A stretch of 64,000 nt of DNA from Brachybacterium paraconglomeratum (GTDB lineage: Bacteria > Actinomycetota > Actinomycetes > Actinomycetales > Dermabacteraceae), in NCBI RefSeq assembly GCF_003994255.1, contig NZ_ML133851.1, positions 434,001 to 498,000 of the forward strand, in the 5' to 3' direction. How positions within the stretch are numbered: the first letter of the stretch is position 1; each line of letters begins with the position of its first letter. Made by a program: the position numbers and the translations under genes. Of this stretch, positions 1 through 64,000 are shown piece by piece. The notes under the pieces are model-generated. The model ran no database searches, was not told the origin of the DNA, and saw only the letters and a list, made by a program, of their open reading frames with translations.

Positions 1-1275
1 GCCGACGACCGAGGAGCGGTCCCGGCGGGAGGCCAGGGCGCCGACCAGATCATATCCGGCCTCGGCGTGATGGGTGATGTCGATCCCGGCGCGCTCGTCG
101 GCCTCGGGGATCCTCCATCCCATCGTGTACTTCAGGACCAGGGCGATGGCGAGGGTCAGCACCGCGGAGATCAGCATGGCCACGATCGCGACGAGGGTCT
201 GGACCAGCAGCAGGCTCGCGCCGCCGCCGAGGAGGAGACCGCCGTCCACGGCGAGGAAGCCGATCCCGATGGTGCCGACGAGGCCGCCGACCAGGTGCAC
301 GCCGACCACGTCGAGCGAGTCGTCGATGCCGAAGCGGTACTTCAGGCCGACGGCGAGGGCGCAGGCGAGACCTGCCGCGAGACCGAGCACGATCGAGGTG
401 AGCGGCGTGAGCGCGGCGGCGGCCGGGGTGATCGCGACCAGGCCGGCGACGACGCCCGAAGCCATGCCGAGCGAGGTGACGTGCTTGTCGCGGATCCGCT
501 CCACGAGGGCCCATCCGAGCATGGCACCCGCCGTGGCCACCGTGGTGTTGACCCAGGCCAGGCCCGCGGTCCCGTCGGCCGTGCCGGCGGAGCCGCCGTT
601 GAAGCCGAACCAGCCGAACCACAGCAGGGCCGCGCCGAGCATGACCAGCGGCAGGTTGTGGGGCTTCATCGGCTCATTGCCGAAGCCCTTGCGCGCTCCG
701 ACAACCAGGGCGAGAACGAGACCGGCGACGCCGGCGTTGATGTGGACCACGGTGCCGCCGGCGAAGTCGACCGGCTCGGCGATCGCGGCGAAGGGGCCGT
801 CGCCGCTGAGCAGGCCTCCGCCCCAGACCATGTGGGCCAGGGGCGCGTACACGATCAGCACCCACAGCGCGGCGAAGACCAGCCAGGTGCCGAGCTTGAC
901 GCGGTCGGCGATCGCGCCGGAGATCAGGGCGGTGGAGATGATCGCGAAGGTCATCTGGAAGCCTGCGGCGACGAGGAAGGGCACGCCGCTCTCGGCGAGG
1001 AGGGACTGGTCGTCGGTGCCGGCCAGGCCCAGGAACTCCAGCGGACTCCCGAACAGGCCGCCGACGTCGGTGCCGAAGGCGATCGAGTATCCGGCGACGG
1101 TCCAGGCGATCGCGACCACGGCGATGGCGCTGAAGGACATCAGCATCATGTTCAGCACGGTGCGGGCACGCACCATGCCTCCGTAGAAGAGGGACAGGCC
1201 GGGGGTCATCAGCAGCACGAGCGCCGCGCTGGTGAGGATCCAGGCGGTCGCCCCCGTGTCGAGGGTGAAGTCCAT
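1..1275 (-). CDS. amt: Ammonium transporter, Amt family (3' end outside window)
   Basis: Integral membrane channel that takes up ammonium. The reading frame opens at ATG 1275 behind a GGAG ribosome site and stays open to base 1, so at least 425 residues are present and only the extreme C-terminus is missing. The N-terminus (MDFTLDTGATAWILTSAALV) and the following LMTPGLSLFYGGMVR are the classic first helix and pore entry of Amt proteins. Successive hydrophobic helices follow, and near the edge comes the cytoplasmic tail motif GIDITHHAEAGYD, the PII-interacting tail of this family. A PII gene (glnK) commonly follows in actinomycetes and would lie beyond the window; this is inference. The gene diverges from a formamidase-like lipoprotein that could release ammonia outside the membrane. 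I saw no convincing GlnR or AmtR box upstream. Confidence 0.95.
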   Translation of the reverse strand, partial: MDFTLDTGATAWILTSAALVLLMTPGLSLFYGGMVRARTVLNMMLMSFSAIAVVAIAWTVAGYSIAFGTDVGGLFGSPLEFLGLAGTDDQSLLAESGVPFLVAAGFQMTFAIISTALISGAIADRVKLGTWLVFAALWVLIVYAPLAHMVWGGGLLSGDGPFAAIAEPVDFAGGTVVHINAGVAGLVLALVVGARKGFGNEPMKPHNLPLVMLGAALLWFGWFGFNGGSAGTADGTAGLAWVNTTVATAGAMLGWALVERIRDKHVTSLGMASGVVAGLVAITPAAAALTPLTSIVLGLAAGLACALAVGLKYRFGIDDSLDVVGVHLVGGLVGTIGIGFLAVDGGLLLGGGASLLLVQTLVAIVAMLISAVLTLAIALVLKYTMGWRIPEADERAGIDITHHAEAGYDLVGALASRRDRSSVVG

Positions 1276-1562
1276 GGCGGCTCCAGTCAGAGGAGGGCCG
1301 GCGGCCGGGATCGAGGTGCCGACCTGCCGTACGGCCGGGCGGGCCGTGCCCTCAGAGTGCGGGCTCAGCCGGGGATCGCCTAGGCGGGAGGGCCGCCGTG
1401 ATCGTTCCGTGACCGAGGATTCCGGGACGCGGGACGGACCGGGCGGCAGGGCGGGCCCGCCGCCTAGCGTCGGCCCGACGGCATCCGCCGAGCCCTCCGC
1501 AGCGTCGCGGGAGCACTCCGCTCCGCCCCTCGGCGGACGACCTCGAGGAGACGATCCCGCCC

Positions 1563-2954
1563 GTGACCCCATCGACGACCCCGCTGCCGACCGACGACCT
1601 CTCCTCGGACCGCTTCGCACGGCATGCCGCCTCCACGCTCCGACGCGGGGTGGGCCGACGGCAGATGCTGCAGGTCGCCGCGGCCCTGGGGGCGGGCGGC
1701 GCGCTGATGTCGGCCTGCGCCCCGTCGTCCGGGGAGCCCGCGACCGGGGATCCGACGCCGCCCTCCGGGGCCGGGCAGATCCTGCAGCCGGGGAGAGGGG
1801 AGATCCCCGGCGACCACTACCTCGGTTCGGAGACGGACCAGGTGATGTGGGGCTATGTGCCCACCGTCCACTCCGATCCGGTGCTGACCGTCGGCTCCGG
1901 CGAGACCGTGACGATCGATGCGGTCTCCCACGAGGGGATCCTCGAGGACCAGGGCCGGGACCCGCTGGAGTTCTTCGGCGCGCACGGCGTGGAGGCCGGC
2001 TCGGTGCTCGAGGACGCGATCGCGATCGCCGCCGACTACGACCGCACCGCCCGTGACTTCGCCGCCGACGGCCCTCACGTGGTCACCGGGCCCATCGCCG
2101 TCGAGGGCGCCGAGGTCGGCGACGTCCTGAAGATCGAGACCCTCGAGGCGGTCCCCCGCGTCCCCTACGGCGTGGTCTCCAGCCGGCACGGCAAGGGAGC
2201 GCTCGCGCTCACCGCCGACGGCGCCGCGCCGGAGGGTGCATCCCTCGAGCAGGTGATGCCGGCGGCGTCGACGGACGGCCGGGGCACGGCCGACCCGATG
2301 GCCTGGGGCAACGTCTCGGTGTTCACCCCGATCGAGGACGGCCACGGCGTGATGGCCTTCGACGGCGGGGCGGCCAGGTTCCCGCTGAGGCCCTTCATGG
2401 GCATGATGGGCGTCGCCCGCGCCGAGGCCTCCTCCCCCACGGACCCCTCCGCCAACTCGATCCCGCCGACCCTCGGGGGCGGCAACATCGACATCCGGCT
2501 GCTGGGCCCCGGCTCCACGTTCTACCTGCCGGTGCACGCCCCCGGCGCCCTGTTCTACGTCGGCGACCCGCACCATGCGATGGGCGACGGGGAGGTGGCG
2601 CTGACCGCTATGGAGGGCTCGCTGCGCGGCACCTTCCGTCTGACGGTGTGCAAGGAGGGCGAGGGGGACGCGCCGCGGCTCGCGCACCGCTATCCCTTCG
2701 CGGAGACCGCCGACGCGTGGATCCCGATCGGGCTGTCCGATCCCGACGGGTCGGTCGACGGCCAGGGCAGCGACCTCGACGTCGCCCTGCGCACCGCCGT
2801 CGTCAACGCGCTGGAGTTCCTGGAGCAGGAGCTCGGCATGGACCGCGCGATCGCCTACGCCTATCTCTCCGCCGCCGCGGACTTCACGATCTCCCAGGTC
2901 GTGGACCGCACCGTCGGGGTGCACGGGATCATCGCGAAGAGCCACTTCGCCTGA
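1563..2954 (+). CDS. Tat-exported acetamidase/formamidase family lipoprotein
   Basis: Predicted 463-residue amidase of the FmdA/AmdA family, which hydrolyses formamide or short amides to ammonia and the acid. Start is GTG 1563 after a GAGGAG ribosome site. Residues about 28-52 form a twin-arginine leader (GRRQMLQ) ending in a lipobox (LMSAC), so the enzyme should be folded before export and anchored outside the membrane. The mature part keeps the family's beta-rich signature VVTGPIAVEGAEVGDVL and the late FYVGDPHHAMGDGEVALTAME region containing likely metal and active-site residues. Most family members are cytoplasmic, so the export signal is unusual. It diverges from amt, suggesting external amide hydrolysis coupled to ammonium capture (inference). 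A strong hairpin follows the stop. Confidence 0.85.
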   Translation: MTPSTTPLPTDDLSSDRFARHAASTLRRGVGRRQMLQVAAALGAGGALMSACAPSSGEPATGDPTPPSGAGQILQPGRGEIPGDHYLGSETDQVMWGYVPTVHSDPVLTVGSGETVTIDAVSHEGILEDQGRDPLEFFGAHGVEAGSVLEDAIAIAADYDRTARDFAADGPHVVTGPIAVEGAEVGDVLKIETLEAVPRVPYGVVSSRHGKGALALTADGAAPEGASLEQVMPAASTDGRGTADPMAWGNVSVFTPIEDGHGVMAFDGGAARFPLRPFMGMMGVARAEASSPTDPSANSIPPTLGGGNIDIRLLGPGSTFYLPVHAPGALFYVGDPHHAMGDGEVALTAMEGSLRGTFRLTVCKEGEGDAPRLAHRYPFAETADAWIPIGLSDPDGSVDGQGSDLDVALRTAVVNALEFLEQELGMDRAIAYAYLSAAADFTISQVVDRTVGVHGIIAKSHFA

Positions 2955-2960
2955 GACGCG

Positions 2961-2999
2961 GGACGGCCCGGGCGATCGCTGGGATCGCCCGGGCCGTCC
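2961..2999. terminator. Bidirectional terminator between formamidase and ftsY
   Basis: Perfect 17-bp inverted repeat (2961-2977 pairing with 2983-2999) with a 5-nt loop GCTGG, placed between two convergent genes. There is no T-run, as is usual for GC-rich actinomycete terminators. Confidence 0.85.
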
Positions 3000-3023
3000 G
3001 GGGGCCGCGGGGCCGGGGAGCGC

Positions 3024-4532
3024 TCAGCCTTCCAGCAGCGCGTCGACGAAGCCGTGCGGGTCGAAGGGCGTGAGGTCGTCCATGCCCTCGCCGAGGCCGA
3101 CCATCTTCACGGGCACGCCGAGCTCGCGCTGGACGTTGACGACGATGCCGCCCTTGGCGGTGCCGTCGAGCTTGGTGAGCACGATGCCGGTGATGTGCAC
3201 GGCCTCGGAGAACACCCTCGCCTGCTGCATGCCGTTCTGGCCGGTGGTGGCGTCGATGACGAGCAGCACCTCGGCGACCTCGTCGCCGTGCAGGCCCTTC
3301 TCGGCGACCCGGCGCACCTTGCCGAGCTCGTCCATCAGGCCCTTCTTGTTCTGCAGGCGGCCGGCGGTGTCGATGATGACCACGTCGACCTCCTGCTCGA
3401 TGCCCTTCTTCACGGCGTCGAAGGCGACGGCGGCGGGGTCGGCGCCGTCGCGGTCGGCGCGGACGGTGTCCACGCCGACCCGGGAGCCCCAGGTCTCGAG
3501 CTGGTCGGCGGCGGCGGCGCGGAAGGTGTCGGCCGCGCCGAGCACGACGGTGCGGTCCGCGGCGACGAGCACGCGGGCGAGCTTGCCGACGGTGGTGGTC
3601 TTGCCGGTGCCGTTGACCCCGACCATGAGCAGCACGGAGGGGACCTCGGTGCCGTCCTCGGCGGTGCGGCGGGTCGCGGCGAGGCGGCGGTCCAGGTTCG
3701 GGTCCACGAGCGCGACGAGCTCCTCGCGCAGCACCTCGCGCACGGCGGCCACGTCGTCGGTGCCGAGCACCTGGATGCGTCGCTTGAGGTTCTCGAGCAT
3801 CTCGTCGGTCGCGGCCGGGCCGAGGTCGGCCATCAGCAGCGTCTCCTCGATCTCGTCCCAGGTCTCCTCGTCGACCGTGGAGCGGGTGAGGAGGGTGAGG
3901 ATGCCGCGGCCGAGGGCGCCGGAGCGGGAGAGCCGCTCGCGCAGGCGCAGCATGCGGCTCTCGGGTGCCTCGGGGGTCTCGATGACGGGGCCGCCAGGGG
4001 CGGTCGTGGTGGCGTCCTCGGCGGGAGCCTCGGGCTGCGCGGTCCCGGCCGGTGCGGTCTCCGTCGGGGCGTTCTCCGTCGGAGCGGCGGTGTCGGGCTC
4101 CGCCGTGCCGGTCCCGGCGGTGTCGGCCGGGGCCGTCTCGGCGGGAGCGTCGGCGGGTGCGGACGCGGCGGGGGCCTCGGGCGCCTCCTGATCGAAGGGG
4201 ACGTCCTCGGCAGCGGGGGCGGTCTTCTCGGCGGGAGCGGCGCCGTCCGGCGCCTGCTCGCCCGCGGCGGGCCGCTCGGCGGTCTTCGGGGCCGGGGCGG
4301 AGAGCGTGTCGGCCCAGGTCGGGGCGGCGGGTCGCTCCTTGACCGCGGTCGCGGTGCCGGTGGTGGAGCCGGGCTCGCTCCTCGAGGAGTCCTCACCGCC
4401 ACGCTGCTCGTCGCGGTCCTTCGAGGAGGACGAGCGGCCGCGGCTGCGGATGTAGGCCCAGGCACCGACGCCGAGCACGACGACACCACCGCCGCCTCCG
4501 GCGATCAGGGCGAGTAGGGCATCGGGATCCAC
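3024..4532 (-). CDS. ftsY: Signal recognition particle receptor FtsY
   Basis: GTPase receptor that docks SRP-ribosome complexes at the membrane for co-translational insertion. The 502-residue protein starts at GTG 4532 behind GGAGG. Residues 1-30 are a single N-terminal membrane segment (VVVLGVGAWAYI), as in actinobacterial FtsY. Residues about 31-195 are an acidic, Ala/Pro/Thr-rich low-complexity linker. The NG domain follows, with G1 GVNGTGKTT at about 305-313, DTFRAAAADQL, DTAGRLQNK and TKLDGTAKGG. The long PA-rich linker makes the protein larger than the E. coli NG core but is typical of this phylum. It stands alone here; ffh is not in the window. Confidence 0.97.
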   Translation of the reverse strand: MDPDALLALIAGGGGGVVVLGVGAWAYIRSRGRSSSSKDRDEQRGGEDSSRSEPGSTTGTATAVKERPAAPTWADTLSAPAPKTAERPAAGEQAPDGAAPAEKTAPAAEDVPFDQEAPEAPAASAPADAPAETAPADTAGTGTAEPDTAAPTENAPTETAPAGTAQPEAPAEDATTTAPGGPVIETPEAPESRMLRLRERLSRSGALGRGILTLLTRSTVDEETWDEIEETLLMADLGPAATDEMLENLKRRIQVLGTDDVAAVREVLREELVALVDPNLDRRLAATRRTAEDGTEVPSVLLMVGVNGTGKTTTVGKLARVLVAADRTVVLGAADTFRAAAADQLETWGSRVGVDTVRADRDGADPAAVAFDAVKKGIEQEVDVVIIDTAGRLQNKKGLMDELGKVRRVAEKGLHGDEVAEVLLVIDATTGQNGMQQARVFSEAVHITGIVLTKLDGTAKGGIVVNVQRELGVPVKMVGLGEGMDDLTPFDPHGFVDALLEG

Positions 4533-4669
4533 GGGTCACCTCCGAGGTCGGGGAAGCCGGCGATGCGGCGAGGACAGCTGCCAGTCTAGGGCCGTCGCCG
4601 GGCCGTCCCTGCGTGAGTCCCGGATCCGGGCGCGACCTGCATCGCCGGAGCCCGGTGGACGGGGCGGGG

Positions 4670-4834
4670 TCAGCCGCGACCGGTGCGGGAGGTGTGGCGC
4701 GGATGCTCCGCGGCCGTGCCGTCCTCGTCCTCGCGCGGGAGGCGCAGATGGGGCATCGCGACGACTGCCAGGATCACCACGGCCAGGACAACGGCGAGGA
4801 TCAGGAAGAGCACGACGACGAAGGGCAGCTGCAT
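4670..4834 (-). CDS. Small single-pass membrane protein, 54 aa
   Basis: Short unannotated-type gene of unknown function between ndk and ftsY. The frame reads MQLPFVVVLFLILAVVLAV, then a charged tail rich in Glu, Asp and Arg, and ends at 4670. One strongly hydrophobic helix at residues 4-27 predicts a membrane anchor with a cytoplasmic tail. An in-frame ATG also exists at 4840, but the hexamer CACAAT at 4841-4846 lies 6 nt before ATG 4834, the spacing of a leaderless promoter, so I prefer 4834. Codon third positions are strongly GC as in its neighbours, supporting a real gene. Confidence 0.55.
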   Translation of the reverse strand: MQLPFVVVLFLILAVVLAVVILAVVAMPHLRLPREDEDGTAAEHPRHTSRTGRG

Positions 4835-4840
4835 GCCCAT

Positions 4841-4846
4841 ATTGTG
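4841..4846 (-). promoter_or_regulatory. -10 element of small membrane protein gene
   Basis: CACAAT read on the minus strand, 6 nt before ATG 4834 with no Shine-Dalgarno between; suggests a leaderless transcript. Confidence 0.4.
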
Positions 4847-4910
4847 CACCGACGACGGCGCGGTCCCCGGGAGCGTCCTGGACGGCGCGTCACCGGGGAC
4901 CGCGGGGACC

Positions 4911-4931
4911 GGCGGGCCTGCACGGCCCGCC
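4911..4931 (-). terminator. Terminator downstream of ndk
   Basis: Perfect 8-bp stem (4911-4918 with 4924-4931) and loop TGCAC, 11 bases beyond the ndk stop. Confidence 0.7.
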
Positions 4932-4942
4932 GATCGCAGGGC

Positions 4943-5368
4943 TCAGCCGAGCTCCGGGAACCAGATCCCGATCTCGCGCGCGGCGGACTCCTCGGAGTCG
5001 GAGCCGTGGACGAGGTTCTGGATGACGGGGAGGTCCTGCTCGCAGGCGAGGTCGCCGCGGATGGTGCCGGGCGCGGCCTCGGTGGGGTTGGTGGCGCCGG
5101 CCAGGGAGCGGAAGCCCTTGATGACGTTCACGCCCTCGACGACGAGCGCGACGAGCGGGGCGGCGCCCATGTACTCCACGAGGCCGGGGTAGAAGGGCTT
5201 GCCCTCGTGCTCGGCGTAGTGGGCGGCGAGCTCCTCGGCGGTGGCGGTGCGCTGGGCGAGGGCGACGATGTCGTAGCCCTTCGCCTCGATGCGGCGGAGG
5301 ATCTCGCCGCGCAGGCTGCGCTGGACGGCGTCGGGCTTGAGCAGGACGAGAGTGCGCTGTGCGGTCAT
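4943..5368 (-). CDS. ndk: Nucleoside diphosphate kinase
   Basis: Cytoplasmic enzyme that transfers the gamma-phosphate between nucleoside tri- and diphosphates through a phosphohistidine. Its 141 residues match the usual family size. It begins with TLVLLKPDAVQR, and the active-site His is residue 121 in NLVHGSDSEESA, the diagnostic motif. The start ATG 5368 has no ribosome site. TACCCT at 5375-5380 lies 6 nt upstream, so the mRNA is probably leaderless. It lies downstream of folC and the DUF4233 gene, a common actinobacterial order. Confidence 0.97.
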   Translation of the reverse strand: MTAQRTLVLLKPDAVQRSLRGEILRRIEAKGYDIVALAQRTATAEELAAHYAEHEGKPFYPGLVEYMGAAPLVALVVEGVNVIKGFRSLAGATNPTEAAPGTIRGDLACEQDLPVIQNLVHGSDSEESAAREIGIWFPELG

Positions 5369-5374
5369 GGGATC

Positions 5375-5380
5375 AGGGTA
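5375..5380 (-). promoter_or_regulatory. ndk -10 element (leaderless)
   Basis: TACCCT on the minus strand, 6 nt upstream of ATG 5368; the -35 region overlaps the end of the upstream DUF4233 gene, giving ndk its own promoter within the cluster. Confidence 0.5.
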
Positions 5381-5403
5381 CCCACAGGTCAGCCGTGGTC
5401 ATG

Positions 5404-5817
5404 TCAGCGCTCGTCCGCCCCGTCGGAGTCCAGCAGCCTCGCGTCCACGGCGTCCTTCTCGCGGTCCAGCTGGCGACCCTTGACGATGCCGTAGGCGAGC
5501 ATGGCGGCGAAGCCGAGGCCGATCACCCACATCGCAGAGACCTGGAGGCCGAGCAGGATCGCCGGGATCTGGAGGGCGAGGGCCAGCCAGTACGCCCAGG
5601 CCCCGCGGCTGAGCATTCCCCCGTTCATCAGCAGGGCGATCGCGGTGACGAGTCCCCAGGTCCAGGTCAGGGCCCGGTCGCCGGGGGCGAGCTGATGGGC
5701 GACGAGCACCGCGAAGAAGACGACGAGCGCCTCGCACACGAGCACCGTCGCGGTGATCATCCGCTGTGCGCCGTGAGAGCGGGTGGAGGGGGTGAGGTCG
5801 AGGTCCATCTCTCTCAC
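5404..5817 (-). CDS. DUF4233 membrane protein
   Basis: 137-residue integral membrane protein of unknown function with about four hydrophobic helices between residues 20 and 112 (for example ITATVLVCEALVVFFAVLV and AIALLMNGGMLSRGAWAYW) and a charged C-terminal tail. Its GTG start overlaps the folC stop codon as GTGA, which predicts translational coupling. An ATG nine bases downstream (MDLDLTP) is an alternative start. DUF4233 proteins sit between folC and ndk in many actinobacteria, and that conserved position is the main basis for the family call. Confidence 0.85.
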   Translation of the reverse strand: MREMDLDLTPSTRSHGAQRMITATVLVCEALVVFFAVLVAHQLAPGDRALTWTWGLVTAIALLMNGGMLSRGAWAYWLALALQIPAILLGLQVSAMWVIGLGFAAMLAYGIVKGRQLDREKDAVDARLLDSDGADER

Positions 5818-7202
5818 GCCTCCTCGGGGACGCCGAGCAGGTCGCGGACCTCGGCGGCGAGGGTGACGGACCCGGCGACGACCACGCCGCCGAACTGGTC
5901 GCCGTCGGCCTCGGCGAGGTCGACCGCGATCTGGATCGCGTCGGGCAGGCTCTCCTGCTCGAGCACCCGGTCCTCATCCTCGAAGATCTCGCGGGCGATG
6001 TCGGCCAGGCGGTCCGCGGGGATCGCGCGGGGGGAGCTGGAGCGGGTGATGACCACGGCGTCCAGCAGCGGCTCGAGCACCTCGAGGATGTCGTCGGCCT
6101 CCTTCTCCTGGAGGATGCCGACCACGCCGATGGTGCGGGTGAAGCGGAAGTTCTCGCGCACGGTCTGGACGAGAGTCAGGGCGCCGGCGGGGTTGTGCGC
6201 GGCGTCCAGCAGCACCGTCGGCGCCTGGCGCACCACCTCGGCGCGACCCGGGGAGGTGACGCTCGACAGCGCCGCCTGCAGCAGCTCGCCGTCCAGCGGG
6301 GAGGTGCCGCCGCCCAGCAGCGCCTCCGCGGCGGCGACGGCGAGCAGGGCGTTGCGGGCCTGGTGCTCGCCGAGGAGGGAGAGGAACACCTCCTCGTAGC
6401 GGCCGGCGATCCCCTGCAGCGAGAGCATCTGCCCGCCGACGCCCGGGGTGCGGGCGAGCACGCCGATCTGCTGCCCCTCGACGGAGGCCTCCGCGCCGAG
6501 CTCCGCCACGCGCTCGCGCAGCACGTCGGCGGCGTCCTGGTAGGGCTGCTCGGCGAGGACCGCGATCGCCTCGGAGGTGAGGATCCCGGCCTTCTCCCCC
6601 GCGATCTCGGCGATCGTGTCGCCGAGGTACTCCTGGTGGTCCAGGGAGATCGGGGTGATCACGGCGACGTCGGGGTCGACCGCGCCGGTCGCGTCCCAGG
6701 TGCCGCCGAGGCCGGTCTCGACCACGGCGACGTCCACGGGGGCGGAGGCGAAGGCCTGGAAGGCCATCGCGGTGAGGTACTCGAAGTAGGTCAGCGGCGG
6801 GCCGCCGGCGGCCTGCGACTCGGTGTCGACGATCTGCGCGAAGGGCTCCACGTCGCGATAGGCCTGGAGGAAGCCCTCCTCGTCGATGGGCGCGCCGTCG
6901 ATCGCGATCCGCTCGGTGGGCGAGTGGAGGTGGGGGCTCGTCGTGCGGCCCGTACGCAGCCCGGCCTCGCGCAGGATCCGCTCGAGGATCCGCGCGGTGG
7001 TGGTCTTGCCGTTGGTGCCGGCGATGCGGATCGAGCGGTAGGAGTTCTGGGGGTCGCCCATCAGCTCCATCACCCGGCGGATCCGGCTGAGGTCCGGCTC
7101 GATGCGGTTCTCCGGGGCGCGCTCGAGGAGCGCGGCATAGACCTCCCGCAGCTCGGGGGACATCGCCGGACGGGAGGAACCCGGGCGGGGAGAACTGGGC
7201 AC
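5814..7202 (-). CDS. folC: Bifunctional folylpolyglutamate/dihydrofolate synthase
   Basis: Mur-ligase family enzyme that adds glutamate to folates, and in the bifunctional form to dihydropteroate. The P-loop is SIRIAGTNGKTTTARILERI, followed by the folate loop TGRTTSPHLHSPTERIAIDG and ATGAVDPDVAVITPISLDHQ. The C-terminal domain holds LLDAAHNPAGALTL. I choose GTG 7202 (462 aa) because AGGAG lies 5 nt upstream; ATG 7163 (449 aa) lacks a ribosome site but is a possible start. Whether it also has the dihydrofolate synthase activity cannot be read from sequence alone. It heads a folC-DUF4233 operon with a 4-nt overlap. Confidence 0.93.
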   Translation of the reverse strand: MPSSPRPGSSRPAMSPELREVYAALLERAPENRIEPDLSRIRRVMELMGDPQNSYRSIRIAGTNGKTTTARILERILREAGLRTGRTTSPHLHSPTERIAIDGAPIDEEGFLQAYRDVEPFAQIVDTESQAAGGPPLTYFEYLTAMAFQAFASAPVDVAVVETGLGGTWDATGAVDPDVAVITPISLDHQEYLGDTIAEIAGEKAGILTSEAIAVLAEQPYQDAADVLRERVAELGAEASVEGQQIGVLARTPGVGGQMLSLQGIAGRYEEVFLSLLGEHQARNALLAVAAAEALLGGGTSPLDGELLQAALSSVTSPGRAEVVRQAPTVLLDAAHNPAGALTLVQTVRENFRFTRTIGVVGILQEKEADDILEVLEPLLDAVVITRSSSPRAIPADRLADIAREIFEDEDRVLEQESLPDAIQIAVDLAEADGDQFGGVVVAGSVTLAAEVRDLLGVPEEA

Positions 7203-7505
7203 TGCGGCTCCTGGGTGCGGGGCGGGACGGGCCGGATCAGTGTACGAGGGGCACCTGGGACCCGGGGACCGGACGATCCCGGGCGCGGGCAGCCGGGGAC
7301 CGGACGTCCGGGGCACAGACGTCCGGGGCACGGACGGTCGGGGCACGGGCGACCGCTCCTCCCCACGTCGCGGTCGTCCACAGCCCGGCTCTCCCCCGCT
7401 CGTGCTCGACCGCGGCCTCCCTAGCCTGACCGCGAGCGCCGGCGCCGTCGGGGCGGAGGACGCCGATCCACGGGCTCGGCTGGGCGAGGAGACGGGAGGG
7501 ACGGC
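7203..7505. other. Divergent intergenic region folC / WXG-hydrolase
   Basis: About 300 bases between two divergent genes. It holds the 15-bp tandem repeat at 7303-7347 and presumably both promoters. I see no RNA gene or small ORF with a ribosome site. Confidence 0.5.
7303..7347. repeat. Three tandem copies of a 15-bp unit
   Basis: Units begin at 7303, 7318 and 7333. The first two differ only in the last base (GACGTCCGGGGCACA versus ...CACG) and the third is GACGGTCGGGGCACG. A related half-unit precedes them. The first two copies contain the palindrome GACGTC. Confidence 0.85.
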
Positions 7506-9119
7506 ATGGGGGACGGAGCCGACGCGATGCTCGGCATGGACACGGACCGATGCCGCCTGCAGGCCGACAGTCTGGAGGCGGCCGCCGACCGGCTCGCGGG
7601 GCTGCGCGAGAGGGTCGACGACGCCGTCGGCGCCGCGACCTGGCACGGCCCGGACGCCGACGCCTTCCGGCTCCGCTGTTCCCTGCTGTCCCAGGGCCGT
7701 CTGCGCGAGGCCGGCGAGCTCCTGGATCTCCTCGCCCGCCGGCTCCGCGTCGAGGCCGTGGCGCAGGAGCGCGCGTCGGCGGCCGTCGGACACGGCGTGG
7801 CCTCCTCGGGCCGTGCGCTCGCCCCCGCCGGAGCAGGAGGACGTCTCCTCGCGGGTCCCTCCGCCGCGGCGTCCCTCCCCCTCCTCGGCGCTCCCGCATC
7901 CGCCGCCCTCGTCTCCGACGCCCTCGGCGCCGGGGTCGCGCTCGGCACCGCGGAGCTCACGGGCGTCGTGGTCGGGCTCGGCGGCGACCCGGACGGGATC
8001 GACCGGGTCCAGGACGAGCTCGGACACCTCGGCGGGATGTTCGAGGACTGGGCGGCGGGCGGGGACGCCCCCACCCTCGCCCGGCTCGGCGCGAGCACCC
8101 TCCTCCTCGGCGGCGCGATCGCGCTCGCACCGGTGGAGACCGTGACCGACACCGGTCTCCTCGACCCACGCACCGACGTCACCGTGCACGCCGTGGTGGA
8201 GGTCCCCTCGAGCACGGCTCCGCGCGGCCTCGCCGACCTCGTCGCGGCGAACGACGAGGCCCGCCGTCCGCTCGCAGGCGTCCCCGGCGACGCCGACAGG
8301 GACGGTGCCGCGGCGGGGCGGGTGCGGATCCAGACCATGCGCGGCCGGGACGGGGGCGAGGCGTACATCGTCCATGCCCCGCCGACCGGGGGCGCGCCTA
8401 TCTGGGATCCCGACTCCTGGGGGCCGCAGGGGAACTCCGCCGGCTGGGACTCGAACCTGCGGACCATGGCCGGGCAGGAGTCCGCGGCGATGGCCGATAT
8501 CCGCACGGCGATGGCCGCGGCAGGGGTCCCCGACGGGGCGCGGGTGATGGTCGTGGGCCATTCGCAGGGCGGGCTGACAGCCGCGCATCTGGCGGCGGAC
8601 CCCGGCGTCAACCGGGCCGACGGAGCACCGGGCAGCTACGACATCTCCCACAGCTTCTCGGTCGGGTCCCCGGTGGGGACGGTGGTGCCGGTGCAGGCCT
8701 CGACCAGCACGGTCAACGTCTCGCACAGCTCGGCGCTCGAGCCGTCCCTGCTGCTGCGGCATCCCGCGACCTGGCCGGCGCCGCTGCGGATCGCCGATCC
8801 GGTGCCGCTGCTGGACCTGGCCGGGTACCGGATCGACGGCAGCCGCGTCTCCTCCCCCGCTGTCCGCGAGGTGGTGCTCGAGGCGCCGGCTCCCGCTCTC
8901 GGCGGGGCCTCCCCGCTCGAGAACGCCCATGAGTCGGTGCTGCGCACGGAGCAGGGCGTGGACCCGACCGGCGGCTATCACGGCAGCCTGCAGGCAGGGT
9001 CCGGGACCGACCCTGTGCTCGCCGCGCTGCAGGAGGACCTGGAGGGGACCTATGTCGGCGACGGGGTCACGGTCGTGGAGGACGTCGTGGTCGTGGTGGG
9101 GCGGAAGGACCTGCGGTGA
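7506..9119 (+). CDS. WXG100-like N-terminus fused to alpha/beta hydrolase
   Basis: 537-residue protein with ATG 7506 behind GGAGGGA. Residues about 1-90 are two long helices with a central W-x-G turn (ATWHGPDADAFRLRC), the pattern of WXG100/type VII secretion substrates. Residues about 100-160 are a hydrophobic Gly/Ala-rich stretch. The C-terminal half (from about 270) carries a lipase-type nucleophile elbow VVGHSQGGLTAAHLA with serine as likely nucleophile, and a late His in GGYHGSLQ is a possible triad member. This architecture suggests a type VII-exported esterase or lipase, possibly an antibacterial effector (inference). No adjacent immunity gene or EssC/EccC ATPase is visible. The adjacent small lipoprotein gene on the other strand is the only candidate partner. 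Confidence 0.7.
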   Translation: MGDGADAMLGMDTDRCRLQADSLEAAADRLAGLRERVDDAVGAATWHGPDADAFRLRCSLLSQGRLREAGELLDLLARRLRVEAVAQERASAAVGHGVASSGRALAPAGAGGRLLAGPSAAASLPLLGAPASAALVSDALGAGVALGTAELTGVVVGLGGDPDGIDRVQDELGHLGGMFEDWAAGGDAPTLARLGASTLLLGGAIALAPVETVTDTGLLDPRTDVTVHAVVEVPSSTAPRGLADLVAANDEARRPLAGVPGDADRDGAAAGRVRIQTMRGRDGGEAYIVHAPPTGGAPIWDPDSWGPQGNSAGWDSNLRTMAGQESAAMADIRTAMAAAGVPDGARVMVVGHSQGGLTAAHLAADPGVNRADGAPGSYDISHSFSVGSPVGTVVPVQASTSTVNVSHSSALEPSLLLRHPATWPAPLRIADPVPLLDLAGYRIDGSRVSSPAVREVVLEAPAPALGGASPLENAHESVLRTEQGVDPTGGYHGSLQAGSGTDPVLAALQEDLEGTYVGDGVTVVEDVVVVVGRKDLR

Positions 9120-9132
9120 GCGCGAGGCAGGG

Positions 9133-9158
9133 CCGGGTCCCGCGGGCGGAGGACCCGG
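9133..9158. terminator. Terminator between WXG-hydrolase and lipoprotein genes
   Basis: Stem CCGGGTCC at 9133-9140 pairs perfectly with 9151-9158, leaving a 10-nt loop, between convergent genes. Confidence 0.6.
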
Positions 9159-9179
9159 GCGGGCGCCGCGGGCCCCGGC

Positions 9180-9620
9180 TCAGGTCAGCCCGTATCTCGC
9201 GTAGAGCGCGCTCGCGCCCACCTGCTCCAGTCGGTAGTCCTCGACGGCCATGTCCGGCTCGAGGCCCCTGGCCGTGAACTCCTCGACACCGGCGAGGAAG
9301 CCCATGATCCCGCCGACGGAGATGTTCCCCTCGGTCTCGTCCCCCTCGTGCAGGGTCGTGACGACCGCGCGCATCGCGTCGTCGTAGATCGTGAACGCGT
9401 CCCTGCGCTCCTCGGCCGCGAGATCGATCCGGCCGTGCAGGAGTCGACGGAAGGTGCCGTTCATGCCGCTCTCGATCTCGCACCCGGCCACGCCTTCGAC
9501 CTCGAGCACCGCCGTGGTGACTCGACGGACCCGCCCGCTGCCGCCGCAGCCGGTGAGCGGGCCGACAGCGAGTGTCCCCGCCGCCAGGAGCATGGTGCGT
9601 CGCCTCGTGATACCGGCCAT
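9180..9620 (-). CDS. Small lipoprotein, unknown function
   Basis: 146 residues from ATG 9620 behind AAGGGG. The N-terminus TRRRTMLLAAGTLAVGPLTGC is a signal sequence with an arginine cluster and lipobox LTGC (Cys25), so the mature protein should be lipid-anchored outside the membrane. The mature part has no family I recognise. It contains VTTAVLEVEGVAGCEIE, IDLAAEERRDAFTIYDDAMR and an acidic end. The early segment resembles small secreted proteins with a beta-strand core and one extra Cys, but this is weak. It converges on the WXG-hydrolase gene. Confidence 0.7.
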   Translation of the reverse strand: MAGITRRRTMLLAAGTLAVGPLTGCGGSGRVRRVTTAVLEVEGVAGCEIESGMNGTFRRLLHGRIDLAAEERRDAFTIYDDAMRAVVTTLHEGDETEGNISVGGIMGFLAGVEEFTARGLEPDMAVEDYRLEQVGASALYARYGLT

Positions 9621-9765
9621 GACCGCCCCTTCCCCTGTCCTCGATCCCCACAGGTTGCCATCCGGCGAGGCCGGTGTCAGGACCCTGCGGGCAGTGACGC
9701 CGACGACGGGGAGGCGGCCGGAGACAGGGGCGCTGAGGCGCATGGGGCGACGAGCGGCCCTCCGC

Positions 9766-11226
9766 TCAGGCGACCTTCCAGCGGTAGACGAAGGCGGCGA
9801 CGGCGTCGCGCTTGATCGGCTCGTAGGGGCGGAAGGTGCCGTCGGACCATCCGGTGGAGTAGCCGTTCGCAGCCATCCAGGTGATCTCGTCGTAGAAGAC
9901 CTCCGAGCCCCGGTGCACGTCCGTGAAGGGGGACCGGGTCGGGCCCGTGAACGCGGGCGCACCGGCGGCACGGTGGAGGAACGCGGCCATGGCGTCGCGC
10001 TTGATCGGCTCGTAGGGGCGGAAGGTGCCGTCGGGCCAGCCCTGCGCGAGCCCCACCGAGTGAGCCCAGGTGATCTCCTTGTAGAAGACCGTGTCCTTCG
10101 AGTTCACGTCCTTGAAGGGCGAGACCTTCGGCGGGGTGAACGCGGGCGAGCCCGCTGCCCGGTACAGGAAGGCGATCACGGCATCGCGCTTGATCTGGTC
10201 ATAGGGGCGATAGACGGCGCTCGCGCCGCTCCCCCACCCCGTGGAATAGCCCATGTGGTTCATCCAGGCGATCTCGGTGAAGAAGATCGTGCTGTCGTAG
10301 GGCACGTCCGCGAAGGGGTCCGCGGGCTTCTTCCCGAGCGGCGCAGCGACCGGATAGCGCGAGGTGCTCGCGCCCGTCGGGGAGCCGAACCACTGCGAGT
10401 AGAGGCGGTAGAAGTTGCGGTTGCCGTAGGTGGCGCAGACGTCGTCGACCACCGCCGAGGAGCCCGCGTCGAGGGTCGCCTGGGTGGGGGTGAAAGGGGT
10501 GTAGTTGTACAGCGCCGCGGTGGCCCGGTTCGAGATGGTCACCTTCCCGTAGCCGCAGAAGGCGTAGGGGCTGTACTGGATGTCGTAGGTGCGGCCCGCC
10601 TGGTAGCGGTAGCCGCGAGCCGGGTCGCCGTACGCCTGCAGGCGCACCCCGGCGTTGTAGATCTGCTGGGCGAATCCGGCGTATTTCGGGTCGCAGGTCT
10701 GGAAGTCGGGGCAGCCGAAGCCGAGCGCCTCCCTGAGCATCTTCGGGGTCGCATTGCGCGTGGTGACGAGGCCCTGCTCCTTCTGGAGCATGGTCAGGAG
10801 CACCTTGGGGCTGATGCTGCAGGCGCGGGCGACGTCGGCGATGATCGTCCCGGCGCTCGCCGCCCTCTTCGCGGGGATCGCCGCGCAGTAGGCGTCCTTC
10901 GCGCGCTGCGGGGTGTCCATCCGGAGGTCCTTGAGGCAGTCCGCGCCGTCGGTGCCGCGGGTGCAGCTCGCGCCCTTCTGATCGAGGAAGGCGTCGACCT
11001 GGGCGGCGGTCATGGAGGTGCCCGCGAACATCTGTGCGTCGCTGATGAGGGTGCCGGGGACGAAGCCGCCCAGGCCCGCGGGCGGGGTGCGGGCCTCGGA
11101 GCCGGGGGCGGCGCCGAGGACGCCGGCGGAGGCGATCAGCACGGCGAGCACGAGGAGCGCGAGACGCCGACGAGCCCGCGTCGGAGCGGTCGTCGAGGAG
11201 GACCGGGCGGGGGCAGGCGTGGACAT
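9766..11226 (-). CDS. SLH-domain cell-wall protein
   Basis: 486-residue secreted protein starting at ATG 11226 behind AGGAG. After a basic N-terminus, a signal helix LALLVLAVLIASAGVLGAAP ends near residue 45. Residues about 55-290 form a domain common in actinobacterial wall proteins (AQVDAFLDQKG, VLLTMLQKEQGLVT, TAALYNYTPFTP, RNFYRLYSQWFG) whose biochemical role is unknown to me. The C-terminus holds three S-layer homology repeats from about residue 305 (DPFADVPYDSTIFFTEIAWM; SPFKDVNSKDTVFYKEITWA; SPFTDVHRGSEVFYDEITWM), each ending in FRPYEPIKRDA or similar. SLH repeats bind wall polymers, so the protein is probably displayed on the cell surface. Confidence 0.88.
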   Translation of the reverse strand: MSTPAPARSSSTTAPTRARRRLALLVLAVLIASAGVLGAAPGSEARTPPAGLGGFVPGTLISDAQMFAGTSMTAAQVDAFLDQKGASCTRGTDGADCLKDLRMDTPQRAKDAYCAAIPAKRAASAGTIIADVARACSISPKVLLTMLQKEQGLVTTRNATPKMLREALGFGCPDFQTCDPKYAGFAQQIYNAGVRLQAYGDPARGYRYQAGRTYDIQYSPYAFCGYGKVTISNRATAALYNYTPFTPTQATLDAGSSAVVDDVCATYGNRNFYRLYSQWFGSPTGASTSRYPVAAPLGKKPADPFADVPYDSTIFFTEIAWMNHMGYSTGWGSGASAVYRPYDQIKRDAVIAFLYRAAGSPAFTPPKVSPFKDVNSKDTVFYKEITWAHSVGLAQGWPDGTFRPYEPIKRDAMAAFLHRAAGAPAFTGPTRSPFTDVHRGSEVFYDEITWMAANGYSTGWSDGTFRPYEPIKRDAVAAFVYRWKVA

Positions 11227-11234
11227 GCGATCTC

Positions 11235-11255
11235 CTGGGGATGGGGGATCCCCAG
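11235..11255 (-). promoter_or_regulatory. 5'-UTR hairpin abutting the SLH gene ribosome site
   Basis: CTGGGGAT at 11248-11255 pairs perfectly with 11235-11242 around a CCCCC loop on the minus strand. The last two stem bases are the first two of the AGGAG ribosome site at 11232-11236. A -10-like TATCAT at 11270-11275 places the hairpin at the mRNA 5' end. Confidence 0.55.
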
Positions 11256-11422
11256 CTGGATCCCTCACCATGATACGTCCGACAGATGCCCAGAAACCCG
11301 CCCTGACCAGCCGATACGCAGTCGTGACTCACGCGGGGCAGTAAATCGTCATGAAGCGGGCGAACTGACGCCCGCCGCTGTGATCGGGACGCGCGGGAGG
11401 GCCGACGGGACAGCTCGGGCGA

Positions 11423-11459
11423 GCTGCCGGGACGGCGCGGGCGGGCTGCCGGGACGGCG
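11423..11459. repeat. Direct repeat, 15 bp, period 22
   Basis: GCTGCCGGGACGGCG occurs at 11423-11437 and 11445-11459 in the gap between the SLH gene and ileS; no function seen. Confidence 0.7.
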
Positions 11460-11469
11460 TGGGAGGGCC

Positions 11470-11500
11470 GACGGGGCGGCGCGCCTCGCGCCGCCCCGTC
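11470..11500 (-). terminator. ileS terminator
   Basis: Perfect 14-bp stem (11470-11483 with 11487-11500), 3-nt loop, beginning 5 bases past the ileS stop. Confidence 0.85.
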
Positions 11501-11505
11501 CCGCC

Positions 11506-14500
11506 TCAGGCCCGCTGCACCGAGACGGTGACGGTGCCGCCGGTGACCTTCTCGCTCGCCTCGTGCGCGACCTCGGCGGGCCGCGCGGGGACCTCGAGCT
11601 CGAGCGCGAGGACCTCCCCCGCGACCAGCTCACGGTGGGCGGCGACCGCGGCGACGACGGGCTCGTCGCCGTCCACGGTCAGGCGGATCCGGTCGGAGAT
11701 GTCCAGTCCCGCCTCACGGCGCGCGGACTGGATCGCGCGGACCACGTCGCGGGCGGTGCCCTCCGCCTCGAGCTCGTCGGTGAGGCGGATGTCGAGGGCG
11801 AGGAAGTCGCCGCCGCGCAGCACGCCGACGGTCCGGCCCTCGAGGGCCGCACTCTCTCCGGCGACGAGGTCGAGCGAGTACTCCCCCTCCTCGAGCGCGA
11901 TCCCGCCGGAGGTGACGGTGCCGTCCTCGGCCACGGACCAGTCCCCGGTCTTGGAGCCCTTGATCGCGCCCTGCATCTGCTTGCCCAGCCGCGGCCCGGC
12001 GGCGCGGGCATTGACGGTGAGCTTCTGCTCCACACCCATGCCCTGCGCCTCCTCGCTGGTGACGTCCAGCAGGCGCACGTGCTTCACGTTCAGCTCGTCG
12101 GCGATGATCGCCGTGAACGGCTCGAGCGAGGCGGGGTCGTGGTGGACGACGGTCAGCTCGGCGAGCGGAAGGCGGGCGCGCAGGCCCTCCTTCTTGCGCA
12201 GCGCGTTGCCGGCGCTGGCGATCGCGCGCACGTCGTCCATCTGGGCGACGAGCTGCTCGTCCCGGGGGAAGAGGGAGTCGTCGGGCCAGTCGGTCAGGTG
12301 CACGGAGCGGCCGCCGGTGAGCTCCTTCCAGATCTCCTCGGTGACCATCGGCAGCAGCGGCGCGGCGACCTGCAGCAGGGTCTCCAGGCAGGTGGCCAGC
12401 ACGTCGATGGCCTGCGCATCGCCCTCCCAGAAGCGGTCGCGGGATCGGCGCACGTACCAGTTGGTGAGCATGTCCAGGTGGTCCTGGATCTGCTCGGCGG
12501 CGTCGGCGATCGCGAGCTCGCGGAAGGAGGCCCGCACCCCGCGCACCAGGTCGCCGGTGCGGGAGAGGAGGTAGCGGTCCATCACGTCGGTGGACTCGTA
12601 CCGGGCGGCGCCGCGGTGCCCCGTCGGCCGGCCGGAGGCGTCCTTCTCCCCCGCCGCGTTGGCGTACAGCGCCAGGAAGTACCAGACATTCCACAGCGGC
12701 AGCACGACCTGGCGCGTGGCGTCGCGGATCTTCGGCTCGTCCACGACCAGGTTGCCGCCGCGCAGGATCGGCGAGGACATGAGGAACCAGCGCATCGCGT
12801 CGGCGCCGTACTTGTCGAACATCTCGCGCACGTCGGGGTAGTTCCGCAGCGACTTGGACATCTTCTGCCCGTCCTCGCCGAGCACGATGCCGTGGCAGAT
12901 GACGGAGGTGAAGGCGGGCCGGTCGAACAGCGCGGTGGCCAGCACGTGCATGACGTAGAACCAGCCGCGGGTCTGCCCGATGTACTCCACGATGAAGTCC
13001 GCGGGGTTGTGGCCCTCGAACCAGTCGTGGTTCTCGAAGGGGTAGTGCACCTGCGCGAAGGGCATGGAGCCGGAGTCGAACCAGACGTCGAACACGTCGG
13101 TGACGCGGCGCATGGTGGAGCGGCCCGTGGGGTCGTCGGGGTTCGGGCGGGTGAGCTCGTCGATGTAGGGGCGGTGGAGGTTGACCTCGCCGTGCTCGTC
13201 GCGCGGGAGGGTGCCGAAGGCCTCCTCGATCTCGGCGAGGGAGCCGTAGACCTCGACGCGCGGGTGGTCGGGGTCGTCGCTCTTCCACACCGGGATCGGC
13301 GTGCCCCAGTAGCGGTTGCGGGAGACGGCCCAGTCGCGGGCGCCCTCGAGCCACCTGCCGAACTGGCCGTGCTTGACGTTGCCGGGCACCCAGTCGATCT
13401 GCTCGTTCAGCTCGAGCATCCGCTCGCGCTGGTCGGCGACCTTCACGTACCAGGAGGAGACGGCCTTGTAGATCAGCGGGTTCCGGCAGCGCCAGCAGTG
13501 CGGGTAGGAGTGCACGTAGCTGGTCTCGCGCAACAGGCGGCCCTCGCGCTGGAGATTGCGGATGACCGGGCGGTTCGCCTCGAACACCTGCAGACCGGCG
13601 ATCTCGTCGAGCTCGGTGCCGCGGAAGTAGTCGTGGAACTGCGCGCCCTCGTCGACGGAGACGATGACGGGGATGCCGTAGGCGGCGCTGACCTGCTGGT
13701 CAACCTCGCCGTAGGCGGTGGCCTGATGGACCACGCCGGTGCCGTCGTCGGTGGAGACGTAGTCGGCGACGGTGACGATCCAGGCGTTCTCGGTGCCCCA
13801 CTTGGCGCGGTCCTCGGAGTAGACCGTCCACAGCGGCTGATAGGTCATGTGCTCGAGCTCGGCGCCCGCGAAGCGGCGCTCCTCGATCGCGGCGACGGCG
13901 TCCTCGGCGCTCTCGTAGCCGAGCTCCTTGGCGTGCGCGCCGACGAGCGCGGCGGCCAGCAGGTAGCGGCCCTCGCCCGCGGCGGCGCCGTCGGCGGCGC
14001 CGAGCGGGCCGGCCGGCAGCACCGCGTACTCGAGCTCAGGGCCGACGGCGAGGGAGAAGTTGGTGGGCAGGGTCCAGGGCGTGGTCGTCCAGGCGAGCGC
14101 CTTCACGCCCGCCAGGCCCAGCTGCTCGGCCTTCTCGCCGGTGAAGGGGAAGGTGACGGTGACGGTCTGGTCCTGGCGCTCCTGGTAGACGTCGTCGTCC
14201 ATCCGCAGCTCGTGGGCGGACAGCGGCGTCTGGTCCTTCCAGCAGTACGGGAGGACGTAATAGCCCTCGTAGGCGCGGCCCTTGTCGTGCAGGGTCTTGA
14301 ACGCCCACAGCACCGACTCCATGAAGGTGACGTCGAGGGTCTTGTAGTCGTTCTCGAAGTCGACCCAGCGGGCCTGGCGGGTGACGTACTCCTCCCACTC
14401 CTTCGTGTACTTCAGCACAGAGGCGCGGGCAGCGTTGTTGAAGGCCTGCAGGCCCATGTCCTCGATCTCGGACTTCTCGGTCATCCCGAGCTCCCGCATC

Positions 14501-14802
14501 GCCTCCAGCTCGGCGGGCAGGCCGTGGGTGTCCCAGCCGAAGCGGCGGTCGACCTTCAGCCCGTCCATGGTGCGGAAGCGCGGCACGACGTCCTTGACGA
14601 AGCCCGTGAGCAGGTGGCCGTAGTGGGGCAGGCCGTTGGCGAAGGGCGGGCCGTCGTAGAAGACGAACTCCTCGGCGCCCTCGCGCTGGGCGATGGAGGC
14701 GCGGAAGGTGTCGTCGGTGCGCCAGAACTCCTGGATCGCGTTCTCGAGCGCGGGCAGGTGCGGCGAGGGGACGAGCGGGTCTCCGGAGACCGGGTAGACC
14801 AT
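11506..14802 (-). CDS. ileS: Isoleucyl-tRNA synthetase
   Basis: Class I synthetase charging tRNA-Ile, 1098 residues, start ATG 14802 behind GGAGG. The HIGH motif appears as PFANGLPHYGHLL (about 53-65), the editing domain includes TTPWTLPTNFSLA and DDGTGVVHQATAYGE, and KMSKS is in EDGQKMSKSLRNYPD near residue 645. Its length and motif spelling match the longer eukaryotic-like class (often called IleRS2) rather than the roughly 940-residue E. coli type with a C-terminal zinc finger; I infer this from memory of the classes. Expression is controlled by a T-box leader that appears to act on translation. A strong terminator follows. Confidence 0.97.
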   Translation of the reverse strand: MVYPVSGDPLVPSPHLPALENAIQEFWRTDDTFRASIAQREGAEEFVFYDGPPFANGLPHYGHLLTGFVKDVVPRFRTMDGLKVDRRFGWDTHGLPAELEAMRELGMTEKSEIEDMGLQAFNNAARASVLKYTKEWEEYVTRQARWVDFENDYKTLDVTFMESVLWAFKTLHDKGRAYEGYYVLPYCWKDQTPLSAHELRMDDDVYQERQDQTVTVTFPFTGEKAEQLGLAGVKALAWTTTPWTLPTNFSLAVGPELEYAVLPAGPLGAADGAAAGEGRYLLAAALVGAHAKELGYESAEDAVAAIEERRFAGAELEHMTYQPLWTVYSEDRAKWGTENAWIVTVADYVSTDDGTGVVHQATAYGEVDQQVSAAYGIPVIVSVDEGAQFHDYFRGTELDEIAGLQVFEANRPVIRNLQREGRLLRETSYVHSYPHCWRCRNPLIYKAVSSWYVKVADQRERMLELNEQIDWVPGNVKHGQFGRWLEGARDWAVSRNRYWGTPIPVWKSDDPDHPRVEVYGSLAEIEEAFGTLPRDEHGEVNLHRPYIDELTRPNPDDPTGRSTMRRVTDVFDVWFDSGSMPFAQVHYPFENHDWFEGHNPADFIVEYIGQTRGWFYVMHVLATALFDRPAFTSVICHGIVLGEDGQKMSKSLRNYPDVREMFDKYGADAMRWFLMSSPILRGGNLVVDEPKIRDATRQVVLPLWNVWYFLALYANAAGEKDASGRPTGHRGAARYESTDVMDRYLLSRTGDLVRGVRASFRELAIADAAEQIQDHLDMLTNWYVRRSRDRFWEGDAQAIDVLATCLETLLQVAAPLLPMVTEEIWKELTGGRSVHLTDWPDDSLFPRDEQLVAQMDDVRAIASAGNALRKKEGLRARLPLAELTVVHHDPASLEPFTAIIADELNVKHVRLLDVTSEEAQGMGVEQKLTVNARAAGPRLGKQMQGAIKGSKTGDWSVAEDGTVTSGGIALEEGEYSLDLVAGESAALEGRTVGVLRGGDFLALDIRLTDELEAEGTARDVVRAIQSARREAGLDISDRIRLTVDGDEPVVAAVAAHRELVAGEVLALELEVPARPAEVAHEASEKVTGGTVTVSVQRA

Positions 14803-15062
14803 GGGACAACCTCCGAGGCGGAACAGGGGCGGCGGGCGGGCGGACTGCTGCCCGAGGACGCTTCCGGCGCGGGCCGGCGGCGCGGTACCACCTCGGTTGA
14901 CGCCGCGCGCGCCGGCGCTGCCGACGCGGGGGCCTCCCCTCGTTCCTCAGCTGTGACGGGCTGGTCCCGGCGGGTTCTACTGGGCGCGGCGCCTGTCCTC
15001 GCGGACCGTGCTCGTGCTGTTCTTCCCGCGGCTCTCCGGTGATGGCCGGGTCGATGCCGATG
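14803..15062 (-). promoter_or_regulatory. T-box riboswitch leader of ileS
   Basis: The minus-strand leader carries the T-box core AGGTGGTACCGCG at 14881-14893, within AACCGAGG, whose UGGNACC segment pairs with the uncharged tRNA acceptor end. Near the predicted 5' end, CCGG-CCATCA-CCGG forms a very short stem I whose loop shows AUC (15041-15043), an isoleucine specifier. No intrinsic terminator precedes the gene. Instead CCTCGGAGG around the ribosome site (14804-14814 region) can pair with AACCGAGG of the T-box, so the switch most likely hides or exposes the ribosome site. This matches the translational, ultrashort stem I class described for actinobacterial ileS. The exact fold is inference. 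Confidence 0.85.
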
Positions 15063-15068
15063 CCGTGC

Positions 15069-15097
15069 AGTGTACGCGGGCTCGCCCGCGCGGTCAC
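15069..15097 (-). promoter_or_regulatory. ileS promoter with palindromic spacer
   Basis: TACACT (15069-15074) and GTGACC (15092-15097) on the minus strand are 17 bp apart. The spacer holds the perfect inverted repeat CGCGGGC/GCCCGCG (15075-15081 with 15084-15090). Transcription would start near 15062, at the T-box. Confidence 0.5.
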
Positions 15098-15281
15098 GAC
15101 CGCCCCGGGGGAAGAGACGCGAGGAACAGCCGCACCGGGTCCGCGGGCCTCTGCGGCTCGCGGGGCTCCGCAGCTCCCGGGTCCCAGCACATGCGGTCGG
15201 GATCCCCAGCCGCCTGCCAGGTGGGCGGGGTCTCATGATCACGGCGGCCCCACCGGGGACGCCGTGGACGAAGGAGACGAC

Positions 15282-15545
15282 ATGGACGACGACATCCCTC
15301 ACCGACGATCGCGCTTGGGCGCATCGACCCTCTCGGCGGCGGCGCTGCTGGTGCTGACCTTCGGCCCGTCCGCGCTCGCGCTGAGCCCCTCGACCGCAGC
15401 CTCCGCGGCCGCCGTGCCGCCGCGCGTGGTGGTCTCCGCCCCGGTCGCGGCCGCGGCCGCGATCCAGACGACGCGCTCGCAGGACGAGGAGGACGCCGAC
15501 GGCACCGATGCCGCCGCCGCATCCACTACCGCCGAGGAGGCGTGA
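15282..15545 (+). CDS. Small Ala-rich exported or membrane protein
   Basis: 87 residues from ATG 15282 behind AAGGAG. The basic start DDDIPHRRSRLG is followed by a hydrophobic helix STLSAAALLVLTFGPSALAL, a signal or anchor, then an Ala/Ser/Thr-rich stretch and an acidic tail (QDEEDADGTDAAA). I recognise no family. Low complexity and lack of a domain leave the role open; the good ribosome site and signal-like start argue it is translated. Confidence 0.5.
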   Translation: MDDDIPHRRSRLGASTLSAAALLVLTFGPSALALSPSTAASAAAVPPRVVVSAPVAAAAAIQTTRSQDEEDADGTDAAAASTTAEEA

Positions 15546-15635
15546 GTCACCTCCGCGGACGGTGACAGTCGTGGAACACTGGTCCTTCCACGGAACCGCG
15601 CGCCGCTCGGCGCGGTCGACGCAGAAGGAGCGAGG

Positions 15636-15908
15636 ATGTCGCTGTTCGGAGAGCCCTTCACCGCCAAGTGCCTGAAGTCGGGGATCACGGTCGAGGTCGA
15701 GGAGGGCCAGTCCCTCCTCCAGGCTCTGCTCGACGCCGGCGTCCCGATGGACTACTCCTGCGAGGGCGGGGTGTGCGGCACCTGCGTGGTGCCGCTGGTC
15801 TCCGGACAGGTCGAGCACATGGACGAGTTCCTCATGGACGACGAGCAGGACAGCCAGATGATCACCTGCGTCTCGCGCGGCGAGGGTGAGATCGAGATCG
15901 ACGTCTGA
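15636..15908 (+). CDS. 2Fe-2S ferredoxin
   Basis: 90-residue plant-type ferredoxin, ATG 15636 behind AAGGAG. The cluster ligands are in DYSCEGGVCGTCVVPL (C-x4-C-x2-C) and the fourth Cys is in MITCVSRGEG near the end, the standard C-terminal spacing. The FLMDDEQ segment between them resembles the ferredoxin domains of ring-hydroxylating reductases, but here it stands alone. It carries electrons, partner unknown; no oxygenase or P450 is adjacent. Confidence 0.9.
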   Translation: MSLFGEPFTAKCLKSGITVEVEEGQSLLQALLDAGVPMDYSCEGGVCGTCVVPLVSGQVEHMDEFLMDDEQDSQMITCVSRGEGEIEIDV

Positions 15909-15930
15909 GACGACGCGACCGCCCGCTGCC

Positions 15931-16206
15931 TCACAGGCGCGGGCCGGCCACCCACCAGGCGAGGCCGACGACGCCCATGAGCGCCGCGGCGCCGAGCACC
16001 GCCAGCGGCATCGGCAGCACGGGCCCGACCACGAGCAGCATGAGCACGCCGAGGGCGGCGAGCGCCAGCATGGTCACGAACACCACCGGGCGTCCCGAGG
16101 CGGGCTTGCCTCCCGTGCCCGTCGCAGAGCCCCGGCCCGTCGCAGCATTCCGGCCCGTCGCAGCGCCGTGCCGCGCCATCGCGTCCTCCGGGAGCATCGT
16201 GGTCAT
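15931..16206 (-). CDS. Small two-helix membrane protein
   Basis: 91 residues from ATG 16206. Residues 12-37 are a degenerate Gly/Ala/Thr/Arg repeat (GAATGRNAATGRGSATG), and two hydrophobic helices follow (VVFVTMLALAALGVLMLLVV and LAVLGAAALMGVVGLAWWVA). Such small two-helix proteins are common in the phylum and uncharacterised. GAGG lies about 8 nt upstream of the start. Confidence 0.6.
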   Translation of the reverse strand: MTTMLPEDAMARHGAATGRNAATGRGSATGTGGKPASGRPVVFVTMLALAALGVLMLLVVGPVLPMPLAVLGAAALMGVVGLAWWVAGPRL

Positions 16207-16379
16207 GCGATGGTCCTCTTCCCTGGTCCGTGCCGTGCCCTGGTGCGGGCGCAGCGCCCGTTGCGCCGCCTGACGGGACGATCCTCCCCCGGTCCGCACG
16301 GCGCGCACATCCCGCGCAGGGAGGACTCCCGCCTCCACCTTTGGTCGTAGGCGCGCCCGCAACGGTCATGGTGCCTCCT

Positions 16380-16410
16380 CCCAGGCGTCCGCGATCAGCG
16401 GGCGCCTGGG
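16380..16410 (-). terminator. Terminator spanning the ABC exporter stop codon
   Basis: CCCAGGCG-T-CCGC (16380-16392) pairs with 16398-16410 (12 Watson-Crick pairs plus one wobble). The 5-nt loop contains the TGA stop of the ABC exporter gene, so termination signal and stop codon coincide. Confidence 0.7.
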
Positions 16411-18305
16411 TCGGGACCGGCCGGTCCCGGGCTCGGCTCGTCGCGGCGGGCGTCCTGCTGATCCTCCCGGGCGTCCTGCCGGGCGAGTTCCGCGAACACG
16501 CCGCCGCGCGCGAGCAGCTCCTCGTAGGTGCCGCGCTCGACGATCCTCCCCCGCTCCATCACCACGATCTGGTCGGCGTGGCGGACGGTGGAGAGGCGGT
16601 GGGCGATCGAGACGGTGGTGCGGCCGCGCGCGACCGCGTCGAGCGCTCCGGACATCGCCCGCTCCGTGGCGACGTCGAGGGCCGAGGTCGCCTCGTCCAG
16701 CAGCAGCACCGGCGGGTCGCGGAGGATCGTGCGGGCGAGCGCGAGGCGCTGCTTCTCCCCGCCGGAGAAGCGGTAGCCCCGCTCCCCCACGACCGTCGCG
16801 TAGCCGTCCGGGAGGGCGACGATGTGGTCATGGATCTGGGCGATGCGGCAGGCGGCGACGAGCTCCTCGTCGGAGGCCTCCGGGCGGGCGAAGCGCAGGT
16901 TCTCGGCGATGGTGGCGTGCAGGAGGTAGGTCTCCTGGGTGACCACGCCGATGCTCGCGGCGAGCGAGGACAGCGTGATCTCCCGCAGGTCGTGGCCGTC
17001 CAGGATGATTCGGCCGTCGGTCGGCTCGTAGAGCCTCGCCATGAGATAGCCGGTGGTGGTCTTGCCCGATCCGGTCGCGCCGACGAGGGCCGTGTGCTTC
17101 CCGGCCGGGACCACGAGGTCCAGGTGCGCGAGCGCCGGCTCCTCGGCGCCGGGATAGGCGAAGGTGACGTCCTCGAAGCGGATCTCGCCACGCACTCGGG
17201 CGGGGTCCAGGGAGATCGCGCCGTCGGCGTCGGCGATGAGGATCGGGGCGTCGAGGTACTCGAAGACCCGCGTGAACAGGGCGAGGGAGCTGTTGACCTG
17301 GGTCGCGACCCGCAGCAGGCCGTTGATCTGCGGGAACAGGGAGGACTGCAGGGCGATGAAGGCGACGAGGGTGCCGATGGTGATGCCGCTGCCGTCGGGG
17401 TCGGCGAACAGCAGGTGCCCGCCCAGGAAGTAGGTCAGCGCCGGGAAGAGCGACATGATCGTCGTGAACACGGCCATCTGCCAGCGGCCGGCCATCTGGG
17501 AGCGGACCTCGAGGTCGGCGAGCTCGCGGGAGTCGTCGGCGAAGGCGCTGCTGAGCGTCTCGACGCGTCCCATCGTCACCCCGAGCAGGATCCCGGAGAC
17601 GGACAGCGATTCCTGGATCCCGGCGGAGAGGTCCGCGGCCTTCTCCTGCCGGGTGCGGACGATGGTGCGGCGGCGTCTGCCCACGCGCCGGTTCATCCAG
17701 ACCGCGAAGGGCAGGGCGATCAGCGAGAACAGCGTGAGCCGCCAGTCCATCGCGATCATGGCGACCAGCGCCATCGCGACCCCGGCGCCGGAGGAGACGA
17801 TCTGGGTCATCACCGAGGTGACCACGGACTGCATCGAGCCGATGTCGGAGAAGATCCGCGACTGGATCTCGCCGGTGCGGGTGCGGGTGAAGAATCCCAG
17901 CCCCATCCGCTGCAGGTGGGAGTAGACCGCCACGCGCAGGTCGTGCATCACCGACTGGCCCACGCGGGCCGAGAGCATCGACTGGGTGACGCCGAGGGCG
18001 CTCGCGACGACGGTGACGGCGATGAGCCCGCCCACGGACCAGGCGAGCACGTCGGCGCGCTGCTCGGGCAGGGCCACGTCGACGATCTCACGGATCAGGA
18101 ACGGGGAGACCACCCCGGCGGCCGCGGCGAGGACGATCAGCGAGAGCACGGCGGCGAGAGTGCCGCGGTAGGGGCGGAACAGGCCCAGCACCCGGCGCAC
18201 ATCGGGCTTCTGCCCGGGGGCGAGCTTCAGGTCGCCGCCGCCTCGGCCCCCGCCGCCTCCCATGCCGCCGCCCATGCCCCCGCCGGGCATGCCGCCGTGG
18301 GACAT
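16395..18305 (-). CDS. ABC exporter, fused membrane and ATPase domains
   Basis: 636-residue half-transporter that would work as a homo- or heterodimer to export a drug, lipid or peptide. The N-terminal 25 residues are a Gly/Met-rich tail (PGGGMGGGMGGGGG). Six transmembrane helices lie between about 40 and 330, with family motif TGEIQSRIFSDI. The ATPase domain has Walker A VGATGSGKTTTGY, Q-loop TQETYLL, signature RFSGGEKQRLALAR, Walker B PVLLLDEATSALD and H-loop SIAHRLS. Its ATG overlaps the SDR stop by one base (TGATG), so the two are co-translated. Only one exporter subunit is present, favouring a homodimer. Substrate unknown. Confidence 0.92.
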   Translation of the reverse strand: MSHGGMPGGGMGGGMGGGGGRGGGDLKLAPGQKPDVRRVLGLFRPYRGTLAAVLSLIVLAAAAGVVSPFLIREIVDVALPEQRADVLAWSVGGLIAVTVVASALGVTQSMLSARVGQSVMHDLRVAVYSHLQRMGLGFFTRTRTGEIQSRIFSDIGSMQSVVTSVMTQIVSSGAGVAMALVAMIAMDWRLTLFSLIALPFAVWMNRRVGRRRRTIVRTRQEKAADLSAGIQESLSVSGILLGVTMGRVETLSSAFADDSRELADLEVRSQMAGRWQMAVFTTIMSLFPALTYFLGGHLLFADPDGSGITIGTLVAFIALQSSLFPQINGLLRVATQVNSSLALFTRVFEYLDAPILIADADGAISLDPARVRGEIRFEDVTFAYPGAEEPALAHLDLVVPAGKHTALVGATGSGKTTTGYLMARLYEPTDGRIILDGHDLREITLSSLAASIGVVTQETYLLHATIAENLRFARPEASDEELVAACRIAQIHDHIVALPDGYATVVGERGYRFSGGEKQRLALARTILRDPPVLLLDEATSALDVATERAMSGALDAVARGRTTVSIAHRLSTVRHADQIVVMERGRIVERGTYEELLARGGVFAELARQDAREDQQDARRDEPSPGPAGPDPGAR

Positions 18306-19084
18306 CAGAGTCCCTGGTGGCGGGCCACCCGGTGGGCCGCGGCCTGGGCGAGGGGGCGCACGGTGACCAGGTCGAGGTTCACGTGGTGCGGGGCGTTCAG
18401 GGCGTAGGAGACGACGTCGGCGCAGTCCTCCGCGGTCAGGGGCTGCTCGACCCCGTCGTAGACGGCATCGGCCGCGTCCTGGTCGCCGAGGCGGACGAGG
18501 GAGAACTCCTCGGTGCGGACCATGCCGGGGGCGACCTCGATGACGCGCACCTTCTCCCCGTTCAGCTCGAGCCGGAGGGCGGCGGCGAGCATGTGCTCCC
18601 CGGCCTTCGCGGCGTTGTAGCCGGACCCGCCGGGGTAGGCCTCATGGCCGGCGACGGAGGTGAGGAAGAGGAGGTCGCCGCGGCCGCTGCGGCGCACGGC
18701 GGGCAGCAGGGCGCGGGTCACGCGCACGGCGCCGAGCACGTTGATGTCGTACATCCGCTGCCACTTCTCGAGGTCGGCCTCGGCGGCCGTCTCGACGCCG
18801 AGGGCGCCGCCGGCGACATGGACGACGGCGTTCAGGCTCCCGTCGAAGAGCTCTTCGACGCGGGCGACGAGCGCGGCGACCGACTCGTCGGAGGTGACGT
18901 CCACGGCGAGGACCTCGCAGCCGGTCTCGGCGGCGAGCTCGGCCAGGCGCTCCTCGCGCCGTGCGACGGCCAGGACCCGCCAGCCGTCGGCGACCAGGCG
19001 GGCGGCGGTGGCACGGCCGATGCCGGAGGAGGCGCCGGTGACGACAGCGGTCAGAGGGGCGTCAGCAGGGCTGTGAGCAGTCAT
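18305..19084 (-). CDS. Short-chain dehydrogenase/reductase
   Basis: 259-residue NAD(P)-dependent oxidoreductase of the classical SDR family. The cofactor loop is VVTGASSGIGRATA near the N-terminus, NVLGAVRVTRALL holds the structural Asn, and the catalytic pair is in FLTSVAGHEAYPGGSGYNAA with K next (S-x12-Y-x3-K). A basic residue after the second strand (AVARREERL) suggests NADP. The substrate cannot be told from sequence. It is the first gene of a two-gene operon with the ABC exporter. Its start ATG 19084 lacks a ribosome site but has TAGGCT 7 nt upstream. Confidence 0.92.
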   Translation of the reverse strand: MTAHSPADAPLTAVVTGASSGIGRATAARLVADGWRVLAVARREERLAELAAETGCEVLAVDVTSDESVAALVARVEELFDGSLNAVVHVAGGALGVETAAEADLEKWQRMYDINVLGAVRVTRALLPAVRRSGRGDLLFLTSVAGHEAYPGGSGYNAAKAGEHMLAAALRLELNGEKVRVIEVAPGMVRTEEFSLVRLGDQDAADAVYDGVEQPLTAEDCADVVSYALNAPHHVNLDLVTVRPLAQAAAHRVARHQGL

Positions 19085-19091
19085 GGTGCCG

Positions 19092-19097
19092 AGCCTA
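19092..19097 (-). promoter_or_regulatory. SDR/ABC operon -10 element (leaderless)
   Basis: TAGGCT on the minus strand, 7 nt before ATG 19084; no Shine-Dalgarno. Confidence 0.45.
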
Positions 19098-19120
19098 CGT
19101 CGGCGCCGGCGGCGCGGGCA

Positions 19121-19150
19121 CGGCCGTCCCGTCGGCGTCCGGGACGGCCG
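19121..19150 (-). terminator. Terminator downstream of the symporter gene
   Basis: Perfect 10-bp stem CGGCCGTCCC (19121-19130) with 19141-19150 and a 10-nt loop. Confidence 0.7.
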
Positions 19151-19166
19151 ACGGGAGGGCGGACAC

Positions 19167-19205
19167 GCCCGGACGACAGGAGCGCGCGCCCGGACGACAG
19201 GAGCG
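19167..19205. repeat. 18-bp direct repeat, period 21
   Basis: GCCCGGACGACAGGAGCG at 19167-19184 and 19188-19205, directly after the symporter stop; meaning unknown. Confidence 0.8.
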
Positions 19206-19210
19206 GGGCC

Positions 19211-20521
19211 TCAGACCCCGTGGACCTGCTCGTGCCGGCCCGCGGCGAGGTCGCCCTCGACCCGACCCTTCGAGAGCCGGGTCATGACGGCGGCGATCGC
19301 ACCGTCGCCGGTAACGTTGGTGGCGGTGCCGAAGGAGTCGATCGCGATGTAGGCGGCGATCATCAGGCCCACGGCCGCGTCGTCGAAGCCGAGGATCGAG
19401 GAGAGCACGCTGGCGGCGGCCATGATCGCGCCGCCGGGCACGCCGGGCGCGGCGATCATCACGATGCCGAGCATGAACACGAAGCCCAGCAGCGCCGGGA
19501 CGTTCAGCCCCATGCCGGTGACGATCATGATCGCGACGGCGAAGGTGGTGATCTTCAGAGTGGAGCCGGCGAGGTGGATCGTCGCGCCCAGCGGGATCAC
19601 GAAGTCGGCGATCGCGTCGGGGATGCCGTTGCGCTTGGTGCACTCGACGGTGACGGGGATGGTCGCGGCCGAGGAGCTGGTGCCCAGCGCCGTCATGTAG
19701 GCCGGGAGCATCCGGCCCAGCATCCGCAGCGGGTTACTCCCCATCGCGAGGCCTGCGACGCCGTACTGGGCCAGCAGCACCACCACGGTCATCGCGAAGA
19801 CCAGCAGGATCACGGCGAGGAAGGTGCCGATGACGGTCCAGATCTGGCCGTTCATGGTCAGACCCAGGAACATGCCGAAGATGTACAGCGGCAGCAGCGG
19901 CACGATGATCGCCTCGATGATCCGCACGATGATCGTGCGCAGCTGCTCGAAGGACTCCTGCAGGGCGCCCTTCTTCACGAGGGTCAGCCCGATGCCGAGG
20001 CAGAAGGAGAGCACCAGCGCCGTCATCACGTCGAACACCGGCGGGATCTCGATGTCGAAGTAGGCCGCGATCGCCGAGTCCTCGGGGTTCTCGAGCGTGC
20101 CGATGCTCGCGCCGTCCAGCATCCGCGGCAGCAGCACCAGGGAGATCCCGAGCGCGAACAGCCCGCACAGCACCGTGGAGAGATAAGCGATGCCGGTGGT
20201 GGCGGCGAGCATCTTCCCGGCGCCGCGGCCGAGCTCCGCGATCGCCGGGGTCACCAGGCCCACGATGATCAGCGGGATGAGGAAGCCGAGGAAGCCGGAG
20301 AAGATCCCGTTGAAGGTGGTGAAGACGCGGGCGATCGACTCGGGCATCACCAGGCCCAGACCGATCGCGAGCACGATCGCGACGAGGATCCGGGGCAGGA
20401 GGCCGAAGCGGGGGCGACGAGGAGCCGCGGAGGGGGTGCCCGCGGCGGAGTCAGCGGCGCCGCGCGCCGCCGCGGGATCCTCCGCGGCGGAGTCGACAGC
20501 GCTGTCGAGATTCGAGTTCAT
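19211..20521 (-). CDS. Dicarboxylate/amino acid:cation symporter (DAACS)
   Basis: 436-residue secondary transporter of the GltP/DctA/SstT family, which moves acidic or neutral amino acids or dicarboxylates with Na+ or H+. After a 35-residue Ala-rich cytoplasmic start come about eight helices. The serine-rich hairpin ALGTSSSAATIPVTVECT and the re-entrant motif FVIPLGATIHLAGS are diagnostic. Helix 8 shows DSFGTATNVTGDGAIA with the substrate-binding Asp/Asn region. The CTKRNG-containing loop resembles amino-acid carriers of the SstT/GltP branch, but the substrate is not certain. ATG 20521 is the first plausible start. It diverges from an ABC exporter operon across a 182-bp gap with an operator-like palindrome. 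Confidence 0.92.
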   Translation of the reverse strand: MNSNLDSAVDSAAEDPAAARGAADSAAGTPSAAPRRPRFGLLPRILVAIVLAIGLGLVMPESIARVFTTFNGIFSGFLGFLIPLIIVGLVTPAIAELGRGAGKMLAATTGIAYLSTVLCGLFALGISLVLLPRMLDGASIGTLENPEDSAIAAYFDIEIPPVFDVMTALVLSFCLGIGLTLVKKGALQESFEQLRTIIVRIIEAIIVPLLPLYIFGMFLGLTMNGQIWTVIGTFLAVILLVFAMTVVVLLAQYGVAGLAMGSNPLRMLGRMLPAYMTALGTSSSAATIPVTVECTKRNGIPDAIADFVIPLGATIHLAGSTLKITTFAVAIMIVTGMGLNVPALLGFVFMLGIVMIAAPGVPGGAIMAAASVLSSILGFDDAAVGLMIAAYIAIDSFGTATNVTGDGAIAAVMTRLSKGRVEGDLAAGRHEQVHGV

Positions 20522-20667
20522 GAGGGTCCGGTTCGCTGAGGAGGGACGGGGACCGGGACAGCGTAGACGGCCGATGCCCGCGGGCGCTCCACTGCAGGGA
20601 GGACCGTCCGAGCGCCGGGGGCGCCGACGGGGCCGAGGTGCAGGCCCGCGCAGCACCCACCTCTGTC

Positions 20668-20696
20668 TTGTGGCACGTTCCACAGCGCACTAAGGT
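20668..20696 (+). promoter_or_regulatory. Promoter of ABC-2 exporter operon (leaderless)
   Basis: TTGTGG (20668-20673) and TAAGGT (20691-20696) are 17 bp apart. GTG 20704 lies 7 nt past the -10, so transcription and translation should start together. Confidence 0.65.
20669..20684. promoter_or_regulatory. Operator-like palindrome over the -35
   Basis: TGTGGCACGTTCCACA is a 16-bp inverted repeat with seven of eight pairs matched. It covers the -35 element and part of the spacer, where a repressor would block the promoter. Confidence 0.6.
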
Positions 20697-20703
20697 TGAT
20701 CGA

Positions 20704-21498
20704 GTGCCTGCTCACGGACGGATCGCCGCTGCCGCCTTCCGCCAGTACTCCACCTACCGGATGGCGACCGCCGCGGGCATCTTCACCAACACGATCTTCG
20801 GGTTCATCCGCGCCTCGATCATGTTCGCCGCGATCGGCACGGCGGGCGGCGAGCTCGGCGGGTACACGATGCTGCAGGCGGCGACCTATGTATGGCTGGG
20901 CCAGGCGCTGCTCGCCCCGATCGAGGCCTTCGGCACCCGGGAGGTGTCCCAGCGGGTCCACCAGGGCGACATCGCGGTGGACCTTCTGCGCCCCGTGGAT
21001 CTGCTCAGCCTCCACTACGCGCAGAAGCTCGGCCGCGCGGCGTTCCTGCTGCTGGCCCGCGGCATCCCTCCGCTGGTGGTGGGCGCCCTGGTGACCGGGC
21101 TCGCCCTGCCCGAGCATCCGCTGTCCTACCTGCTCGGCGCCCTCTCGCTGCTGCTCGCGATCACGGTCGCCTTCCTCGCCGACATGATGGTGAACCTCGC
21201 CGCCTTCTGGCTGGTGGAGACCCGCGGACTGACCGTCGTCTACAACGCGACGATGAACCTGCTCTCGGGCTTCCTCATCCCGATCGTGTGGTTCCCGGAC
21301 TGGCTGCTGGCGATCGCTCGGGCGACCCCGTTCCCCTCGATGATCCAGACCCCGATCGACACGCTCTCGGGCCGCGTCCCGCCGGCGGAGGCGCTCGGAC
21401 TGATCGGCGTGCAGATCGGCTGGGCGGCGGTGCTGGCGCTCGCGGCCTGGGCGATGCTGCGCGCCGGCACGCGGAGCCTGGAGGTGCAGGGTGGCTGA
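20704..21498 (+). CDS. ABC-2 type permease, subunit 1
   Basis: 264-residue membrane protein with about six helices, of the paired uncharacterised ABC-2 permeases (COG4587/COG3694-like type). Key segments are FTNTIFGFIRASIMFAAIG, YVWLGQALLAPIEAFGTREV and the EFLR-like RVHQGDIAVDLLRPVDLLSL, a hallmark of this permease pair. GTG 20704 is chosen because a promoter places the transcript start on it; upstream codons are open but lack a ribosome site. The stop overlaps the next permease by 8 nt. Together with the two following genes it makes a complete heteromeric exporter of unknown cargo. Confidence 0.88.
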   Translation: MPAHGRIAAAAFRQYSTYRMATAAGIFTNTIFGFIRASIMFAAIGTAGGELGGYTMLQAATYVWLGQALLAPIEAFGTREVSQRVHQGDIAVDLLRPVDLLSLHYAQKLGRAAFLLLARGIPPLVVGALVTGLALPEHPLSYLLGALSLLLAITVAFLADMMVNLAAFWLVETRGLTVVYNATMNLLSGFLIPIVWFPDWLLAIARATPFPSMIQTPIDTLSGRVPPAEALGLIGVQIGWAAVLALAAWAMLRAGTRSLEVQGG

Positions 21499-22357
21499 GC
21501 AGGAGAGGCCGGGCGCCGCGAGTGAAGGGAGCCGAACGGGGGCGCAGGACCGCCCCGTCTCGACCGCGCGCATGATCGCGACCCTCTACGGCTCGCGCCT
21601 GCGCTCGCAGGCGACGTTCCGCACCAGCTTCCTCGCCGACGTGCTCGGCCAGGTGCTGATCGTGGGCACCGAGTTCCTCGAGCTGTGGGTGGTCCTCTCC
21701 CAGGTCGGCGTCCTCGGAGGGATGACGCTCTCGCAGGTCGCGGTGGTCTACGGGCTCGGCGCCCTCGCCTTCGGGATCGGCGACTTGTTCTTCGGGGAGA
21801 TCGACGGGCTCTCGGCGCAGATCCGCTCCGGGCGCCTGGAGACGCTGCTGATCCGCCCGGTGCCGCTGCTGCTGCAGATCTCGAGCCTGGACCTCTCGCT
21901 GCGACGCATCGGGAGGATCGCGGTGGGGCTCGGGATGTATGTTACCGCGCTGGCCATCGCGGGCTTCTCCCCGACCCCGGCGCTGCTGCTGCTCGCGGTG
22001 CTGGCCCCGTTCGCCGGGGCGCTCATCTTCGGAGCGCTGTTCACGATGGCCGGGGCGCTGCAGTTCTGGCTGGTGGACGGGCGCGAGTTCGCCAATGCCT
22101 TCACCTACGGCGGCAACTACGTCGCCACCACCCCCGGCGCCGTGTTCGCCCTGCCGATGCGGGCCTTCTTCACCTTCGTGATCCCGGCGACCCTGATCGC
22201 CTATGCCCCCGCCCTCGCGCTGCTGGGTCTGCCCGGCCCCGCCCTGGTCCCGTCCTGGGCGGGCTGGGTCGGCCTGCCCGTGGCGCTCCTCGCCTGGACC
22301 ATCGCCCTGATCCTCTGGCGCGCGGGGGTCCGTCGCTACACAGGAGCAGGTGGATGA
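21491..22357 (+). CDS. ABC-2 type permease, subunit 2
   Basis: 288-residue partner permease. A 25-residue hydrophilic start is followed by about six helices and the shared motif QIRSGRLETLLIRPVPLLLQ, equivalent to the GDIAVDLLRPVDLL region of subunit 1, showing the two subunits are paralogous. GTG 21491 overlaps the preceding gene, and the stop overlaps the ATPase start as ATGA. It probably forms the translocation path as a heterodimer with subunit 1. Confidence 0.88.
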   Translation: MAEQERPGAASEGSRTGAQDRPVSTARMIATLYGSRLRSQATFRTSFLADVLGQVLIVGTEFLELWVVLSQVGVLGGMTLSQVAVVYGLGALAFGIGDLFFGEIDGLSAQIRSGRLETLLIRPVPLLLQISSLDLSLRRIGRIAVGLGMYVTALAIAGFSPTPALLLLAVLAPFAGALIFGALFTMAGALQFWLVDGREFANAFTYGGNYVATTPGAVFALPMRAFFTFVIPATLIAYAPALALLGLPGPALVPSWAGWVGLPVALLAWTIALILWRAGVRRYTGAGG

Positions 22358-23406
22358 CCTCTCACCCCGTCCCGTCCCTCCCGACCCCGTCGGACCCGTC
22401 GGCCGCCCGCAGCCCCGACGTCGAGTCCTCCCCCGCGCTCGAGCTTGCGCAGCTGCGTCGTGACTACGTCGTGCGCGCCGCCGCCCCGGGCTCCCGCCGG
22501 CGCCGGCGGCAGCGGGTGCGGGCGGTCGACGAGATCTCGCTGCGCATCGAGCGCGGAGAGGCCGTCGGCTTCGTCGGCGCGAACGGCGCCGGGAAGTCCA
22601 CCACCATCAAGATGATCACCGGCATCCTGCAGCCCACGGCGGGCTCCGTGCGGGTGCTGGGGCGCGACCCGGTGCCGGAGCGTCGGCGTCTCGCCCGCGA
22701 GATCGGGGTGGTGTTCGGGCAGCGCTCGCAGCTGTGGTGGGACCTGCCGCTGCGGGACAGCTACCGGATCCTCGGCGCGATGCACCGCCTGACCGATCGG
22801 GCTCTCGCCGCGCGCCTGGACCGGCTCGTGGAGGGTCTGGACCTGGCGGGATTCCTGGACCGGCCGGTGCGTCAGCTGTCGCTCGGGCAGCGGATGCGCG
22901 GGGAGGTCGCCGCGGCGCTGCTCCACTCCCCCGCGCTGGTGGTCCTCGACGAGCCGACGATCGGGCTGGACATGGTCTCCAAGGAGGGGCTGCGTCGCTT
23001 CCTGCGCGAGGACCGGGCCGAGCGCGGCACTACCCTGTTCCTCACCACGCACGACATGGGCGACGTCGAGCGGCTGTGCGACCGGATCGTGGTGGTCGCC
23101 TCCGGGCAGGTCGCCTACGACGGCGCGCTCGCCGGCTTCCGGGAGCGGCTCGGCTCGCCGCGCGAGCTCGTGCTCGACCTCGCCGCGCCGCGTCTCGAGG
23201 CGCTCGCGCTGCCCGAGGGGGCGCGGACCCTCGCGATCGAGGCGGAGGGGATCCGTCACCGGATCGCATTCTCCGGGGCGGAGCTGACCGTGCCGGCGCT
23301 GCTGACCCGGATCGGCGCCCAGGCCGAGGTGCAGGACCTCTCCCTCACCGAGCCGGCCGTCGAGGACCTCGTGCGGCGCATCAACGCCGGGGACCGTCCG
23401 GGCTGA
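22354..23406 (+). CDS. ABC exporter ATPase subunit
   Basis: 350-residue ATP-binding subunit that drives the two upstream permeases. After a Pro/Ser-rich 30-residue lead, Walker A is FVGANGAGKSTTIKMITGIL, the Q-loop region is VVFGQRSQLWWDLPL, the signature is RQLSLGQRMRGEVAAAL, Walker B is ALVVLDEPTIGLD and the switch is FLTTHDMGDVERL. RSQLWWDLP is typical of the ATPases that pair with this permease family (COG4586 type). A C-terminal domain of about 90 residues follows, as in that family. Start ATG 22354 overlaps the permease stop by 4 nt. Confidence 0.92.
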   Translation: MTSHPVPSLPTPSDPSAARSPDVESSPALELAQLRRDYVVRAAAPGSRRRRRQRVRAVDEISLRIERGEAVGFVGANGAGKSTTIKMITGILQPTAGSVRVLGRDPVPERRRLAREIGVVFGQRSQLWWDLPLRDSYRILGAMHRLTDRALAARLDRLVEGLDLAGFLDRPVRQLSLGQRMRGEVAAALLHSPALVVLDEPTIGLDMVSKEGLRRFLREDRAERGTTLFLTTHDMGDVERLCDRIVVVASGQVAYDGALAGFRERLGSPRELVLDLAAPRLEALALPEGARTLAIEAEGIRHRIAFSGAELTVPALLTRIGAQAEVQDLSLTEPAVEDLVRRINAGDRPG

Positions 23407-23607
23407 CGACGGCGGGCTCGCCGGCGCCATCCTCCCCGGACCGGCCCGGCCGACGCCGCACCGGGCGCGCCCCTTCGTTCATGCGGGGACACACCGCGCC
23501 CCGCGACCTGCGCTGATGCACACTGGTCCCCGGGGGATACTGAGAGATCCCGTGTCCTGCCCGGCAGTCCCCGCCGCGGCAGGGCACGGCGCGAGAGAAG
23601 GAGGACC

Positions 23608-24903
23608 ATGGCCCGCTCCTACGCCACCGTCGGACAGATGCTCACCTACGCCGTCGAGCGCACGGTCAACGCCCCGGAGAGCGCCGAGCGCACCGAGCGG
23701 CCCGTGCGCGCCGACGCGATCCTCCGCCACATGCTCGAGTTCGTGCTGATGGCCCCGCGCAGCCGCCGTGCGTTCCTGCGCACGGTGCTCCGGACCGAGC
23801 GCGCCACCGGCAGCATCGTCGCCGCGCCGCGCCTGCACCGCCATTCCCCCGACCTGGTCGCCGAGATCCTCCCGACCTCCCCCGAGTCCGACGACGGCGC
23901 CCGCCTCGGCATCGTGGTGAGCACGGACGGGCTGCTGCGCACCACCCAGCTCGAGAAGCACCTGGCCGCGCTCGGCACCTCGGAGCACCATCTGCTGCTG
24001 GCGGTCTCGCGCCGCAACGACCTCGTCGGCGGCGAGGAGCAGCTGCCCGAGCGGGTGCAGGCCACGAGCTGGCGCTCGCTCGCCCGGCGGATGTCGAAGG
24101 CCGATCCCGGCCATCAGGCGCTGTGGGAGACGATCGGGGAGATCGGCGAGAACTCGGGCCGGCCCATCGTGCAGTACCCGGTGGAGGCGAAGCGGCTGCT
24201 GACCAAGGCGTCGGTCGCCCGGGAGTTCCGCGGCCACCTCGACGTCATGCACCGCGCCTCCCGCGACCTGCTGGGCACCAGCCCGCACTTCTCGACCCGG
24301 CGCGGCCAGACCGACGCGCACCTCCAGGCCGGGGTGCGCCTGCACCGCACCGGCCTCGAGTTCGGCGAGGTCGAGCAGGGCACTCCCGTGCACCTCCAGC
24401 GCGCCGGCCACGAGCCGGTGCCGCTGGGCATCGGCCTGCCGCGCACCGACGAGGAGAGTGCCGAGGCCGCGGAGCGCCTGGAGACCCTCGCCCGGCGCAC
24501 GGCCTGGCGCACCGACGAGGGCGCGCTGCCCGCGACGCCGGAGCTGATCGGCGCCCCCGCCTCCCCGGAGGTGGAGGGGGCGCGCCTGCTGCTGTGGGCG
24601 GTGCTGAACCCGATGCTGCTGCGGGATCGCGGCTTCGATCTCGCGCCCGCCCGGCGCCAGCCGGCGCTGACGGCGACCACGATGGGGCTGCGCCTGCTCC
24701 ATCGCGGCGACGAGACCGGGACCACCTACCGGCTCTGGGTGGGCGGCGAGCGGGACTGGACCCACTTGATCCCGAAGGTGACGCGCGAGGCGACGGCGGA
24801 TCGGCCGGAGGAGACCTACGCGGTGGCGCCCCGCAAGAGCCAGTCCACCGCGGACTTCGTGTGGGAGGTCCACCGGGCGCTGCGCTCGCTGACGATCCCG
24901 TGA
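23608..24903 (+). CDS. Unknown conserved-looking protein, 431 aa
   Basis: Cytoplasmic protein with no membrane segment or signal. ATG 23608 is behind a strong GAAGGAGG site. I recognise no family. It opens SYATVGQMLTYAVERTVNAP, has an Arg-rich region (MAPRSRRAFLRTVLRTERAT), then TSEHHLLLAVSRRNDLVGGE. The latter part is rich in charged residues and ends SQSTADFVWEVHRALRSL. The regular spacing of Glu, Arg and hydrophobic residues suggests an alpha/beta fold. It follows the ABC operon by 200 bp with its own ribosome site and is probably separate. A nuclease or DNA-binding role would be speculation. Confidence 0.75.
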   Translation: MARSYATVGQMLTYAVERTVNAPESAERTERPVRADAILRHMLEFVLMAPRSRRAFLRTVLRTERATGSIVAAPRLHRHSPDLVAEILPTSPESDDGARLGIVVSTDGLLRTTQLEKHLAALGTSEHHLLLAVSRRNDLVGGEEQLPERVQATSWRSLARRMSKADPGHQALWETIGEIGENSGRPIVQYPVEAKRLLTKASVAREFRGHLDVMHRASRDLLGTSPHFSTRRGQTDAHLQAGVRLHRTGLEFGEVEQGTPVHLQRAGHEPVPLGIGLPRTDEESAEAAERLETLARRTAWRTDEGALPATPELIGAPASPEVEGARLLLWAVLNPMLLRDRGFDLAPARRQPALTATTMGLRLLHRGDETGTTYRLWVGGERDWTHLIPKVTREATADRPEETYAVAPRKSQSTADFVWEVHRALRSLTIP

Positions 24904-25023
24904 TCTCGCGGCCCGTGCTCGTCAGCCCCGTGCCCCGTCGGCACGGCGGCTCCGCATGGCCGGTCGGCCCGGCATGACTCGTCGGCCCCGCCGCGCCGTG
25001 CCGGGATGCGCGAGGATGGGGTC

Positions 25024-26109
25024 ATGGATGCTTCGAGCGAGACCCCGGTGATGCACGGCGAGTACAAGGTCCGCGGCGGCAAGCTCGTCGCCGTCGACGT
25101 CACCGCCCAGGACGGCCGGATCGCCTCCGCGCACGTGTTCGGCGACTTCTTCCTCGAGCCCGACGACGCGCTCGAGGAGTTGAACGCAGCGCTCGAGGGC
25201 ATGCCCACCGATGCGACGGCCGCCGAGCTCGGCGCCGCGATCACCGACCGTCTCGCCGCCCTCCCCGAGCCGGTGGAGATGATCGGCTTCGACGCCGAGG
25301 CGGTCGCGATCGCCGTGCGGCGCGCACTCGGGCACGCCTCGAGCTGGGACGATCTCACCTTCGACGTGATCCCGCCCGTCGTCCTTCCCCCGGTGATGCA
25401 TGTGGCGCTCGACGAGGTGCTGCCGAAGGAGGTCATCGCCGGCCGGCGGCGCCCCCACTTCAGGATCTGGGACTGGGACTCCTCGCTGGTGGTGATCGGC
25501 TCCTACCAGTCGCTGCGCAACGAGATCGACGCCGAGGGCGCCGCGAAGCACGACATCGGGGTGGTGCGCCGCATCACCGGCGGCGGAGCGATGTTCATGG
25601 AGCAGGGCAACTGCATCACCTATTCCCTCGTGGTGCCCACCTCGCTGGTGGAGGGGCTGAGCTTCGAGCAGGCCTACGCGTATCTCGACGACTGGGTGAT
25701 GGGCGCGCTCGCGGAGATCGGGGTGAGGGCCCACTACGTGCCGCTGAACGACATCGCCTCCGAGCAGGGCAAGATCGGCGGCGCCGCGCAGCGCCGCTTC
25801 GCCGGCGGCGTGCTGCTGCACCACGTGACGATGAGCTACGACATCGACGCGGACAAGATGGGAGAGGTGCTGCGGATCGGCCGCGAGAAGCTCTCCGACA
25901 AGGGCACCCGCAGCGCGAACAAGCGCGTGGACCCGATGCGCTCCCAGACGGGTCTCGCGCGCGAGCAGATCATCGGCGGGTTCCTCGAGTTCTTCCGCGC
26001 CCGCTACGACACCGTCGAATCGAGCTACACCGAGGACGAGCTCGCGAAGGCGGGCGAGCTGGTGGAGACCAAGTTCGGCACCGAGGAGTGGACCGCGCGG
26101 GTGCCGTGA
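25024..26109 (+). CDS. lplA: Lipoate-protein ligase family, accessory domain at N-terminus
   Basis: 361-residue enzyme predicted to activate lipoate and attach it to lipoyl domains of 2-oxoacid dehydrogenases or GcvH. Residues about 8-100 (GEYKVRGGKLVAVDVTAQDG, VFGDFFLEPDDALEELNAAL) resemble the accessory domain that E. coli LplA carries at its C-terminus. The catalytic domain follows, with GSYQSLRNEID, VVRRITGGGAMFMEQGN and SEQGKIGGAAQRRF holding the likely catalytic Lys. The E. coli-type HDxGN is replaced by MEQGN. ATG 25024 is preferred because GAGGAT sits 6 nt upstream; an in-frame ATG at 25006 is possible. Octanoyltransferase activity is an alternative for this family. Confidence 0.85.
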   Translation: MDASSETPVMHGEYKVRGGKLVAVDVTAQDGRIASAHVFGDFFLEPDDALEELNAALEGMPTDATAAELGAAITDRLAALPEPVEMIGFDAEAVAIAVRRALGHASSWDDLTFDVIPPVVLPPVMHVALDEVLPKEVIAGRRRPHFRIWDWDSSLVVIGSYQSLRNEIDAEGAAKHDIGVVRRITGGGAMFMEQGNCITYSLVVPTSLVEGLSFEQAYAYLDDWVMGALAEIGVRAHYVPLNDIASEQGKIGGAAQRRFAGGVLLHHVTMSYDIDADKMGEVLRIGREKLSDKGTRSANKRVDPMRSQTGLAREQIIGGFLEFFRARYDTVESSYTEDELAKAGELVETKFGTEEWTARVP

Positions 26110-26142
26110 GGCGAAGTAGGCGCGAGCGATCCCGCGAGACCC

Positions 26143-26148
26143 TACGAT
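26143..26148 (+). promoter_or_regulatory. -10 element of the 26154 gene (leaderless)
   Basis: TACGAT ending 5 nt before GTG 26154, with no ribosome site. Confidence 0.45.
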
Positions 26149-26153
26149 GAGCC

Positions 26154-27473
26154 GTGCTCAGCTACCTCCTCGCCCCGCGCTCGACGGTGCTCGACCTGCT
26201 CGAAGGCGACGACGACGCCTCCGTCGGCCCCGAATCCGCGACGGGCTGGACCGTCGCCTGGTTCGAGGATCCGGATCTCATCGAGGAGATCAGGACCGCG
26301 ATCCTGGTGGACGAAGCGGGCGAGGTGGAGATCGCTCTCGGCGTCCGGCGTGACGGGGTGACCCGCTCCTGGTCGTGGGCCGTGGACGAGGACGAGAAGT
26401 GCGTCGACGATGCCGACGGCGTCGTCGAGGTCGGTGACGGCGAGAGTCTGGCCGACGAGGACGGGGCAGCGCGTGAGCTCGCCGCCGCGCTCGGGGCACC
26501 GGACGAGATCCGGTCGGCACTGCGAGAGCTGCTCGCCCAGCGCAGGGAGCCGGACAGCTTTGTCGACCGGCTCGCCACGCTCACCGGCCTCCCCGCGCCC
26601 TCGCCCCCGCATCCTGTACGCGCACTCGTGCTCTCCCGGACCACGCCCGCCGCGACGCGCCTGACCGGTCAGATCGCCGCGACCGGGCTGGGAGACATCG
26701 CGCTGGCCGACCTCGGGGATGGCTGGTCCGGCCTGCTGATGCTCGAGAATCCTGATCTCGGCCCCCAGCTGGCGGATGCCGTCGGGCGCTTCATCGCTGC
26801 ACAGGGGCTGCGCTCGCGGAAGAAGCGGGCGCTGCTGCTGTGGCGCGGCGAGAACGGCGCAGCCGGGTTCGAGCTGCACCGCGGAGAGAACCTGTACGCC
26901 GCGCACTCCTGGGGCACCGGATGGACCGACATCGTCAGCGCCGAGCTGTCGGTGCGCGACGCCTTCGCCGAGGAGCTGCTCGTGCTCGCCCCTGATGCGC
27001 CAGAGCATCGTCCGCGCCTGCGCTCGCTGATGCGTGCTGACACCCGGGATCGCGACCCGCTCGCAGAACTCGTCGACCTCCTCGATCTGCCGTCCGACGC
27101 GATCGCCGTGCTGGATCCGGGGGTGGACGGTACAGCGGCGGCGCCTTGGGACGACCCGCCGGTGCCGCTCGAGCTGCTCGAGCCGGCCGGGCTCGGACGC
27201 TTCCTCCGCGGCCTCGTGACCGGTCGCGGCCTGCCGCCGCTCGCGCCCCGCTGGGTCCTGCGCGCCTATGGGGCACTCTGCGCCTCGCTCTCGCTGCTGA
27301 GCGCCCTGTGGGCCGCGACGAAGACGTTGGTCGTCGCGACTGACGGCGCCATCGTGGATCAGCCGACGGCCACCGCCGGGGACTGGATCTTCCTGTGCGT
27401 CGCCGTCGTCGCCACCGTCGTCAACGCGGTGATCGCCGCCGGGTCTTTCCTCCAGGCCCGCGCAGCGGAGTGA
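26154..27473 (+). CDS. Unknown protein with two C-terminal membrane helices
   Basis: 439 residues from GTG 26154. The first 350 residues are soluble and acidic, with no family I know. Notable pieces are GWTVAWFEDPDLIEEIRTAI, SWSWAVDEDEKCVDDADG, LADLGDGWSGLLMLENPDLG and SRKKRALLLWRGENGAAGFE. The C-terminus has two hydrophobic helices (residues about 375-393 and 412-433: AYGALCASLSLLSALWAA and WIFLCVAVVATVVNAVIAAG) that should tether it to the membrane with the bulk in the cytoplasm. Sequence composition is slightly less GC-extreme than in neighbours. No operon partner is evident. Confidence 0.7.
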   Translation: MLSYLLAPRSTVLDLLEGDDDASVGPESATGWTVAWFEDPDLIEEIRTAILVDEAGEVEIALGVRRDGVTRSWSWAVDEDEKCVDDADGVVEVGDGESLADEDGAARELAAALGAPDEIRSALRELLAQRREPDSFVDRLATLTGLPAPSPPHPVRALVLSRTTPAATRLTGQIAATGLGDIALADLGDGWSGLLMLENPDLGPQLADAVGRFIAAQGLRSRKKRALLLWRGENGAAGFELHRGENLYAAHSWGTGWTDIVSAELSVRDAFAEELLVLAPDAPEHRPRLRSLMRADTRDRDPLAELVDLLDLPSDAIAVLDPGVDGTAAAPWDDPPVPLELLEPAGLGRFLRGLVTGRGLPPLAPRWVLRAYGALCASLSLLSALWAATKTLVVATDGAIVDQPTATAGDWIFLCVAVVATVVNAVIAAGSFLQARAAE

Positions 27474-27567
27474 CGGCGTCCGTCGAGGGAGTGCTGACGG
27501 ACGAGCAGGTTCCGACCGGCCGCCGTCCCGGGCATGCGCGAGAGCGCTCACACTGCTGACGCCTGCG

Positions 27568-27595
27568 TTGCACGGGGGCGCAGACCTGGAACAAT
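27568..27595 (+). promoter_or_regulatory. valS promoter (leaderless)
   Basis: TTGCAC (27568-27573), 16-bp spacer, AACAAT (27590-27595); ATG 27603 is 7 nt downstream. Confidence 0.5.
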
Positions 27596-27602
27596 GACCC
27601 CC

Positions 27603-30269
27603 ATGACCGACACCGCATCGCGCCCTGACGCCCAGACCTCGATCCCCGATCGCCCCTCCCTCGAGGGCCTCGAGGAGAAGTGGGACGGCGTATGGAGCGA
27701 GCAGCAGCTCTACGCCTTCGACGAGGACACCACCCGTGACCAGGTGTTCAGCGTCGACACCCCGCCGCCCACGGCGTCCGGCTCCCTGCACATCGGCCAC
27801 GTCTTCGGCTACTCGCAGGCCGACATGATCGTGCGCTACCAGCGCATGCGCGGCAAGAACTGCTTCTACCCGCTGGGCTGGGACGACAACGGCCTGCCCA
27901 CCGAGCGCCGCGCCCAGAACTACTACGGGGTGCGCTGCGATCCCTCGCTGCCCTACGACCCGGGCTTCACGCCCCCGATGGAGGGCGGCTCGAACAAGTC
28001 CTCCAAGGCCGCGAACCAGGTCCCGATCTCCCGCCGAAACTTCATCGAGCTGTGCGAGAAGCTGACCACGATGGACGAGAAGTCCTTCGAGGAGGTCTTC
28101 CGCACCCTGGGCCTGTCGGTGGACTGGAACCACAGCTACCAGACGATCGACGCCCACTCCCGCGCCACCTCGCAGCGCGCCTTCCTCGAGAACCTCGAGG
28201 CCGGCCAGGCGTACCAGTCCGAGGCCCCCACCATGTGGGACGTCACTTATCGCACCGCCGTCGCGCAGGCCGAGCAGGAGGACCGCGACCGCGAGGGCGC
28301 CTACCACCGCATCGGCTTCACCCGCCCCGATGGCGAGAAGGTCTTCATCGAGACCACGCGCCCCGAGCTGCTCCCTGCCTGTGTGGCCCTGGTCGCCCAC
28401 CCCGACGACGAGCGCTACCAGGACCTGTTCGGCACCACCGTCACCTCTCCCCTGTTCGGCGTGGAGGTGCCCGTGAAGGCGCACCCGCTGGCCCAGGCGG
28501 ACAAGGGCGCCGGCATCGCGATGATCTGCACCTTCGGCGACTCCACCGACGTGATCTGGTGGCGCGAGCTGGAGCTGCCCACCCGCTCCGTCGTCGGCCG
28601 CGACGGCCGCTTCCTGCCCGAGGCGCCGTGGATCTCCACCGCCGAGGGCCAGGCCGCCTACGCCGAGCTCGCGGGCCTGACCGTGTTCAGCGCGCAGAAG
28701 CGCGTGGTCGAGATGGTCACCGAGTCCGGCGACCTCGTCGGCGAGCCGAAGAAGATCTCCCACCCGGTGAAGTTCTACGAGAACGGCGACAAGCCGCTCG
28801 AGTTCGTCACCTCCCGCCAGTGGTACCTCACCAACGGCGGCCGCGACTCCTCCGAGGGCGGGCTGCGCGACGAGCTGATCGCGCGCGGCAAGGAGCTCAC
28901 CTGGCACCCCGCCTACATGGAGTCCCGCTACCGCAACTGGGTCGAGGGCCTGGCCGGCGACTGGCTGATCTCCCGCCAGCGCTTCTACGGCGTGCCCTTC
29001 CCGGTCTGGTACGGCGTGGGCGAGGACGGCGAGACCGACTACGACACGGTGCTCACCCCGTCCGTCGACGAGCTCCCGATCGATCCGACGATCGACGTGC
29101 CGGCAGGCTTCACCGAGGAGCAGCGGGGCCAGGCCGGCGGCTTCGTCGCCGACCCCGACATCCTCGACACCTGGGCGACCTCGTCCCTGTCCCCGCAGCT
29201 CGCGGGCGGCTGGAACTCCGACCCGGCGCTGTTCGAGAAGGTCTACCCGATGGACCTGCGCCCGCAGGGCCACGACATCATCCGCACCTGGCTGTTCTCC
29301 ACGGTCGTGCGCTCCCACCTGCAGCAGGACGCGCTGCCGTGGAAGCACGCCTCGATCAACGGCTGGATCCTGGACCCCGACCGCAAGAAGATGTCGAAGT
29401 CCAAGGGCAACGTGGTCACCCCGATCGGCCTGCTGCAGCAGCACGGCTCCGACGGCGTGCGCTACTGGGCGGGCCGTGCGCGTCAGGGCGTGGACACCGC
29501 CTTCGACGAGGGGCAGATGAAGATCGGCCGACGCCTCGCGATCAAGATCCTCAACGCCTCGAAGTTCGCGCTCGGCTTCGGCGAGGCTCCCGCGGACCCG
29601 GCCGGCCGACTCGCCGCGGATCCGTCGGCGGTCACCGATCCGCTGGACCGGGCGCTGCTCGCGCAGCTCGCGGACGTGGTCGACCAGGCCACCGCCGCGA
29701 ACGAGGACATGGACTACGCCCGTGCCCTCGAGGCCGTCGAGCCGTTCTTCTGGGCGTTCTGCGACGACTACATCGAGCTGGTCAAGGAGCGCGCCCACGG
29801 CAACGCCCCGGCCGGCGAGGCCGGTGCCGCCTCGGCGCGAGCGGCGCTCGCGATCGCGCTCGAAGTGCTGCTGCGCCTGTTCGCGCCGGTGATCGTGTTC
29901 GCGACCGAGGAGGTCTGGTCGTGGTGGCGCGGCGGCTCCGTGCACACCCAGCCCTGGCCGGAGTCCGCGCCGCTGCGCGAGGCCGCCCAGGGCCAGGACT
30001 CCGCGCTCGTGGACTCCGTCGCCCAGGCCGCGATCGTGGTGCGCCGCATCAAGTCCGACGCGAAGGTCTCCCAGAAGACCCCGATCCTCGCCGTGACCGT
30101 CGAGGCCCCCGCAGCGGCGCTCGCGCATCTCGAGGCCGCCGCTGCGGACCTCACGGCGCTCGGCCGGATCGAGAGGCTCGAGCTGGTCGCCGGCGCGGGC
30201 GAGGAGATCACCACCCGCGACGTGGAGCTCGGCGAGCCGCCGGTCAAGCAGCCGCGCAGCAAGGCCTGA
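27603..30269 (+). CDS. valS: Valyl-tRNA synthetase, archaeal/rickettsial-like type
   Basis: 888-residue class I synthetase that charges tRNA-Val. HIGH is PPPTASGSLHIGHVF and KMSKS is DPDRKKMSKSKGNVV. The specificity region reads PLGWDDNGLPTERRAQNYYG. Ordinary bacterial ValRS has GTDHAGIATQ here, whereas archaeal and Rickettsia enzymes have G-F/W-DDNGLPTE, so this is the archaeal-like type known from several actinobacteria. ATG 27603 is chosen for its leaderless promoter; ATG 27594 is also in frame. No T-box is present, unlike ileS. Confidence 0.95.
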   Translation: MTDTASRPDAQTSIPDRPSLEGLEEKWDGVWSEQQLYAFDEDTTRDQVFSVDTPPPTASGSLHIGHVFGYSQADMIVRYQRMRGKNCFYPLGWDDNGLPTERRAQNYYGVRCDPSLPYDPGFTPPMEGGSNKSSKAANQVPISRRNFIELCEKLTTMDEKSFEEVFRTLGLSVDWNHSYQTIDAHSRATSQRAFLENLEAGQAYQSEAPTMWDVTYRTAVAQAEQEDRDREGAYHRIGFTRPDGEKVFIETTRPELLPACVALVAHPDDERYQDLFGTTVTSPLFGVEVPVKAHPLAQADKGAGIAMICTFGDSTDVIWWRELELPTRSVVGRDGRFLPEAPWISTAEGQAAYAELAGLTVFSAQKRVVEMVTESGDLVGEPKKISHPVKFYENGDKPLEFVTSRQWYLTNGGRDSSEGGLRDELIARGKELTWHPAYMESRYRNWVEGLAGDWLISRQRFYGVPFPVWYGVGEDGETDYDTVLTPSVDELPIDPTIDVPAGFTEEQRGQAGGFVADPDILDTWATSSLSPQLAGGWNSDPALFEKVYPMDLRPQGHDIIRTWLFSTVVRSHLQQDALPWKHASINGWILDPDRKKMSKSKGNVVTPIGLLQQHGSDGVRYWAGRARQGVDTAFDEGQMKIGRRLAIKILNASKFALGFGEAPADPAGRLAADPSAVTDPLDRALLAQLADVVDQATAANEDMDYARALEAVEPFFWAFCDDYIELVKERAHGNAPAGEAGAASARAALAIALEVLLRLFAPVIVFATEEVWSWWRGGSVHTQPWPESAPLREAAQGQDSALVDSVAQAAIVVRRIKSDAKVSQKTPILAVTVEAPAAALAHLEAAAADLTALGRIERLELVAGAGEEITTRDVELGEPPVKQPRSKA

Positions 30270-30297
30270 ACGACCGGACGCGGGAGGAGCGAGGGCC

Positions 30298-30810
30298 ATG
30301 CAGATCCGCACGTACCGTTCCGGGGTCAACCGGATGTTCCTGTGGATGGGCGTGGCCCTCGTCGTGGTCGCGGTCCTGCTCTTCGGCGCGGTGCCGGTGC
30401 TCGGCTGGTCCCTCACGCGCAGCCCCGCCCTGCTCGGGATGCTGCTCGGCCTGCCGGTGTTCGGCCTCGCCGGGGCGGTGATGGCGCTGGTCGGGGCTCG
30501 GCGCCGCGTGCTCGTCGGACCGGACCGGGTGACCTGGTACGGGGTGCTCGGGGCCCCGAGCGTCGTCCTGTTCTCGGAGGTCGCCCACGTCGAGGTGCCC
30601 TCGGGGCGCCGGGGTCCCCGCGCCGTCGCGCTGCATCGCCGCGACGGCAGGGTGCAGGTGATCGGCGCGCTGGCCATGTCCTCGGGAGAGGGCGGCAACA
30701 GCGCGGACGGCGCCTACAGGGAGGCGGCGAGCGACCTCGTCGCCTCGCATGCCCGGTGGTGGGCGCTGGCCCGGGGCCCTCAGCAGGGCCGGACGCCGGG
30801 ACGACGCTGA
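30298..30810 (+). CDS. Two-helix membrane protein with PH-like tail
   Basis: 170 residues from ATG 30298 behind GGGAGGAG. Two hydrophobic helices (VALVVVAVLLFGAVPVLGW and LLGMLLGLPVFGLAGAVMAL) are followed by a beta-rich domain (RVLVGPDRVTWYGVLGAPSV, VALHRRDGRVQVIGALA) that resembles bacterial PH-like domains. The same plan appears in the gene at 32456, so the two are probably paralogues flanking the WXG gene. It follows valS by 28 bp and may be co-transcribed with it. Confidence 0.7.
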   Translation: MQIRTYRSGVNRMFLWMGVALVVVAVLLFGAVPVLGWSLTRSPALLGMLLGLPVFGLAGAVMALVGARRRVLVGPDRVTWYGVLGAPSVVLFSEVAHVEVPSGRRGPRAVALHRRDGRVQVIGALAMSSGEGGNSADGAYREAASDLVASHARWWALARGPQQGRTPGRR

Positions 30811-30883
30811 CCCGCCGCCGCTGACTGCAGGGCCTCGGAGCCGCGAGCGACCGCGAGGTGGCCGGCGGAGAGGCCGGTATCGC

Positions 30884-32194
30884 TCAGAACGGCCACTTGT
30901 CGGAGACGTAGTCCGTGGCCCCCTGGAACGCTCCGGAGGCGTCGCCGATCGCGTCGTCGATGTCGTAGTCGCCCGGGGTGAAGGTGTTCACGATCTGGTT
31001 CGGATGGACCGCCACGGTGGTGGAGCCGCCGAGCCCGAGCTCGGCCGCGAGCGAACCGGCGACGCTGACGGAGATCTCGTCGGCGGAGATCGTCTGCCCC
31101 GCGCCCGCCCCGACCCCGTAACCGGCCTTCTCGCTGATGGAGGTCGAGCCGGAGAACCATCCGCCGGGCGAGGTGGATTCGAAGGTCTGGGTCGCCTGCG
31201 CCCCGGCGAAGGCGCGGGCGTCGAAGCCCTGGCTGAAGCCGTTGACCTGACCGTCTTCGTTGCGCGTGACGTGCGAGTACGCGTTCGCGCTGGCGTTCGC
31301 GCCGGCGTAGAGGTCCTGCCGGATGGTCCCCGAATTGCCGAGCGGGCCGTCGACGGTGGCGTACTGCGAGGAATAGGCGCCGAGCCCGGCGCGGGCTCCG
31401 GCGGCGACGCCGTCCGGTCCGACGGTGCCTCCGGCCTCCGCGTAGCCCTCCGCCCCTACCCGGGCGCCGGCCTGGATCCCGGTCCCGAGAGGTCCGTCGA
31501 GGCGGTCGTCGATGCCGATCTCGGCGCTGCCCCGCGCACCGACGGTCCCGGTCACGTTGCCGTACGGATCGGTGGTGACGTTGGTGCCGGCGCTGTAGTC
31601 GTACCCCGCGTACCCGTCGAGGAATCCGTAGCTCTCGTCGATCTCGCGCCCGTCCCACAGCGAGTCGCCACCGGTGATCTGCTCGCCGATCGGTCGGTCG
31701 TCCCCGTACTTCGCGCCGCGCGAGGTGAAGCCTGGATCGCCGAAGAACTCCTGCGGCCCATCGCCGTCGCCGCCGGTGAACCAGTCCTCGAGGTCCTTGC
31801 GGAGGTGGTCGATGACGCCCGGGGTGAGGGGCAGCCCGGGGATCGGCGCGGGCAGCGGCATCAGCGGGCCCGGGAAGGGCATCGGGAACAGGTCGCGCAG
31901 GACGTCCAGAAGGCCGCCCCCGTCCCCGGCGGAGGCCTCGTCCTGCTCCTCGGCGTGGCGGCGGATCTCCTCGCCGCGGCCCTGGAGGTCTTCCGCCTTC
32001 GCGCGCAGGCCGGGCGCGATCACACCGTGCCACAGGGCGCGGAACGCTATCGCGTCCGGTCCCATCCACGGCACGGAATCGATGAGCCTCGTCGCCGCGT
32101 CGGTGATCTCGTCGACCGTCCGCGATCCCTGCTCGAAGGCGGTCCCCTGCTGCCGCATCTGCTCGGTGTCGCCGCCCTGGAAACCCGCCATCAT
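30884..32194 (-). CDS. Large WXG100-type protein with Gly/Ala-rich C-terminus
   Basis: 436 residues from ATG 32194 behind GGGAGAG. Residues about 1-95 are two helices around the turn VPWMGPDAIAFRALW, which shares the W-x-GPDA-x-AF pattern with the WXG-hydrolase at 7506. A Pro-rich hinge (LFPMPFPGPLMPLPAPIPG) follows. The rest is a long Gly/Ala/Tyr-rich region (GAGAGQTISADEISVSVAGS, GAEGYAEAGGTVG) and ends SDKWPF. No signal peptide is seen, so type VII-like export is inferred from the WXG fold. The C-terminal region matches no toxin family I recognise. Neither an ESX-type ATPase nor a WXG partner of 100 residues is in the window. Confidence 0.65.
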   Translation of the reverse strand: MMAGFQGGDTEQMRQQGTAFEQGSRTVDEITDAATRLIDSVPWMGPDAIAFRALWHGVIAPGLRAKAEDLQGRGEEIRRHAEEQDEASAGDGGGLLDVLRDLFPMPFPGPLMPLPAPIPGLPLTPGVIDHLRKDLEDWFTGGDGDGPQEFFGDPGFTSRGAKYGDDRPIGEQITGGDSLWDGREIDESYGFLDGYAGYDYSAGTNVTTDPYGNVTGTVGARGSAEIGIDDRLDGPLGTGIQAGARVGAEGYAEAGGTVGPDGVAAGARAGLGAYSSQYATVDGPLGNSGTIRQDLYAGANASANAYSHVTRNEDGQVNGFSQGFDARAFAGAQATQTFESTSPGGWFSGSTSISEKAGYGVGAGAGQTISADEISVSVAGSLAAELGLGGSTTVAVHPNQIVNTFTPGDYDIDDAIGDASGAFQGATDYVSDKWPF

Positions 32195-32290
32195 CTCTCC
32201 CCCGAAGTCCTCGTCGTGCGACGGGACCGTGTCCGGTCCCGCCCCGCCCCTCTGCTTCTGTCGACCGAGCCGGGCACGGCGACGCCGCTC

Positions 32291-32296
32291 AGACTA
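32291..32296 (-). promoter_or_regulatory. -10 element of the WXG gene
   Basis: TAGTCT on the minus strand, about 97 bp before ATG 32194; its -35 region runs into the palindrome at 32319-32336. Confidence 0.35.
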
Positions 32297-32318
32297 GGCA
32301 CCCTGCACCGCTCGGACC

Positions 32319-32336
32319 ATGGGGAGTACTCCCCAT
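32319..32336. promoter_or_regulatory. Perfect 18-bp palindrome between divergent genes
   Basis: ATGGGGAGTACTCCCCAT is fully self-complementary with no spacer. It lies between the WXG gene and the PH-like membrane gene and next to a -35 region, so a dimeric regulator site is likely. Confidence 0.6.
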
Positions 32337-32455
32337 CGACGCGCCCCGGGGCCCGCCGTGCTGCCACGACGGCGAGGAAGAGGGGTGACCACGCTGAGCT
32401 CGTCGCCCCGCGCTAGGGTGGGCAGCCGTCGTCCTCGACCCGCAGGGAGAACCTC

Positions 32456-32932
32456 GTGCAGGCAGTGATCCGCAGCGCCGGCGCTCAGGTGAACCTCGTC
32501 GTCGGCCCCATGGTCGCCCTGATCGGCGTGGCCGCGCTGCTCGCCGGGGTCGTCCTGTCGATCGTGCTGGAGACGATCTGGTTCCTGATGTTCCTGATCC
32601 CGGCGGCGATGGGGATCGGCGCCGGACTGCTCCTCCTCCGCGGCGCCCGCAGGTCCCGCCTGCAGATCGACCCGGAGGGCTTCACCTGGTGCGGGTTCGC
32701 CGGCGCGGAGCAGTCGCTGCGCTGGCAGGAGATCCACCAGCTGCTGCCGCCCCCGCCCGCGAGCCGACGGGTGGTCGCGATCGCGCAGCTGCGCGACGGA
32801 CGCCAGGTCGAGGTGCGGGCGCTGTGGGAATCGCCGACCTCCCCGGCCGTGCTGCTCGGGCCCTCGGACCACAGCCGCGCCCAGAACGTCCTGCTCGGCG
32901 CGCACCGCGCCTGGCTCGCCGGCCACCGCTGA
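32456..32932 (+). CDS. Two-helix membrane protein with PH-like tail
   Basis: 158 residues from GTG 32456 behind AGGGAG. Helices at about 15-65 (PMVALIGVAALLAGVVLSIV and FLMFLIPAAMGIGAGLLLL) precede a beta-rich tail (RLQIDPEGFTWCGFAGAEQS, IAQLRDGRQVEVRALW). Size and layout match the protein at 30298. Function unknown; sitting divergent from the WXG gene, it could be a membrane partner, but that is inference. Confidence 0.7.
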   Translation: MQAVIRSAGAQVNLVVGPMVALIGVAALLAGVVLSIVLETIWFLMFLIPAAMGIGAGLLLLRGARRSRLQIDPEGFTWCGFAGAEQSLRWQEIHQLLPPPPASRRVVAIAQLRDGRQVEVRALWESPTSPAVLLGPSDHSRAQNVLLGAHRAWLAGHR

Positions 32933-33027
32933 CGCCCGCGGCGCGGCAGAGCCCGCCCCTGGAGGTCAATGCTCCACCAGGCTGCGGCCGAGGCGGGCGG
33001 TGCACCCGGGCGCGTCACGGCCCGCGC

Positions 33028-34839
33028 TCAGCGCACGATCTCCCGGTGCCCGGCGTCCACGCGACGGGTCCAGCCGCGGCCGTCGAGATGCTCGAGCAGC
33101 GGGATCGCGACGCGGCGCGTCGTCCCCAGAGCCTGGCGGGCCTCGCTGGTGGTGAAGGGCTGCTCGAGCCGCGCCAGCTCCCGCATCGCGAGCGCGGGCG
33201 CGGCGGGCAGCAGCACGACCTCGTCGGGCAGCCGCAGCAGCCGGCCCTGCGCCGCGGCGGCGGCGAGCTCGCGGGCGCCGAGGCGGAGAGCGGCGAGGTC
33301 CTCGGCCTCCGGGGCGCGGAAGGGCGTCTCGGCGAGCCGTCGTTCGAGCTGTGTGACCCCGGACTCGGCGGCGCCGAGACCTGCGACGGCGGCAGGGTCC
33401 TTCACCCGGCCGGCCTCGAGCGTGAGGCCGGCGGCGGCCACGACCGCGTCGAGCAGCTCCGGGGCGGGCAGCGCCAGCGCGTCGGCGGCGGCCTTGCGGG
33501 GCAGGCCGGCGGAGAGCGGATCGGCCTGCACGGCCTCGGCGACGAGGGCGGTCAGCATCTCCCGCCAGTCGGCGAGCGCCCGAGCGTCGACGAGCTGCTC
33601 GCCGCGGCGCTCCACCCCGTCGGGCAGCTCCTCGGGGACGGCGAGGCCGTAGCGGCGCAGCACCTGCTCGCTCACGGCGCCGCGGCGTGCGACCTCCCCG
33701 GCGAGGTCCCCGCCCGCGGGCATCGCCTCGAGCACGGCCTGGCGCCGGCGGCCGTCGCCGCGCCGCGCCAGGGCGGGCGGGTCGACGTCGAGGACGCGAA
33801 CCCCGCTGCGCACAGCGTGGCTGCCGCTGCCGCGCAGCACGAGCGCATCGCCGACGGCCAACGGCAGCGGCCGCTCGAGGGTGAGCCGGGCATGCTCCTC
33901 GCCGAAGGGGCGCACCCGCGCGGTGACCTGGGCGGTGCCGAGGTGGGCGATCAGCTCGCCCGGGGCGCCCGCGAGGTCCTCGCCGGTGGTGCGGCGCACG
34001 TCGACCTGGGTGCTGAGGTGCCACGCCCCGGGGGTGATCAGCGCGTCGCCGCGACCGACCTGCTCCGCGTCGACACCGCGGAGGTTCACCGCGGCGCGGC
34101 TGACGGGGCCGAGCTCGGCGAGCCCTCCGCCGCGGGACTGCAGACCGCGGACCTGCACCTCGGTCCCCTCACCCCCGGGCTCCGCACCGCCGTGCGTGCC
34201 GATCAGCTCCAGCCGGTCCTCGCGGCACAGGGTGCCGGCGGCGAGGGTCCCGGTGATCACGGTGCCGGCGCCGGAGACGGTGAAGGCGCGGTCCACCCAT
34301 AGCCGCACCCGCTGCCCGGGGTCGGGACGGCGTGCAGCGGCGACGAGCTCGTCGAGCTGCACGCGCAGCGCGTCCATCCCCTCCCCGGTCACGGCGGAGA
34401 CCGCTAGAGCGGGCGCGGCGGCGAGTCCGGTGCCGGCGAGCTCCGTGCGGGCCTGGGCGATGACCTCCGGGACCCTGTCGGGAGCGAGGTCGGCGCGGGT
34501 GATCACGAGCAGGCCCTGGTCGATGCCGAGGGCGGCGACGGCGTCGCGGTGGTCGCTGGACTGCGCCTGCCAGCCCTCGTCGGCCGCGACGACGAAGCAG
34601 ACGATGGGGGCGGGGCCGATGCCGGCGAGCATGTTGCCGAGGAACCGCTCGTGGCCGGGCACGTCGACGAAGGAGACCTCCTGGCCGGAGGGCAGGACGG
34701 TCCAGGCGAAACCGAGGTCGATCGTGAGGCCGCGCCGCTTCTCCTCGGCGAGGCGGTCCGGCTCGATGCCGGTCAGCGCGCGGATCAGGGTGGATTTGCC
34801 GTGGTCGACGTGCCCGGCGGTGGCGATGACCTGCATCAT
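33028..34839 (-). CDS. selB: Selenocysteine-specific elongation factor SelB
   Basis: 603-residue GTPase that carries Sec-tRNA(Sec) to the ribosome at UGA codons marked by a SECIS hairpin. G1 is ATAGHVDHGKSTLIRALTG, and the switch II region is FVDVPGHERFLGNML. SelB uses RGLTIDLGFAW where EF-Tu has RGITI. The nucleotide specificity motif is TRADL (for NKxD). Domains II-III follow, then winged-helix repeats to the C-terminus (SEARQALGTTRRVAIPLLEH) that bind the SECIS RNA. Its ATG overlaps the selA stop as ATGA. The presence of selB beside tRNA-Sec and a UGA-containing fdh gene makes the assignment secure. Confidence 0.96.
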   Translation of the reverse strand: MMQVIATAGHVDHGKSTLIRALTGIEPDRLAEEKRRGLTIDLGFAWTVLPSGQEVSFVDVPGHERFLGNMLAGIGPAPIVCFVVAADEGWQAQSSDHRDAVAALGIDQGLLVITRADLAPDRVPEVIAQARTELAGTGLAAAPALAVSAVTGEGMDALRVQLDELVAAARRPDPGQRVRLWVDRAFTVSGAGTVITGTLAAGTLCREDRLELIGTHGGAEPGGEGTEVQVRGLQSRGGGLAELGPVSRAAVNLRGVDAEQVGRGDALITPGAWHLSTQVDVRRTTGEDLAGAPGELIAHLGTAQVTARVRPFGEEHARLTLERPLPLAVGDALVLRGSGSHAVRSGVRVLDVDPPALARRGDGRRRQAVLEAMPAGGDLAGEVARRGAVSEQVLRRYGLAVPEELPDGVERRGEQLVDARALADWREMLTALVAEAVQADPLSAGLPRKAAADALALPAPELLDAVVAAAGLTLEAGRVKDPAAVAGLGAAESGVTQLERRLAETPFRAPEAEDLAALRLGARELAAAAAQGRLLRLPDEVVLLPAAPALAMRELARLEQPFTTSEARQALGTTRRVAIPLLEHLDGRGWTRRVDAGHREIVR

Positions 34840-36302
34840 CGCGCAGGATCCTGAGCGGAGGCGTCCTCGGGGCGACGGCGGTTGTCGCGGTCGCGCAGCC
34901 GCTCCCGCGCCGCGGCGACGGCGCCGACCAGCGTGTCCTCGTGCTCGGCGGGCACGCAGCGCAGGTCCAGCAGGCAGGCGCTGCCCTGGACGGTGCCGAC
35001 GACGGCCGGGTCCCCGGTGCGGAGCTCCGCGGCCAGCTCCTCCTCGAGCGCGATCGCCCAGCCGGGCAGCGGCACCTCGGCGCCTCCCCCGCCGCCGACG
35101 CGGCCGTCATGGGCGACGGTGCGGCCGCCGAGCCGGGCCGCGAGCGCGTCGGTCCGCTCCCGCAGCGTGTCCGGGTCCGTGCGCAGCGCCGCGAGGACGG
35201 GCGGGACGGGACCGGCGAGGGTCGCCTCGATCGCGGCGAGCGCGAGCTTGTCGGCGCGGACCGCACGGGCCAGCGGGTGGCGGGCGAGGCGCGCGATCAC
35301 CTCGCGTCGGCCCAGCAGGATCCCGGCCTGAGGACCGCCGAGGAGCTTGTCGCCGCTGGTGATGACCACGTCGGCCCCCGCGGCGAGGGCCGAGGCGGCA
35401 TCGGGTTCGTCGGGCAGCGCGGGCTCGGGGCGCAGCAGTCCCGAGCCGAGATCGGCGATCAGCGGCAGTCCGTGCTCGTGCGCGAGCGCGGCGAGCTCGG
35501 CGATCCCGACCTCGCTGGTGAAGCCCTCGATGCGGTAGTTGCTGGTGTGGACCTTGAGGATCGCGCCGACGGGCGACTCGTCCGCGGGAGCCGGCTGCGC
35601 GCCCGGTCCCGGGGCGGCGGCGCCCGGCCCCGGGGCGGCGGCGCCCTGCTCCCCGCCGGCGCCGGCCGTGAGCGCCTCGCGGTAGTCGCTCGCATGGGTG
35701 CGGTTGGTGGTGCCGACCTCTCGCACCCGCGCCCCGGCGGAGGCGACGAGCTCCGCGAGCCGGAACCCGGCCCCGATCTCGACGAGCTCCCCGCGGCTCC
35801 ACAGCACTTCGCGGCCCGCGGCGAGCGCGGTCGTGGCCAGCAGCAGCGCGGCCGCGCCGTTGTTCACCACGAGCGCGTCCTCCGCCGCGGGGCAGGCGGC
35901 CAGCAGCGCGGCCCGCGCGCCGGCGCCGCGGCGGGAGCGGGCGCCGGTGGCGAGGTCGAACTCGACGTCGGTGTACCCGGCGGCGTCCTGGACCGCCTGC
36001 CGGGCCGCGGCCGAGAGCGGGGCCCGGCCGAGGTTGGTGTGGACGATGACGCCGGTCGCGTTCAGCACCGGGCGCAGCGAGGAGGCGCTGTGCTCCCCGA
36101 GGGAGGCGAGCACCGCGGCGGCCACGTCCTCCGGGGCGATCTCGCCGCGGCGGGCCCGGTCCTGGGCGGCGCGGACCAGGTCGTGCACCACGCGCTCCCC
36201 CATCGCGCCGCTCGCCGCGACGACCTCGGGCAGGGCGAGCAGGCGGTCCGTGCGCGGGATCCGCCGACGCGGGTCCTCCGCGCCGCTCGGGGACTGGGGC
36301 AC
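34836..36302 (-). CDS. selA: L-seryl-tRNA(Sec) selenium transferase
   Basis: 488-residue PLP enzyme that converts Ser-tRNA(Sec) to Sec-tRNA(Sec) using selenophosphate. Start GTG 36302 has a strong AGGAGG. The N-terminal domain RIPRTDRLLALPEVV binds the tRNA. The core has NATGVIVHTNLGRAPLS, and the PLP lysine is in VVITSGDKLLGGPQAG. A low-complexity insert rich in Ala, Pro and Gly (two copies of AAPGPGA, about 18-nt repeat) interrupts the core before VGAILKVHTSNYRIEGF. The insert is not in E. coli SelA as I know it and looks like a surface loop. Co-translated with selB. Confidence 0.96.
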   Translation of the reverse strand: MPQSPSGAEDPRRRIPRTDRLLALPEVVAASGAMGERVVHDLVRAAQDRARRGEIAPEDVAAAVLASLGEHSASSLRPVLNATGVIVHTNLGRAPLSAAARQAVQDAAGYTDVEFDLATGARSRRGAGARAALLAACPAAEDALVVNNGAAALLLATTALAAGREVLWSRGELVEIGAGFRLAELVASAGARVREVGTTNRTHASDYREALTAGAGGEQGAAAPGPGAAAPGPGAQPAPADESPVGAILKVHTSNYRIEGFTSEVGIAELAALAHEHGLPLIADLGSGLLRPEPALPDEPDAASALAAGADVVITSGDKLLGGPQAGILLGRREVIARLARHPLARAVRADKLALAAIEATLAGPVPPVLAALRTDPDTLRERTDALAARLGGRTVAHDGRVGGGGGAEVPLPGWAIALEEELAAELRTGDPAVVGTVQGSACLLDLRCVPAEHEDTLVGAVAAARERLRDRDNRRRPEDASAQDPAR

Positions 36303-36355
36303 GGGACCTCCTGCGCACGGGATCGGAGCGTCCGCCCGGCGGCGGACGGCAGTAT

Positions 36356-36450
36356 TGGCGGAGGCGGACGGGAATCGAACCCGCCAGACCGAGATGCTCG
36401 GTCTCACCAGTTTTGAAGACTGGGGCGCCCACCAGGACACGTACGCCTCC
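36356..36450 (-). tRNA. selC: tRNA-Sec (anticodon TCA)
   Basis: 95-nt gene including an encoded CCA (36356-36358). The 5' acceptor strand GGAGGCG (36444-36450) pairs with CGCCTCC (36360-36366), and the anticodon loop reads CTTCAAA in the stem-loop CCAGTCTTCAAAACTGG. A long variable arm (GAGACCGAGCATCTCGGTCT) and T-loop TTCGATT follow. The length, long extra arm and UCA anticodon are diagnostic. TATCGT at 36458-36463 is a likely -10. It lies between selA and selD. Confidence 0.96.
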
Positions 36451-36511
36451 GCGGGCGACGATATCACCGCCGGACCTGGGACGACGCTCGCCCTCCCCGG
36501 GCGGCCCGGGC

Positions 36512-36517
36512 TAGGGT
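36512..36517 (+). promoter_or_regulatory. selD -10 element (leaderless)
   Basis: TAGGGT ending 6 nt before ATG 36524; no ribosome site. Confidence 0.5.
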
Positions 36518-36523
36518 CGGGAC

Positions 36524-37543
36524 ATGAGCGACTCCCCCATCCAGCCCCTGGCCCGCCCCGAGATCCGCCTGACCACGATGGCGCACGGAGGCGGCTGCGC
36601 CTCGAAGATCCCGCCGGGCGAGCTCGAGGAGGTCGTCTCCTCCCTCGCCGGGCAGCAGTACGACCAGGTGATCGTGGGCCTGGACGACGGGGACGACGCC
36701 GCCGCCGTGCGGATCGGCGGGCCCGACGGCGACACCGCCGTGCTCTCCACCGCGGACTTCTTCACCCCCGTGGTCGACGACGCCCACGACTGGGGCCGGA
36801 TCGCGGCCGCGAACGCGCTCAGCGACATCTACGCGATGGGCGGCGACCCCGTGGTCGCGATCAACCTCGTCGGCTGGCCCCGCGAGGTCCTGCCCTACGA
36901 GCTGCTGCAGGAGGTGCTCGCCGGCGGTCTCGCGATCGCGACGGAGGCCGGGGTGCCGGTCATCGGCGGGCACTCGGTCGACGATCCCGAGCCCAAGTAC
37001 GGCATGGCCGTCACCGGCACCGCCCGCCCGGACCGTCTGCTGCGCAACGACGCCGCGGAGGCAGGCCTGCCGATCACGCTGACCAAGCCGCTCGGGGTGG
37101 GCCTGCTGAACAACCGCATGAAGTCCACCGGCGAGGCCTCCCCCGCCGCGATCGAGGTGATGACGACCCTGAACCGGGACGCCTCGAAGTCTGCGCTCGA
37201 GGCCGGGGCGCGCGCCGCGACCGATGTGACGGGCTTCGGCCTGCTGGGCCACCTGTACAAGATGGGCCGCGCGTCCGGGGTCGGGATGATCCTGGACCGG
37301 GCGGCGGTGCCCCTGGTCGACGGTGCGGCGGAGGCGCTGCGGGACGGGTTCGTCTCCGGCGGGACGCGGCGGAACCTCGAGTGGGTGCGCCATGCGGTCC
37401 AGGCCGGCCCCGGCATCGACGAGGACGATCTGCTGTTGCTCGCCGACGCGCAGACCTCGGGCGGCCTGCTGGTGATCGGCGAGGTGCCCGGGTATCCGGT
37501 GATCGGCGAGACCGTTCCCGGTGAGGGCATCCAGGTCCGCTGA
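36524..37543 (+). CDS. selD: Selenide, water dikinase
   Basis: 339-residue enzyme that makes selenophosphate, the selenium donor for SelA, from selenide and ATP. The catalytic loop is HGGGCASKI with Cys25 and Lys28; many SelD proteins have Sec at this Cys, but here it is a normal codon. Gly-rich nucleotide motifs include VGLDDGDDAAAVRI, NALSDIYAMGGDPV and GGHSVDDPEPKYG. ATG 36524 is probably at the transcript start. It is divergent from tRNA-Sec/selA/selB and convergent with the fdh operon, ending only 21 bp from the nrfD-type stop, with no clear terminator between. Confidence 0.96.
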   Translation: MSDSPIQPLARPEIRLTTMAHGGGCASKIPPGELEEVVSSLAGQQYDQVIVGLDDGDDAAAVRIGGPDGDTAVLSTADFFTPVVDDAHDWGRIAAANALSDIYAMGGDPVVAINLVGWPREVLPYELLQEVLAGGLAIATEAGVPVIGGHSVDDPEPKYGMAVTGTARPDRLLRNDAAEAGLPITLTKPLGVGLLNNRMKSTGEASPAAIEVMTTLNRDASKSALEAGARAATDVTGFGLLGHLYKMGRASGVGMILDRAAVPLVDGAAEALRDGFVSGGTRRNLEWVRHAVQAGPGIDEDDLLLLADAQTSGGLLVIGEVPGYPVIGETVPGEGIQVR

Positions 37544-37564
37544 CTGCGCCCCGGGCCTGCCCGT

Positions 37565-38680
37565 TCAGCCGGCAGTGGTGATCGAGTCGTCGGTGATGCC
37601 GGCGGCGCGGCGGGCCGCCAGGCGCGCCTTCTGCGGCTCTATCACGCGGCGCGGGTCCTTCACGGACTCGAGCCCGGCGTTCAGCACTCCGAAGCGGGTC
37701 AGGGCCGAGGCGGTCAGCAGCGCGGCACCACTCGCCGCGGCGACGACACGGCTGCGCCCGCCGAGGAGCGTGCCGATGCCGCCCGCGATCGCGAGGCGCT
37801 CCGCCCAGGTCAGGAGCTTGCCGGGGGTCCCGGTCTCGAGCGGCTCCCGCTCCAGGGGGTGCATCGACTCCTTCATCAGGTGCATGCTCGCCACGTCGCC
37901 GGCGACCCCGGCGGCCGCGAGGAGCCGGGCGGGAGCGGACTCGGCGACGGGGGTGGTGACCATCGCGGCGCCGCCCGCGGCGAGGCTCGCGGAGGAGGCG
38001 AAGAGGTAGGAGAGGTGGCCGCGGCCGGCCTCCCAGGTGGGGACCACGGTGTTGCCCAGCAGCGCGCCGGTGTACGAGGCGAGCAGGGGGGCGAGGGCGA
38101 CCTGGCCGAGGGAGGCCGGTCCCTCGGCGGCCCTGAGCAGGGGGCGCAGCGCCCCGAGCGGGAGCTTCTCCCCCGCCAGGCGGTCGACCTCGCGCGCGCC
38201 GAGCACACCGGACAGCGAGGCGAAGCCTCCCACCACCCAGGTGCCGAGGCTCATGGGGCTGGTGACCTTGACCGTGCGCATCATGTTCAGGAACCGCTCG
38301 GGGCGGCCGAGGTCCTCGATGAGCGCCAGGGTGCCGAGCCCGACGGTGCCGAGCGCCGTGAGGCGCGCGCTGCGGCGCAGCACCGGGCGACCGGTGCACT
38401 GCGCCCCGAAGGCCAGCAGGCCCGAGCCGCCGGCGACGCCGCCGAGGAACAGGTAGACGGCGATCGGGGCCTTCCACGGCGGCGCCTTGACCACGGGCCG
38501 ACCGTAGTAGGAGTCGTACTGCTCGGACCGCTCGATCTCGACGTCCTCGACGACGGCGCCCTCGCGAGAGCCGTCGCCCATCCCGACCTCGCCGAGGCCG
38601 CGGCGGCGTCGGCGCTTCCCTCCGCCGCGCCGGCGGGGCTTCTCCGGCGGACGGTCCGCGTCGTACTCGGTGATGCTCAT
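37565..38680 (-). CDS. Formate dehydrogenase membrane subunit, NrfD/PsrC family
   Basis: 371-residue polytopic protein, last gene of the fdh operon. A basic N-terminal tail (RRRGGGKRRRRRGLG) and the segment SYYGRPVVKAPPWKAPIAVY lead into about eight helices (IAVYLFLGGVAGGSGLLAFG, LGRPERFLNMMRTVKVTSPM is the conserved loop). It likely takes electrons from the beta subunit and passes them to menaquinone. E. coli FDH-N uses a cytochrome b556 here; this haem-free NrfD type is known from actinobacterial systems. ATGA overlap with the beta gene. Confidence 0.88.
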   Translation of the reverse strand: MSITEYDADRPPEKPRRRGGGKRRRRRGLGEVGMGDGSREGAVVEDVEIERSEQYDSYYGRPVVKAPPWKAPIAVYLFLGGVAGGSGLLAFGAQCTGRPVLRRSARLTALGTVGLGTLALIEDLGRPERFLNMMRTVKVTSPMSLGTWVVGGFASLSGVLGAREVDRLAGEKLPLGALRPLLRAAEGPASLGQVALAPLLASYTGALLGNTVVPTWEAGRGHLSYLFASSASLAAGGAAMVTTPVAESAPARLLAAAGVAGDVASMHLMKESMHPLEREPLETGTPGKLLTWAERLAIAGGIGTLLGGRSRVVAAASGAALLTASALTRFGVLNAGLESVKDPRRVIEPQKARLAARRAAGITDDSITTAG

Positions 38681-39678
38681 CGACGCGCCCCCAGGAAGGA
38701 CAGCGCGACGGCCGCGACCATCCCCGCGGCCGCGATGCCGGTGCGGGCGTAGAGCTTCGGCAGCGCCTTGGTGGGCACCTGCGGGTCCGGCGGGAGGCCG
38801 TACACCTCGGGCTCGTCCAGCAGCAGGAACACCGAGCCGGTGCCGCCCACGCCGTCCTTGGGGTTCGCGCCGTACAGCCGCGCCTCGGTCATGCCGCGCT
38901 CGTGCAGGTCCGCGACCCGCTGCTTCGCGTCGGCCGTGAGATCGGGGTGGTCGCCGAAGGTGATCGACTGCGTGGGGCAGGTGGCGGAGCAGGCGGGCTG
39001 CTCGCCGTCGACCAGCCGGTCGTAGCACAGCGTGCACTTGCTCGCGGTGTTGCGGCGAGGGTCCTCCTCCTCGCGCACGGCGAACGGGGAGACGGTCCCG
39101 TCGTCGCGGCGCTCGATGACGCCGAAGGGGCAGGCGCTCACGCAGGTGCCGCAGCCGTTGCACACGTCCTGCTGCACCACGACGGAGCCGTACTCGGAGC
39201 GGAAGATCGCACCGGTCGGGCAGACGTCCAGGCAGCCGGCGTTGGTGCAGTGCTTGCACACGTCCGAGGACATCAGCCAGCGGAACTCGGGGGTGTCCGG
39301 CGGGGTGCGGTCCACGTCCGAGAGGTCACCGGCGGGGGTCGCGCCCCGCTTGCCGGAGGACTTCGGGCCGATCCCCGGCATGCCGAGGCTGACGAGCTTG
39401 CGCCCGGACTCCCGCGCCTCCTCGATCCGCTCCTGGCCCTGCTCGACGAAGGCGACATGGCGCCAGGTGTTCGCGCCGAGCTCGCCGGTGTTGTCGTAGC
39501 TCGAGCCGAGGATCTCGAGGTTGCCGTCGATCGGGTTGCGGTTCCACTCCTTGCACGCCACCTCGCAGGCCTTGCAGCCGATGCAGATGGAGGTGTCGGT
39601 GAAGAACCCCTTGCGCTCGTGGTCGTGGTCCCATCCCGCGTCCGCGGAGGGTCCTTCCGGTCCGGCGAGCAGGCTCAT
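38677..39678 (-). CDS. fdhB: Formate dehydrogenase beta (iron-sulfur) subunit
   Basis: 333-residue electron-transfer subunit with four Cys-rich [4Fe-4S] motifs: CIGCKACEVACKEWN, CKHCTNAGCLDVCPTGA, CNGCGTCVSACPFGV and CTLCYDRLVDGEQPAC...CP. A single hydrophobic helix near the C-terminus (GIAAAGMVAAVALSFLG) anchors it, as in FdnH. It passes electrons from the molybdopterin/tungstopterin alpha subunit to the NrfD subunit. Its ATG overlaps the alpha stop, and its stop overlaps the NrfD start, both as ATGA. Confidence 0.95.
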   Translation of the reverse strand: MSLLAGPEGPSADAGWDHDHERKGFFTDTSICIGCKACEVACKEWNRNPIDGNLEILGSSYDNTGELGANTWRHVAFVEQGQERIEEARESGRKLVSLGMPGIGPKSSGKRGATPAGDLSDVDRTPPDTPEFRWLMSSDVCKHCTNAGCLDVCPTGAIFRSEYGSVVVQQDVCNGCGTCVSACPFGVIERRDDGTVSPFAVREEEDPRRNTASKCTLCYDRLVDGEQPACSATCPTQSITFGDHPDLTADAKQRVADLHERGMTEARLYGANPKDGVGGTGSVFLLLDEPEVYGLPPDPQVPTKALPKLYARTGIAAAGMVAAVALSFLGARR

Positions 39679-42600
39679 CGGTTCCTCATCTCCTTCATCG
39701 ACGGCTCCCCTGTGGGCACGGCGGTGGCCTCCTCCGGACCGCGCACCTCGTGCGGGGTCCCGCCCGTGGCCGGGCCGGCACCGGGAGCACCCTCGGCCCC
39801 GTCGACCTGCGGGTGCAGCGCGGGGATCAGCCCGGCCCTGCGGCGGTACTCCTCCACCAGCTCGGCACGGCCCGGCCCGCGGGGGCGGCGCCCGGGCAGG
39901 ATCGTGCACGAGTTGTTCTTGCTGTTCTGGATCTGGGTGTTGGCGTCGAGGTTCATCCCGATCAGGTCGTTCGCCCCGTCGCCCTGCACCACCGCGGCGC
40001 TGCCGCGGCCCCAGTGGAACGGGAGGCCGATCTGGTGGACAGTGCGCCCGCCCACGTGGAGCGGGGTCATCCGCTCTGTGACCAGAACCTTCGCCTCGAT
40101 CGCGTTGCGGGCCGAGATGATCGTCGCCCACCCGTAGGGTTCGAGCCCGATCTCCGCGGCGAGCTCCGGGGAGACCTCGCAGTACATCTCCGGCTGGAGC
40201 TCGGAGAGATAGGGCAGGAACCGACTCATGCCGCCGGCGGTGTGGTGCTCGGTGATCCGGTAGGTGGTGAACACGTACGGATACACCTCACCGCCCTGCG
40301 CCGACGCGCCCGGCGAGCTGAGGTTGTCCTCGTCCTGGAAGGTGACGCGGGTGGGATTGGACTGCTGGGGGTACAGAGGATTGGGGATGTTCGACTCCGG
40401 CGACTCGTAATGGGTCGGCAACGGCCCGTCCACCATGCCGGTCGGCGCGAAGAGCCATCCGCGCCCGTCGGACTGCATCGTGAACGCATCGTTCCCCGCC
40501 AGCGCCGCCACGCCGCCCTTGCCCGGGTCCCCGGGGTCGTCGGGACGCTTCGTGGGCGGGAAGTCGGGCACGTCCTTCCCGGTCCATGTCCCGGTCTCTT
40601 CGTCCCACCAGACCCACTTCTTCCGCTCGCTCCACGGGCGGCCCTCGGGATCGGCCGAGGCCCGGTTGTAGAGGATCCGTCGGTTCCCGGGCCAGGCCCA
40701 GCCCCATTCGGCGGCGGTCTCGTCCTGCTCCTGACCGGGTGTCCGCTTCCGGGCACGGTTGATCCCGTCCGCGTAGACGCCGGAGTAGATCCAGCAGCCT
40801 CCGCTCGTGGAGCCGTCGTCCTTCATCTCCCCGAAGGAGGCCAGCGGCTGCCCGGCCCTCTCACCGGAGATGTGGCGGCCGTTGATCTCGGCGAGCACCG
40901 CCTCGGCGTCCGGCTCGCCGTGCTCGTTGACGGGATAATCCCAGGTCAGTTCGAGAATCGGCCGGTCGCGAGGGTCGGAGGAGTCCTTGAGCTTCTCCCG
41001 CACGCGGCGTCCCAGCTCGTACATGAACTCGAGATCGCTCTTCGCGTCGCCCGGCGGCTCGACGGCCTGGTCGCGCCACTGCACCATGCGCTGGGTCTGC
41101 GTGAACGACCCGGCCTTCTCGGTGTGGTTCGCGGCCGGGAGGAAGAACATCTCGGTGCCGATCTGCTCCGGGGAGAGCTCCCCCGACTCGATCTCCGGTC
41201 CGTCCTTCCAGAAGGTCGCCGACTCGATCATGTAGAAGTCGCGCACCACCATCCACTTCAGGTGCGTCAGGCCCAGACGCTGCATACGCCCGTTGGCCGA
41301 GCCGACAGCGGGGTTCTGGCCGAACAGGAAGTATCCGTCGACCCCGCCCTCGAGCATCCGCATAACGGTCTGGTACGTGCCGTGAGCGCCGGTGAGCCGG
41401 GGCAGGTGGTGATACGCCCAGTCGTTCTCGGCGGTGGCGTGCTTCCCCCACCAGGCCTTCAGCAGATTGATCGTGTAGATGTCCGCATTGGCCCAGAAGC
41501 CCTTCTGCTCCTTCTTCCCCACCAGTCGCGTGTACTCGTCGAAGTCGTCCTGTCCGGCCTTCGGCATCGGAAGGTAGCCTGGCAGGATGTGGTAGAGCGT
41601 CGGGATGTCGGTGGAGCCCTGGATGGTGGCGTGTCCGCGCAGCGCCATGATGCCGCCGCCGGGGCGTCCCATATTGCCCATGAGCAGCTGGAGGATGCCG
41701 GAGGTGCGGATCATCTGCGCACCGCCCTGGTGCTGGGTCCAGCCCAGCGCGTAGGCGAACATCGTCGTCTTCTCGCGGCCCGAGTTCTCCGCGATCGAAC
41801 TCGCGAGGTACTCGAAGTCCTCCGGAGCGATGCCGCAGGTCTCCTGCACCATCTCCGGGGTGTAGCGCGCGTAGTGACGCTTCAGGATCTGGAAGACGGT
41901 GCGGGGGTGCTGCAGGGTCTCGTCCCGCTCGGGCAGGCCGCGCGCGATCGCGTCGGGATCACCCGCATACGCCCAGGTGGTGTTGTCGTAGGTGCCGGTC
42001 TCCGGGTCGTAGCCGGAGAACAGGCCGTCGAGGTCCTCGGGGTCGCCGTACGCCTCGGAGATGAGCGTCGAGGCGTTGGTGTACGCCTGCACGTACTCCT
42101 TGAAGTACAGCTCGTTCTCGAGCACGTGCCGGATCACGCCGCCGAGCAGCACGATGTCCGTGCCGGTGCGGATCGGGATGTGCCGATCGGCGTTGGCGGA
42201 GGTGCGTGTGAACCGCGGGTCGACGTGGATGACCCGGGAGCCGCGCTTGCGCGCCTCGATCACCCATTGGAAGGCGACCGGATGGGCTTCGGCCATGTTC
42301 GAGCCCTCGATGACGATGAGGTCAGCGTTGGCGAAGTCCTGCACCGTGTTCGTGGCACCGCCACGACCGAACGAGGCTCCCAGACTGGGAACCGTGGCGG
42401 AGTGTCATATGCGGGCCTGGTTCTCCATCTGGATGGCGCCCGCGGCGGTGAAGAACTTCTTGATCAGATAGTTCTCCTCGTTGTCGATGGTCGCGCCGCC
42501 GAGGCTCGCGATGCCCATCGTCCGCCGGAGGGGGTTGCCCTGCTCGTCCTCGTCCTCCCAGTGCTTCCGGCGCGCCTCGAGGAAGCGGTCCGCGATCATG

Positions 42601-42971
42601 TCCATCGCGGTGTCGAGGTCGAGGTCCTCCCACTCGGTCCCGTAGGGGCGGCGGTAGCGGACCTTCGTCTGGCGCAGGTAGGAGTTCGCGAGCTGCTCGC
42701 TCGCGGCGCCCTTCGGGCACAGCCGGCCCCGGGAGACCGGGGAGTCCGGGTTGCCCTCGATGTTGATGACGCGTCCGTCCTTGTGGAAGACGCGCTGGCT
42801 GCAGCCGACGGCGCAGTACGGGCAGACGCTGTCGACGACACCGTCCGCCTCCGCGGTGCGCGGCATCGTGCTGCGGGTCCGCGGGGACGTGACGGCGGTG
42901 CCGCGTCCCGTCGGATCCGCCCCGCGAAGCTGCCGGATCACCGGCCAGTCGAGGAACGTCTTTCGAGCCAT
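39675..42971 (-). CDS. fdhA: Formate dehydrogenase alpha subunit, selenoprotein (UGA = Sec at residue 189)
   Basis: Mo/W-bis-MGD enzyme oxidising formate to CO2; 1098 residues if the TGA at 42405-42407 is read as selenocysteine. The frame continues unbroken from 42971 through the TGA to 39675, and the residues around it (MENQARI-U-HSATVPSLG) are the conserved FDH active site, where other enzymes have Cys or Sec. The N-terminus has the [4Fe-4S] ligands Cys50, 53, 57 (CPYCAVGC) and Cys85 (RGRLCPKG). There is no twin-arginine leader, so it faces the cytoplasm, as in related actinobacterial enzymes. Start ATG 42971 follows TAGCAT by 7 nt (leaderless). Gene finders that stop at TGA will split it in two. 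Confidence 0.95.
42375..42393 (-). promoter_or_regulatory. SECIS element of fdhA
   Basis: Starting 11 nt after the UGA, GGTTCCCA (42386-42393) pairs over 8 bp (one G-U) with TGGGAGCC (42375-42382) around loop GTC. The position and the GU-containing apex closely resemble the E. coli fdhF SECIS, which SelB binds. Confidence 0.9.
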
Positions 42972-42978
42972 GTCCCCG

Positions 42979-42984
42979 ATGCTA
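42979..42984 (-). promoter_or_regulatory. fdh operon -10 element (leaderless)
   Basis: TAGCAT on the minus strand, 7 nt before ATG 42971; no Shine-Dalgarno; -35 weak. Confidence 0.5.
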
Positions 42985-43113
42985 TCAGCGGTTTCGGCCC
43001 GAAGGGCGCGGTCCGCGAGGTCCCGGCGCGGCTCGGGCGGGCAGACCCGCGGCCGACCGACCGGCAGGGCAATGCGGACCCGTCGGCGGGGCGGCGCGGA
43101 CCCGCTGGGGGCG

Positions 43114-43454
43114 TCAGGCCCCGGCGGCGCCCTCGTGGCGGATCCGCTCGTGGTGGCGGATCACCTCGGTGACGATGAAGCGCATGAACGCCTCGGCGAA
43201 GGTGGGGTCCAGCCCCGCGGCGTCGGCGAGGGAGCGCAGTCGCTCGATCTGCTGCTGCTCCCGCGCCGGATCCGCCGGCGGCAGGCCGTGCTCGGCCTTC
43301 AGCAGGCCCACGCGCTGAGTGTGGGAGAAGCGCTCGGCGAGCAGGTGCACGAGGGCGGCGTCGATGTTGTCGATGCTGCGCCGCTCTTCGCCCAGCAGCT
43401 CCCGGGCCCGGGCGACGTCCGCCTCGCGCGGGGCGCCCGCGTGGCCGGATGCGC

Positions 43455-43458
<4 letters not shown>
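43114..43458 (-). CDS. Chorismate mutase, AroQ type
   Basis: 114-residue all-helical enzyme converting chorismate to prephenate for Phe and Tyr synthesis. [20 protein letters not shown] is the first helix, with conserved Arg and Asp, and [20 protein letters not shown] carries the catalytic Lys/Arg set. [17 protein letters not shown] closes the helical bundle. It matches the short monofunctional actinobacterial form. ATG 43458 overlaps the clpX stop as ATGA, so it is translated with clpX, an odd pairing of protein quality control with aromatic biosynthesis that is nevertheless seen in related genera as I recall. Confidence 0.9.
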
Positions 43459-44795
<1,337 letters not shown>

Positions 44796-44877
44796 AGCTG
44801 TCCTCCTCCTCGGCGCTCAGGTCCGTCCAGCCTACCCGCCGCTCCTCGCGTGACCGCGCAGGCTCGCTGTGGGCAGA

Positions 44878-44907
44878 ACGACGGCCCCGCCGCAGCGGGG
44901 CCGTCGT
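44878..44907 (-). terminator. Terminator after clpP1-clpP2
   Basis: Perfect 13-bp stem ACGACGGCCCCGC (44878-44890) with 44895-44907, loop CGCA. Confidence 0.85.
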
Positions 44908-44953
44908 GGTCGATCGTCGTGCGGCGGAGCCGTCGCGGCGGCCCGCCGGATCG

Positions 44954-45658
44954 TCAGCGCCCGAGCGCCGGACGCGGCTCCTTGCGGGAGGTGAGCACCT
45001 GGTCGACCAGGCCGTACTCGAGGGCGCCCTGCGCGGTGAGGATCTTGTCGCGCTCGATGTCGGCGCTCACCTGCTCCTTGGTGCGGCCCGAGTGGTGGGC
45101 GAGGGTCTCCTCGAGCCACTCGCGCATGCGCATGATCTCGTTGGCCTGGATCTCGAGGTCGGAGGCCTGGCCGCCGCCGCCCTCGCCGCCCATCGCGGGC
45201 TGGTGGATGAGGATGCGCGCGTTCGGCAGCGCGAGCCGCTTGCCGGGGGCGCCGGCCGCGAGCAGCACGGCGGCGGCGGAGGCCGCCTGGCCCAGGCACA
45301 CGGTGGTGATCTCGGGCTTGATGTACTGCATCGTGTCGTAGATCGCGGTCAGCGCGGTGAACGAGCCGCCGGGGCTGTTGATGTACAGCGTGATGTCGCG
45401 GTCCGGGTCCTGGGACTCGAGCACGAGCAGCTGCGCCATGACGTCGTCGGCCGAGGCGTCGTCCACCTGCACGCCGAGGAAGATGATGCGGTCGTCGAAG
45501 AGCTTGGTGTAGGGGTCCTGGCGCTTGAAGCCGTAGGGCGTGCGCTCCTCGTACTGGGGCAGCACGTAGCGGGAGGTCGGCATCTGAGCGGCGGCGGCGG
45601 GCTGCGCGCCGGCCTGGGCCATGGGCAGCGCGCCGATGGTGCGGGGATCGAAGGTCAC
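44954..45658 (-). CDS. clpP2: ClpP protease subunit, second copy
   Basis: 234-residue serine protease subunit. The catalytic Ser is in [16 protein letters not shown], His in [12 protein letters not shown], and Asp in [18 protein letters not shown]. It has a longer N-terminus ([20 protein letters not shown]) than ClpP1. In actinobacteria the two ClpP types form a mixed 14-mer working with ClpX and ClpC1. GTG 45658 behind CAGGAG, 46 bp downstream of clpP1, same transcript. Confidence 0.95.
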
Positions 45659-45704
45659 GGGGTCTCCTGGTCTCGAAGGTGTCGGAAGGTTCTGGAGGGG
45701 GCGA

Positions 45705-46346
45705 TCAGCTGTCGGTGCCGCCGCCGCCCGTGACGTCGCCGGAGCCGGCGACGATCTTGTCGATGAAGCCGTACTCCAGGGCCTCCGCCGCCGTGAACCA
45801 GTGGTCGCGGTCGGAGTCGGCGTGGATCTGCTCGACGCTCTTGCCGGTCTGCTCGGCGATCAGCTCGGCGAGCTGGTTCTTCATCGAGAGGATGAGGTCG
45901 GCCTGGATGCGGATGTCGGTGGCGGTGCCGCCGAGGCCGCCGAGCGGCTGGTGCATGAGCACGCGGGTGTGCGGGGTCGCGTAGCGCTTGCCCTTCGTGC
46001 CGGAAGAGAGCAGGAACTGGCCCATCGAGGCCGCCATGCCCATGCCGACGGTCACGATGTCCGGCTTGACGAACTTCATCGTGTCGTAGATGGCCATGCC
46101 CGCGGTGATCGAGCCGCCGGGGCTGTTGATGTAGAGGTAGATGTCCTTGTCCGGGTCCTCGGCGGCCAGCAGCAGGATCTTGGCGCAGATCGCGTTGGCG
46201 TTCTCGTCGCGGACCTCCGAGCCGAGCCACACGATGCGCTCGCGCAGAAGGCGCTGGTAGACGTTGTCGTCGAGGCCCATCGGGGAATCGCCGGCCGCGT
46301 CACGGGGCGCGGAGGGCTGGCTGCTCTGCGGGGTCTGAGAGGTCAC
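45705..46346 (-). CDS. clpP1: ClpP protease subunit, first copy
   Basis: 213-residue ClpP with catalytic Ser in [17 protein letters not shown], His in [11 protein letters not shown] and Asp in [20 protein letters not shown] 46346 behind GGAG. First gene of clpP1-clpP2. A ClgR-like box lies about 70-85 bp upstream, and TAGAGT at 46383-46388 is a probable -10, so the pair is likely induced by ClgR when misfolded proteins build up (inference from family knowledge). Confidence 0.95.
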
Positions 46347-46382
46347 GGGGGCTCCTTGATCGCGGGAATCGTCGATGCGTCG

Positions 46383-46388
46383 ACTCTA
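46383..46388 (-). promoter_or_regulatory. clpP1 -10 element
   Basis: TAGAGT on the minus strand, 37 nt before the clpP1 start; -35 not obvious, consistent with an activator-dependent promoter. Confidence 0.45.
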
Positions 46389-46416
46389 GGCGCTGGGCGG
46401 GAGGGTGACGGGCCCT

Positions 46417-46433
46417 GTTCGCCGCAGGCGCAC
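46417..46433. promoter_or_regulatory. Candidate ClgR activator box
   Basis: GTTCGC-CGCAG-GCGCAC matches the CGC-Y-N4-GCG core (here CGC-N5-GCG with Y = C) described for ClgR sites in front of clpP genes, and it lies just upstream of the expected -35. Confidence 0.6.
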
Positions 46434-46533
46434 TGGCGCGGCGCCGCAGCCCCTGTGGCGCCCCGCCCCCGGGTTCGTCAAGGTGGGGCGAGAGTCGGTC
46501 ACGACTTCCTGCCGATCTGTAAAAAACAGACAA

Positions 46534-46585
46534 AGAGCGTTATCCGGGTCTGCCAAGCGCCTTCAGATGGGCCCCGGATCGCTCT
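46534..46585 (+). promoter_or_regulatory. Inverted repeat upstream of NlpC/P60 gene
   Basis: AGAGCG-TT-ATCCGGG (46534-46548) pairs with CCCGGAT-CGCTCT (46573-46585): 13 bp with a 2-nt bulge and a 24-nt loop. A possible promoter (TTCAGA at 46562-46567, TACCTT at 46586-46591) overlaps its right arm, so it may be an operator rather than an RNA switch. Confidence 0.45.
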
Positions 46586-46679
46586 TACCTTGAAGTCACC
46601 ACCCCGACCCCAGAGGTCGCGACATCCCGCAGGAATGCCCCCGGCCCCCGGTCGGGATCGGAAGGAACTCCCGCTCATC

Positions 46680-47516
46680 ATGGCTCAGCACAACTCCCAC
46701 CGTCTCCCCGTCCGCGCCCAGCTCCCCACCCGCCAGGCCGGCACCGCGGCCCGCGGGCTCGGCGGCGCCGCCGTCCTCGGCACCGTGGTCCTCGGCACCG
46801 CCTTCACCGGCGCCTCGGCCCAGGCCGCGCCCGCCGCCCCGAGCGCCCCGGCCGCTCCGGCCGCCGCCGCTCCGGCCACGGCCGACGCGGCCCCCTCGGT
46901 CGCCCCGTCGGCCGCCCTGAACTCCACCCAGAAGCTCCGCTGGGGCTCCCGCGGCGGCGCCGTGCAGGAGCTGCAGTCGGCGCTGAACTCGAACGGCGCG
47001 GGCCTCGCGGTCGACGGCGTGTTCGGCAAGCGCACCCACGCGGCGGTCAAGGACTACCAGTCCTCCAAGGGCCTCCAGGTCGACGGGGTCGTCGGCCCGA
47101 AGACCCGCGCCGCCCTCAACGGCGGCGTCTCCACCGGCGGCGCCTCCGCCCCCTCCTCGAGCGCTTCGAGCTCCTCCTCCGGCTCCTCCAGCACCATCGT
47201 GAACGCGGCCCGCTCCGCCGTGGGCACCCCCTACTCCTGGGGCGGCTCCTCCCTCGGCGGCATGGACTGCTCGGGCCTCGTGAACTACGCCTACAAGGCC
47301 GCCGGCATCTCGCTGCCGCGCACCTCCGGCCAGATCGCCAACGGCGGCCGCTGGATCTCCCAGTCGCAGGCCCAGCCCGGCGACATCGTCGCCTGGTCCG
47401 GCCACGTCGCGATCTACGCCGGCAACGGCCAGATCATCGACGCCTCCGGCTCGAAGCAGCGCGTCGTCGAGCGCTCCATCTGGGGCAACCCGATCGGCTT
47501 CGTCACCTACCGCTGA
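46680..47516 (+). CDS. Secreted NlpC/P60 peptidoglycan hydrolase
   Basis: 278-residue cell-wall endopeptidase. A basic start and hydrophobic stretch (GGAAVLGTVVLGTAFTGASA) form a signal peptide ending near residue 40, then an Ala/Pro linker. Residues about 83-140 are a peptidoglycan-binding domain (RGGAVQELQSALNSNGAGLA, VDGVVGPKTRAALN). A Ser-rich linker leads to the catalytic domain with Cys in GGMDCSGLVNYAYK and His in WSGHVAIYAGNGQ. It should cut stem peptides during growth or division. The ribosome site AAGGA is unusually far (about 13 nt) from ATG 46680. An in-frame ATG at 46635 behind CAGGA is an alternative. Confidence 0.92.
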   Translation: MAQHNSHRLPVRAQLPTRQAGTAARGLGGAAVLGTVVLGTAFTGASAQAAPAAPSAPAAPAAAAPATADAAPSVAPSAALNSTQKLRWGSRGGAVQELQSALNSNGAGLAVDGVFGKRTHAAVKDYQSSKGLQVDGVVGPKTRAALNGGVSTGGASAPSSSASSSSSGSSSTIVNAARSAVGTPYSWGGSSLGGMDCSGLVNYAYKAAGISLPRTSGQIANGGRWISQSQAQPGDIVAWSGHVAIYAGNGQIIDASGSKQRVVERSIWGNPIGFVTYR

Positions 47517-48237
47517 GCCACCGGCTCCTCGGCCCACGGCCCGGCTCCCCTCGCGGGAGCCGGGCCGTGCCCGTCCATCCGGCCCCGCTCGATCCGGCCG
47601 CTGCGCCGCTCCCCGCCGTCCCGCGGGGACGGTAGAGGCGGCCGAATCCGGCCTCCGCGCCGGGGATCGACCCGACCAGCTCCCAGTCGATCCGCCGCCC
47701 GCCGGGCACCGAGAAGGCGCGCGTCCCGTCGCCGAGCATCACCGGCGCGGAGAAGATCTGCAGCTCGTCGACGAGGTCGAGCTCGAGGGCCTGGCGGGCG
47801 ATGTCGGCGCTGATGATCTGCACGTCCTTGCCGTCCGCGAGCTCGTGGGCGCGACGGATCGCCTCGGCCACGTCGACGTCCAGGGCGGTCACCGAGGGAT
47901 CGCCGGCGAGCTCCTCGGGCCGATGGGTCAGCACGATCTCGACCCCGCCCCAGGCCCCGCCGTAAGCCTCGGAGGTCAGCTCGCCGCGCTCGGCCGCCTG
48001 CGCGACCGCGGCGTCGTAGCCCCGCCGGCCGGAGATGATCACGCCGACGGGTTCGGCGAGCCGCGCCACGACCTCGCCGTCCATGGGCGGGCAGGCCTCG
48101 AGCCAGGCCATGTCGTGCTCGGGCCCCGCGATGAAGCCGTCGAGCGAGGCGGTGAACCCCCAGGTGACCCTGCCCTGCGGGGCCTGCGCGCCGGCCGCGG
48201 CGGGGTCCTCGGGACGGTCGGGTCGCTGCGGTGCCAT
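47503..48237 (-). CDS. Dihydrofolate reductase-like (RibD C-terminal family) reductase
   Basis: 244-residue protein from ATG 48237 behind GGGAG. It shows the family pattern VTWGFTASLDGFIAG, VGVIISGRRGYDAAV, VEIVLTHRPEEL, KDVQIISADIARQAL and LVDELQIFSAPVMLGDGTRA. These proteins reduce small molecules with NADPH; the true substrate is unknown and it is not a housekeeping FolA. The domain ends near residue 195. The remaining 50 residues are Gly/Arg/Ser-rich and are encoded by the terminator of the convergent NlpC gene and beyond, so the two genes overlap by 14 bp at their ends. Confidence 0.85.
   Translation of the reverse strand: MAPQRPDRPEDPAAAGAQAPQGRVTWGFTASLDGFIAGPEHDMAWLEACPPMDGEVVARLAEPVGVIISGRRGYDAAVAQAAERGELTSEAYGGAWGGVEIVLTHRPEELAGDPSVTALDVDVAEAIRRAHELADGKDVQIISADIARQALELDLVDELQIFSAPVMLGDGTRAFSVPGGRRIDWELVGSIPGAEAGFGRLYRPRGTAGSGAAAGSSGAGWTGTARLPRGEPGRGPRSRWLSGR
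47535..47569. terminator. NlpC/P60 terminator inside the reductase gene end
   Basis: Perfect 15-bp stem CACGGCCCGGCTCCC (47535-47549) with 47555-47569, loop CTCGC. Confidence 0.85.
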
Positions 48238-48302
48238 GGGTCGCTCCCGGGCGTGGGCGGTCCCCGGCGCTCGCCGGGACTGGCAGTCTCCCACCGACGC
48301 CG

Positions 48303-48338
48303 ACGGGCCGCCACCCCCGAGAAGGGGTGACGGCCCGT
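48303..48338 (-). terminator. Trigger factor terminator
   Basis: ACGGGCCG + ACCCC (48303-48317) pair with GGGGT + CGGCCCGT (48324-48338), interrupted by a 2x2 internal loop. Confidence 0.65.
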
Positions 48339-48380
48339 TCGATCTGCCGTGCGGGGCGGGGCCCCGTCAGCGGCGGAGGG

Positions 48381-49919
48381 TCACTCGGCGGTCTCGTCCG
48401 CGGCGGCCTCGTCCTTCGCAGCCGCCTTCTTGGCGGCCGGCTTCTTGGCGGGGGCCTTCTTAGCCGGAGCCTTCTTCGCGGCGGGCTTCTCGGCCTCCGC
48501 GTCCTCGGCGGACTCGTCGGCGGCGGCCTCGTCGGCCGCAGCGGCCTTCTTGGCCGGAGCCTTCTTGGCCGGAGCCTTCTTCGCCGGGGCCTTCTTCGCG
48601 GCGGGCTTCTCCTCGGCGTCCTCGGCCTGCTCGGCGTCGTCGGCCTGCTCGGCCTTCAGGCCGAGGTCGAGCACGTCGCCCTTCGCGTTCTTGACGGTGA
48701 CGTCGGCGAGGACCACGTCGAGCGCCTTGGAGCGCTGCACCTCGGCGAAGATCTGCTCGAGCTGGCCGGACTGGGCGAGCATCTGCAGCAGCTGGTTCGA
48801 CTCGATGCCGTACTGCGCGGAGAGCTGCGTCATGTAGCTCATGAGGTCGTTCTGGTCGACGTCGACCTGGCGGGTGCCGTTGATCTCGTCGAGCACGAAC
48901 TGGGCGCGGATCGCCTTCTCGGTGTCCTCGCGGATCTCCTCGCCGTGCGGGTCGCCGGCCTCCTTGCCCTCGTTCTGCAGGTGGGAGAGGATCTCGTCCT
49001 CGACCAGCTGCTCGGGCACGGGGATCTCGAGCTCCTCGAGGAGCTTCTCGAGCAGGGCGTTGCGGGCGAGCGCCACGCGGTTGCCCTCGGCGTCCTTCTC
49101 GGCCTGGACCTTCAGGTCCTCCTTAAGCTCGTCGATGGTGTCGAACTCGGAGGCCATCTCGGCGAACTCGTCGTCGGCCTCGGGCAGCTCACGCACCTTC
49201 ACGGACTGAGCGGTGACCTTGACCTGCGCTTCCTCGCCCGCGCGGTCGCCGCCGGCGAGCTTCGAGACGAAGGTGGTGGACTCCTCGGCGGACAGGCCGA
49301 TGAGCGCCTCGTCGAGGCCCTCGAGCATGTTGCCCTCGCCGATGCGGTAGGAGACGCCCTCGACGGACTCGATCTCCTCGTCGTCGATGGTGGCGATCAT
49401 GTCGACGGAGACGAAGTCGCCGTCCTCGGCCGGGCGGTCCACGCCCACGAGGGTGCCGAAGCGCTCGCGCAGCTCGTCCAGGCGCACCTGGACGGCGTCG
49501 GCGTCGACCTCGGGCTCCTCGATCTCGACCTCGTAGGAGGCGAAGTCGGGCAGCTCGATCTCGGGGCGGACGTCCTGCTCGACGGTGAAGAGCAGGTTGC
49601 CCTCCTCGGAGCCGTCCAGGCCCGGCACCTCGGTGACCTCGACCTCGGGGCGGCCGACGGGCTTGAGCTCCGCCTCGGCCGCGGCCTGCTGGTAGAAGTC
49701 GGGCAGGGCGTCGTTGACGGCCTCCTGCATGATCGCGGGGCGGCCGAAGCGCTGCTCGACGAGCTTGGAGGGGACCTTGCCCTTGCGGAAGCCGGGGATC
49801 TGCACCTGATCGGCGATCTTCGTGGTGGCCGCCTCGACGGCGGGCTTGAGCTCGTCGAAGGGCACCTCGACGGTGAGCTTCACCCGGGTGGGGCTGAGCT
49901 TCTCGGACTCGGTCTTCAC
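48381..49919 (-). CDS. tig: Trigger factor with Lys/Ala-Pro repeat tail
   Basis: 512-residue ribosome-bound chaperone and peptidyl-prolyl isomerase. Start GTG 49919, GGGAG about 10 nt upstream. The ribosome-binding loop is IPGFRKGKVPSKLVEQRFG. The FKBP-type domain spans about 160-245, and the helical C-domain to about 430. Beyond that is a tail of about 75 residues built of KKAPAKKAP/AKKAAA units separated by acidic Ala-rich blocks (DEAAADESAEDAEAE). E. coli trigger factor has 432 residues and no such tail. Repeats of this kind resemble those of actinobacterial HU and H1-like proteins and could bind nucleic acid or rRNA (inference). Confidence 0.95.
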   Translation of the reverse strand: MKTESEKLSPTRVKLTVEVPFDELKPAVEAATTKIADQVQIPGFRKGKVPSKLVEQRFGRPAIMQEAVNDALPDFYQQAAAEAELKPVGRPEVEVTEVPGLDGSEEGNLLFTVEQDVRPEIELPDFASYEVEIEEPEVDADAVQVRLDELRERFGTLVGVDRPAEDGDFVSVDMIATIDDEEIESVEGVSYRIGEGNMLEGLDEALIGLSAEESTTFVSKLAGGDRAGEEAQVKVTAQSVKVRELPEADDEFAEMASEFDTIDELKEDLKVQAEKDAEGNRVALARNALLEKLLEELEIPVPEQLVEDEILSHLQNEGKEAGDPHGEEIREDTEKAIRAQFVLDEINGTRQVDVDQNDLMSYMTQLSAQYGIESNQLLQMLAQSGQLEQIFAEVQRSKALDVVLADVTVKNAKGDVLDLGLKAEQADDAEQAEDAEEKPAAKKAPAKKAPAKKAPAKKAAAADEAAADESAEDAEAEKPAAKKAPAKKAPAKKPAAKKAAAKDEAAADETAE

Positions 49920-50004
49920 TGGTCAGGTCTCCCTGTAGATGGACATCGGATGGACGTTTCTGGTGGCGCCCCGGAGCTCGCGCGGCGGCGACCCGGCGGC
50001 GGAG

Positions 50005-50078
50005 TCGGGGTGACAGGATTTGAACCTGCGACTTCCCGCTCCCAAAGCGGGTGCTCTACCAAGCTGAGCTACACCCCG
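50005..50078 (-). tRNA. tRNA-Pro (anticodon TGG)
   Basis: 74 nt, CCA not encoded. Acceptor CGGGGTG pairs with CACCCCG; anticodon loop CTTTGGGAG; T-loop TTCAAAT. TAATAT at 50095-50100 is a good -10 on the minus strand. Confidence 0.96.
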
Positions 50079-50216
50079 GAGGGCAACCCAGGGGATATTA
50101 CCCGTTCCGCCCGTGCGGCGGCGGGGAGCGCCCGGGGCCCTGTGAGCAGATGCATGTCGTCCCGGCCACGCCGGATGTGCTCGGACGGCTCTGATCTGGT
50201 TCAATAGGGGCCGCAT

Positions 50217-50290
50217 GCGGGCGTAGCTCAATGGTAGAGCCTCAGTCTTCCAAACTGATTACGCGGGTTCGATTCCCGTCGCCCGCTCCA
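50217..50290 (+). tRNA. tRNA-Gly (anticodon TCC)
   Basis: 71 nt plus encoded CCA (50288-50290). Acceptor GCGGGCG pairs with CGCCCGC; anticodon loop TCTTCCAAA; T-loop TTCGATT. TTCAAT at 50200-50205 is a likely -10. Confidence 0.96.
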
Positions 50291-50294
50291 GCAT

Positions 50295-50333
50295 CCGGGC
50301 CGCATCCTCCCTGCTCAGGGAGATGCGGCCCGG
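50295..50333 (+). terminator. tRNA-Gly terminator
   Basis: CCGGGCCGCATC (50295-50306) pairs with 50322-50333, and an inner TCCCT/AGGGA stem extends it. Confidence 0.8.
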
Positions 50334-50397
50334 TCTCGTCCGGGCTCGTGCCCGCCCGCTCACCGCGCCCCTGCCCGCTCCCGTCGTGCCGCCCTGC

Positions 50398-51042
50398 TCA
50401 TCCCAGCAGCCCCTCGCGCAGCGCCCGGAGCACCGCGCTGGTGCGGTCCCGGGAGCCGGTCTTCTGCAGGATCACCGAGAGGTGGTTCTTCACGGTGCCC
50501 TCGGCGAGATGCAGCACCTCGGCGATCTCCCGGTTGCTGCAGCCCTCCGCCACGAGCCGCAGCACCTCGATCTCCCGCACGGTGAGCGCCTGGAGCGGCG
50601 CCTCCTGCACCTCGCGCTCGGCCGTCCCGTCGCGGAGGGCGCGCAGCAGCGAGTCGGTGACCGAGGGGGACATGAGCGTGCCGCCGTCGGCGAGGACGCC
50701 GACCGCATGGGCGAGCCGCGCGATGGTGACGTCCTTGAGCAGGTAGCCGCGTGCCCCCGCCCGCAGGGCGCGCAGCACCAGCTGGTCGTCGTCGAAGGTG
50801 GTCAGCACCAGCACCGGCACCGCGGTGCCCTGCTCGCGCAGCTGCTCGAGCGCCCAGATGCCGTCGTGGCGCGGCATGCGCAGGTCCATGAGCGCGACCT
50901 CGGGCGCGTGCTCCTCGATCACCGCGACCGCCTGCGCACCGTCCTCGGCCTCCGCGACCACCTCGATGCCGGCGACCTCGAGCAGGGTCCGGATCCCCTC
51001 GCGCACGAGGGCCTGGTCGTCGGCGACGATCACCCGCGTCAT
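50398..51042 (-). CDS. LuxR-type response regulator
   Basis: 214-residue NarL/FixJ-family regulator. The receiver domain has acidic pair VADDQALVREGI, phospho-acceptor Asp53 in VALMDLRMPRHDGI, Thr in VLVLTTFDDD and Lys in GARGYLLKDV. The HTH domain LTVREIEVLRLVAEGCSNRE...GTVKNHLSVILQKTGSRDR binds DNA. The ATG overlaps the kinase stop (ATGA). It probably controls the divergent ABC exporter (inference from position). Confidence 0.95.
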   Translation of the reverse strand: MTRVIVADDQALVREGIRTLLEVAGIEVVAEAEDGAQAVAVIEEHAPEVALMDLRMPRHDGIWALEQLREQGTAVPVLVLTTFDDDQLVLRALRAGARGYLLKDVTIARLAHAVGVLADGGTLMSPSVTDSLLRALRDGTAEREVQEAPLQALTVREIEVLRLVAEGCSNREIAEVLHLAEGTVKNHLSVILQKTGSRDRTSAVLRALREGLLG

Positions 51043-52139
51043 GAGCCCGCCAGCCGTCCGCGCACCATGAAGCCGGGCCCCGGGTCGATGGTGATCTCCC
51101 CGCCGAGCTGCTCGAAGCGCTCGCGCAGTCCCCGGAGCCCGTTCCCGAGCGCCAGCTCCCCGGCCCCGGCGCCGTCGTCGCGGGCGAGCAGCACGATGTC
51201 GCCGTCCTGGGCGCTCACCTCGATCCGCAGCCGCGTGGCCTCGGCATGGCGCAGCGTGTTGGTCACCGTCTCCTGGGCGAGGCGGATGAGTGCGATCTGC
51301 TCGCTCTCCCCGAGTCTCAGCCCGGGATCGGTCTCGATCACGACGTCCAGCCCGGGCAGCCCCTCGACCATCCCGCGCAGGGCGGCGCCGAGCTCCGTGG
51401 ACCGCTCCCGCATCTCCCCCACCGTCGCGCGCACATCGCCCAGCAGCTCCCGGGCCACCCGGTCGGCGCGCTCGACCTGGCGGGCGGACTCCTCGCCCTC
51501 GAGGTGGCGGGCGGCCTCGAGGCTGAGGGTGAGGACCGTGAGCTGGTGCCCGATGAGGTCGTGCAGCTCACGGGAGATCCGCAGCCGCTCCGCGGTCCGT
51601 GCCGACTGCTCCAGCAGGACGGCCGCCGCGCGCAGCTCGACGTGGGCGCGGGCGAGCTCCGTGCGCATCCGCACCTCGCGCAGCAGGGTCGCGGTGCTGA
51701 AGGCGCTCGCGACCTGGATCAGCAGATAGAACGACGAGAGGATCAGCGTCTCGATCGTGTCGCCGTGGGCGAGCTGGACTGAGGCCGCGACCACCCCCGT
51801 GTTCAGCAGGATGATCACGGCGGTGGCCGGCGCCGGGACGACGTACACGCTCGCGGCGGCCGTGAGCACCACGAGCACCTGGATCAGTCCGCCTCCGGCC
51901 GTCGAGAGGATCAGCGCCCAGGAGCACAGCACCGCGACCGCGAGCGAGGCGCGCTCCCACCACGGCCGGCCGACGACCCCCATGGCCCCGAAGCCCAGCA
52001 GGTACGCCACCAGGAGCAGGAACCACACCGGGCGGGGAAGCGCGGACTCGATCGCCCCCAGCAGCGCGGGCAGGGAGACGCCGACGGCGACCACCAGCAT
52101 CACCGCCCCGGCCCAGCCCTCCGTCCTCAACCACGGCAT
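51039..52139 (-). CDS. Sensor histidine kinase (HisKA_3 type)
   Basis: 366-residue membrane kinase of the NarX/DesK-like type. Residues 1-150 hold about six hydrophobic helices and no extracytoplasmic sensor domain, suggesting sensing within the membrane. The phospho-acceptor His is in SRELHDLIGHQLTVLTLSLE, and the ATPase domain has QETVTNTLRHAEAT and DDGAGAGELALGNGLRGLRE. ATG 52139 is probably leaderless (TACGCT 6 nt before). It pairs with the downstream regulator and faces the ABC fusion gene, a layout typical of envelope-stress or drug-responsive systems. Confidence 0.93.
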   Translation of the reverse strand: MPWLRTEGWAGAVMLVVAVGVSLPALLGAIESALPRPVWFLLLVAYLLGFGAMGVVGRPWWERASLAVAVLCSWALILSTAGGGLIQVLVVLTAAASVYVVPAPATAVIILLNTGVVAASVQLAHGDTIETLILSSFYLLIQVASAFSTATLLREVRMRTELARAHVELRAAAVLLEQSARTAERLRISRELHDLIGHQLTVLTLSLEAARHLEGEESARQVERADRVARELLGDVRATVGEMRERSTELGAALRGMVEGLPGLDVVIETDPGLRLGESEQIALIRLAQETVTNTLRHAEATRLRIEVSAQDGDIVLLARDDGAGAGELALGNGLRGLRERFEQLGGEITIDPGPGFMVRGRLAGS

Positions 52140-52145
52140 GGCCCC

Positions 52146-52151
52146 AGCGTA
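52146..52151 (-). promoter_or_regulatory. Kinase/regulator operon -10 (leaderless)
   Basis: TACGCT on the minus strand, 6 nt before ATG 52139. Confidence 0.5.
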
Positions 52152-52246
52152 GGGCGGCGGCTCGGGGACCGCCCGTGCCGATCGTCATGGTCCGCGGACC
52201 TCGAGCCGGTGACCGGCGGCACCGGCGCCGCGCACGGCCCCCTCCC

Positions 52247-52252
52247 TAGCGT
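52247..52252 (+). promoter_or_regulatory. ABC fusion gene -10 (leaderless)
   Basis: TAGCGT, ending 6 nt before ATG 52259. Confidence 0.5.
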
Positions 52253-52258
52253 CGAGGC

Positions 52259-53809
52259 ATGGACGGACACAGCAGGCAGGACCCGGCGGTGCGGATCGTC
52301 GGGCTGCGCAAGAGCTATCGCGGGCGCCCCGCCGTGGACGGGCTCGACCTGGAGGTCGCGCGTGGAGAGACCCTCGGCGCCCTCGGCGCGAACGGCGCGG
52401 GGAAGACCACGACGGTCGAGCTGGTCGCCGGACTGCGCCGTGCGGACTCCGGACGGATCTCCGTGCTCGGCCTGGACCCGGTGCGCGACCGCGCCGCCCT
52501 GCGGCAGGTGCTCGGGGTCCAGCTCCAGGAGAGCTTCCTCCACGGCGCCCTCACCGTCGGCGAGCTCGTGGACCTGTACGGCAGCTTCTACCCCTGCCCG
52601 CGCCCCCGCGAGGAGCTGCTGGACCTGGTGGAGCTGCGCGAGCAGGCGGCGACCCGCTTCGAGCGCCTCTCCGGAGGCCAGCAGCAGCGGGTCTCGGTGG
52701 CGCTGGCGATGATCGGCCGGCCCCGCGTGCTGATCCTCGACGAGCTCACCACGGGCCTCGACCCGGCGGCGCGCAGGCGCATGTGGCGCACCCTCGAGAC
52801 GCTCCACGCCGAGGGCACGACCATCCTCCTGGTCAGCCATGCGATGGACGAGGTGGAGCGCCTGTGCGACCGGATCGTGCTGCTCCGGGCAGGACGGGAG
52901 ATCGCCGCGGGCACGCCCGCAGAGGTCACCGCCGCCGCAGGCGCCGCGTCCCTCGAGGACGCCTTCGTCGACCTGACCGGGAGCACGCCCCCACGCACAG
53001 GAGACCCTCCGATGACCGCCGCCCAGGACACCGCCTCCCCCGCCGCACCCGCGCCGCGCCCCCGACGACCCGGCGCGCGGGCGCTCATGATGATGGTCCG
53101 CGCCGAGGGGAGGATGGTCGCCCGCGACGTGGCGGGACTGGTCACGCCCTTCGCCCTCCCGCTGCTGATCCTGCTCACGAGCGCCGCGGGCGCGAGCCAC
53201 CAGGAGATCGTCGCCGGCCGCACCGTGCTGGACCTGTACGTGCTGCCGCTCGTGCTGGTGATGGTGCTGGCGTTCGTGGGCGTGCTGAACATGCCGAGCT
53301 TCCTGGCCTACTACCGCAAGTCCGGGATCCTGCGCCGCCTCGCGGTGACCCCGGCCTCCCCCGTGCTGGTGCTGCTCGCCCAGACGATCGTCTCGGCGGT
53401 GCAGGCGGCGCTCGGGATCCTCGTCGCCGCCGCCGTGGCGGCCCTCGCCTTCGGCGCGAATCCCCCGCTGCGCCTGGGGTCGGCGCTGCTCGCCCTGGCC
53501 CTCACCGCCGCCGCGATGTACGCGACCGGGATGATCGTCGCCGCCGTCGCCCCGTCCCCGAGCGCCGGGACCGCCATCGGGCTGCTCGGCTTCCTGGGTC
53601 TCGGCGCGCTCGGCGGCATGTTCGGAGGGCGCGACTCGCTGCCGGGGCCGCTCGCCGAGATCGGCGCGCTGCTCCCCTTCGGCGCGGGGGTGGACGCGCT
53701 CGCGGCGGCATGGGCGGGCCAGCCCCTTCCCGGCCAGGCCCTGGCCGCGCTCGTCGGCGCCGTGGTGGTCGGGACGGTCGTGGCCGGGGCGCTGTTCCGC
53801 TGGGAGTGA
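52259..53809 (+). CDS. ABC transporter with ATPase and ABC-2 permease fused in one chain
   Basis: 516 residues. The ATPase half (1 to about 240) has Walker A LGANGAGKTTTVELV, signature FERLSGGQQQRVSVALA, Walker B RVLILDELTTGLDPAA and switch LLVSHAMDEVERL. A hydrophilic linker (STPPRTGDPPMTAAQDTASP) joins it to a permease half with about six helices (VTPFALPLLILLTSAAGAS, LAQTIVSAVQAALGILVAAA). In relatives these are two genes. Here no stop intervenes, yet AGGAG and ATG 53012 remain at the junction, so the permease may also be made alone. It likely exports a drug or lipid under control of the divergent two-component system. Confidence 0.9.
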   Translation: MDGHSRQDPAVRIVGLRKSYRGRPAVDGLDLEVARGETLGALGANGAGKTTTVELVAGLRRADSGRISVLGLDPVRDRAALRQVLGVQLQESFLHGALTVGELVDLYGSFYPCPRPREELLDLVELREQAATRFERLSGGQQQRVSVALAMIGRPRVLILDELTTGLDPAARRRMWRTLETLHAEGTTILLVSHAMDEVERLCDRIVLLRAGREIAAGTPAEVTAAAGAASLEDAFVDLTGSTPPRTGDPPMTAAQDTASPAAPAPRPRRPGARALMMMVRAEGRMVARDVAGLVTPFALPLLILLTSAAGASHQEIVAGRTVLDLYVLPLVLVMVLAFVGVLNMPSFLAYYRKSGILRRLAVTPASPVLVLLAQTIVSAVQAALGILVAAAVAALAFGANPPLRLGSALLALALTAAAMYATGMIVAAVAPSPSAGTAIGLLGFLGLGALGGMFGGRDSLPGPLAEIGALLPFGAGVDALAAAWAGQPLPGQALAALVGAVVVGTVVAGALFRWE

Positions 53810-53819
53810 GGCGGCACCG

Positions 53820-53862
53820 CGGGGCCCGGCACGGGGCGTCGCCGCCGTCGTGCCGGGCCCCG
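53820..53862. terminator. Bidirectional terminator
   Basis: Perfect 14-bp stem CGGGGCCCGGCACG (53820-53833) with 53849-53862, 15-nt loop, between convergent genes. Confidence 0.75.
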
Positions 53863-53866
53863 TCGG

Positions 53867-54322
53867 TCAGTCGCCGAGGGCGCGCGTGACGAGCTGTGCG
53901 ATCCGCTCGGCGGCGGCGTCGTCCACCTCCGCGACCGCGAAGGCCGTCGGCCACATGCTGCCCTCGTCGAGGCGGGCGGCGGCGTTGAAGCCGAAGCTGG
54001 AGTAGCGCTCGTCGAACTTCGAGGACGGGGTGAAGAAGCACAGCACCTCGCCGTCGAGGGCCCAGGCGGGCATGCCGTACCAGGTGCGGGGATCGAGCTG
54101 CGGGGCGACGAGGGAGACGATCTCGTGGACGCGCTGCGCGTCGCGGCGGTCCCCTTCGGGCAGGCCGGCGATCAGCTCCTCGAGCTTCGTGCGGTCGCTC
54201 TCGCGCTTCTTCGCGCCGCGGCCCTGGGCCTTCTCGGCGCGGATCTCCTCGGCGCGGGCGCGCATCGCCTCCTTCTCGGCGGCGCTGAAGGTGCCGGGGG
54301 TGTCGTCGGCGTCTCTGCCCAT
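53867..54322 (-). CDS. DUF1801 (YdhG-like) protein
   Basis: 151 residues from ATG 54322 behind AGGAGG. The N-terminal 55 residues are a charged helix (EKEAMRARAEEIRAEKAQGR) and the rest is the DUF1801 fold: RVHEIVSLVAPQLDPRTWYG, MPAWALDGEVLCFFTPSSKF. This family includes the frataxin-like iron chaperone Fra of Bacillus and many uncharacterised proteins. No function can be assigned here. Confidence 0.8.
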   Translation of the reverse strand: MGRDADDTPGTFSAAEKEAMRARAEEIRAEKAQGRGAKKRESDRTKLEELIAGLPEGDRRDAQRVHEIVSLVAPQLDPRTWYGMPAWALDGEVLCFFTPSSKFDERYSSFGFNAAARLDEGSMWPTAFAVAEVDDAAAERIAQLVTRALGD

Positions 54323-54353
54323 GGTGGTCCTCCTGGGGTCGGGCTCGGGTCGT

Positions 54354-54785
54354 TCAGTCGGCGGTCTGCTGGATGCGGATGAGGTTCCCGGCGGGGTCGC
54401 GCACGGCGCAGTCGCGGATCCCGTAGTCCTGGTCGACGGGCTCCTGGACGATCTCGGCCCCGGCGGCCTCGAGCGCGGCGTAGGTCGCGTCGAGGTCGGT
54501 CGCGGCGAGGTTCGCGCCGAAGTAGGCGCCCTTGGCGATCACGGAGCGCAGCGCGGCGTGCTCCTCCGCGGTGATCCCGTTCCCCTCCAGCAGGGGGTGG
54601 AGCACGAAGGCGGTGTCGGGCTGGCCGACCGGACCCACGGTGATCCAGCGCATCGGGCCGCCGCCGACGTCGAGACGCACCTCGAAGCCGAGCACGTCGC
54701 GGTAGAAGGCGAGGGATGCCTCGGGGTCGGTGTGGGGCAGGAAGCTGGAGTGGATGGCGAGGGCGGGCCTGGGCGTTGTGGTCAT
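54354..54785 (-). CDS. VOC/glyoxalase-fold protein
   Basis: 143 residues with two beta-alpha-beta-beta-beta modules: SSFLPHTDPEASLAFYRDVL, LGFEVRLDVGGGPMRWITVG and GAYFGANLAATDLDATYAAL, YGIRDCAVRDPAGNLIRIQQ. Candidate metal ligands are His (residue 12 region) and the late Glu/Gln position, where this protein has Gln. Such proteins bind or inactivate small electrophiles or antibiotics. It has a private leaderless promoter whose -10 overlaps the stop of the upstream regulator fusion, consistent with regulation by that protein. Confidence 0.9.
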   Translation of the reverse strand: MTTTPRPALAIHSSFLPHTDPEASLAFYRDVLGFEVRLDVGGGPMRWITVGPVGQPDTAFVLHPLLEGNGITAEEHAALRSVIAKGAYFGANLAATDLDATYAALEAAGAEIVQEPVDQDYGIRDCAVRDPAGNLIRIQQTAD

Positions 54786-54792
54786 GGGCAGA

Positions 54793-54798
54793 ACGCTA
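54793..54798 (-). promoter_or_regulatory. VOC gene -10 overlapping the upstream stop codon
   Basis: TAGCGT on the minus strand: its first three bases are the TAG stop of the MT-AraC gene (54796-54798), and ATG 54785 is 7 nt downstream. Confidence 0.5.
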
Positions 54799-56028
54799 TG
54801 ACGCGGAGGTGCCGGGCGCTTCTCGATTCCTGACCGGTCTGGAGACCCGTCGGGCGATGCAGGGCGGCATCCCCTCGAGCACCTCGGCGCCCTCGCCGCG
54901 GTAGGTGCTCGGCGGCACGCCCACGAGCTCCTTGAAGCGGGTGCTGAACGTGCCGAGCGAGCTGAAGCCGACGTCCAGGCAGATGTCGGTGACGCTGCGG
55001 TCGGTGCTGCGCAGCAGCGTCATCGCCCGTTCGATGCGGCGGGTCATGAGATAGGAGTAGGGCGACTCCCCGAACTCCTCCCGGAATCGGCGGCTGAGGT
55101 GGCCGGCGGAGAGATGCACCCCGGCGGCGAGCGCCTCGACGTCCAGCGGGCGGTCGTGCTCGCGGTCCATCCGGTCGCGGACCCGTCGCAGCAGCACGAG
55201 GTCGGAGGGCGTCTCCCGCGTCGCGGCGGAGGAGGGGGCGGGGCCGTCGGGCAGCGCCCGCACGCGCAGCACGGCGGTGCTGCCGTCCTCGCCGAGCACC
55301 TGGTCCACCGCCCCGAGCCGCCCGGTGGCGCGGGCGGCCTCGGCCGCGGCGCGGCACTGCCCGCGATGCAGCTCGAGGAGCAGCACGCCGCCGGGGCCGA
55401 GGCGGTCGGCCGCCCCGTCGAGCAGCGTGCGCACGTGGTCGAGCCCGTCCTGCCCGCCGAGCAGCGCCAGGAGCGGCTCGTGCTCGCGCACTTCCCGGGG
55501 CATCAGGGCGAGGCTCTCCCGCGGCACGTAGGGCGGGACCGCGGCGATCACGTCGAAGCGCTCGCCCGGTGGGAGCGCCGCCCAGCCGTCGCCGTGGTGG
55601 AGGCCGGCGCCCGGCGGCAGATTCTCCCGGGCCACGGCGAGCGCCGCGGCGTCGACGTCGGCGGCGTGGACGCGCGCTCCGGGCACGCGCCGAGCCACGA
55701 GCGCGGCGACGGGCGCGGCGCCCGCGCACATCTCGAGCACCCGAGGCGCGCGCCGGGCGCGTGCCTCCCGCACCGCCTCGGCGATCAGCAGGGCCGTGCG
55801 CCGTCGCGGCACGAACACCCCGGGCGCGACCGCGAGCTGCTCCCCCATCACCTCGACCCGCCCCACCACGTGCTCGAGGAACTCCCCCGCCTCGCGCCGA
55901 CGGGTCATCGCCTCGAGCTCGGCGCCGTCGCGGGCGGCCGCGCACAGCACCTCGGCCTCCTCCTCGGCGAAGACGCTGCCCGCGCTGCGCAGCCGCGTCG
56001 TCGTCGTGCCCTGACCGCCCGGATCCAT
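54796..56028 (-). CDS. PrmC-like methyltransferase fused to AraC-type regulator
   Basis: 410 residues. Residues about 1-280 match the PrmC-related N5-glutamine methyltransferase type of unknown substrate: GEFLEHVVGRVEVMGEQLAV, GVFVPRRRTALLIAEAV, SAM loop VLEMCAGAAPVAALVARRVP, and VPPYVPRESLALMP where PrmC has NPPY. Residues about 305-395 are an AraC HTH pair: LSAGHLSRRFREEFGESPYS, YLMTRRIERAMTLLRSTDRS and DVGFSSLGTFSTRFKEL. The latter is the stand-alone regulator usually found beside VOC genes. ATG 56028 follows GACACT by 6 nt. The missing Asn of NPPY raises doubt about catalysis; the domain may now act as a sensor. Confidence 0.85.
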   Translation of the reverse strand: MDPGGQGTTTTRLRSAGSVFAEEEAEVLCAAARDGAELEAMTRRREAGEFLEHVVGRVEVMGEQLAVAPGVFVPRRRTALLIAEAVREARARRAPRVLEMCAGAAPVAALVARRVPGARVHAADVDAAALAVARENLPPGAGLHHGDGWAALPPGERFDVIAAVPPYVPRESLALMPREVREHEPLLALLGGQDGLDHVRTLLDGAADRLGPGGVLLLELHRGQCRAAAEAARATGRLGAVDQVLGEDGSTAVLRVRALPDGPAPSSAATRETPSDLVLLRRVRDRMDREHDRPLDVEALAAGVHLSAGHLSRRFREEFGESPYSYLMTRRIERAMTLLRSTDRSVTDICLDVGFSSLGTFSTRFKELVGVPPSTYRGEGAEVLEGMPPCIARRVSRPVRNREAPGTSAS

Positions 56029-56034
56029 CCCCCC

Positions 56035-56040
56035 AGTGTC
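56035..56040 (-). promoter_or_regulatory. MT-AraC gene -10 (leaderless)
   Basis: GACACT on the minus strand, 6 nt before ATG 56028. Confidence 0.35.
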
Positions 56041-56267
56041 CTCGCCGCGGCGCGGCGTGGCCAGGGGCGCGGGCGGGCGGGCGGGCGGGCTCGGGCCGAC
56101 GGGCGCGGGACGGTCGCCGTCGTCGCAGACCGACGACCCCGTCACCGTCCGGCGCGGCCCGGCGCAGTCCCCACCACGGACCCCACCACGGACGCCGGCC
56201 GCCGGGCCGGGCGGATCTCACGTCGACGCCGCCTGCTCCCGTGCGGCCTGCGTGACACGATGGGGCG

Positions 56268-57476
56268 ATGACCACGCCCCCGAGCTCCGCACCGTTCCGC
56301 TTCCCCGTCGCCGCGCGCTACGCGGGGATGGAGTCCTCCCCGCTCAAGGACATCTTCGCCCTCGCCGCTCGCGAGGACGTGGTCTCCTTCGCCGGCGGCA
56401 TCCCGGACCCGGAGCTGTTCGCGCTCGAGGAGGTCACCGCCTGCTACGACTGGGTGCTCTCCCAGCAGGGCGATCGCGCGCTGCAGTACGGGGTCAGCGA
56501 GGGCGAGCTCGAGCTGCGCGAGCAGGCCGCGCGCCGCGTCTCGCGCGACCTCCCCACCGACGCCTCGCAGATCCGCGTCACGTCCGGCTCCCAGGAGGGG
56601 CTGTTCGTCGTCGCCCAGGCCCTGCTCGAGCCGGGTGACGTGGTGCTGGTGGAGTCACCGACCTATCTCGCCGCGGTCCAGGCCTTCGCGGTGCACGGCG
56701 CGCGGATGATCGGGGTGGACACCGACGACGACGGCGTGATCCCCGAGGCGCTCGAGGAGGCGATCCGCACCCACCACCCGCGGATGGTGTACCTGATCCC
56801 CACGTTCCAGAACCCGACCGGGCGCACGATGCCGCTCGAGCGACGCCAGGCGGTCGCCGAGGTGCTGCAGCGCACGGACGTGCCGCTGATCGAGGACGAT
56901 CCCTACGGCGCCCTGAGCTTCACCGGCAGCACCTGGGCGCCGATCGCGGCGCTGCCCGGCATGGGCGAGCGGACGATCCTGCTGAACTCGATGAGCAAGC
57001 TGATGAGCCCCGGCGTGCGCATCGGCTGGATGCGCGCGGAGGGTCCGGTGCTGGACACCCTCGCCGTGGCGAAGGCCGCGATCTCGATGCAGTCCTCCGT
57101 GGTGGACCAGCTGATGGTCGCCCGCTATCTCGAGACCGTGGACCTCGACGCCCACGTCGCCCGGGTCAGCGCCGTCTACCGCGAGCGGCGCGACGCGATG
57201 TCCGCGGCGATCGCCCCGGTGCTGCCGGACGGAGCGCACGTGACCCGTCCCGAGGGCGGGATGTTCCTGTGGGCCGCGCTCGGCGAGGGCTACGACGCGC
57301 AGGAGATGCTCGCCGACGCCGTCGAGGCCGGGGTCGCCTATCTGCCCGGCTGGTCCTTCTACGCCGACCATGCGGACCGCTCCACGATGCGGCTCAGCTT
57401 CGTCACCCACTCCCCCGCCGTGATCGAGGACGCCGTCGCCCGCCTCGGCGAGGTCATCGCCGCGCACCGCGCCTGA
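56268..57476 (+). CDS. PLP aminotransferase, class I fold (LysN/MocR-like)
   Basis: 402-residue fold-type I aminotransferase. Conserved pieces are VSFAGGIPDPELFALEEV, RALQYGVSEGELELREQAAR, YLIPTFQNPTGRTMP, LIEDDPYGALSF and the PLP Lys in LNSMSKLMSPGVRIGWM. GGMFLWAALGEGYDAQEML and the Arg in MRLSFVTHSP complete the substrate site. This matches 2-aminoadipate/aromatic aminotransferases of the LysN group, without the GntR-type HTH of MocR regulators. The exact amino acid is uncertain. ATG 56268 has CACGAT 6 nt upstream and no ribosome site. Confidence 0.92.
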   Translation: MTTPPSSAPFRFPVAARYAGMESSPLKDIFALAAREDVVSFAGGIPDPELFALEEVTACYDWVLSQQGDRALQYGVSEGELELREQAARRVSRDLPTDASQIRVTSGSQEGLFVVAQALLEPGDVVLVESPTYLAAVQAFAVHGARMIGVDTDDDGVIPEALEEAIRTHHPRMVYLIPTFQNPTGRTMPLERRQAVAEVLQRTDVPLIEDDPYGALSFTGSTWAPIAALPGMGERTILLNSMSKLMSPGVRIGWMRAEGPVLDTLAVAKAAISMQSSVVDQLMVARYLETVDLDAHVARVSAVYRERRDAMSAAIAPVLPDGAHVTRPEGGMFLWAALGEGYDAQEMLADAVEAGVAYLPGWSFYADHADRSTMRLSFVTHSPAVIEDAVARLGEVIAAHRA

Positions 57477-57528
57477 GCCGGCGCCCGGGCCGGCACCTGG
57501 GCCGACGCCCGACGGCCCGTCCTCCGAC

Positions 57529-57552
57529 GCGCGGTGTCGCGGCGCACCGCGC
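57529..57552. terminator. Terminator between convergent genes
   Basis: GCGCGGTG (57529-57536) pairs perfectly with 57545-57552 around an 8-nt loop. Confidence 0.5.
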
Positions 57553-57587
57553 CCCGGCTCGGCGGGCGCGGCGACAGGGCAGAGGCG

Positions 57588-58286
57588 TCAGATCGGCTTC
57601 TGCCACCGCAGCGTCGAGCGGAAGCCCTCGCGCCGGTGCAGCACGGCCCCCGGCAGGATCTCCCGGGACCGCTCGCGCAGCTCCTCGTGCGACCATGCCG
57701 GGTCTTGGACCGGGATGCTCGGCCCGGGGACGGGATCCCGCACGGGGCGCGGATGCTTCACGAGCCCGATCAGCGGGTTCGACAGCGCATCGCCGATGTC
57801 CCACAGCAGGCCGAGGCGCGTGCGGGGCACGGTGAGGGTGACCACGAGCAGACGCCCGCCGGGACGCAGCAGGTCGCGGGCCTGGGCGAGGGCTGGCTCG
57901 AGCTCCATGTGGTGGAGGGAGGCGATCATGGTCAGCGCGTCGTAGTGCCCTCCTGTCCCCTCGGCCCGCAGTGTCTCGGCATGCGCCGCGAGTCCGCGCC
58001 GGCGGATCGCGACGCCGTCGAGGTCACGGCACCGCTCGGCGGCGACGAGCGCCATCCGGGGGTCGGGGTCGATGCCGTCGACCTGCGCGACGCGCCCGGC
58101 GAGGGCGCGCACGAGGTCGCCGCGTCCGCAGCCGACGTCGAGGACCCGCGCCGCCCCCGGCGGCAGCGAGCGCAGCACCCAGCGGTGGAAATGGGCGTTG
58201 TGGTCCCAGGGATGGCGCGCGTTCAGGCGGTGCAGTGCCCGTTCCGCCCGGCGGATCACGGGGTTCGGCGTCGTGCGGATGTCCAC
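57588..58286 (-). CDS. Class I SAM-dependent methyltransferase
   Basis: 232 residues from GTG 58286 behind AGGAGG. Motif I is RVLDVGCGRGDLVRALAGRV, motif II VDGIDPDPRMALVA, and the later FDxx-like YDALTMIASLHHMELEPALA and LLRPGGRLLVVTLTVPR match ubiquinone/menaquinone-type methyltransferases. Substrate unknown. It starts 13 bp after the ABC-type membrane protein gene and is probably the third gene of that operon. Confidence 0.9.
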   Translation of the reverse strand: MDIRTTPNPVIRRAERALHRLNARHPWDHNAHFHRWVLRSLPPGAARVLDVGCGRGDLVRALAGRVAQVDGIDPDPRMALVAAERCRDLDGVAIRRRGLAAHAETLRAEGTGGHYDALTMIASLHHMELEPALAQARDLLRPGGRLLVVTLTVPRTRLGLLWDIGDALSNPLIGLVKHPRPVRDPVPGPSIPVQDPAWSHEELRERSREILPGAVLHRREGFRSTLRWQKPI

Positions 58287-58299
58287 CTCTCGCCTCCTC

Positions 58300-59826
58300 T
58301 CATGCCTGCAGCTCCCGCAGGCGTCGTCGGGTCAGCAGCACGAGCAGGCCGACGAGCGCGGCCGCGGTGAGGAGCACGGCCCCGGGGCCGGAGGGGAGCA
58401 CGAGCAGCAGCGCCGCGGCGCCCAGCAGCGGCACGACGACGGCGTCGGCCTGCCAGGCCAGCATGACCAGCACCGACAGGTCCCCCTGAGGGGTCGGGAT
58501 CGGCGTGGCGAGCGCGAGCGGCATGGTGCCCTTCGCCGCCTCCCAGGCCCGTGCGGCGAGGACCGTGGCGGCCACGGCGACGGGCAGCAGCACGGAACCG
58601 CTCCCCGCCCCGCCGCCCACGACCGCGGCGAGCGTCCCGCCGAGCGCGCCGAGCGCCACCAGGAGCAGCCCGGGCGCGGCGGCGTGCAGCAGCAGCTGCG
58701 TCCCCGCGCGCTGACCGAGCAGGGGCGGGGCGCCGAGGGTGTGCACCCCGTGACGGATCCCGTCGACGAAGGCTCCCGCCCCGGTCCGCAGCGCGAGGGC
58801 GCCCAGCAGCAGCGCCGTCCAGGCCGCCGGCCCCGGCAGCAGCGGCGCCCCGCCCAGGGCGACGGCGCCGAGCAGCACCGCGAGCGCACCGCCCGCGCAC
58901 CGGTCGGGCGTCCGCAGCCAGGCGACCGCGTCCCGTCGTGCGTACAGCAGCGCCGTCGGGCCCCCGCCGATCGCCCGCAGACGTCGGCCCGCCGCGGGCA
59001 GGGCGCGGAAGGCGCCGGCCGCCCCGGCGAGGTCCGTCGACGCCGCGGCGGTGGTCGCGGCCTCCCAGCGCATCGCCTGCACGGCCAGCTCGGTCCCCCG
59101 CAGCCGACCGAGCAGCCCTGTGCACAGCGCGACGCCGGCCGCGCCCGCCGCCGCGAGGCCCACCGCCCAGGCCGCGACCTGCCCGCCCGACGGCGCGACG
59201 CTCTGGGACCACATGCCGCGGTCGGACTCCCGGACGGCCAGCAGCGGGGGCGCGGCCGCGATCCCCGCACCGAGCCCGAGCAGGAGGACCAGGAGGCGCC
59301 GGGGCGTCGGCCGCAGCAGCTGCCCCGCGGACCAGGCTCCTCCCCACAGCAGCCCCAGCCCGGCCCCGGCGAGCGCCAGGAGCGCCGCCGTGCCCGGCCC
59401 CGTCCGGCCTGCCGCCATCAGCGTCGCCGCCACCAGCACGGCGGGCAGCGCGGCGGCGAGCAGCGGCAGCAGCAGCGCCCGTGCGAAAGGGCGTCGCAGC
59501 ACCCGGCCGCGTGGGAGCGGGCCGCCGGCCAGGGTCGCGGTGAAGAAGGGCGGGAGCAGGGCGGGGCCCCGCACCGCGCCGAGGCCGAGCAGGCCGGCGG
59601 CGACGGCGAGGGACAGCGCGGTCGCCGTGGGCGGCGCCCCGGCGCTCAGCAGGAGGGCGAGCACGTCCCCTCGTGCCAGCGCCCGGCCCGCCGACAGCAG
59701 CGCCGGCAGCCCGAGCACGACGGCTCCCATCGCGACGACGTAGAGCAGATAGAGCAGGTCGCCGCGGGAGCGGGCGCGGGACCGCTGCGCCCACACCTCG
59801 CGGACGGGGCCGAGGGAGGCGCTCAC
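58300..59826 (-). CDS. Polytopic membrane protein paired with an ABC ATPase
   Basis: 508 residues with roughly ten to twelve hydrophobic helices (LLYLLYVVAMGAVVLGLPAL, PLLAAALPAVLVAATLMAAG, WTALLLGALALRTGAGAFVD). GTG 59826 overlaps the ATPase stop as GTGA. It resembles the uncharacterised large actinobacterial permeases (DUF6297-like) that accompany short ATPases, but I am unsure of the family. It probably forms an exporter with the ATPase; cargo unknown. Confidence 0.75.
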   Translation of the reverse strand: MSASLGPVREVWAQRSRARSRGDLLYLLYVVAMGAVVLGLPALLSAGRALARGDVLALLLSAGAPPTATALSLAVAAGLLGLGAVRGPALLPPFFTATLAGGPLPRGRVLRRPFARALLLPLLAAALPAVLVAATLMAAGRTGPGTAALLALAGAGLGLLWGGAWSAGQLLRPTPRRLLVLLLGLGAGIAAAPPLLAVRESDRGMWSQSVAPSGGQVAAWAVGLAAAGAAGVALCTGLLGRLRGTELAVQAMRWEAATTAAASTDLAGAAGAFRALPAAGRRLRAIGGGPTALLYARRDAVAWLRTPDRCAGGALAVLLGAVALGGAPLLPGPAAWTALLLGALALRTGAGAFVDGIRHGVHTLGAPPLLGQRAGTQLLLHAAAPGLLLVALGALGGTLAAVVGGGAGSGSVLLPVAVAATVLAARAWEAAKGTMPLALATPIPTPQGDLSVLVMLAWQADAVVVPLLGAAALLLVLPSGPGAVLLTAAALVGLLVLLTRRRLRELQA

Positions 59827-60500
59827 CACGGCTCCTCGAGCGCGAGCCGGCCGTCGGCGAGCTGATCGACCAGGCGCGGGCTGTGGCTCGCGAGCACGAT
59901 CGCGGTCCCGGCCCGGGCCCTGGCGCGCAGCGCGTCGATCACCAGATCGAGCCGGTCGGGGTCCAGGCGCTGCTCGGGCTCGTCCAGGACCAGCACGGCG
60001 CTGGGGCGGGCGAGGACGAGTGCGAGGGAGACCAGCTGGGACTGGCCGCTGGAGAGCTCGTGGGGGAAGCGGTCCGCGAGCGGGAGGATCCGCAGCTCCT
60101 CGAGGAGCTCCCGGCCCCGCGCACGGGCGGCCGCGGCGTCGCTCCCCCAGGTCGCCCCCACGAACTGGAGGTGCTCGAGGACGGTGAGGTCCCGGGCGGT
60201 CTGCGCCGGTCCGATGAGCGCCGCGAGCGCCTCGCGGAAGACGCGGTCGCGGTCGTCGGGGCGCCTGCCCGCCACGCGCACCCGTCCGGCCGTCGGTGCG
60301 AGGAGGCCGGCGAGGACCCGCAGCAGGGTCGTCTTGCCGCTGCCGTTGGGGCCGGTGACGGCCAGGACCTCGCCTGCGGCGACGCGGCCGCTCGCCTCCA
60401 GCAGCAGCACGCTCTCCTCCCGCAGCACGCCGATCCCCTCGAAGGCCACGACCTCCGGCGAGGTCGAGGGCGGCGGGATCGTCGAGAGAGGGACCGGCAT
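59823..60500 (-). CDS. Short ABC transporter ATPase
   Basis: 225 residues from ATG 60500. Walker A is VTGPNGSGKTTLLRVLAGLL, the signature region FPHELSSGQSQLVSLALVLA, Walker B SAVLVLDEPEQRLDPDRLD, and switch His in IVLASHSPRLVDQL. The signature SSGQSQ departs from LSGGQ, as in ATPases of this permease class. An upstream in-frame ATG (60518) is possible. First gene of a three-gene operon with the membrane protein and methyltransferase. Confidence 0.88.
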   Translation of the reverse strand: MPVPLSTIPPPSTSPEVVAFEGIGVLREESVLLLEASGRVAAGEVLAVTGPNGSGKTTLLRVLAGLLAPTAGRVRVAGRRPDDRDRVFREALAALIGPAQTARDLTVLEHLQFVGATWGSDAAAARARGRELLEELRILPLADRFPHELSSGQSQLVSLALVLARPSAVLVLDEPEQRLDPDRLDLVIDALRARARAGTAIVLASHSPRLVDQLADGRLALEEPW

Positions 60501-60907
60501 GGCCCCATTCCACCGCATCGGCCCGCCGCCCGACCCCGACGATCGTCGGCACTCCGTCGCGACTCCGGGGAGGAGCGTCCTGTCCGGAGCCACAAGCCCG
60601 CCGCCGTCCGATCGCGGCCGTGCGATCGCGGCCGTCCGATCGCGGCCGTCCGACCGGAGCGACCGGGCCCGGATGTGACCCACACGGAAACGTCAGGGCC
60701 TGGATTAATTGTCAGATCCGTGAGACCATGGTGAGGCGCTGTCGTAGGCCTCGCCACCCTGTTCCTGCAGGTCGAGCGGGGCTCGAGCCGCCCTCGTCCC
60801 CCTCATGGACCGGTCCCGCAGGGCCGGGCAGAGGTCGAGGACGGCCGCCTCGACCCCACCAGGGCCGCGGTACCGGCGGCGCACAGGTCCACCGAGGAGG
60901 AACCCCC
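60501..60907. other. Divergent intergenic region upstream of carD
   Basis: 407 bases between the ATPase gene and carD, containing the 14-bp tandem repeat at 60610-60651 and, at 60701-60712, the only AT-rich patch (TGGATTAATTGT). I could not place a convincing promoter. No RNA gene or supported ORF was seen. Confidence 0.5.
60610..60651. repeat. Three tandem copies of a 14-bp unit
   Basis: Units at 60610, 60624 and 60638. The first is GATCGCGGCCGTGC and the next two are GATCGCGGCCGTCC. They contain the palindromes GCGATCGC (across a junction) and CGGCCG. Located 257 bp upstream of carD. Confidence 0.88.
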
Positions 60908-61444
60908 TTGTCCGTTGCCACTGCGTCCGACTCCACCGCGTCGAAGGTCGGCAAGGTGCTCACGCACCCCGTCCACGGTCCGGTGCGCATCGTCTCGACC
61001 CTGACCCGCACCGTCCGGGGCGAGCAGCGCGAGTACGTGGACCTGGAGGTCATCGGCGACGAGATGCAGATCTCCGTGCCCGCCGACGGCAAGGACGTCG
61101 TCGGTCTGCGCCCGGTGCTCGGGACGAAGGAGATCGACGAGCTGATCGCCCAGCTCGGCGAGCCCATCGAGCCCCCGGCGAAGAAGGCGTCCTGGGCCCA
61201 CCGCATCAAGTCCCTGCAGATGCAGCTCCAGTCCGGCCGTCTCACCGACCGCATCGAGGTCATCCGCTCGATCGTGCGCGACTCCGGCGGCACCCCGTCC
61301 TCCCTCGCGGAGCGGAACCTGCTCAAGCAGGCCATCGACCCGCTGGCGTCGGAGATCGCGATCGCCCGCTCCGTGCCCCGCGAGCAGGCCGCGGAGCTGC
61401 TGCAGAGCACCGCCGAGAACGCGCTGGTCGACGCCGCGGCCTGA
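60908..61444 (+). CDS. carD: CarD-family RNA polymerase-binding regulator
   Basis: 178-residue transcription factor that binds the RNA polymerase beta subunit and stabilises open complexes, notably at rRNA promoters. The N-terminal RID domain reads KVLTHPVHGPVRIVSTLTRT, EYVDLEVIGDEMQISVPADG. The helical C-domain reads SWAHRIKSLQMQLQSGRLTD and IEVIRSIVRDSGG. The start is TTG 60908, with a perfect GAGGAGG seven bases upstream; no ATG or GTG is usable nearby. The weak start codon may limit expression. It runs about 15 residues longer than mycobacterial CarD as I recall it. Confidence 0.93.
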   Translation: MSVATASDSTASKVGKVLTHPVHGPVRIVSTLTRTVRGEQREYVDLEVIGDEMQISVPADGKDVVGLRPVLGTKEIDELIAQLGEPIEPPAKKASWAHRIKSLQMQLQSGRLTDRIEVIRSIVRDSGGTPSSLAERNLLKQAIDPLASEIAIARSVPREQAAELLQSTAENALVDAAA

Positions 61445-61496
61445 CCGCCGCTCCCGGTGCTCTCCCCGAGCCGCCGCACCGCCCCGCTGCCCCGTG

Positions 61497-62810
61497 TCAG
61501 CGCCCCCGGGTCCCCCCGGAGGGTGTGACGCGGGGCAGCGTGCGTGAGAGCCACATCCCGCCCGCGACGCAGAGCGCCCCGGTGGCGGCACCCGCGACGG
61601 CGACGGGGGCGAGCAGGGTGATCGCGGTGACCAGCAGCGGGGCGGAGAGCCGCCCGGCGCCGAGCATCGTGTTCCACCAGGAGAGGTAGCGGGTGCGCCC
61701 GTGGACCGGGGAGACGTCGATCCCGAGGGTCATCACGATCCCGGAGCCGAGCCCGTTGCCGAGTCCGATCAGCAGGCTGGGCAGGAGCAGCGCCAGCACC
61801 GCGGCAGTGCCGCTCCCGCCCGCCCAGACGGTGCCGAGCAGCGCCAGCAGGAGGAACCCCGCCCCCATCACGAGCGCGCAGGGCACCGCGACCGCGGAGC
61901 GGCCGTACCTGTCCATGAGCGTCCCCGCCGGGATCACCAGCAGGATCTCCAGCGCAGCGGAGATACCGAAGACCACCGAGATCCACACCGGGTCCAGGCC
62001 CAGCGCATCGCCCAGCAGCGGGACGATCACGGGCCGGTTCACCCGCGCCATCATCACCGGCGCGATCCCGACGCCGACGGCGACCATCCGCCGCAGCACC
62101 GCCCGGTCCAGCGCGACGCGAGCCGTGGTGCGCGGGGCGCGGCCCCGTCGGCCCGTCGCGCCGCCCGCCCGCGCCTCCCCCGGCGGGAGGAACACGGCCA
62201 CCATCACGGTGCCGGCCGCGGCGGTGAGCGCGAAGAGCAGGAACACCCAGGCCATCGATCCGGCCGCCATCACGACCGCGCCGAGCAGCGGCCCGATCAC
62301 CTCCCCCACCCGGATCACCCCGCCGAAGAGGGTCATGCCGCGTGCCCGCATCGTCGCGGGCAGGGCGGTGCCGAGATACGCCTGCCGTCCCAGCTGCCAC
62401 ACCTGGGTGCTCGCGGCCATCACCAGCAGCAGGACCACCAGCATGATCCGGTGCACGAGATCGCCGCCGCCCCCGAGCGCGGGCGCGATCAGCATGAAGG
62501 CCAGGACGTTCGAGACCACGAGCAGGCAGCCCGTGATCACCAGTGCCGCGCGCGCCCCGATCCGGGAGATGAGGCGTCCGGCGGGGATCGGGCCGAGGAA
62601 GGAGGTGAGGCCGAAGATGGTCGACAGCGCCGCGGCCTGCGGGACGCTGAAGCCGAGGTCGCGCGCCAGCAGGGGGATCACCGGCATCAGCGCGGCCAGG
62701 CCCACGAACTCCAGCAGGCTCGGCGCGTAGACCGAGGGGACCAGCCCGCGCAGCACCGCCGCGGGTGAGCGCCCGTCCCTCGAGGCGGGGCCGGGGGCAG
62801 GGGTGGTCAC
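61497..62810 (-). CDS. MFS transporter
   Basis: 437-residue membrane protein with about twelve helices in two halves separated by a basic loop (GRRGRAPRTTARVALDRAV). Motif A-like GRLISRIGARAALVITG lies after helix 2, and a second copy TLMDRYGRSAVAVPC in the second half. It looks like a drug or sugar efflux type, substrate unknown. GTG 62810 is chosen: CACACT lies 6 nt upstream, and the longer open frame before it lacks signals. Confidence 0.88.
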   Translation of the reverse strand: MTTPAPGPASRDGRSPAAVLRGLVPSVYAPSLLEFVGLAALMPVIPLLARDLGFSVPQAAALSTIFGLTSFLGPIPAGRLISRIGARAALVITGCLLVVSNVLAFMLIAPALGGGGDLVHRIMLVVLLLVMAASTQVWQLGRQAYLGTALPATMRARGMTLFGGVIRVGEVIGPLLGAVVMAAGSMAWVFLLFALTAAAGTVMVAVFLPPGEARAGGATGRRGRAPRTTARVALDRAVLRRMVAVGVGIAPVMMARVNRPVIVPLLGDALGLDPVWISVVFGISAALEILLVIPAGTLMDRYGRSAVAVPCALVMGAGFLLLALLGTVWAGGSGTAAVLALLLPSLLIGLGNGLGSGIVMTLGIDVSPVHGRTRYLSWWNTMLGAGRLSAPLLVTAITLLAPVAVAGAATGALCVAGGMWLSRTLPRVTPSGGTRGR

Positions 62811-62816
62811 CGCCCG

Positions 62817-62822
62817 AGTGTG
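62817..62822 (-). promoter_or_regulatory. MFS gene -10 (leaderless)
   Basis: CACACT on the minus strand, 6 nt before GTG 62810. Confidence 0.35.
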
Positions 62823-62880
62823 GCACCGGGTCGTGAGCCGGGGCAAAGACCTCCCGGGGACCGGACGCCGTCCCGCCCCC

Positions 62881-63552
62881 TCAGGCCTCCTGCGGGGAGG
62901 CCAGGCGGGAGCGGAGCGCCTCCGCCTCGACGCGCCGTGCGACGCCCTCGTCCACCCCGGCCGCGACCGCCTCGGCGGCCCAGCGCACGGACCAGGCGCG
63001 CAGGTAGCGACGCCCCTCCTCGCCCCGCATCCACTCGCGGGTGGGGACAGGCGCCTCGGCGAGGCAGCCATGGCGCCAGCCGTCGGTGTGCGCGACGAGC
63101 GCGAGCAGCGCGAGCTCCCAGCCGAGCGCCACCTCGCCCGGGCCGCCCCGGTCGAAGCGCTCGCGAGGCACGAGGACCGTGTGGCGCAGCCGCAGCAGCG
63201 TCGTGCCGTCGTCCTCCGGGTCCAGCCGGATCTGGAGCGGGTCCTCCTCGCCGATCTGCTCCCACAGCAGGGAGAGACGGTGGGGCTCCTCGACCTCGAG
63301 CACGGTCCCGCTCGCGCCGTGCGGCGCGGTGAAGCGCCCGCCCTCGTGCAGCTCGCCCCGGACGGGGCCGTACCAGGCCTCGAGCTGCTCGGGGCGGGTC
63401 AGCAGGGGCCACAGCCGCGCCGGGGCCAGGTCCAGGTTGGTGGTGAGGGTGAGCACCGCCCGCACCTGCGGGTGGCCGCCGGGGGCCTGCTCGTCGATCT
63501 CGAGCTCGCGCCGCACCGCGTCCAGGGCGGGCAGCGACTCGGTGGCAGTCAT
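62881..63552 (-). CDS. SRPBCC/AHSA1-like domain protein
   Basis: 223 residues from ATG 63552 behind GAGGAG. Residues about 30-150 fit the activator-of-Hsp90-like START fold: ARLWPLLTRPEQLEAWYGPV, GELHEGGRFTAPHGASGTVL, LSLLWEQIGEEDPLQIRLDP and TTLLRLRHTVLVPRERF. The C-terminal 75 residues are helical and charged. Such proteins bind hydrophobic ligands, and many are of unknown role. It precedes the MFS gene on the same strand by 70 bp. Confidence 0.85.
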   Translation of the reverse strand: MTATESLPALDAVRRELEIDEQAPGGHPQVRAVLTLTTNLDLAPARLWPLLTRPEQLEAWYGPVRGELHEGGRFTAPHGASGTVLEVEEPHRLSLLWEQIGEEDPLQIRLDPEDDGTTLLRLRHTVLVPRERFDRGGPGEVALGWELALLALVAHTDGWRHGCLAEAPVPTREWMRGEEGRRYLRAWSVRWAAEAVAAGVDEGVARRVEAEALRSRLASPQEA

Positions 63553-63639
63553 CGTCTCCTCGGAAGGTCTCGAGCCGTTCCGTGCCGGCGCACGGGCGCG
63601 GACACGGACCCTCGAAGCGTAGCCCACCGCGGAGGCCCG

Positions 63640-63645
63640 TAGCAT
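63640..63645 (+). promoter_or_regulatory. HAD gene -10 (leaderless)
   Basis: TAGCAT, 7 nt before GTG 63653; the ATG at 63651 is followed at once by a stop and cannot be used. Confidence 0.5.
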
Positions 63646-63652
63646 TGCCGAT

Positions 63653-64000
63653 GTGACTTCAGCGCGAACCTTCCGACCAGCAGATCTCACGGCTCATCTC
63701 TTCGATCTCGACGGGGTCGTGACCCCGACGGCCGAGGTGCACATGCGCGCCTGGGCGACGATGTTCGAGGAGTTCCTCTCCTCCCGCGGCGTCGAGGCGC
63801 CGTACACGGAGGCGGACTACTTCGAGCACGTCGACGGCCGCCCCCGCTACGACGGCGTCCGTGCGGTCCTCGCCTCCCGCGGCCTCGAGCTGCCCGAGGG
63901 CGAGGACTCCGACCCCGGCGAGCAGAGCGCCGGGGCGGAGACCGTGCGCGGCCTCGGCAACCGCAAGAACGAGCTCGTGCTCGAGCTCCTGCGCCGCGAC
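63653..64000 (+). CDS. HAD-family phosphatase, beta-phosphoglucomutase-like (cut by window edge)
   Basis: First 116 residues of a haloacid dehalogenase-like hydrolase. Motif 1 is AHLFDLDGVVTPTAEVHMRA with the nucleophile and acid/base Asp pair of the beta-PGM group. The cap domain begins with EEFLSSRGVEAPYTEADYFE and VDGRPRYDGVRAVLASRG, which also fits beta-PGM-like proteins. These often precede a GH65 disaccharide phosphorylase, so a sugar-phosphate role is likely but untested; the neighbour is outside the window. Confidence 0.88.
   Translation, partial: MTSARTFRPADLTAHLFDLDGVVTPTAEVHMRAWATMFEEFLSSRGVEAPYTEADYFEHVDGRPRYDGVRAVLASRGLELPEGEDSDPGEQSAGAETVRGLGNRKNELVLELLRRD

Follow-up and report, generated by a model that had tools for sequence, protein, structure and literature searches.

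A canonical selenocysteine-decoding locus in Brachybacterium paraconglomeratum and evidence for exchange of its formate dehydrogenase genes between species

The window analyzed here, a contiguous stretch of 64,000 nucleotides from Brachybacterium paraconglomeratum, harbors at positions 33028-42971 a block of selB, selA and the tRNA-Sec gene, followed by selD and three formate dehydrogenase genes (Table 1). The preliminary description had placed SelA, SelB, SelD, tRNA-Sec and one UGA-containing formate dehydrogenase in a single block, with 21 bp between the converging stops of selD (37543) and fdhC (37565); family scores over the cut-offs and the recalculated coordinates confirmed both statements. 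The complete set of the Sec-decoding trait (selABCD) is thus present: SelA, SelB, SelD, a tRNA-Sec with UCA anticodon (reported as tca by ARAGORN, 36356-36450) and a client gene with UGA and SECIS. ATGA overlaps connect selA/selB, fdhA/fdhB and fdhB/fdhC. The longest selA frame opens at 36467 and crosses the tRNA-Sec gene; the likely selA start is the GTG at 36302, which is preceded by AGGAGG. The selD frame is free of internal stops, and its product carries cysteine in the motif GGGCASK, which we take to be the Sec/Cys position of SelD.

Table 1. Positions of genes, recoding elements and the exchanged tract in the window.
Feature	Position	Strand	Remarks
selB, Sec-specific elongation factor	33028..34839	-	603 aa; TIGR00475 255.0 bits (cut-off 242.25)
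selA, L-seryl-tRNA(Sec) selenium transferase	34836..36302	-	TIGR00474 399.1 bits (cut-off 267.9)
selC, tRNA-Sec	36360..36450	-	RF01852 79.8 bits (cut-off 47), E 8e-15
selD, selenophosphate synthetase, cysteine form	36524..37543	+	TIGR00476 369.8 bits (cut-off 125)
fdhC, NrfD-type membrane subunit	37565..38680	-	PF03916 65.4 bits (cut-off 25.8)
fdhB, 4Fe-4S ferredoxin-type subunit	38677..39678	-	PF13247 75.6 bits
fdhA, Sec-containing formate dehydrogenase catalytic subunit	39675..42971	-	NF041513 match
SECIS apical hairpin	42375..42393	-	7-bp stem, 5-base loop AGTCT
Sec codon UGA of fdhA	42405..42407	-	single TGA breaking the frame, residue 189
Tract alike to B. squillarum (G090)	37565..43025		95-98% by gene; flanks far less; ends approximate

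If its UGA is read, fdhA encodes 1098 residues; the halves on either side each match NF041513 (formate_DH_Act) and reach a combined 1819.6 bits (curated value 1400), while against the FDH-N alpha model TIGR01553 (cut-off 814.2) the halves, scanned apart, scored 776.1 (3' part) and 118.3 bits (5' part). FdhB obtained 165.9 bits with the FDH-N/O beta model TIGR01582, under the equivalog cut-off of 334.7, and NrfD (PF03916) was the sole Pfam match of the third subunit, which did not qualify as the cytochrome b gamma subunit of the FDH-N/O complex. Outside the block, the label "folC?" for 30749-32416 found no family support.

Genome-wide, 11 matches to the tRNA-Sec model were obtained, one of them over the cut-off (of the ten lower-scoring matches, one is by position the tRNA-Gly gene of the window), together with one selA, one selD and one fdhA of the NF041513 family (two pieces of the same gene). 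A search of the genome with a SECIS model gave one match; this model derives solely from fdhA, so that a SECIS of another form would escape it, and 150 of the 3069 first-look candidates were scored. For these genes and this SECIS model, no second copy was found elsewhere in the genome. Contrary to the preliminary description, the block is not self-contained: formate dehydrogenase activity requires FdhD and the molybdenum cofactor, and fdhD is located on another contig (C9) and a moaA-type gene about 113 kb from the block (C1:590429).

Among the 119 genomes of the order, selA was detected in 41 (18 of 56 genera), in line with the patchy use of Sec assumed beforehand. All 41 are also selD-positive (selD genomes: 42), so that selA and selD co-occur almost perfectly. 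Machinery and client are jointly missing from the Brachybacterium genome G122 (99% complete), in which selA, selD and fdhA, and likewise the unlinked fdhD and moaA, remained unmatched, i.e. genes found at three separate places in the genome of the window are gone together. The pairing failed in three genomes with selA and selD that lack an NF041513 fdhA (G004, G010, G108; a SECIS-model search of these for clients revealed nothing convincing, best E 0.815) and in G052, which has such an fdhA without selA or selD. Machinery and client thus mostly occur, or are missing, jointly, presumably since neither serves much purpose without the other, but the pairing is not absolute. In 27 of the 41 loci examined in the order, a stretch of less than 20 kb contains all four sel parts and fdhA or a portion of it, but the parts are scattered in some relatives: selA is distant from selD and fdhA in G017, selD is on a separate contig in G004 and fdhA in G059, and the stretch around selA in G023 contains neither selB nor tRNA-Sec.

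In 30 of the 37 Brachybacterium loci, the block has valS on one side and a chorismate mutase gene on the other; the remaining seven are truncated by contig or stretch ends. It is missing at this site in G122 and in G062, a member of another genus of the same family. The block is probably ancestral at its single genus-wide site.

That the block could move as a unit, and thus be a mobile element jumping whole between actinobacteria and bringing the UGA trait with it, is unlikely for this lineage. Whole-trait transfers have been published, two of the observed pairs lying within Actinobacteria according to the accessible part of the paper (PMC5029168), and the empty site in G122 and G062 would fit such an element, as would the high GC content of the sel part (0.767; 5% of the window stretches of the same length are as high). 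The fdh part deviates in the opposite direction (0.705; 6.7% of the same-length stretches are as low). No integrase or transposase was found among the scanned proteins in and beside the block. Against such an element, the GC content of the whole block is close to that of the window (0.734 versus 0.731), the flank stretches compared (31001-33100 and 42901-43700) share no 14-mer as a direct repeat, the location of the block is the same wherever the locus is not cut, and its function depends on the fdhD and molybdenum cofactor genes sited elsewhere. Finally, the trees of the sel and the fdh genes are in conflict.

This conflict is the new point of the analysis: according to the sequence comparisons, fdhCBA can also pass from species to species and leave the adjacent sel genes behind. 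Between the genome of the window (G000) and B. squillarum (G090), the DNA identity amounts to 95-98% for fdhCBA and 72-77% for the sel genes; the aligned blocks bearing fdhD and moaA reach 78.0% and 75.0%, respectively. The contrast between sel and fdh identities is evidence against movement as one unit. The tract is bordered by the selD/fdhC junction at one side and ends just before fdhA at the other. In 496 pairs of the genus, the fdh-minus-sel identity difference had a mean of 0.015 (sd 0.032), compared with 0.217 for this pair. Pairs and trees comprised the 32 genomes with all sel and fdh genes, 30 of these with valS (correlation table: 29 genomes with all eight genes); genes covered to less than 70% (valS of G131 and G130, selB of G142) are omitted from the pair table, and genes absent from short contigs drop out of it. 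Congruence of the SelB and FdhA phylogenies had been proposed as a check on the block, and congruence of the sel and fdh trees was rejected for the groups tested: the fdh tree joins both genomes (SH-aLRT 100), the sel data reject this grouping (p-AU 0.000249), and the fdh data reject a placement of B. squillarum beside G011, its neighbour in the sel tree (p-AU 3.5e-6). With valS, the grouping of both genomes was not rejected (p-AU 0.11); the valS tree places the window genome with G137 (support 99). A second fdh-only exchange, with similar borders, was observed for G046 with G124 and G135; here the sel test was moderate (p-AU 0.013), and the valS data did not reject the group (p-AU 0.168). The tested clades were chosen after the identities were known, and all these p values are descriptive.

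A slow evolution of the fdh genes, or an assembly or contamination artefact, is unlikely as the source of the high identity with B. squillarum. On average the fdh genes are indeed slightly more alike than the sel genes, as the mean difference indicates, and both B. squillarum copies stem from one assembly, so that an error could be common to both. Yet the difference for this pair exceeds the mean by more than 6 sd, closer relatives (G118, G137, G119) show only about 88% identity to the window over 35653-42990, and the B. squillarum contig extends beyond the tract into that species' own divergent copies of selD and the chorismate mutase gene. The exchange of fdhCBA would be the result of homologous recombination, with transfer presumably directed into B. 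squillarum; judged by titles and abstracts, searches of the openly accessible literature on Brachybacterium Sec and on recombination of selenoprotein fdh operons found no report of it.

The in-frame TGA of fdhA lies in the protein context NQARI-stop-HSATV, with the same context in the 70 loci read; one TGA was present within the match in 39 of the 40 genomes of the order with an NF041513 fdhA, and in the 5' part of the gene in all 37 such Brachybacterium genomes. Four in-frame TGA candidates in the window passed a base-composition filter; a selenoprotein context was found at fdhA alone, and we regard the remaining three as probable ends of genes. The loop of the hairpin downstream of the UGA presumably resembles that of the Escherichia coli fdhF SECIS. 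The single-sequence fold of 42350-42420 gave a z of -2.35. In the SECIS alignment of 46 distinct sequences, 97.5% of the cells are paired; columns 24-36, the wobble positions of one Val and one Gly codon, contain UA 30, CG 10, GU 2, UG 2, AU 1 and GC 1 times with no broken pair, whereas 8 of the 46 sequences do not form the outermost pair. Slid controls fell below the SECIS on every measure, and four of five measures were reached by none of 500 shuffles; the fifth, pairs changed on both sides (2), was reached by 13 of the 500. That the TGA in the fdhA frame is simply a true stop, leaving a pseudogene or two proteins, is practically negligible as an explanation in view of its constant position and context, the conservation of both gene halves, the covariation of the hairpin and the complete Sec machinery adjoining it.

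The sequences themselves show the genes, the UGA with its covarying hairpin, the constant location, the loss in G122, the conflict between the trees and the borders of the tract. The block is very probably a canonical Sec-decoding locus with one genus-wide site, and its client operon, fdhCBA, is one that species also exchange. The biochemical steps would follow from the established knowledge of these families. SelD would provide selenophosphate, with which SelA would convert seryl-tRNA-Sec to Sec-tRNA-Sec; SelB would bind the hairpin just 3' of the fdhA UGA and bring Sec-tRNA-Sec to the ribosome there. Formate would then be oxidized by a membrane-linked molybdenum-Sec formate dehydrogenase composed of the catalytic FdhA, the iron-sulfur protein FdhB and the NrfD-type membrane subunit FdhC. 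Probably, selC-selA-selB constitute one transcript and fdhA-fdhB-fdhC another. By recombination, fdhCBA would pass between species while the sel genes stay behind. At the genus level, we favor, with somewhat less confidence, the view that the sel machinery stays in place and that fdhCBA, together with its SECIS and a short piece of upstream sequence, constitutes an interchangeable cassette. This cassette would be swapped by recombination, bordered by the convergent selD/fdhC stops on one side and by a point just upstream of fdhA on the other, and would work at once with the diverged SelB, SelA and FdhD of the recipient. Brachybacterium would offer natural client swaps, in which the incoming SECIS and enzyme must function with the resident SelB.

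The packaging, formerly regarded as the notable feature, recurs across the order and is already published; in itself, it adds little new. As far as the accessible parts of the respective papers go, selABD and selC of Corynebacterium aurimucosum lie in one cluster together with fdxH and an fdnG that contains UGA, in a gene order termed highly conserved among Sec-using bacteria by its authors (PMC2830990), i.e. in a manner like the Brachybacterium block but in a different genus and with no mention there of the flanks or of a client exchange, and Streptomyces incarnatus possesses another actinobacterial selABCD cluster near an fdhA (FDH-O) with UGA and SECIS (PMC4498112), as in Brachybacterium. 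The selD gene is described as rarely contiguous to selA-selB (PMC1273633). Client and machinery are likewise clustered in the fdoGHI-selABCD arrangement of Proteobacteria, for which horizontal transfer of the cluster was proposed (PMC8124441), whereas in Brachybacterium the machinery does not travel with the client. Most genomes that gave or received the whole Sec trait have the sel genes and the sole selenoprotein gene, fdhA, close together or in one operon (PMC5029168). The transfers published there are trait gains, unlike the Brachybacterium case, in which both partners have the trait and the client alone is replaced. The tree conflict separates two readily confused ideas, namely clustering as a sign of whole-Sec-trait transfer and clustering as a sign of shared dependence.

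The Sec locus of the window is regarded here as ordinary, the exchange of its client operon fdhA-fdhB-fdhC (formate dehydrogenase) between species, without the adjoining sel genes, being the sole part that deserves a second look. The preliminary description had correctly spotted the locus: all sel parts and a UGA-containing fdhA were found within 33028-42971, and the 21 bp given there between the convergent stops of selD and fdh were measured again; the nearest named matches of the fdhA search came from Brachybacterium. The tight packaging, considered notable in that description, is already published for actinobacteria: passages of PMC2830990 call the clustering of selABCD with fdh highly conserved, and PMC4498112 contains a second report of such a cluster. 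Likewise described are transfer of the whole Sec trait with fdhA close or operonic (PMC5029168) and cluster transfer in Proteobacteria (PMC8124441). According to a 2005 paper, selD seldom adjoins selA-selB (PMC1273633); the neighboring selD is therefore a trait of the present arrangement, not of all.

Features of the selenocysteine locus in the window
Feature	Position	Strand	Remark
selB	34839-33028	minus	
selA	likely start 36302, end 34836	minus	
tRNA-Sec	36360-36450	minus	
selD	36524-37543	plus	
fdhA-fdhB-fdhC	42971-37565	minus	converges on selD
In-frame TGA of fdhA	42407-42405	minus	residue 189; sole one in frame

Stretches of up to 20 kb around selA were compared in the 40 other selA genomes of the order (G-numbers denote genomes, L-numbers loci), with the window as the 41st locus. 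All four sel parts lay within the stretch in 38 of 41 loci (incomplete: G004, G017, G023), and 27 of 41 also contained at least part of fdhA, with strands as in the window in 26 of these and an inverted tRNA-Sec in one; the anticodon was tca in all 39 tRNA-Sec genes reported by ARAGORN. Among the 14 loci without fdhA in the stretch, the gene was located on the same contig approximately 9-30 kb from selA in G064, G007, G042, G114, G025 and G023, on a separate contig in the drafts G016, G014 and G092 (450-700 contigs) as well as in G059 and G017, and three had none at all (G004, G010, G108). Joint presence of sel and fdh genes held for the most part in the 119 order genomes (selA in 41, from 18 of 56 genera; selD in 42; fdhA of the actinobacterial family NF041513 in 40). 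G004, G010 and G108 (L043, L067, L057) possessed selA and selD, with selB and tRNA-Sec noted, and lacked NF041513 fdhA; a search for an fdhA-like SECIS in these genomes gave nothing convincing. G032, a draft of 1060 contigs, had selD and fdhA without selA. One TGA was present inside fdhA in 39 of the 40 genomes; the exception, G052 (G052:C1:2396527-2399760), had no in-frame stop and also lacked selA and selD, its enzyme likely being a non-Sec homologue.

A conserved hairpin is located 3' of the fdhA UGA. The fold of the single window sequence had a z of -2.35 (5 of 200 shuffles were equally good). The SECIS alignment comprised 46 distinct 54-base stretches out of 70 loci with ENQAR-I/V-stop-HS context (some species were present twice, from two collections; identical stretches were counted once), and 97.5% of the cells of the seven-pair stem were paired. 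Four of the seven pairs are invariant and therefore uninformative on covariation; columns 24 and 36, both third codon positions, exhibited six standard pair types and no broken one. The covariation score was reached by none of 500 shuffles; 13 of 500 contained at least as many pairs with both partners changed. Seven loci (L094-L097, L099, L100, L102) are outside Actinomycetota by title.

Active formate dehydrogenase of this kind needs FdhD and molybdenum cofactor. As fdhD (contig C9) and the moaA-type gene (C1:590429) of the window's genome are located outside the block, the latter alone should not yield an active enzyme.

Among 38 Brachybacterium genomes, selA and fdhA were each found in 37, selD in 35 and fdhD in 36; the additional selD gaps concerned the drafts G138 and G144 (750 and 410 contigs), the additional fdhD gap G142 (520 contigs). 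The gene order valS, block, chorismate mutase was the same in 30 of 37 loci (the window and 36 others), the flank being cut off in seven. In G122 (99% complete, 20 contigs), valS and chorismate mutase are approximately 1.35 kb apart, the gap (L136 3256-4458) containing a methyltransferase and a PhdYeFM/YoeB-type (YefM/YoeB-type) toxin-antitoxin pair, and searches of this genome for selA, selD, fdhA, fdhD and the moaA-type domain PF06463 (matched in six of seven genomes searched) gave zero matches. In G062, from another genus of the family, the block is likewise absent at this site and a moaA-type gene is present. The fdhA of G120 (L131) was matched as three fragments and carried a second TGA, and the selA match of G139 (L130) was only partial and likewise contained a TGA, reflecting either draft errors or decay.

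Between the window and G090 (presumably Brachybacterium squillarum), DNA identity was 94.8, 97.5 and 96.8% for fdhC, fdhB and fdhA versus 72.2, 75.0 and 76.8% for selB, selA and selD, 87% for valS, 84% for chorismate mutase and 67-79% in aligned blocks around fdhD and moaA; it climbs at ~37565 and drops at ~43025. The closer relatives G118, G137 and G119 showed ~88% to the window across 35653-42990. Over 496 pairs, fdh-minus-sel identity averaged 0.015 (sd 0.032); the value for window and G090 was 0.217. Congruence of the sel and fdh phylogenies, proposed as a check for SelB and FdhA, was not obtained: in the sel tree (32 genomes) the window grouped with G118 (94) and G137 (100), and G090 with G011 (93), whereas in the fdh tree (32 genomes) the window grouped with G090 (100), nested in the G118/G137/G119 group (100). 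AU tests, with groups picked after the identities had been seen in this and the following case, rejected window+G090 on sel data (0.000249), G090+G011 on fdh data (3.5e-6) and window+G118 on fdh data (9e-57), the last because of the place of G090 in the fdh tree; valS data did not reject window+G090 (0.11). Since the window's fdh falls in the same group as its sel genes, the likely recipient is G090.

In a second case, G124 and G135 grouped with G134 in the sel tree and with G046 in the fdh tree; fdh data rejected G134+G124+G135 (1e-39), sel data rejected G046+G124+G135 (0.013), and valS did not reject the latter (0.168). G135 was closer to G134 across valS, selB, selA and selD and closer to G046 in bins 10.5-16.5 kb, i.e. 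from the selD end through fdhA, with the exception of the first kilobase of the comparison (alignment edge). Pairwise distances correlated at 0.92-0.94 among the three fdh genes and at 0.54-0.67 between fdh and sel (0.74-0.82 without the four genomes named in the exchange cases). No report of client-only exchange was found in the portions of the literature searched; it is absent from those of a 2026 review covering selenoprotein operons (PMC13188914).

Beyond the block, a diverged direct DNA repeat (44990-45494 and 45760-46162, plus strand) is located where two large frames join: 45621-47516, an NlpC/P60 hydrolase with peptidoglycan-binding domain, and 43449-45341, without family match. The gene limits around 44990-46162 are unsure, because the DNA is repeated and yet the two proteins show no match to one another in their present frames. 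Between valS and selB, a 555-aa frame (30749-32416, plus strand) without Pfam or NCBIfam matches has counterparts in some relatives only, at 31-46% identity.
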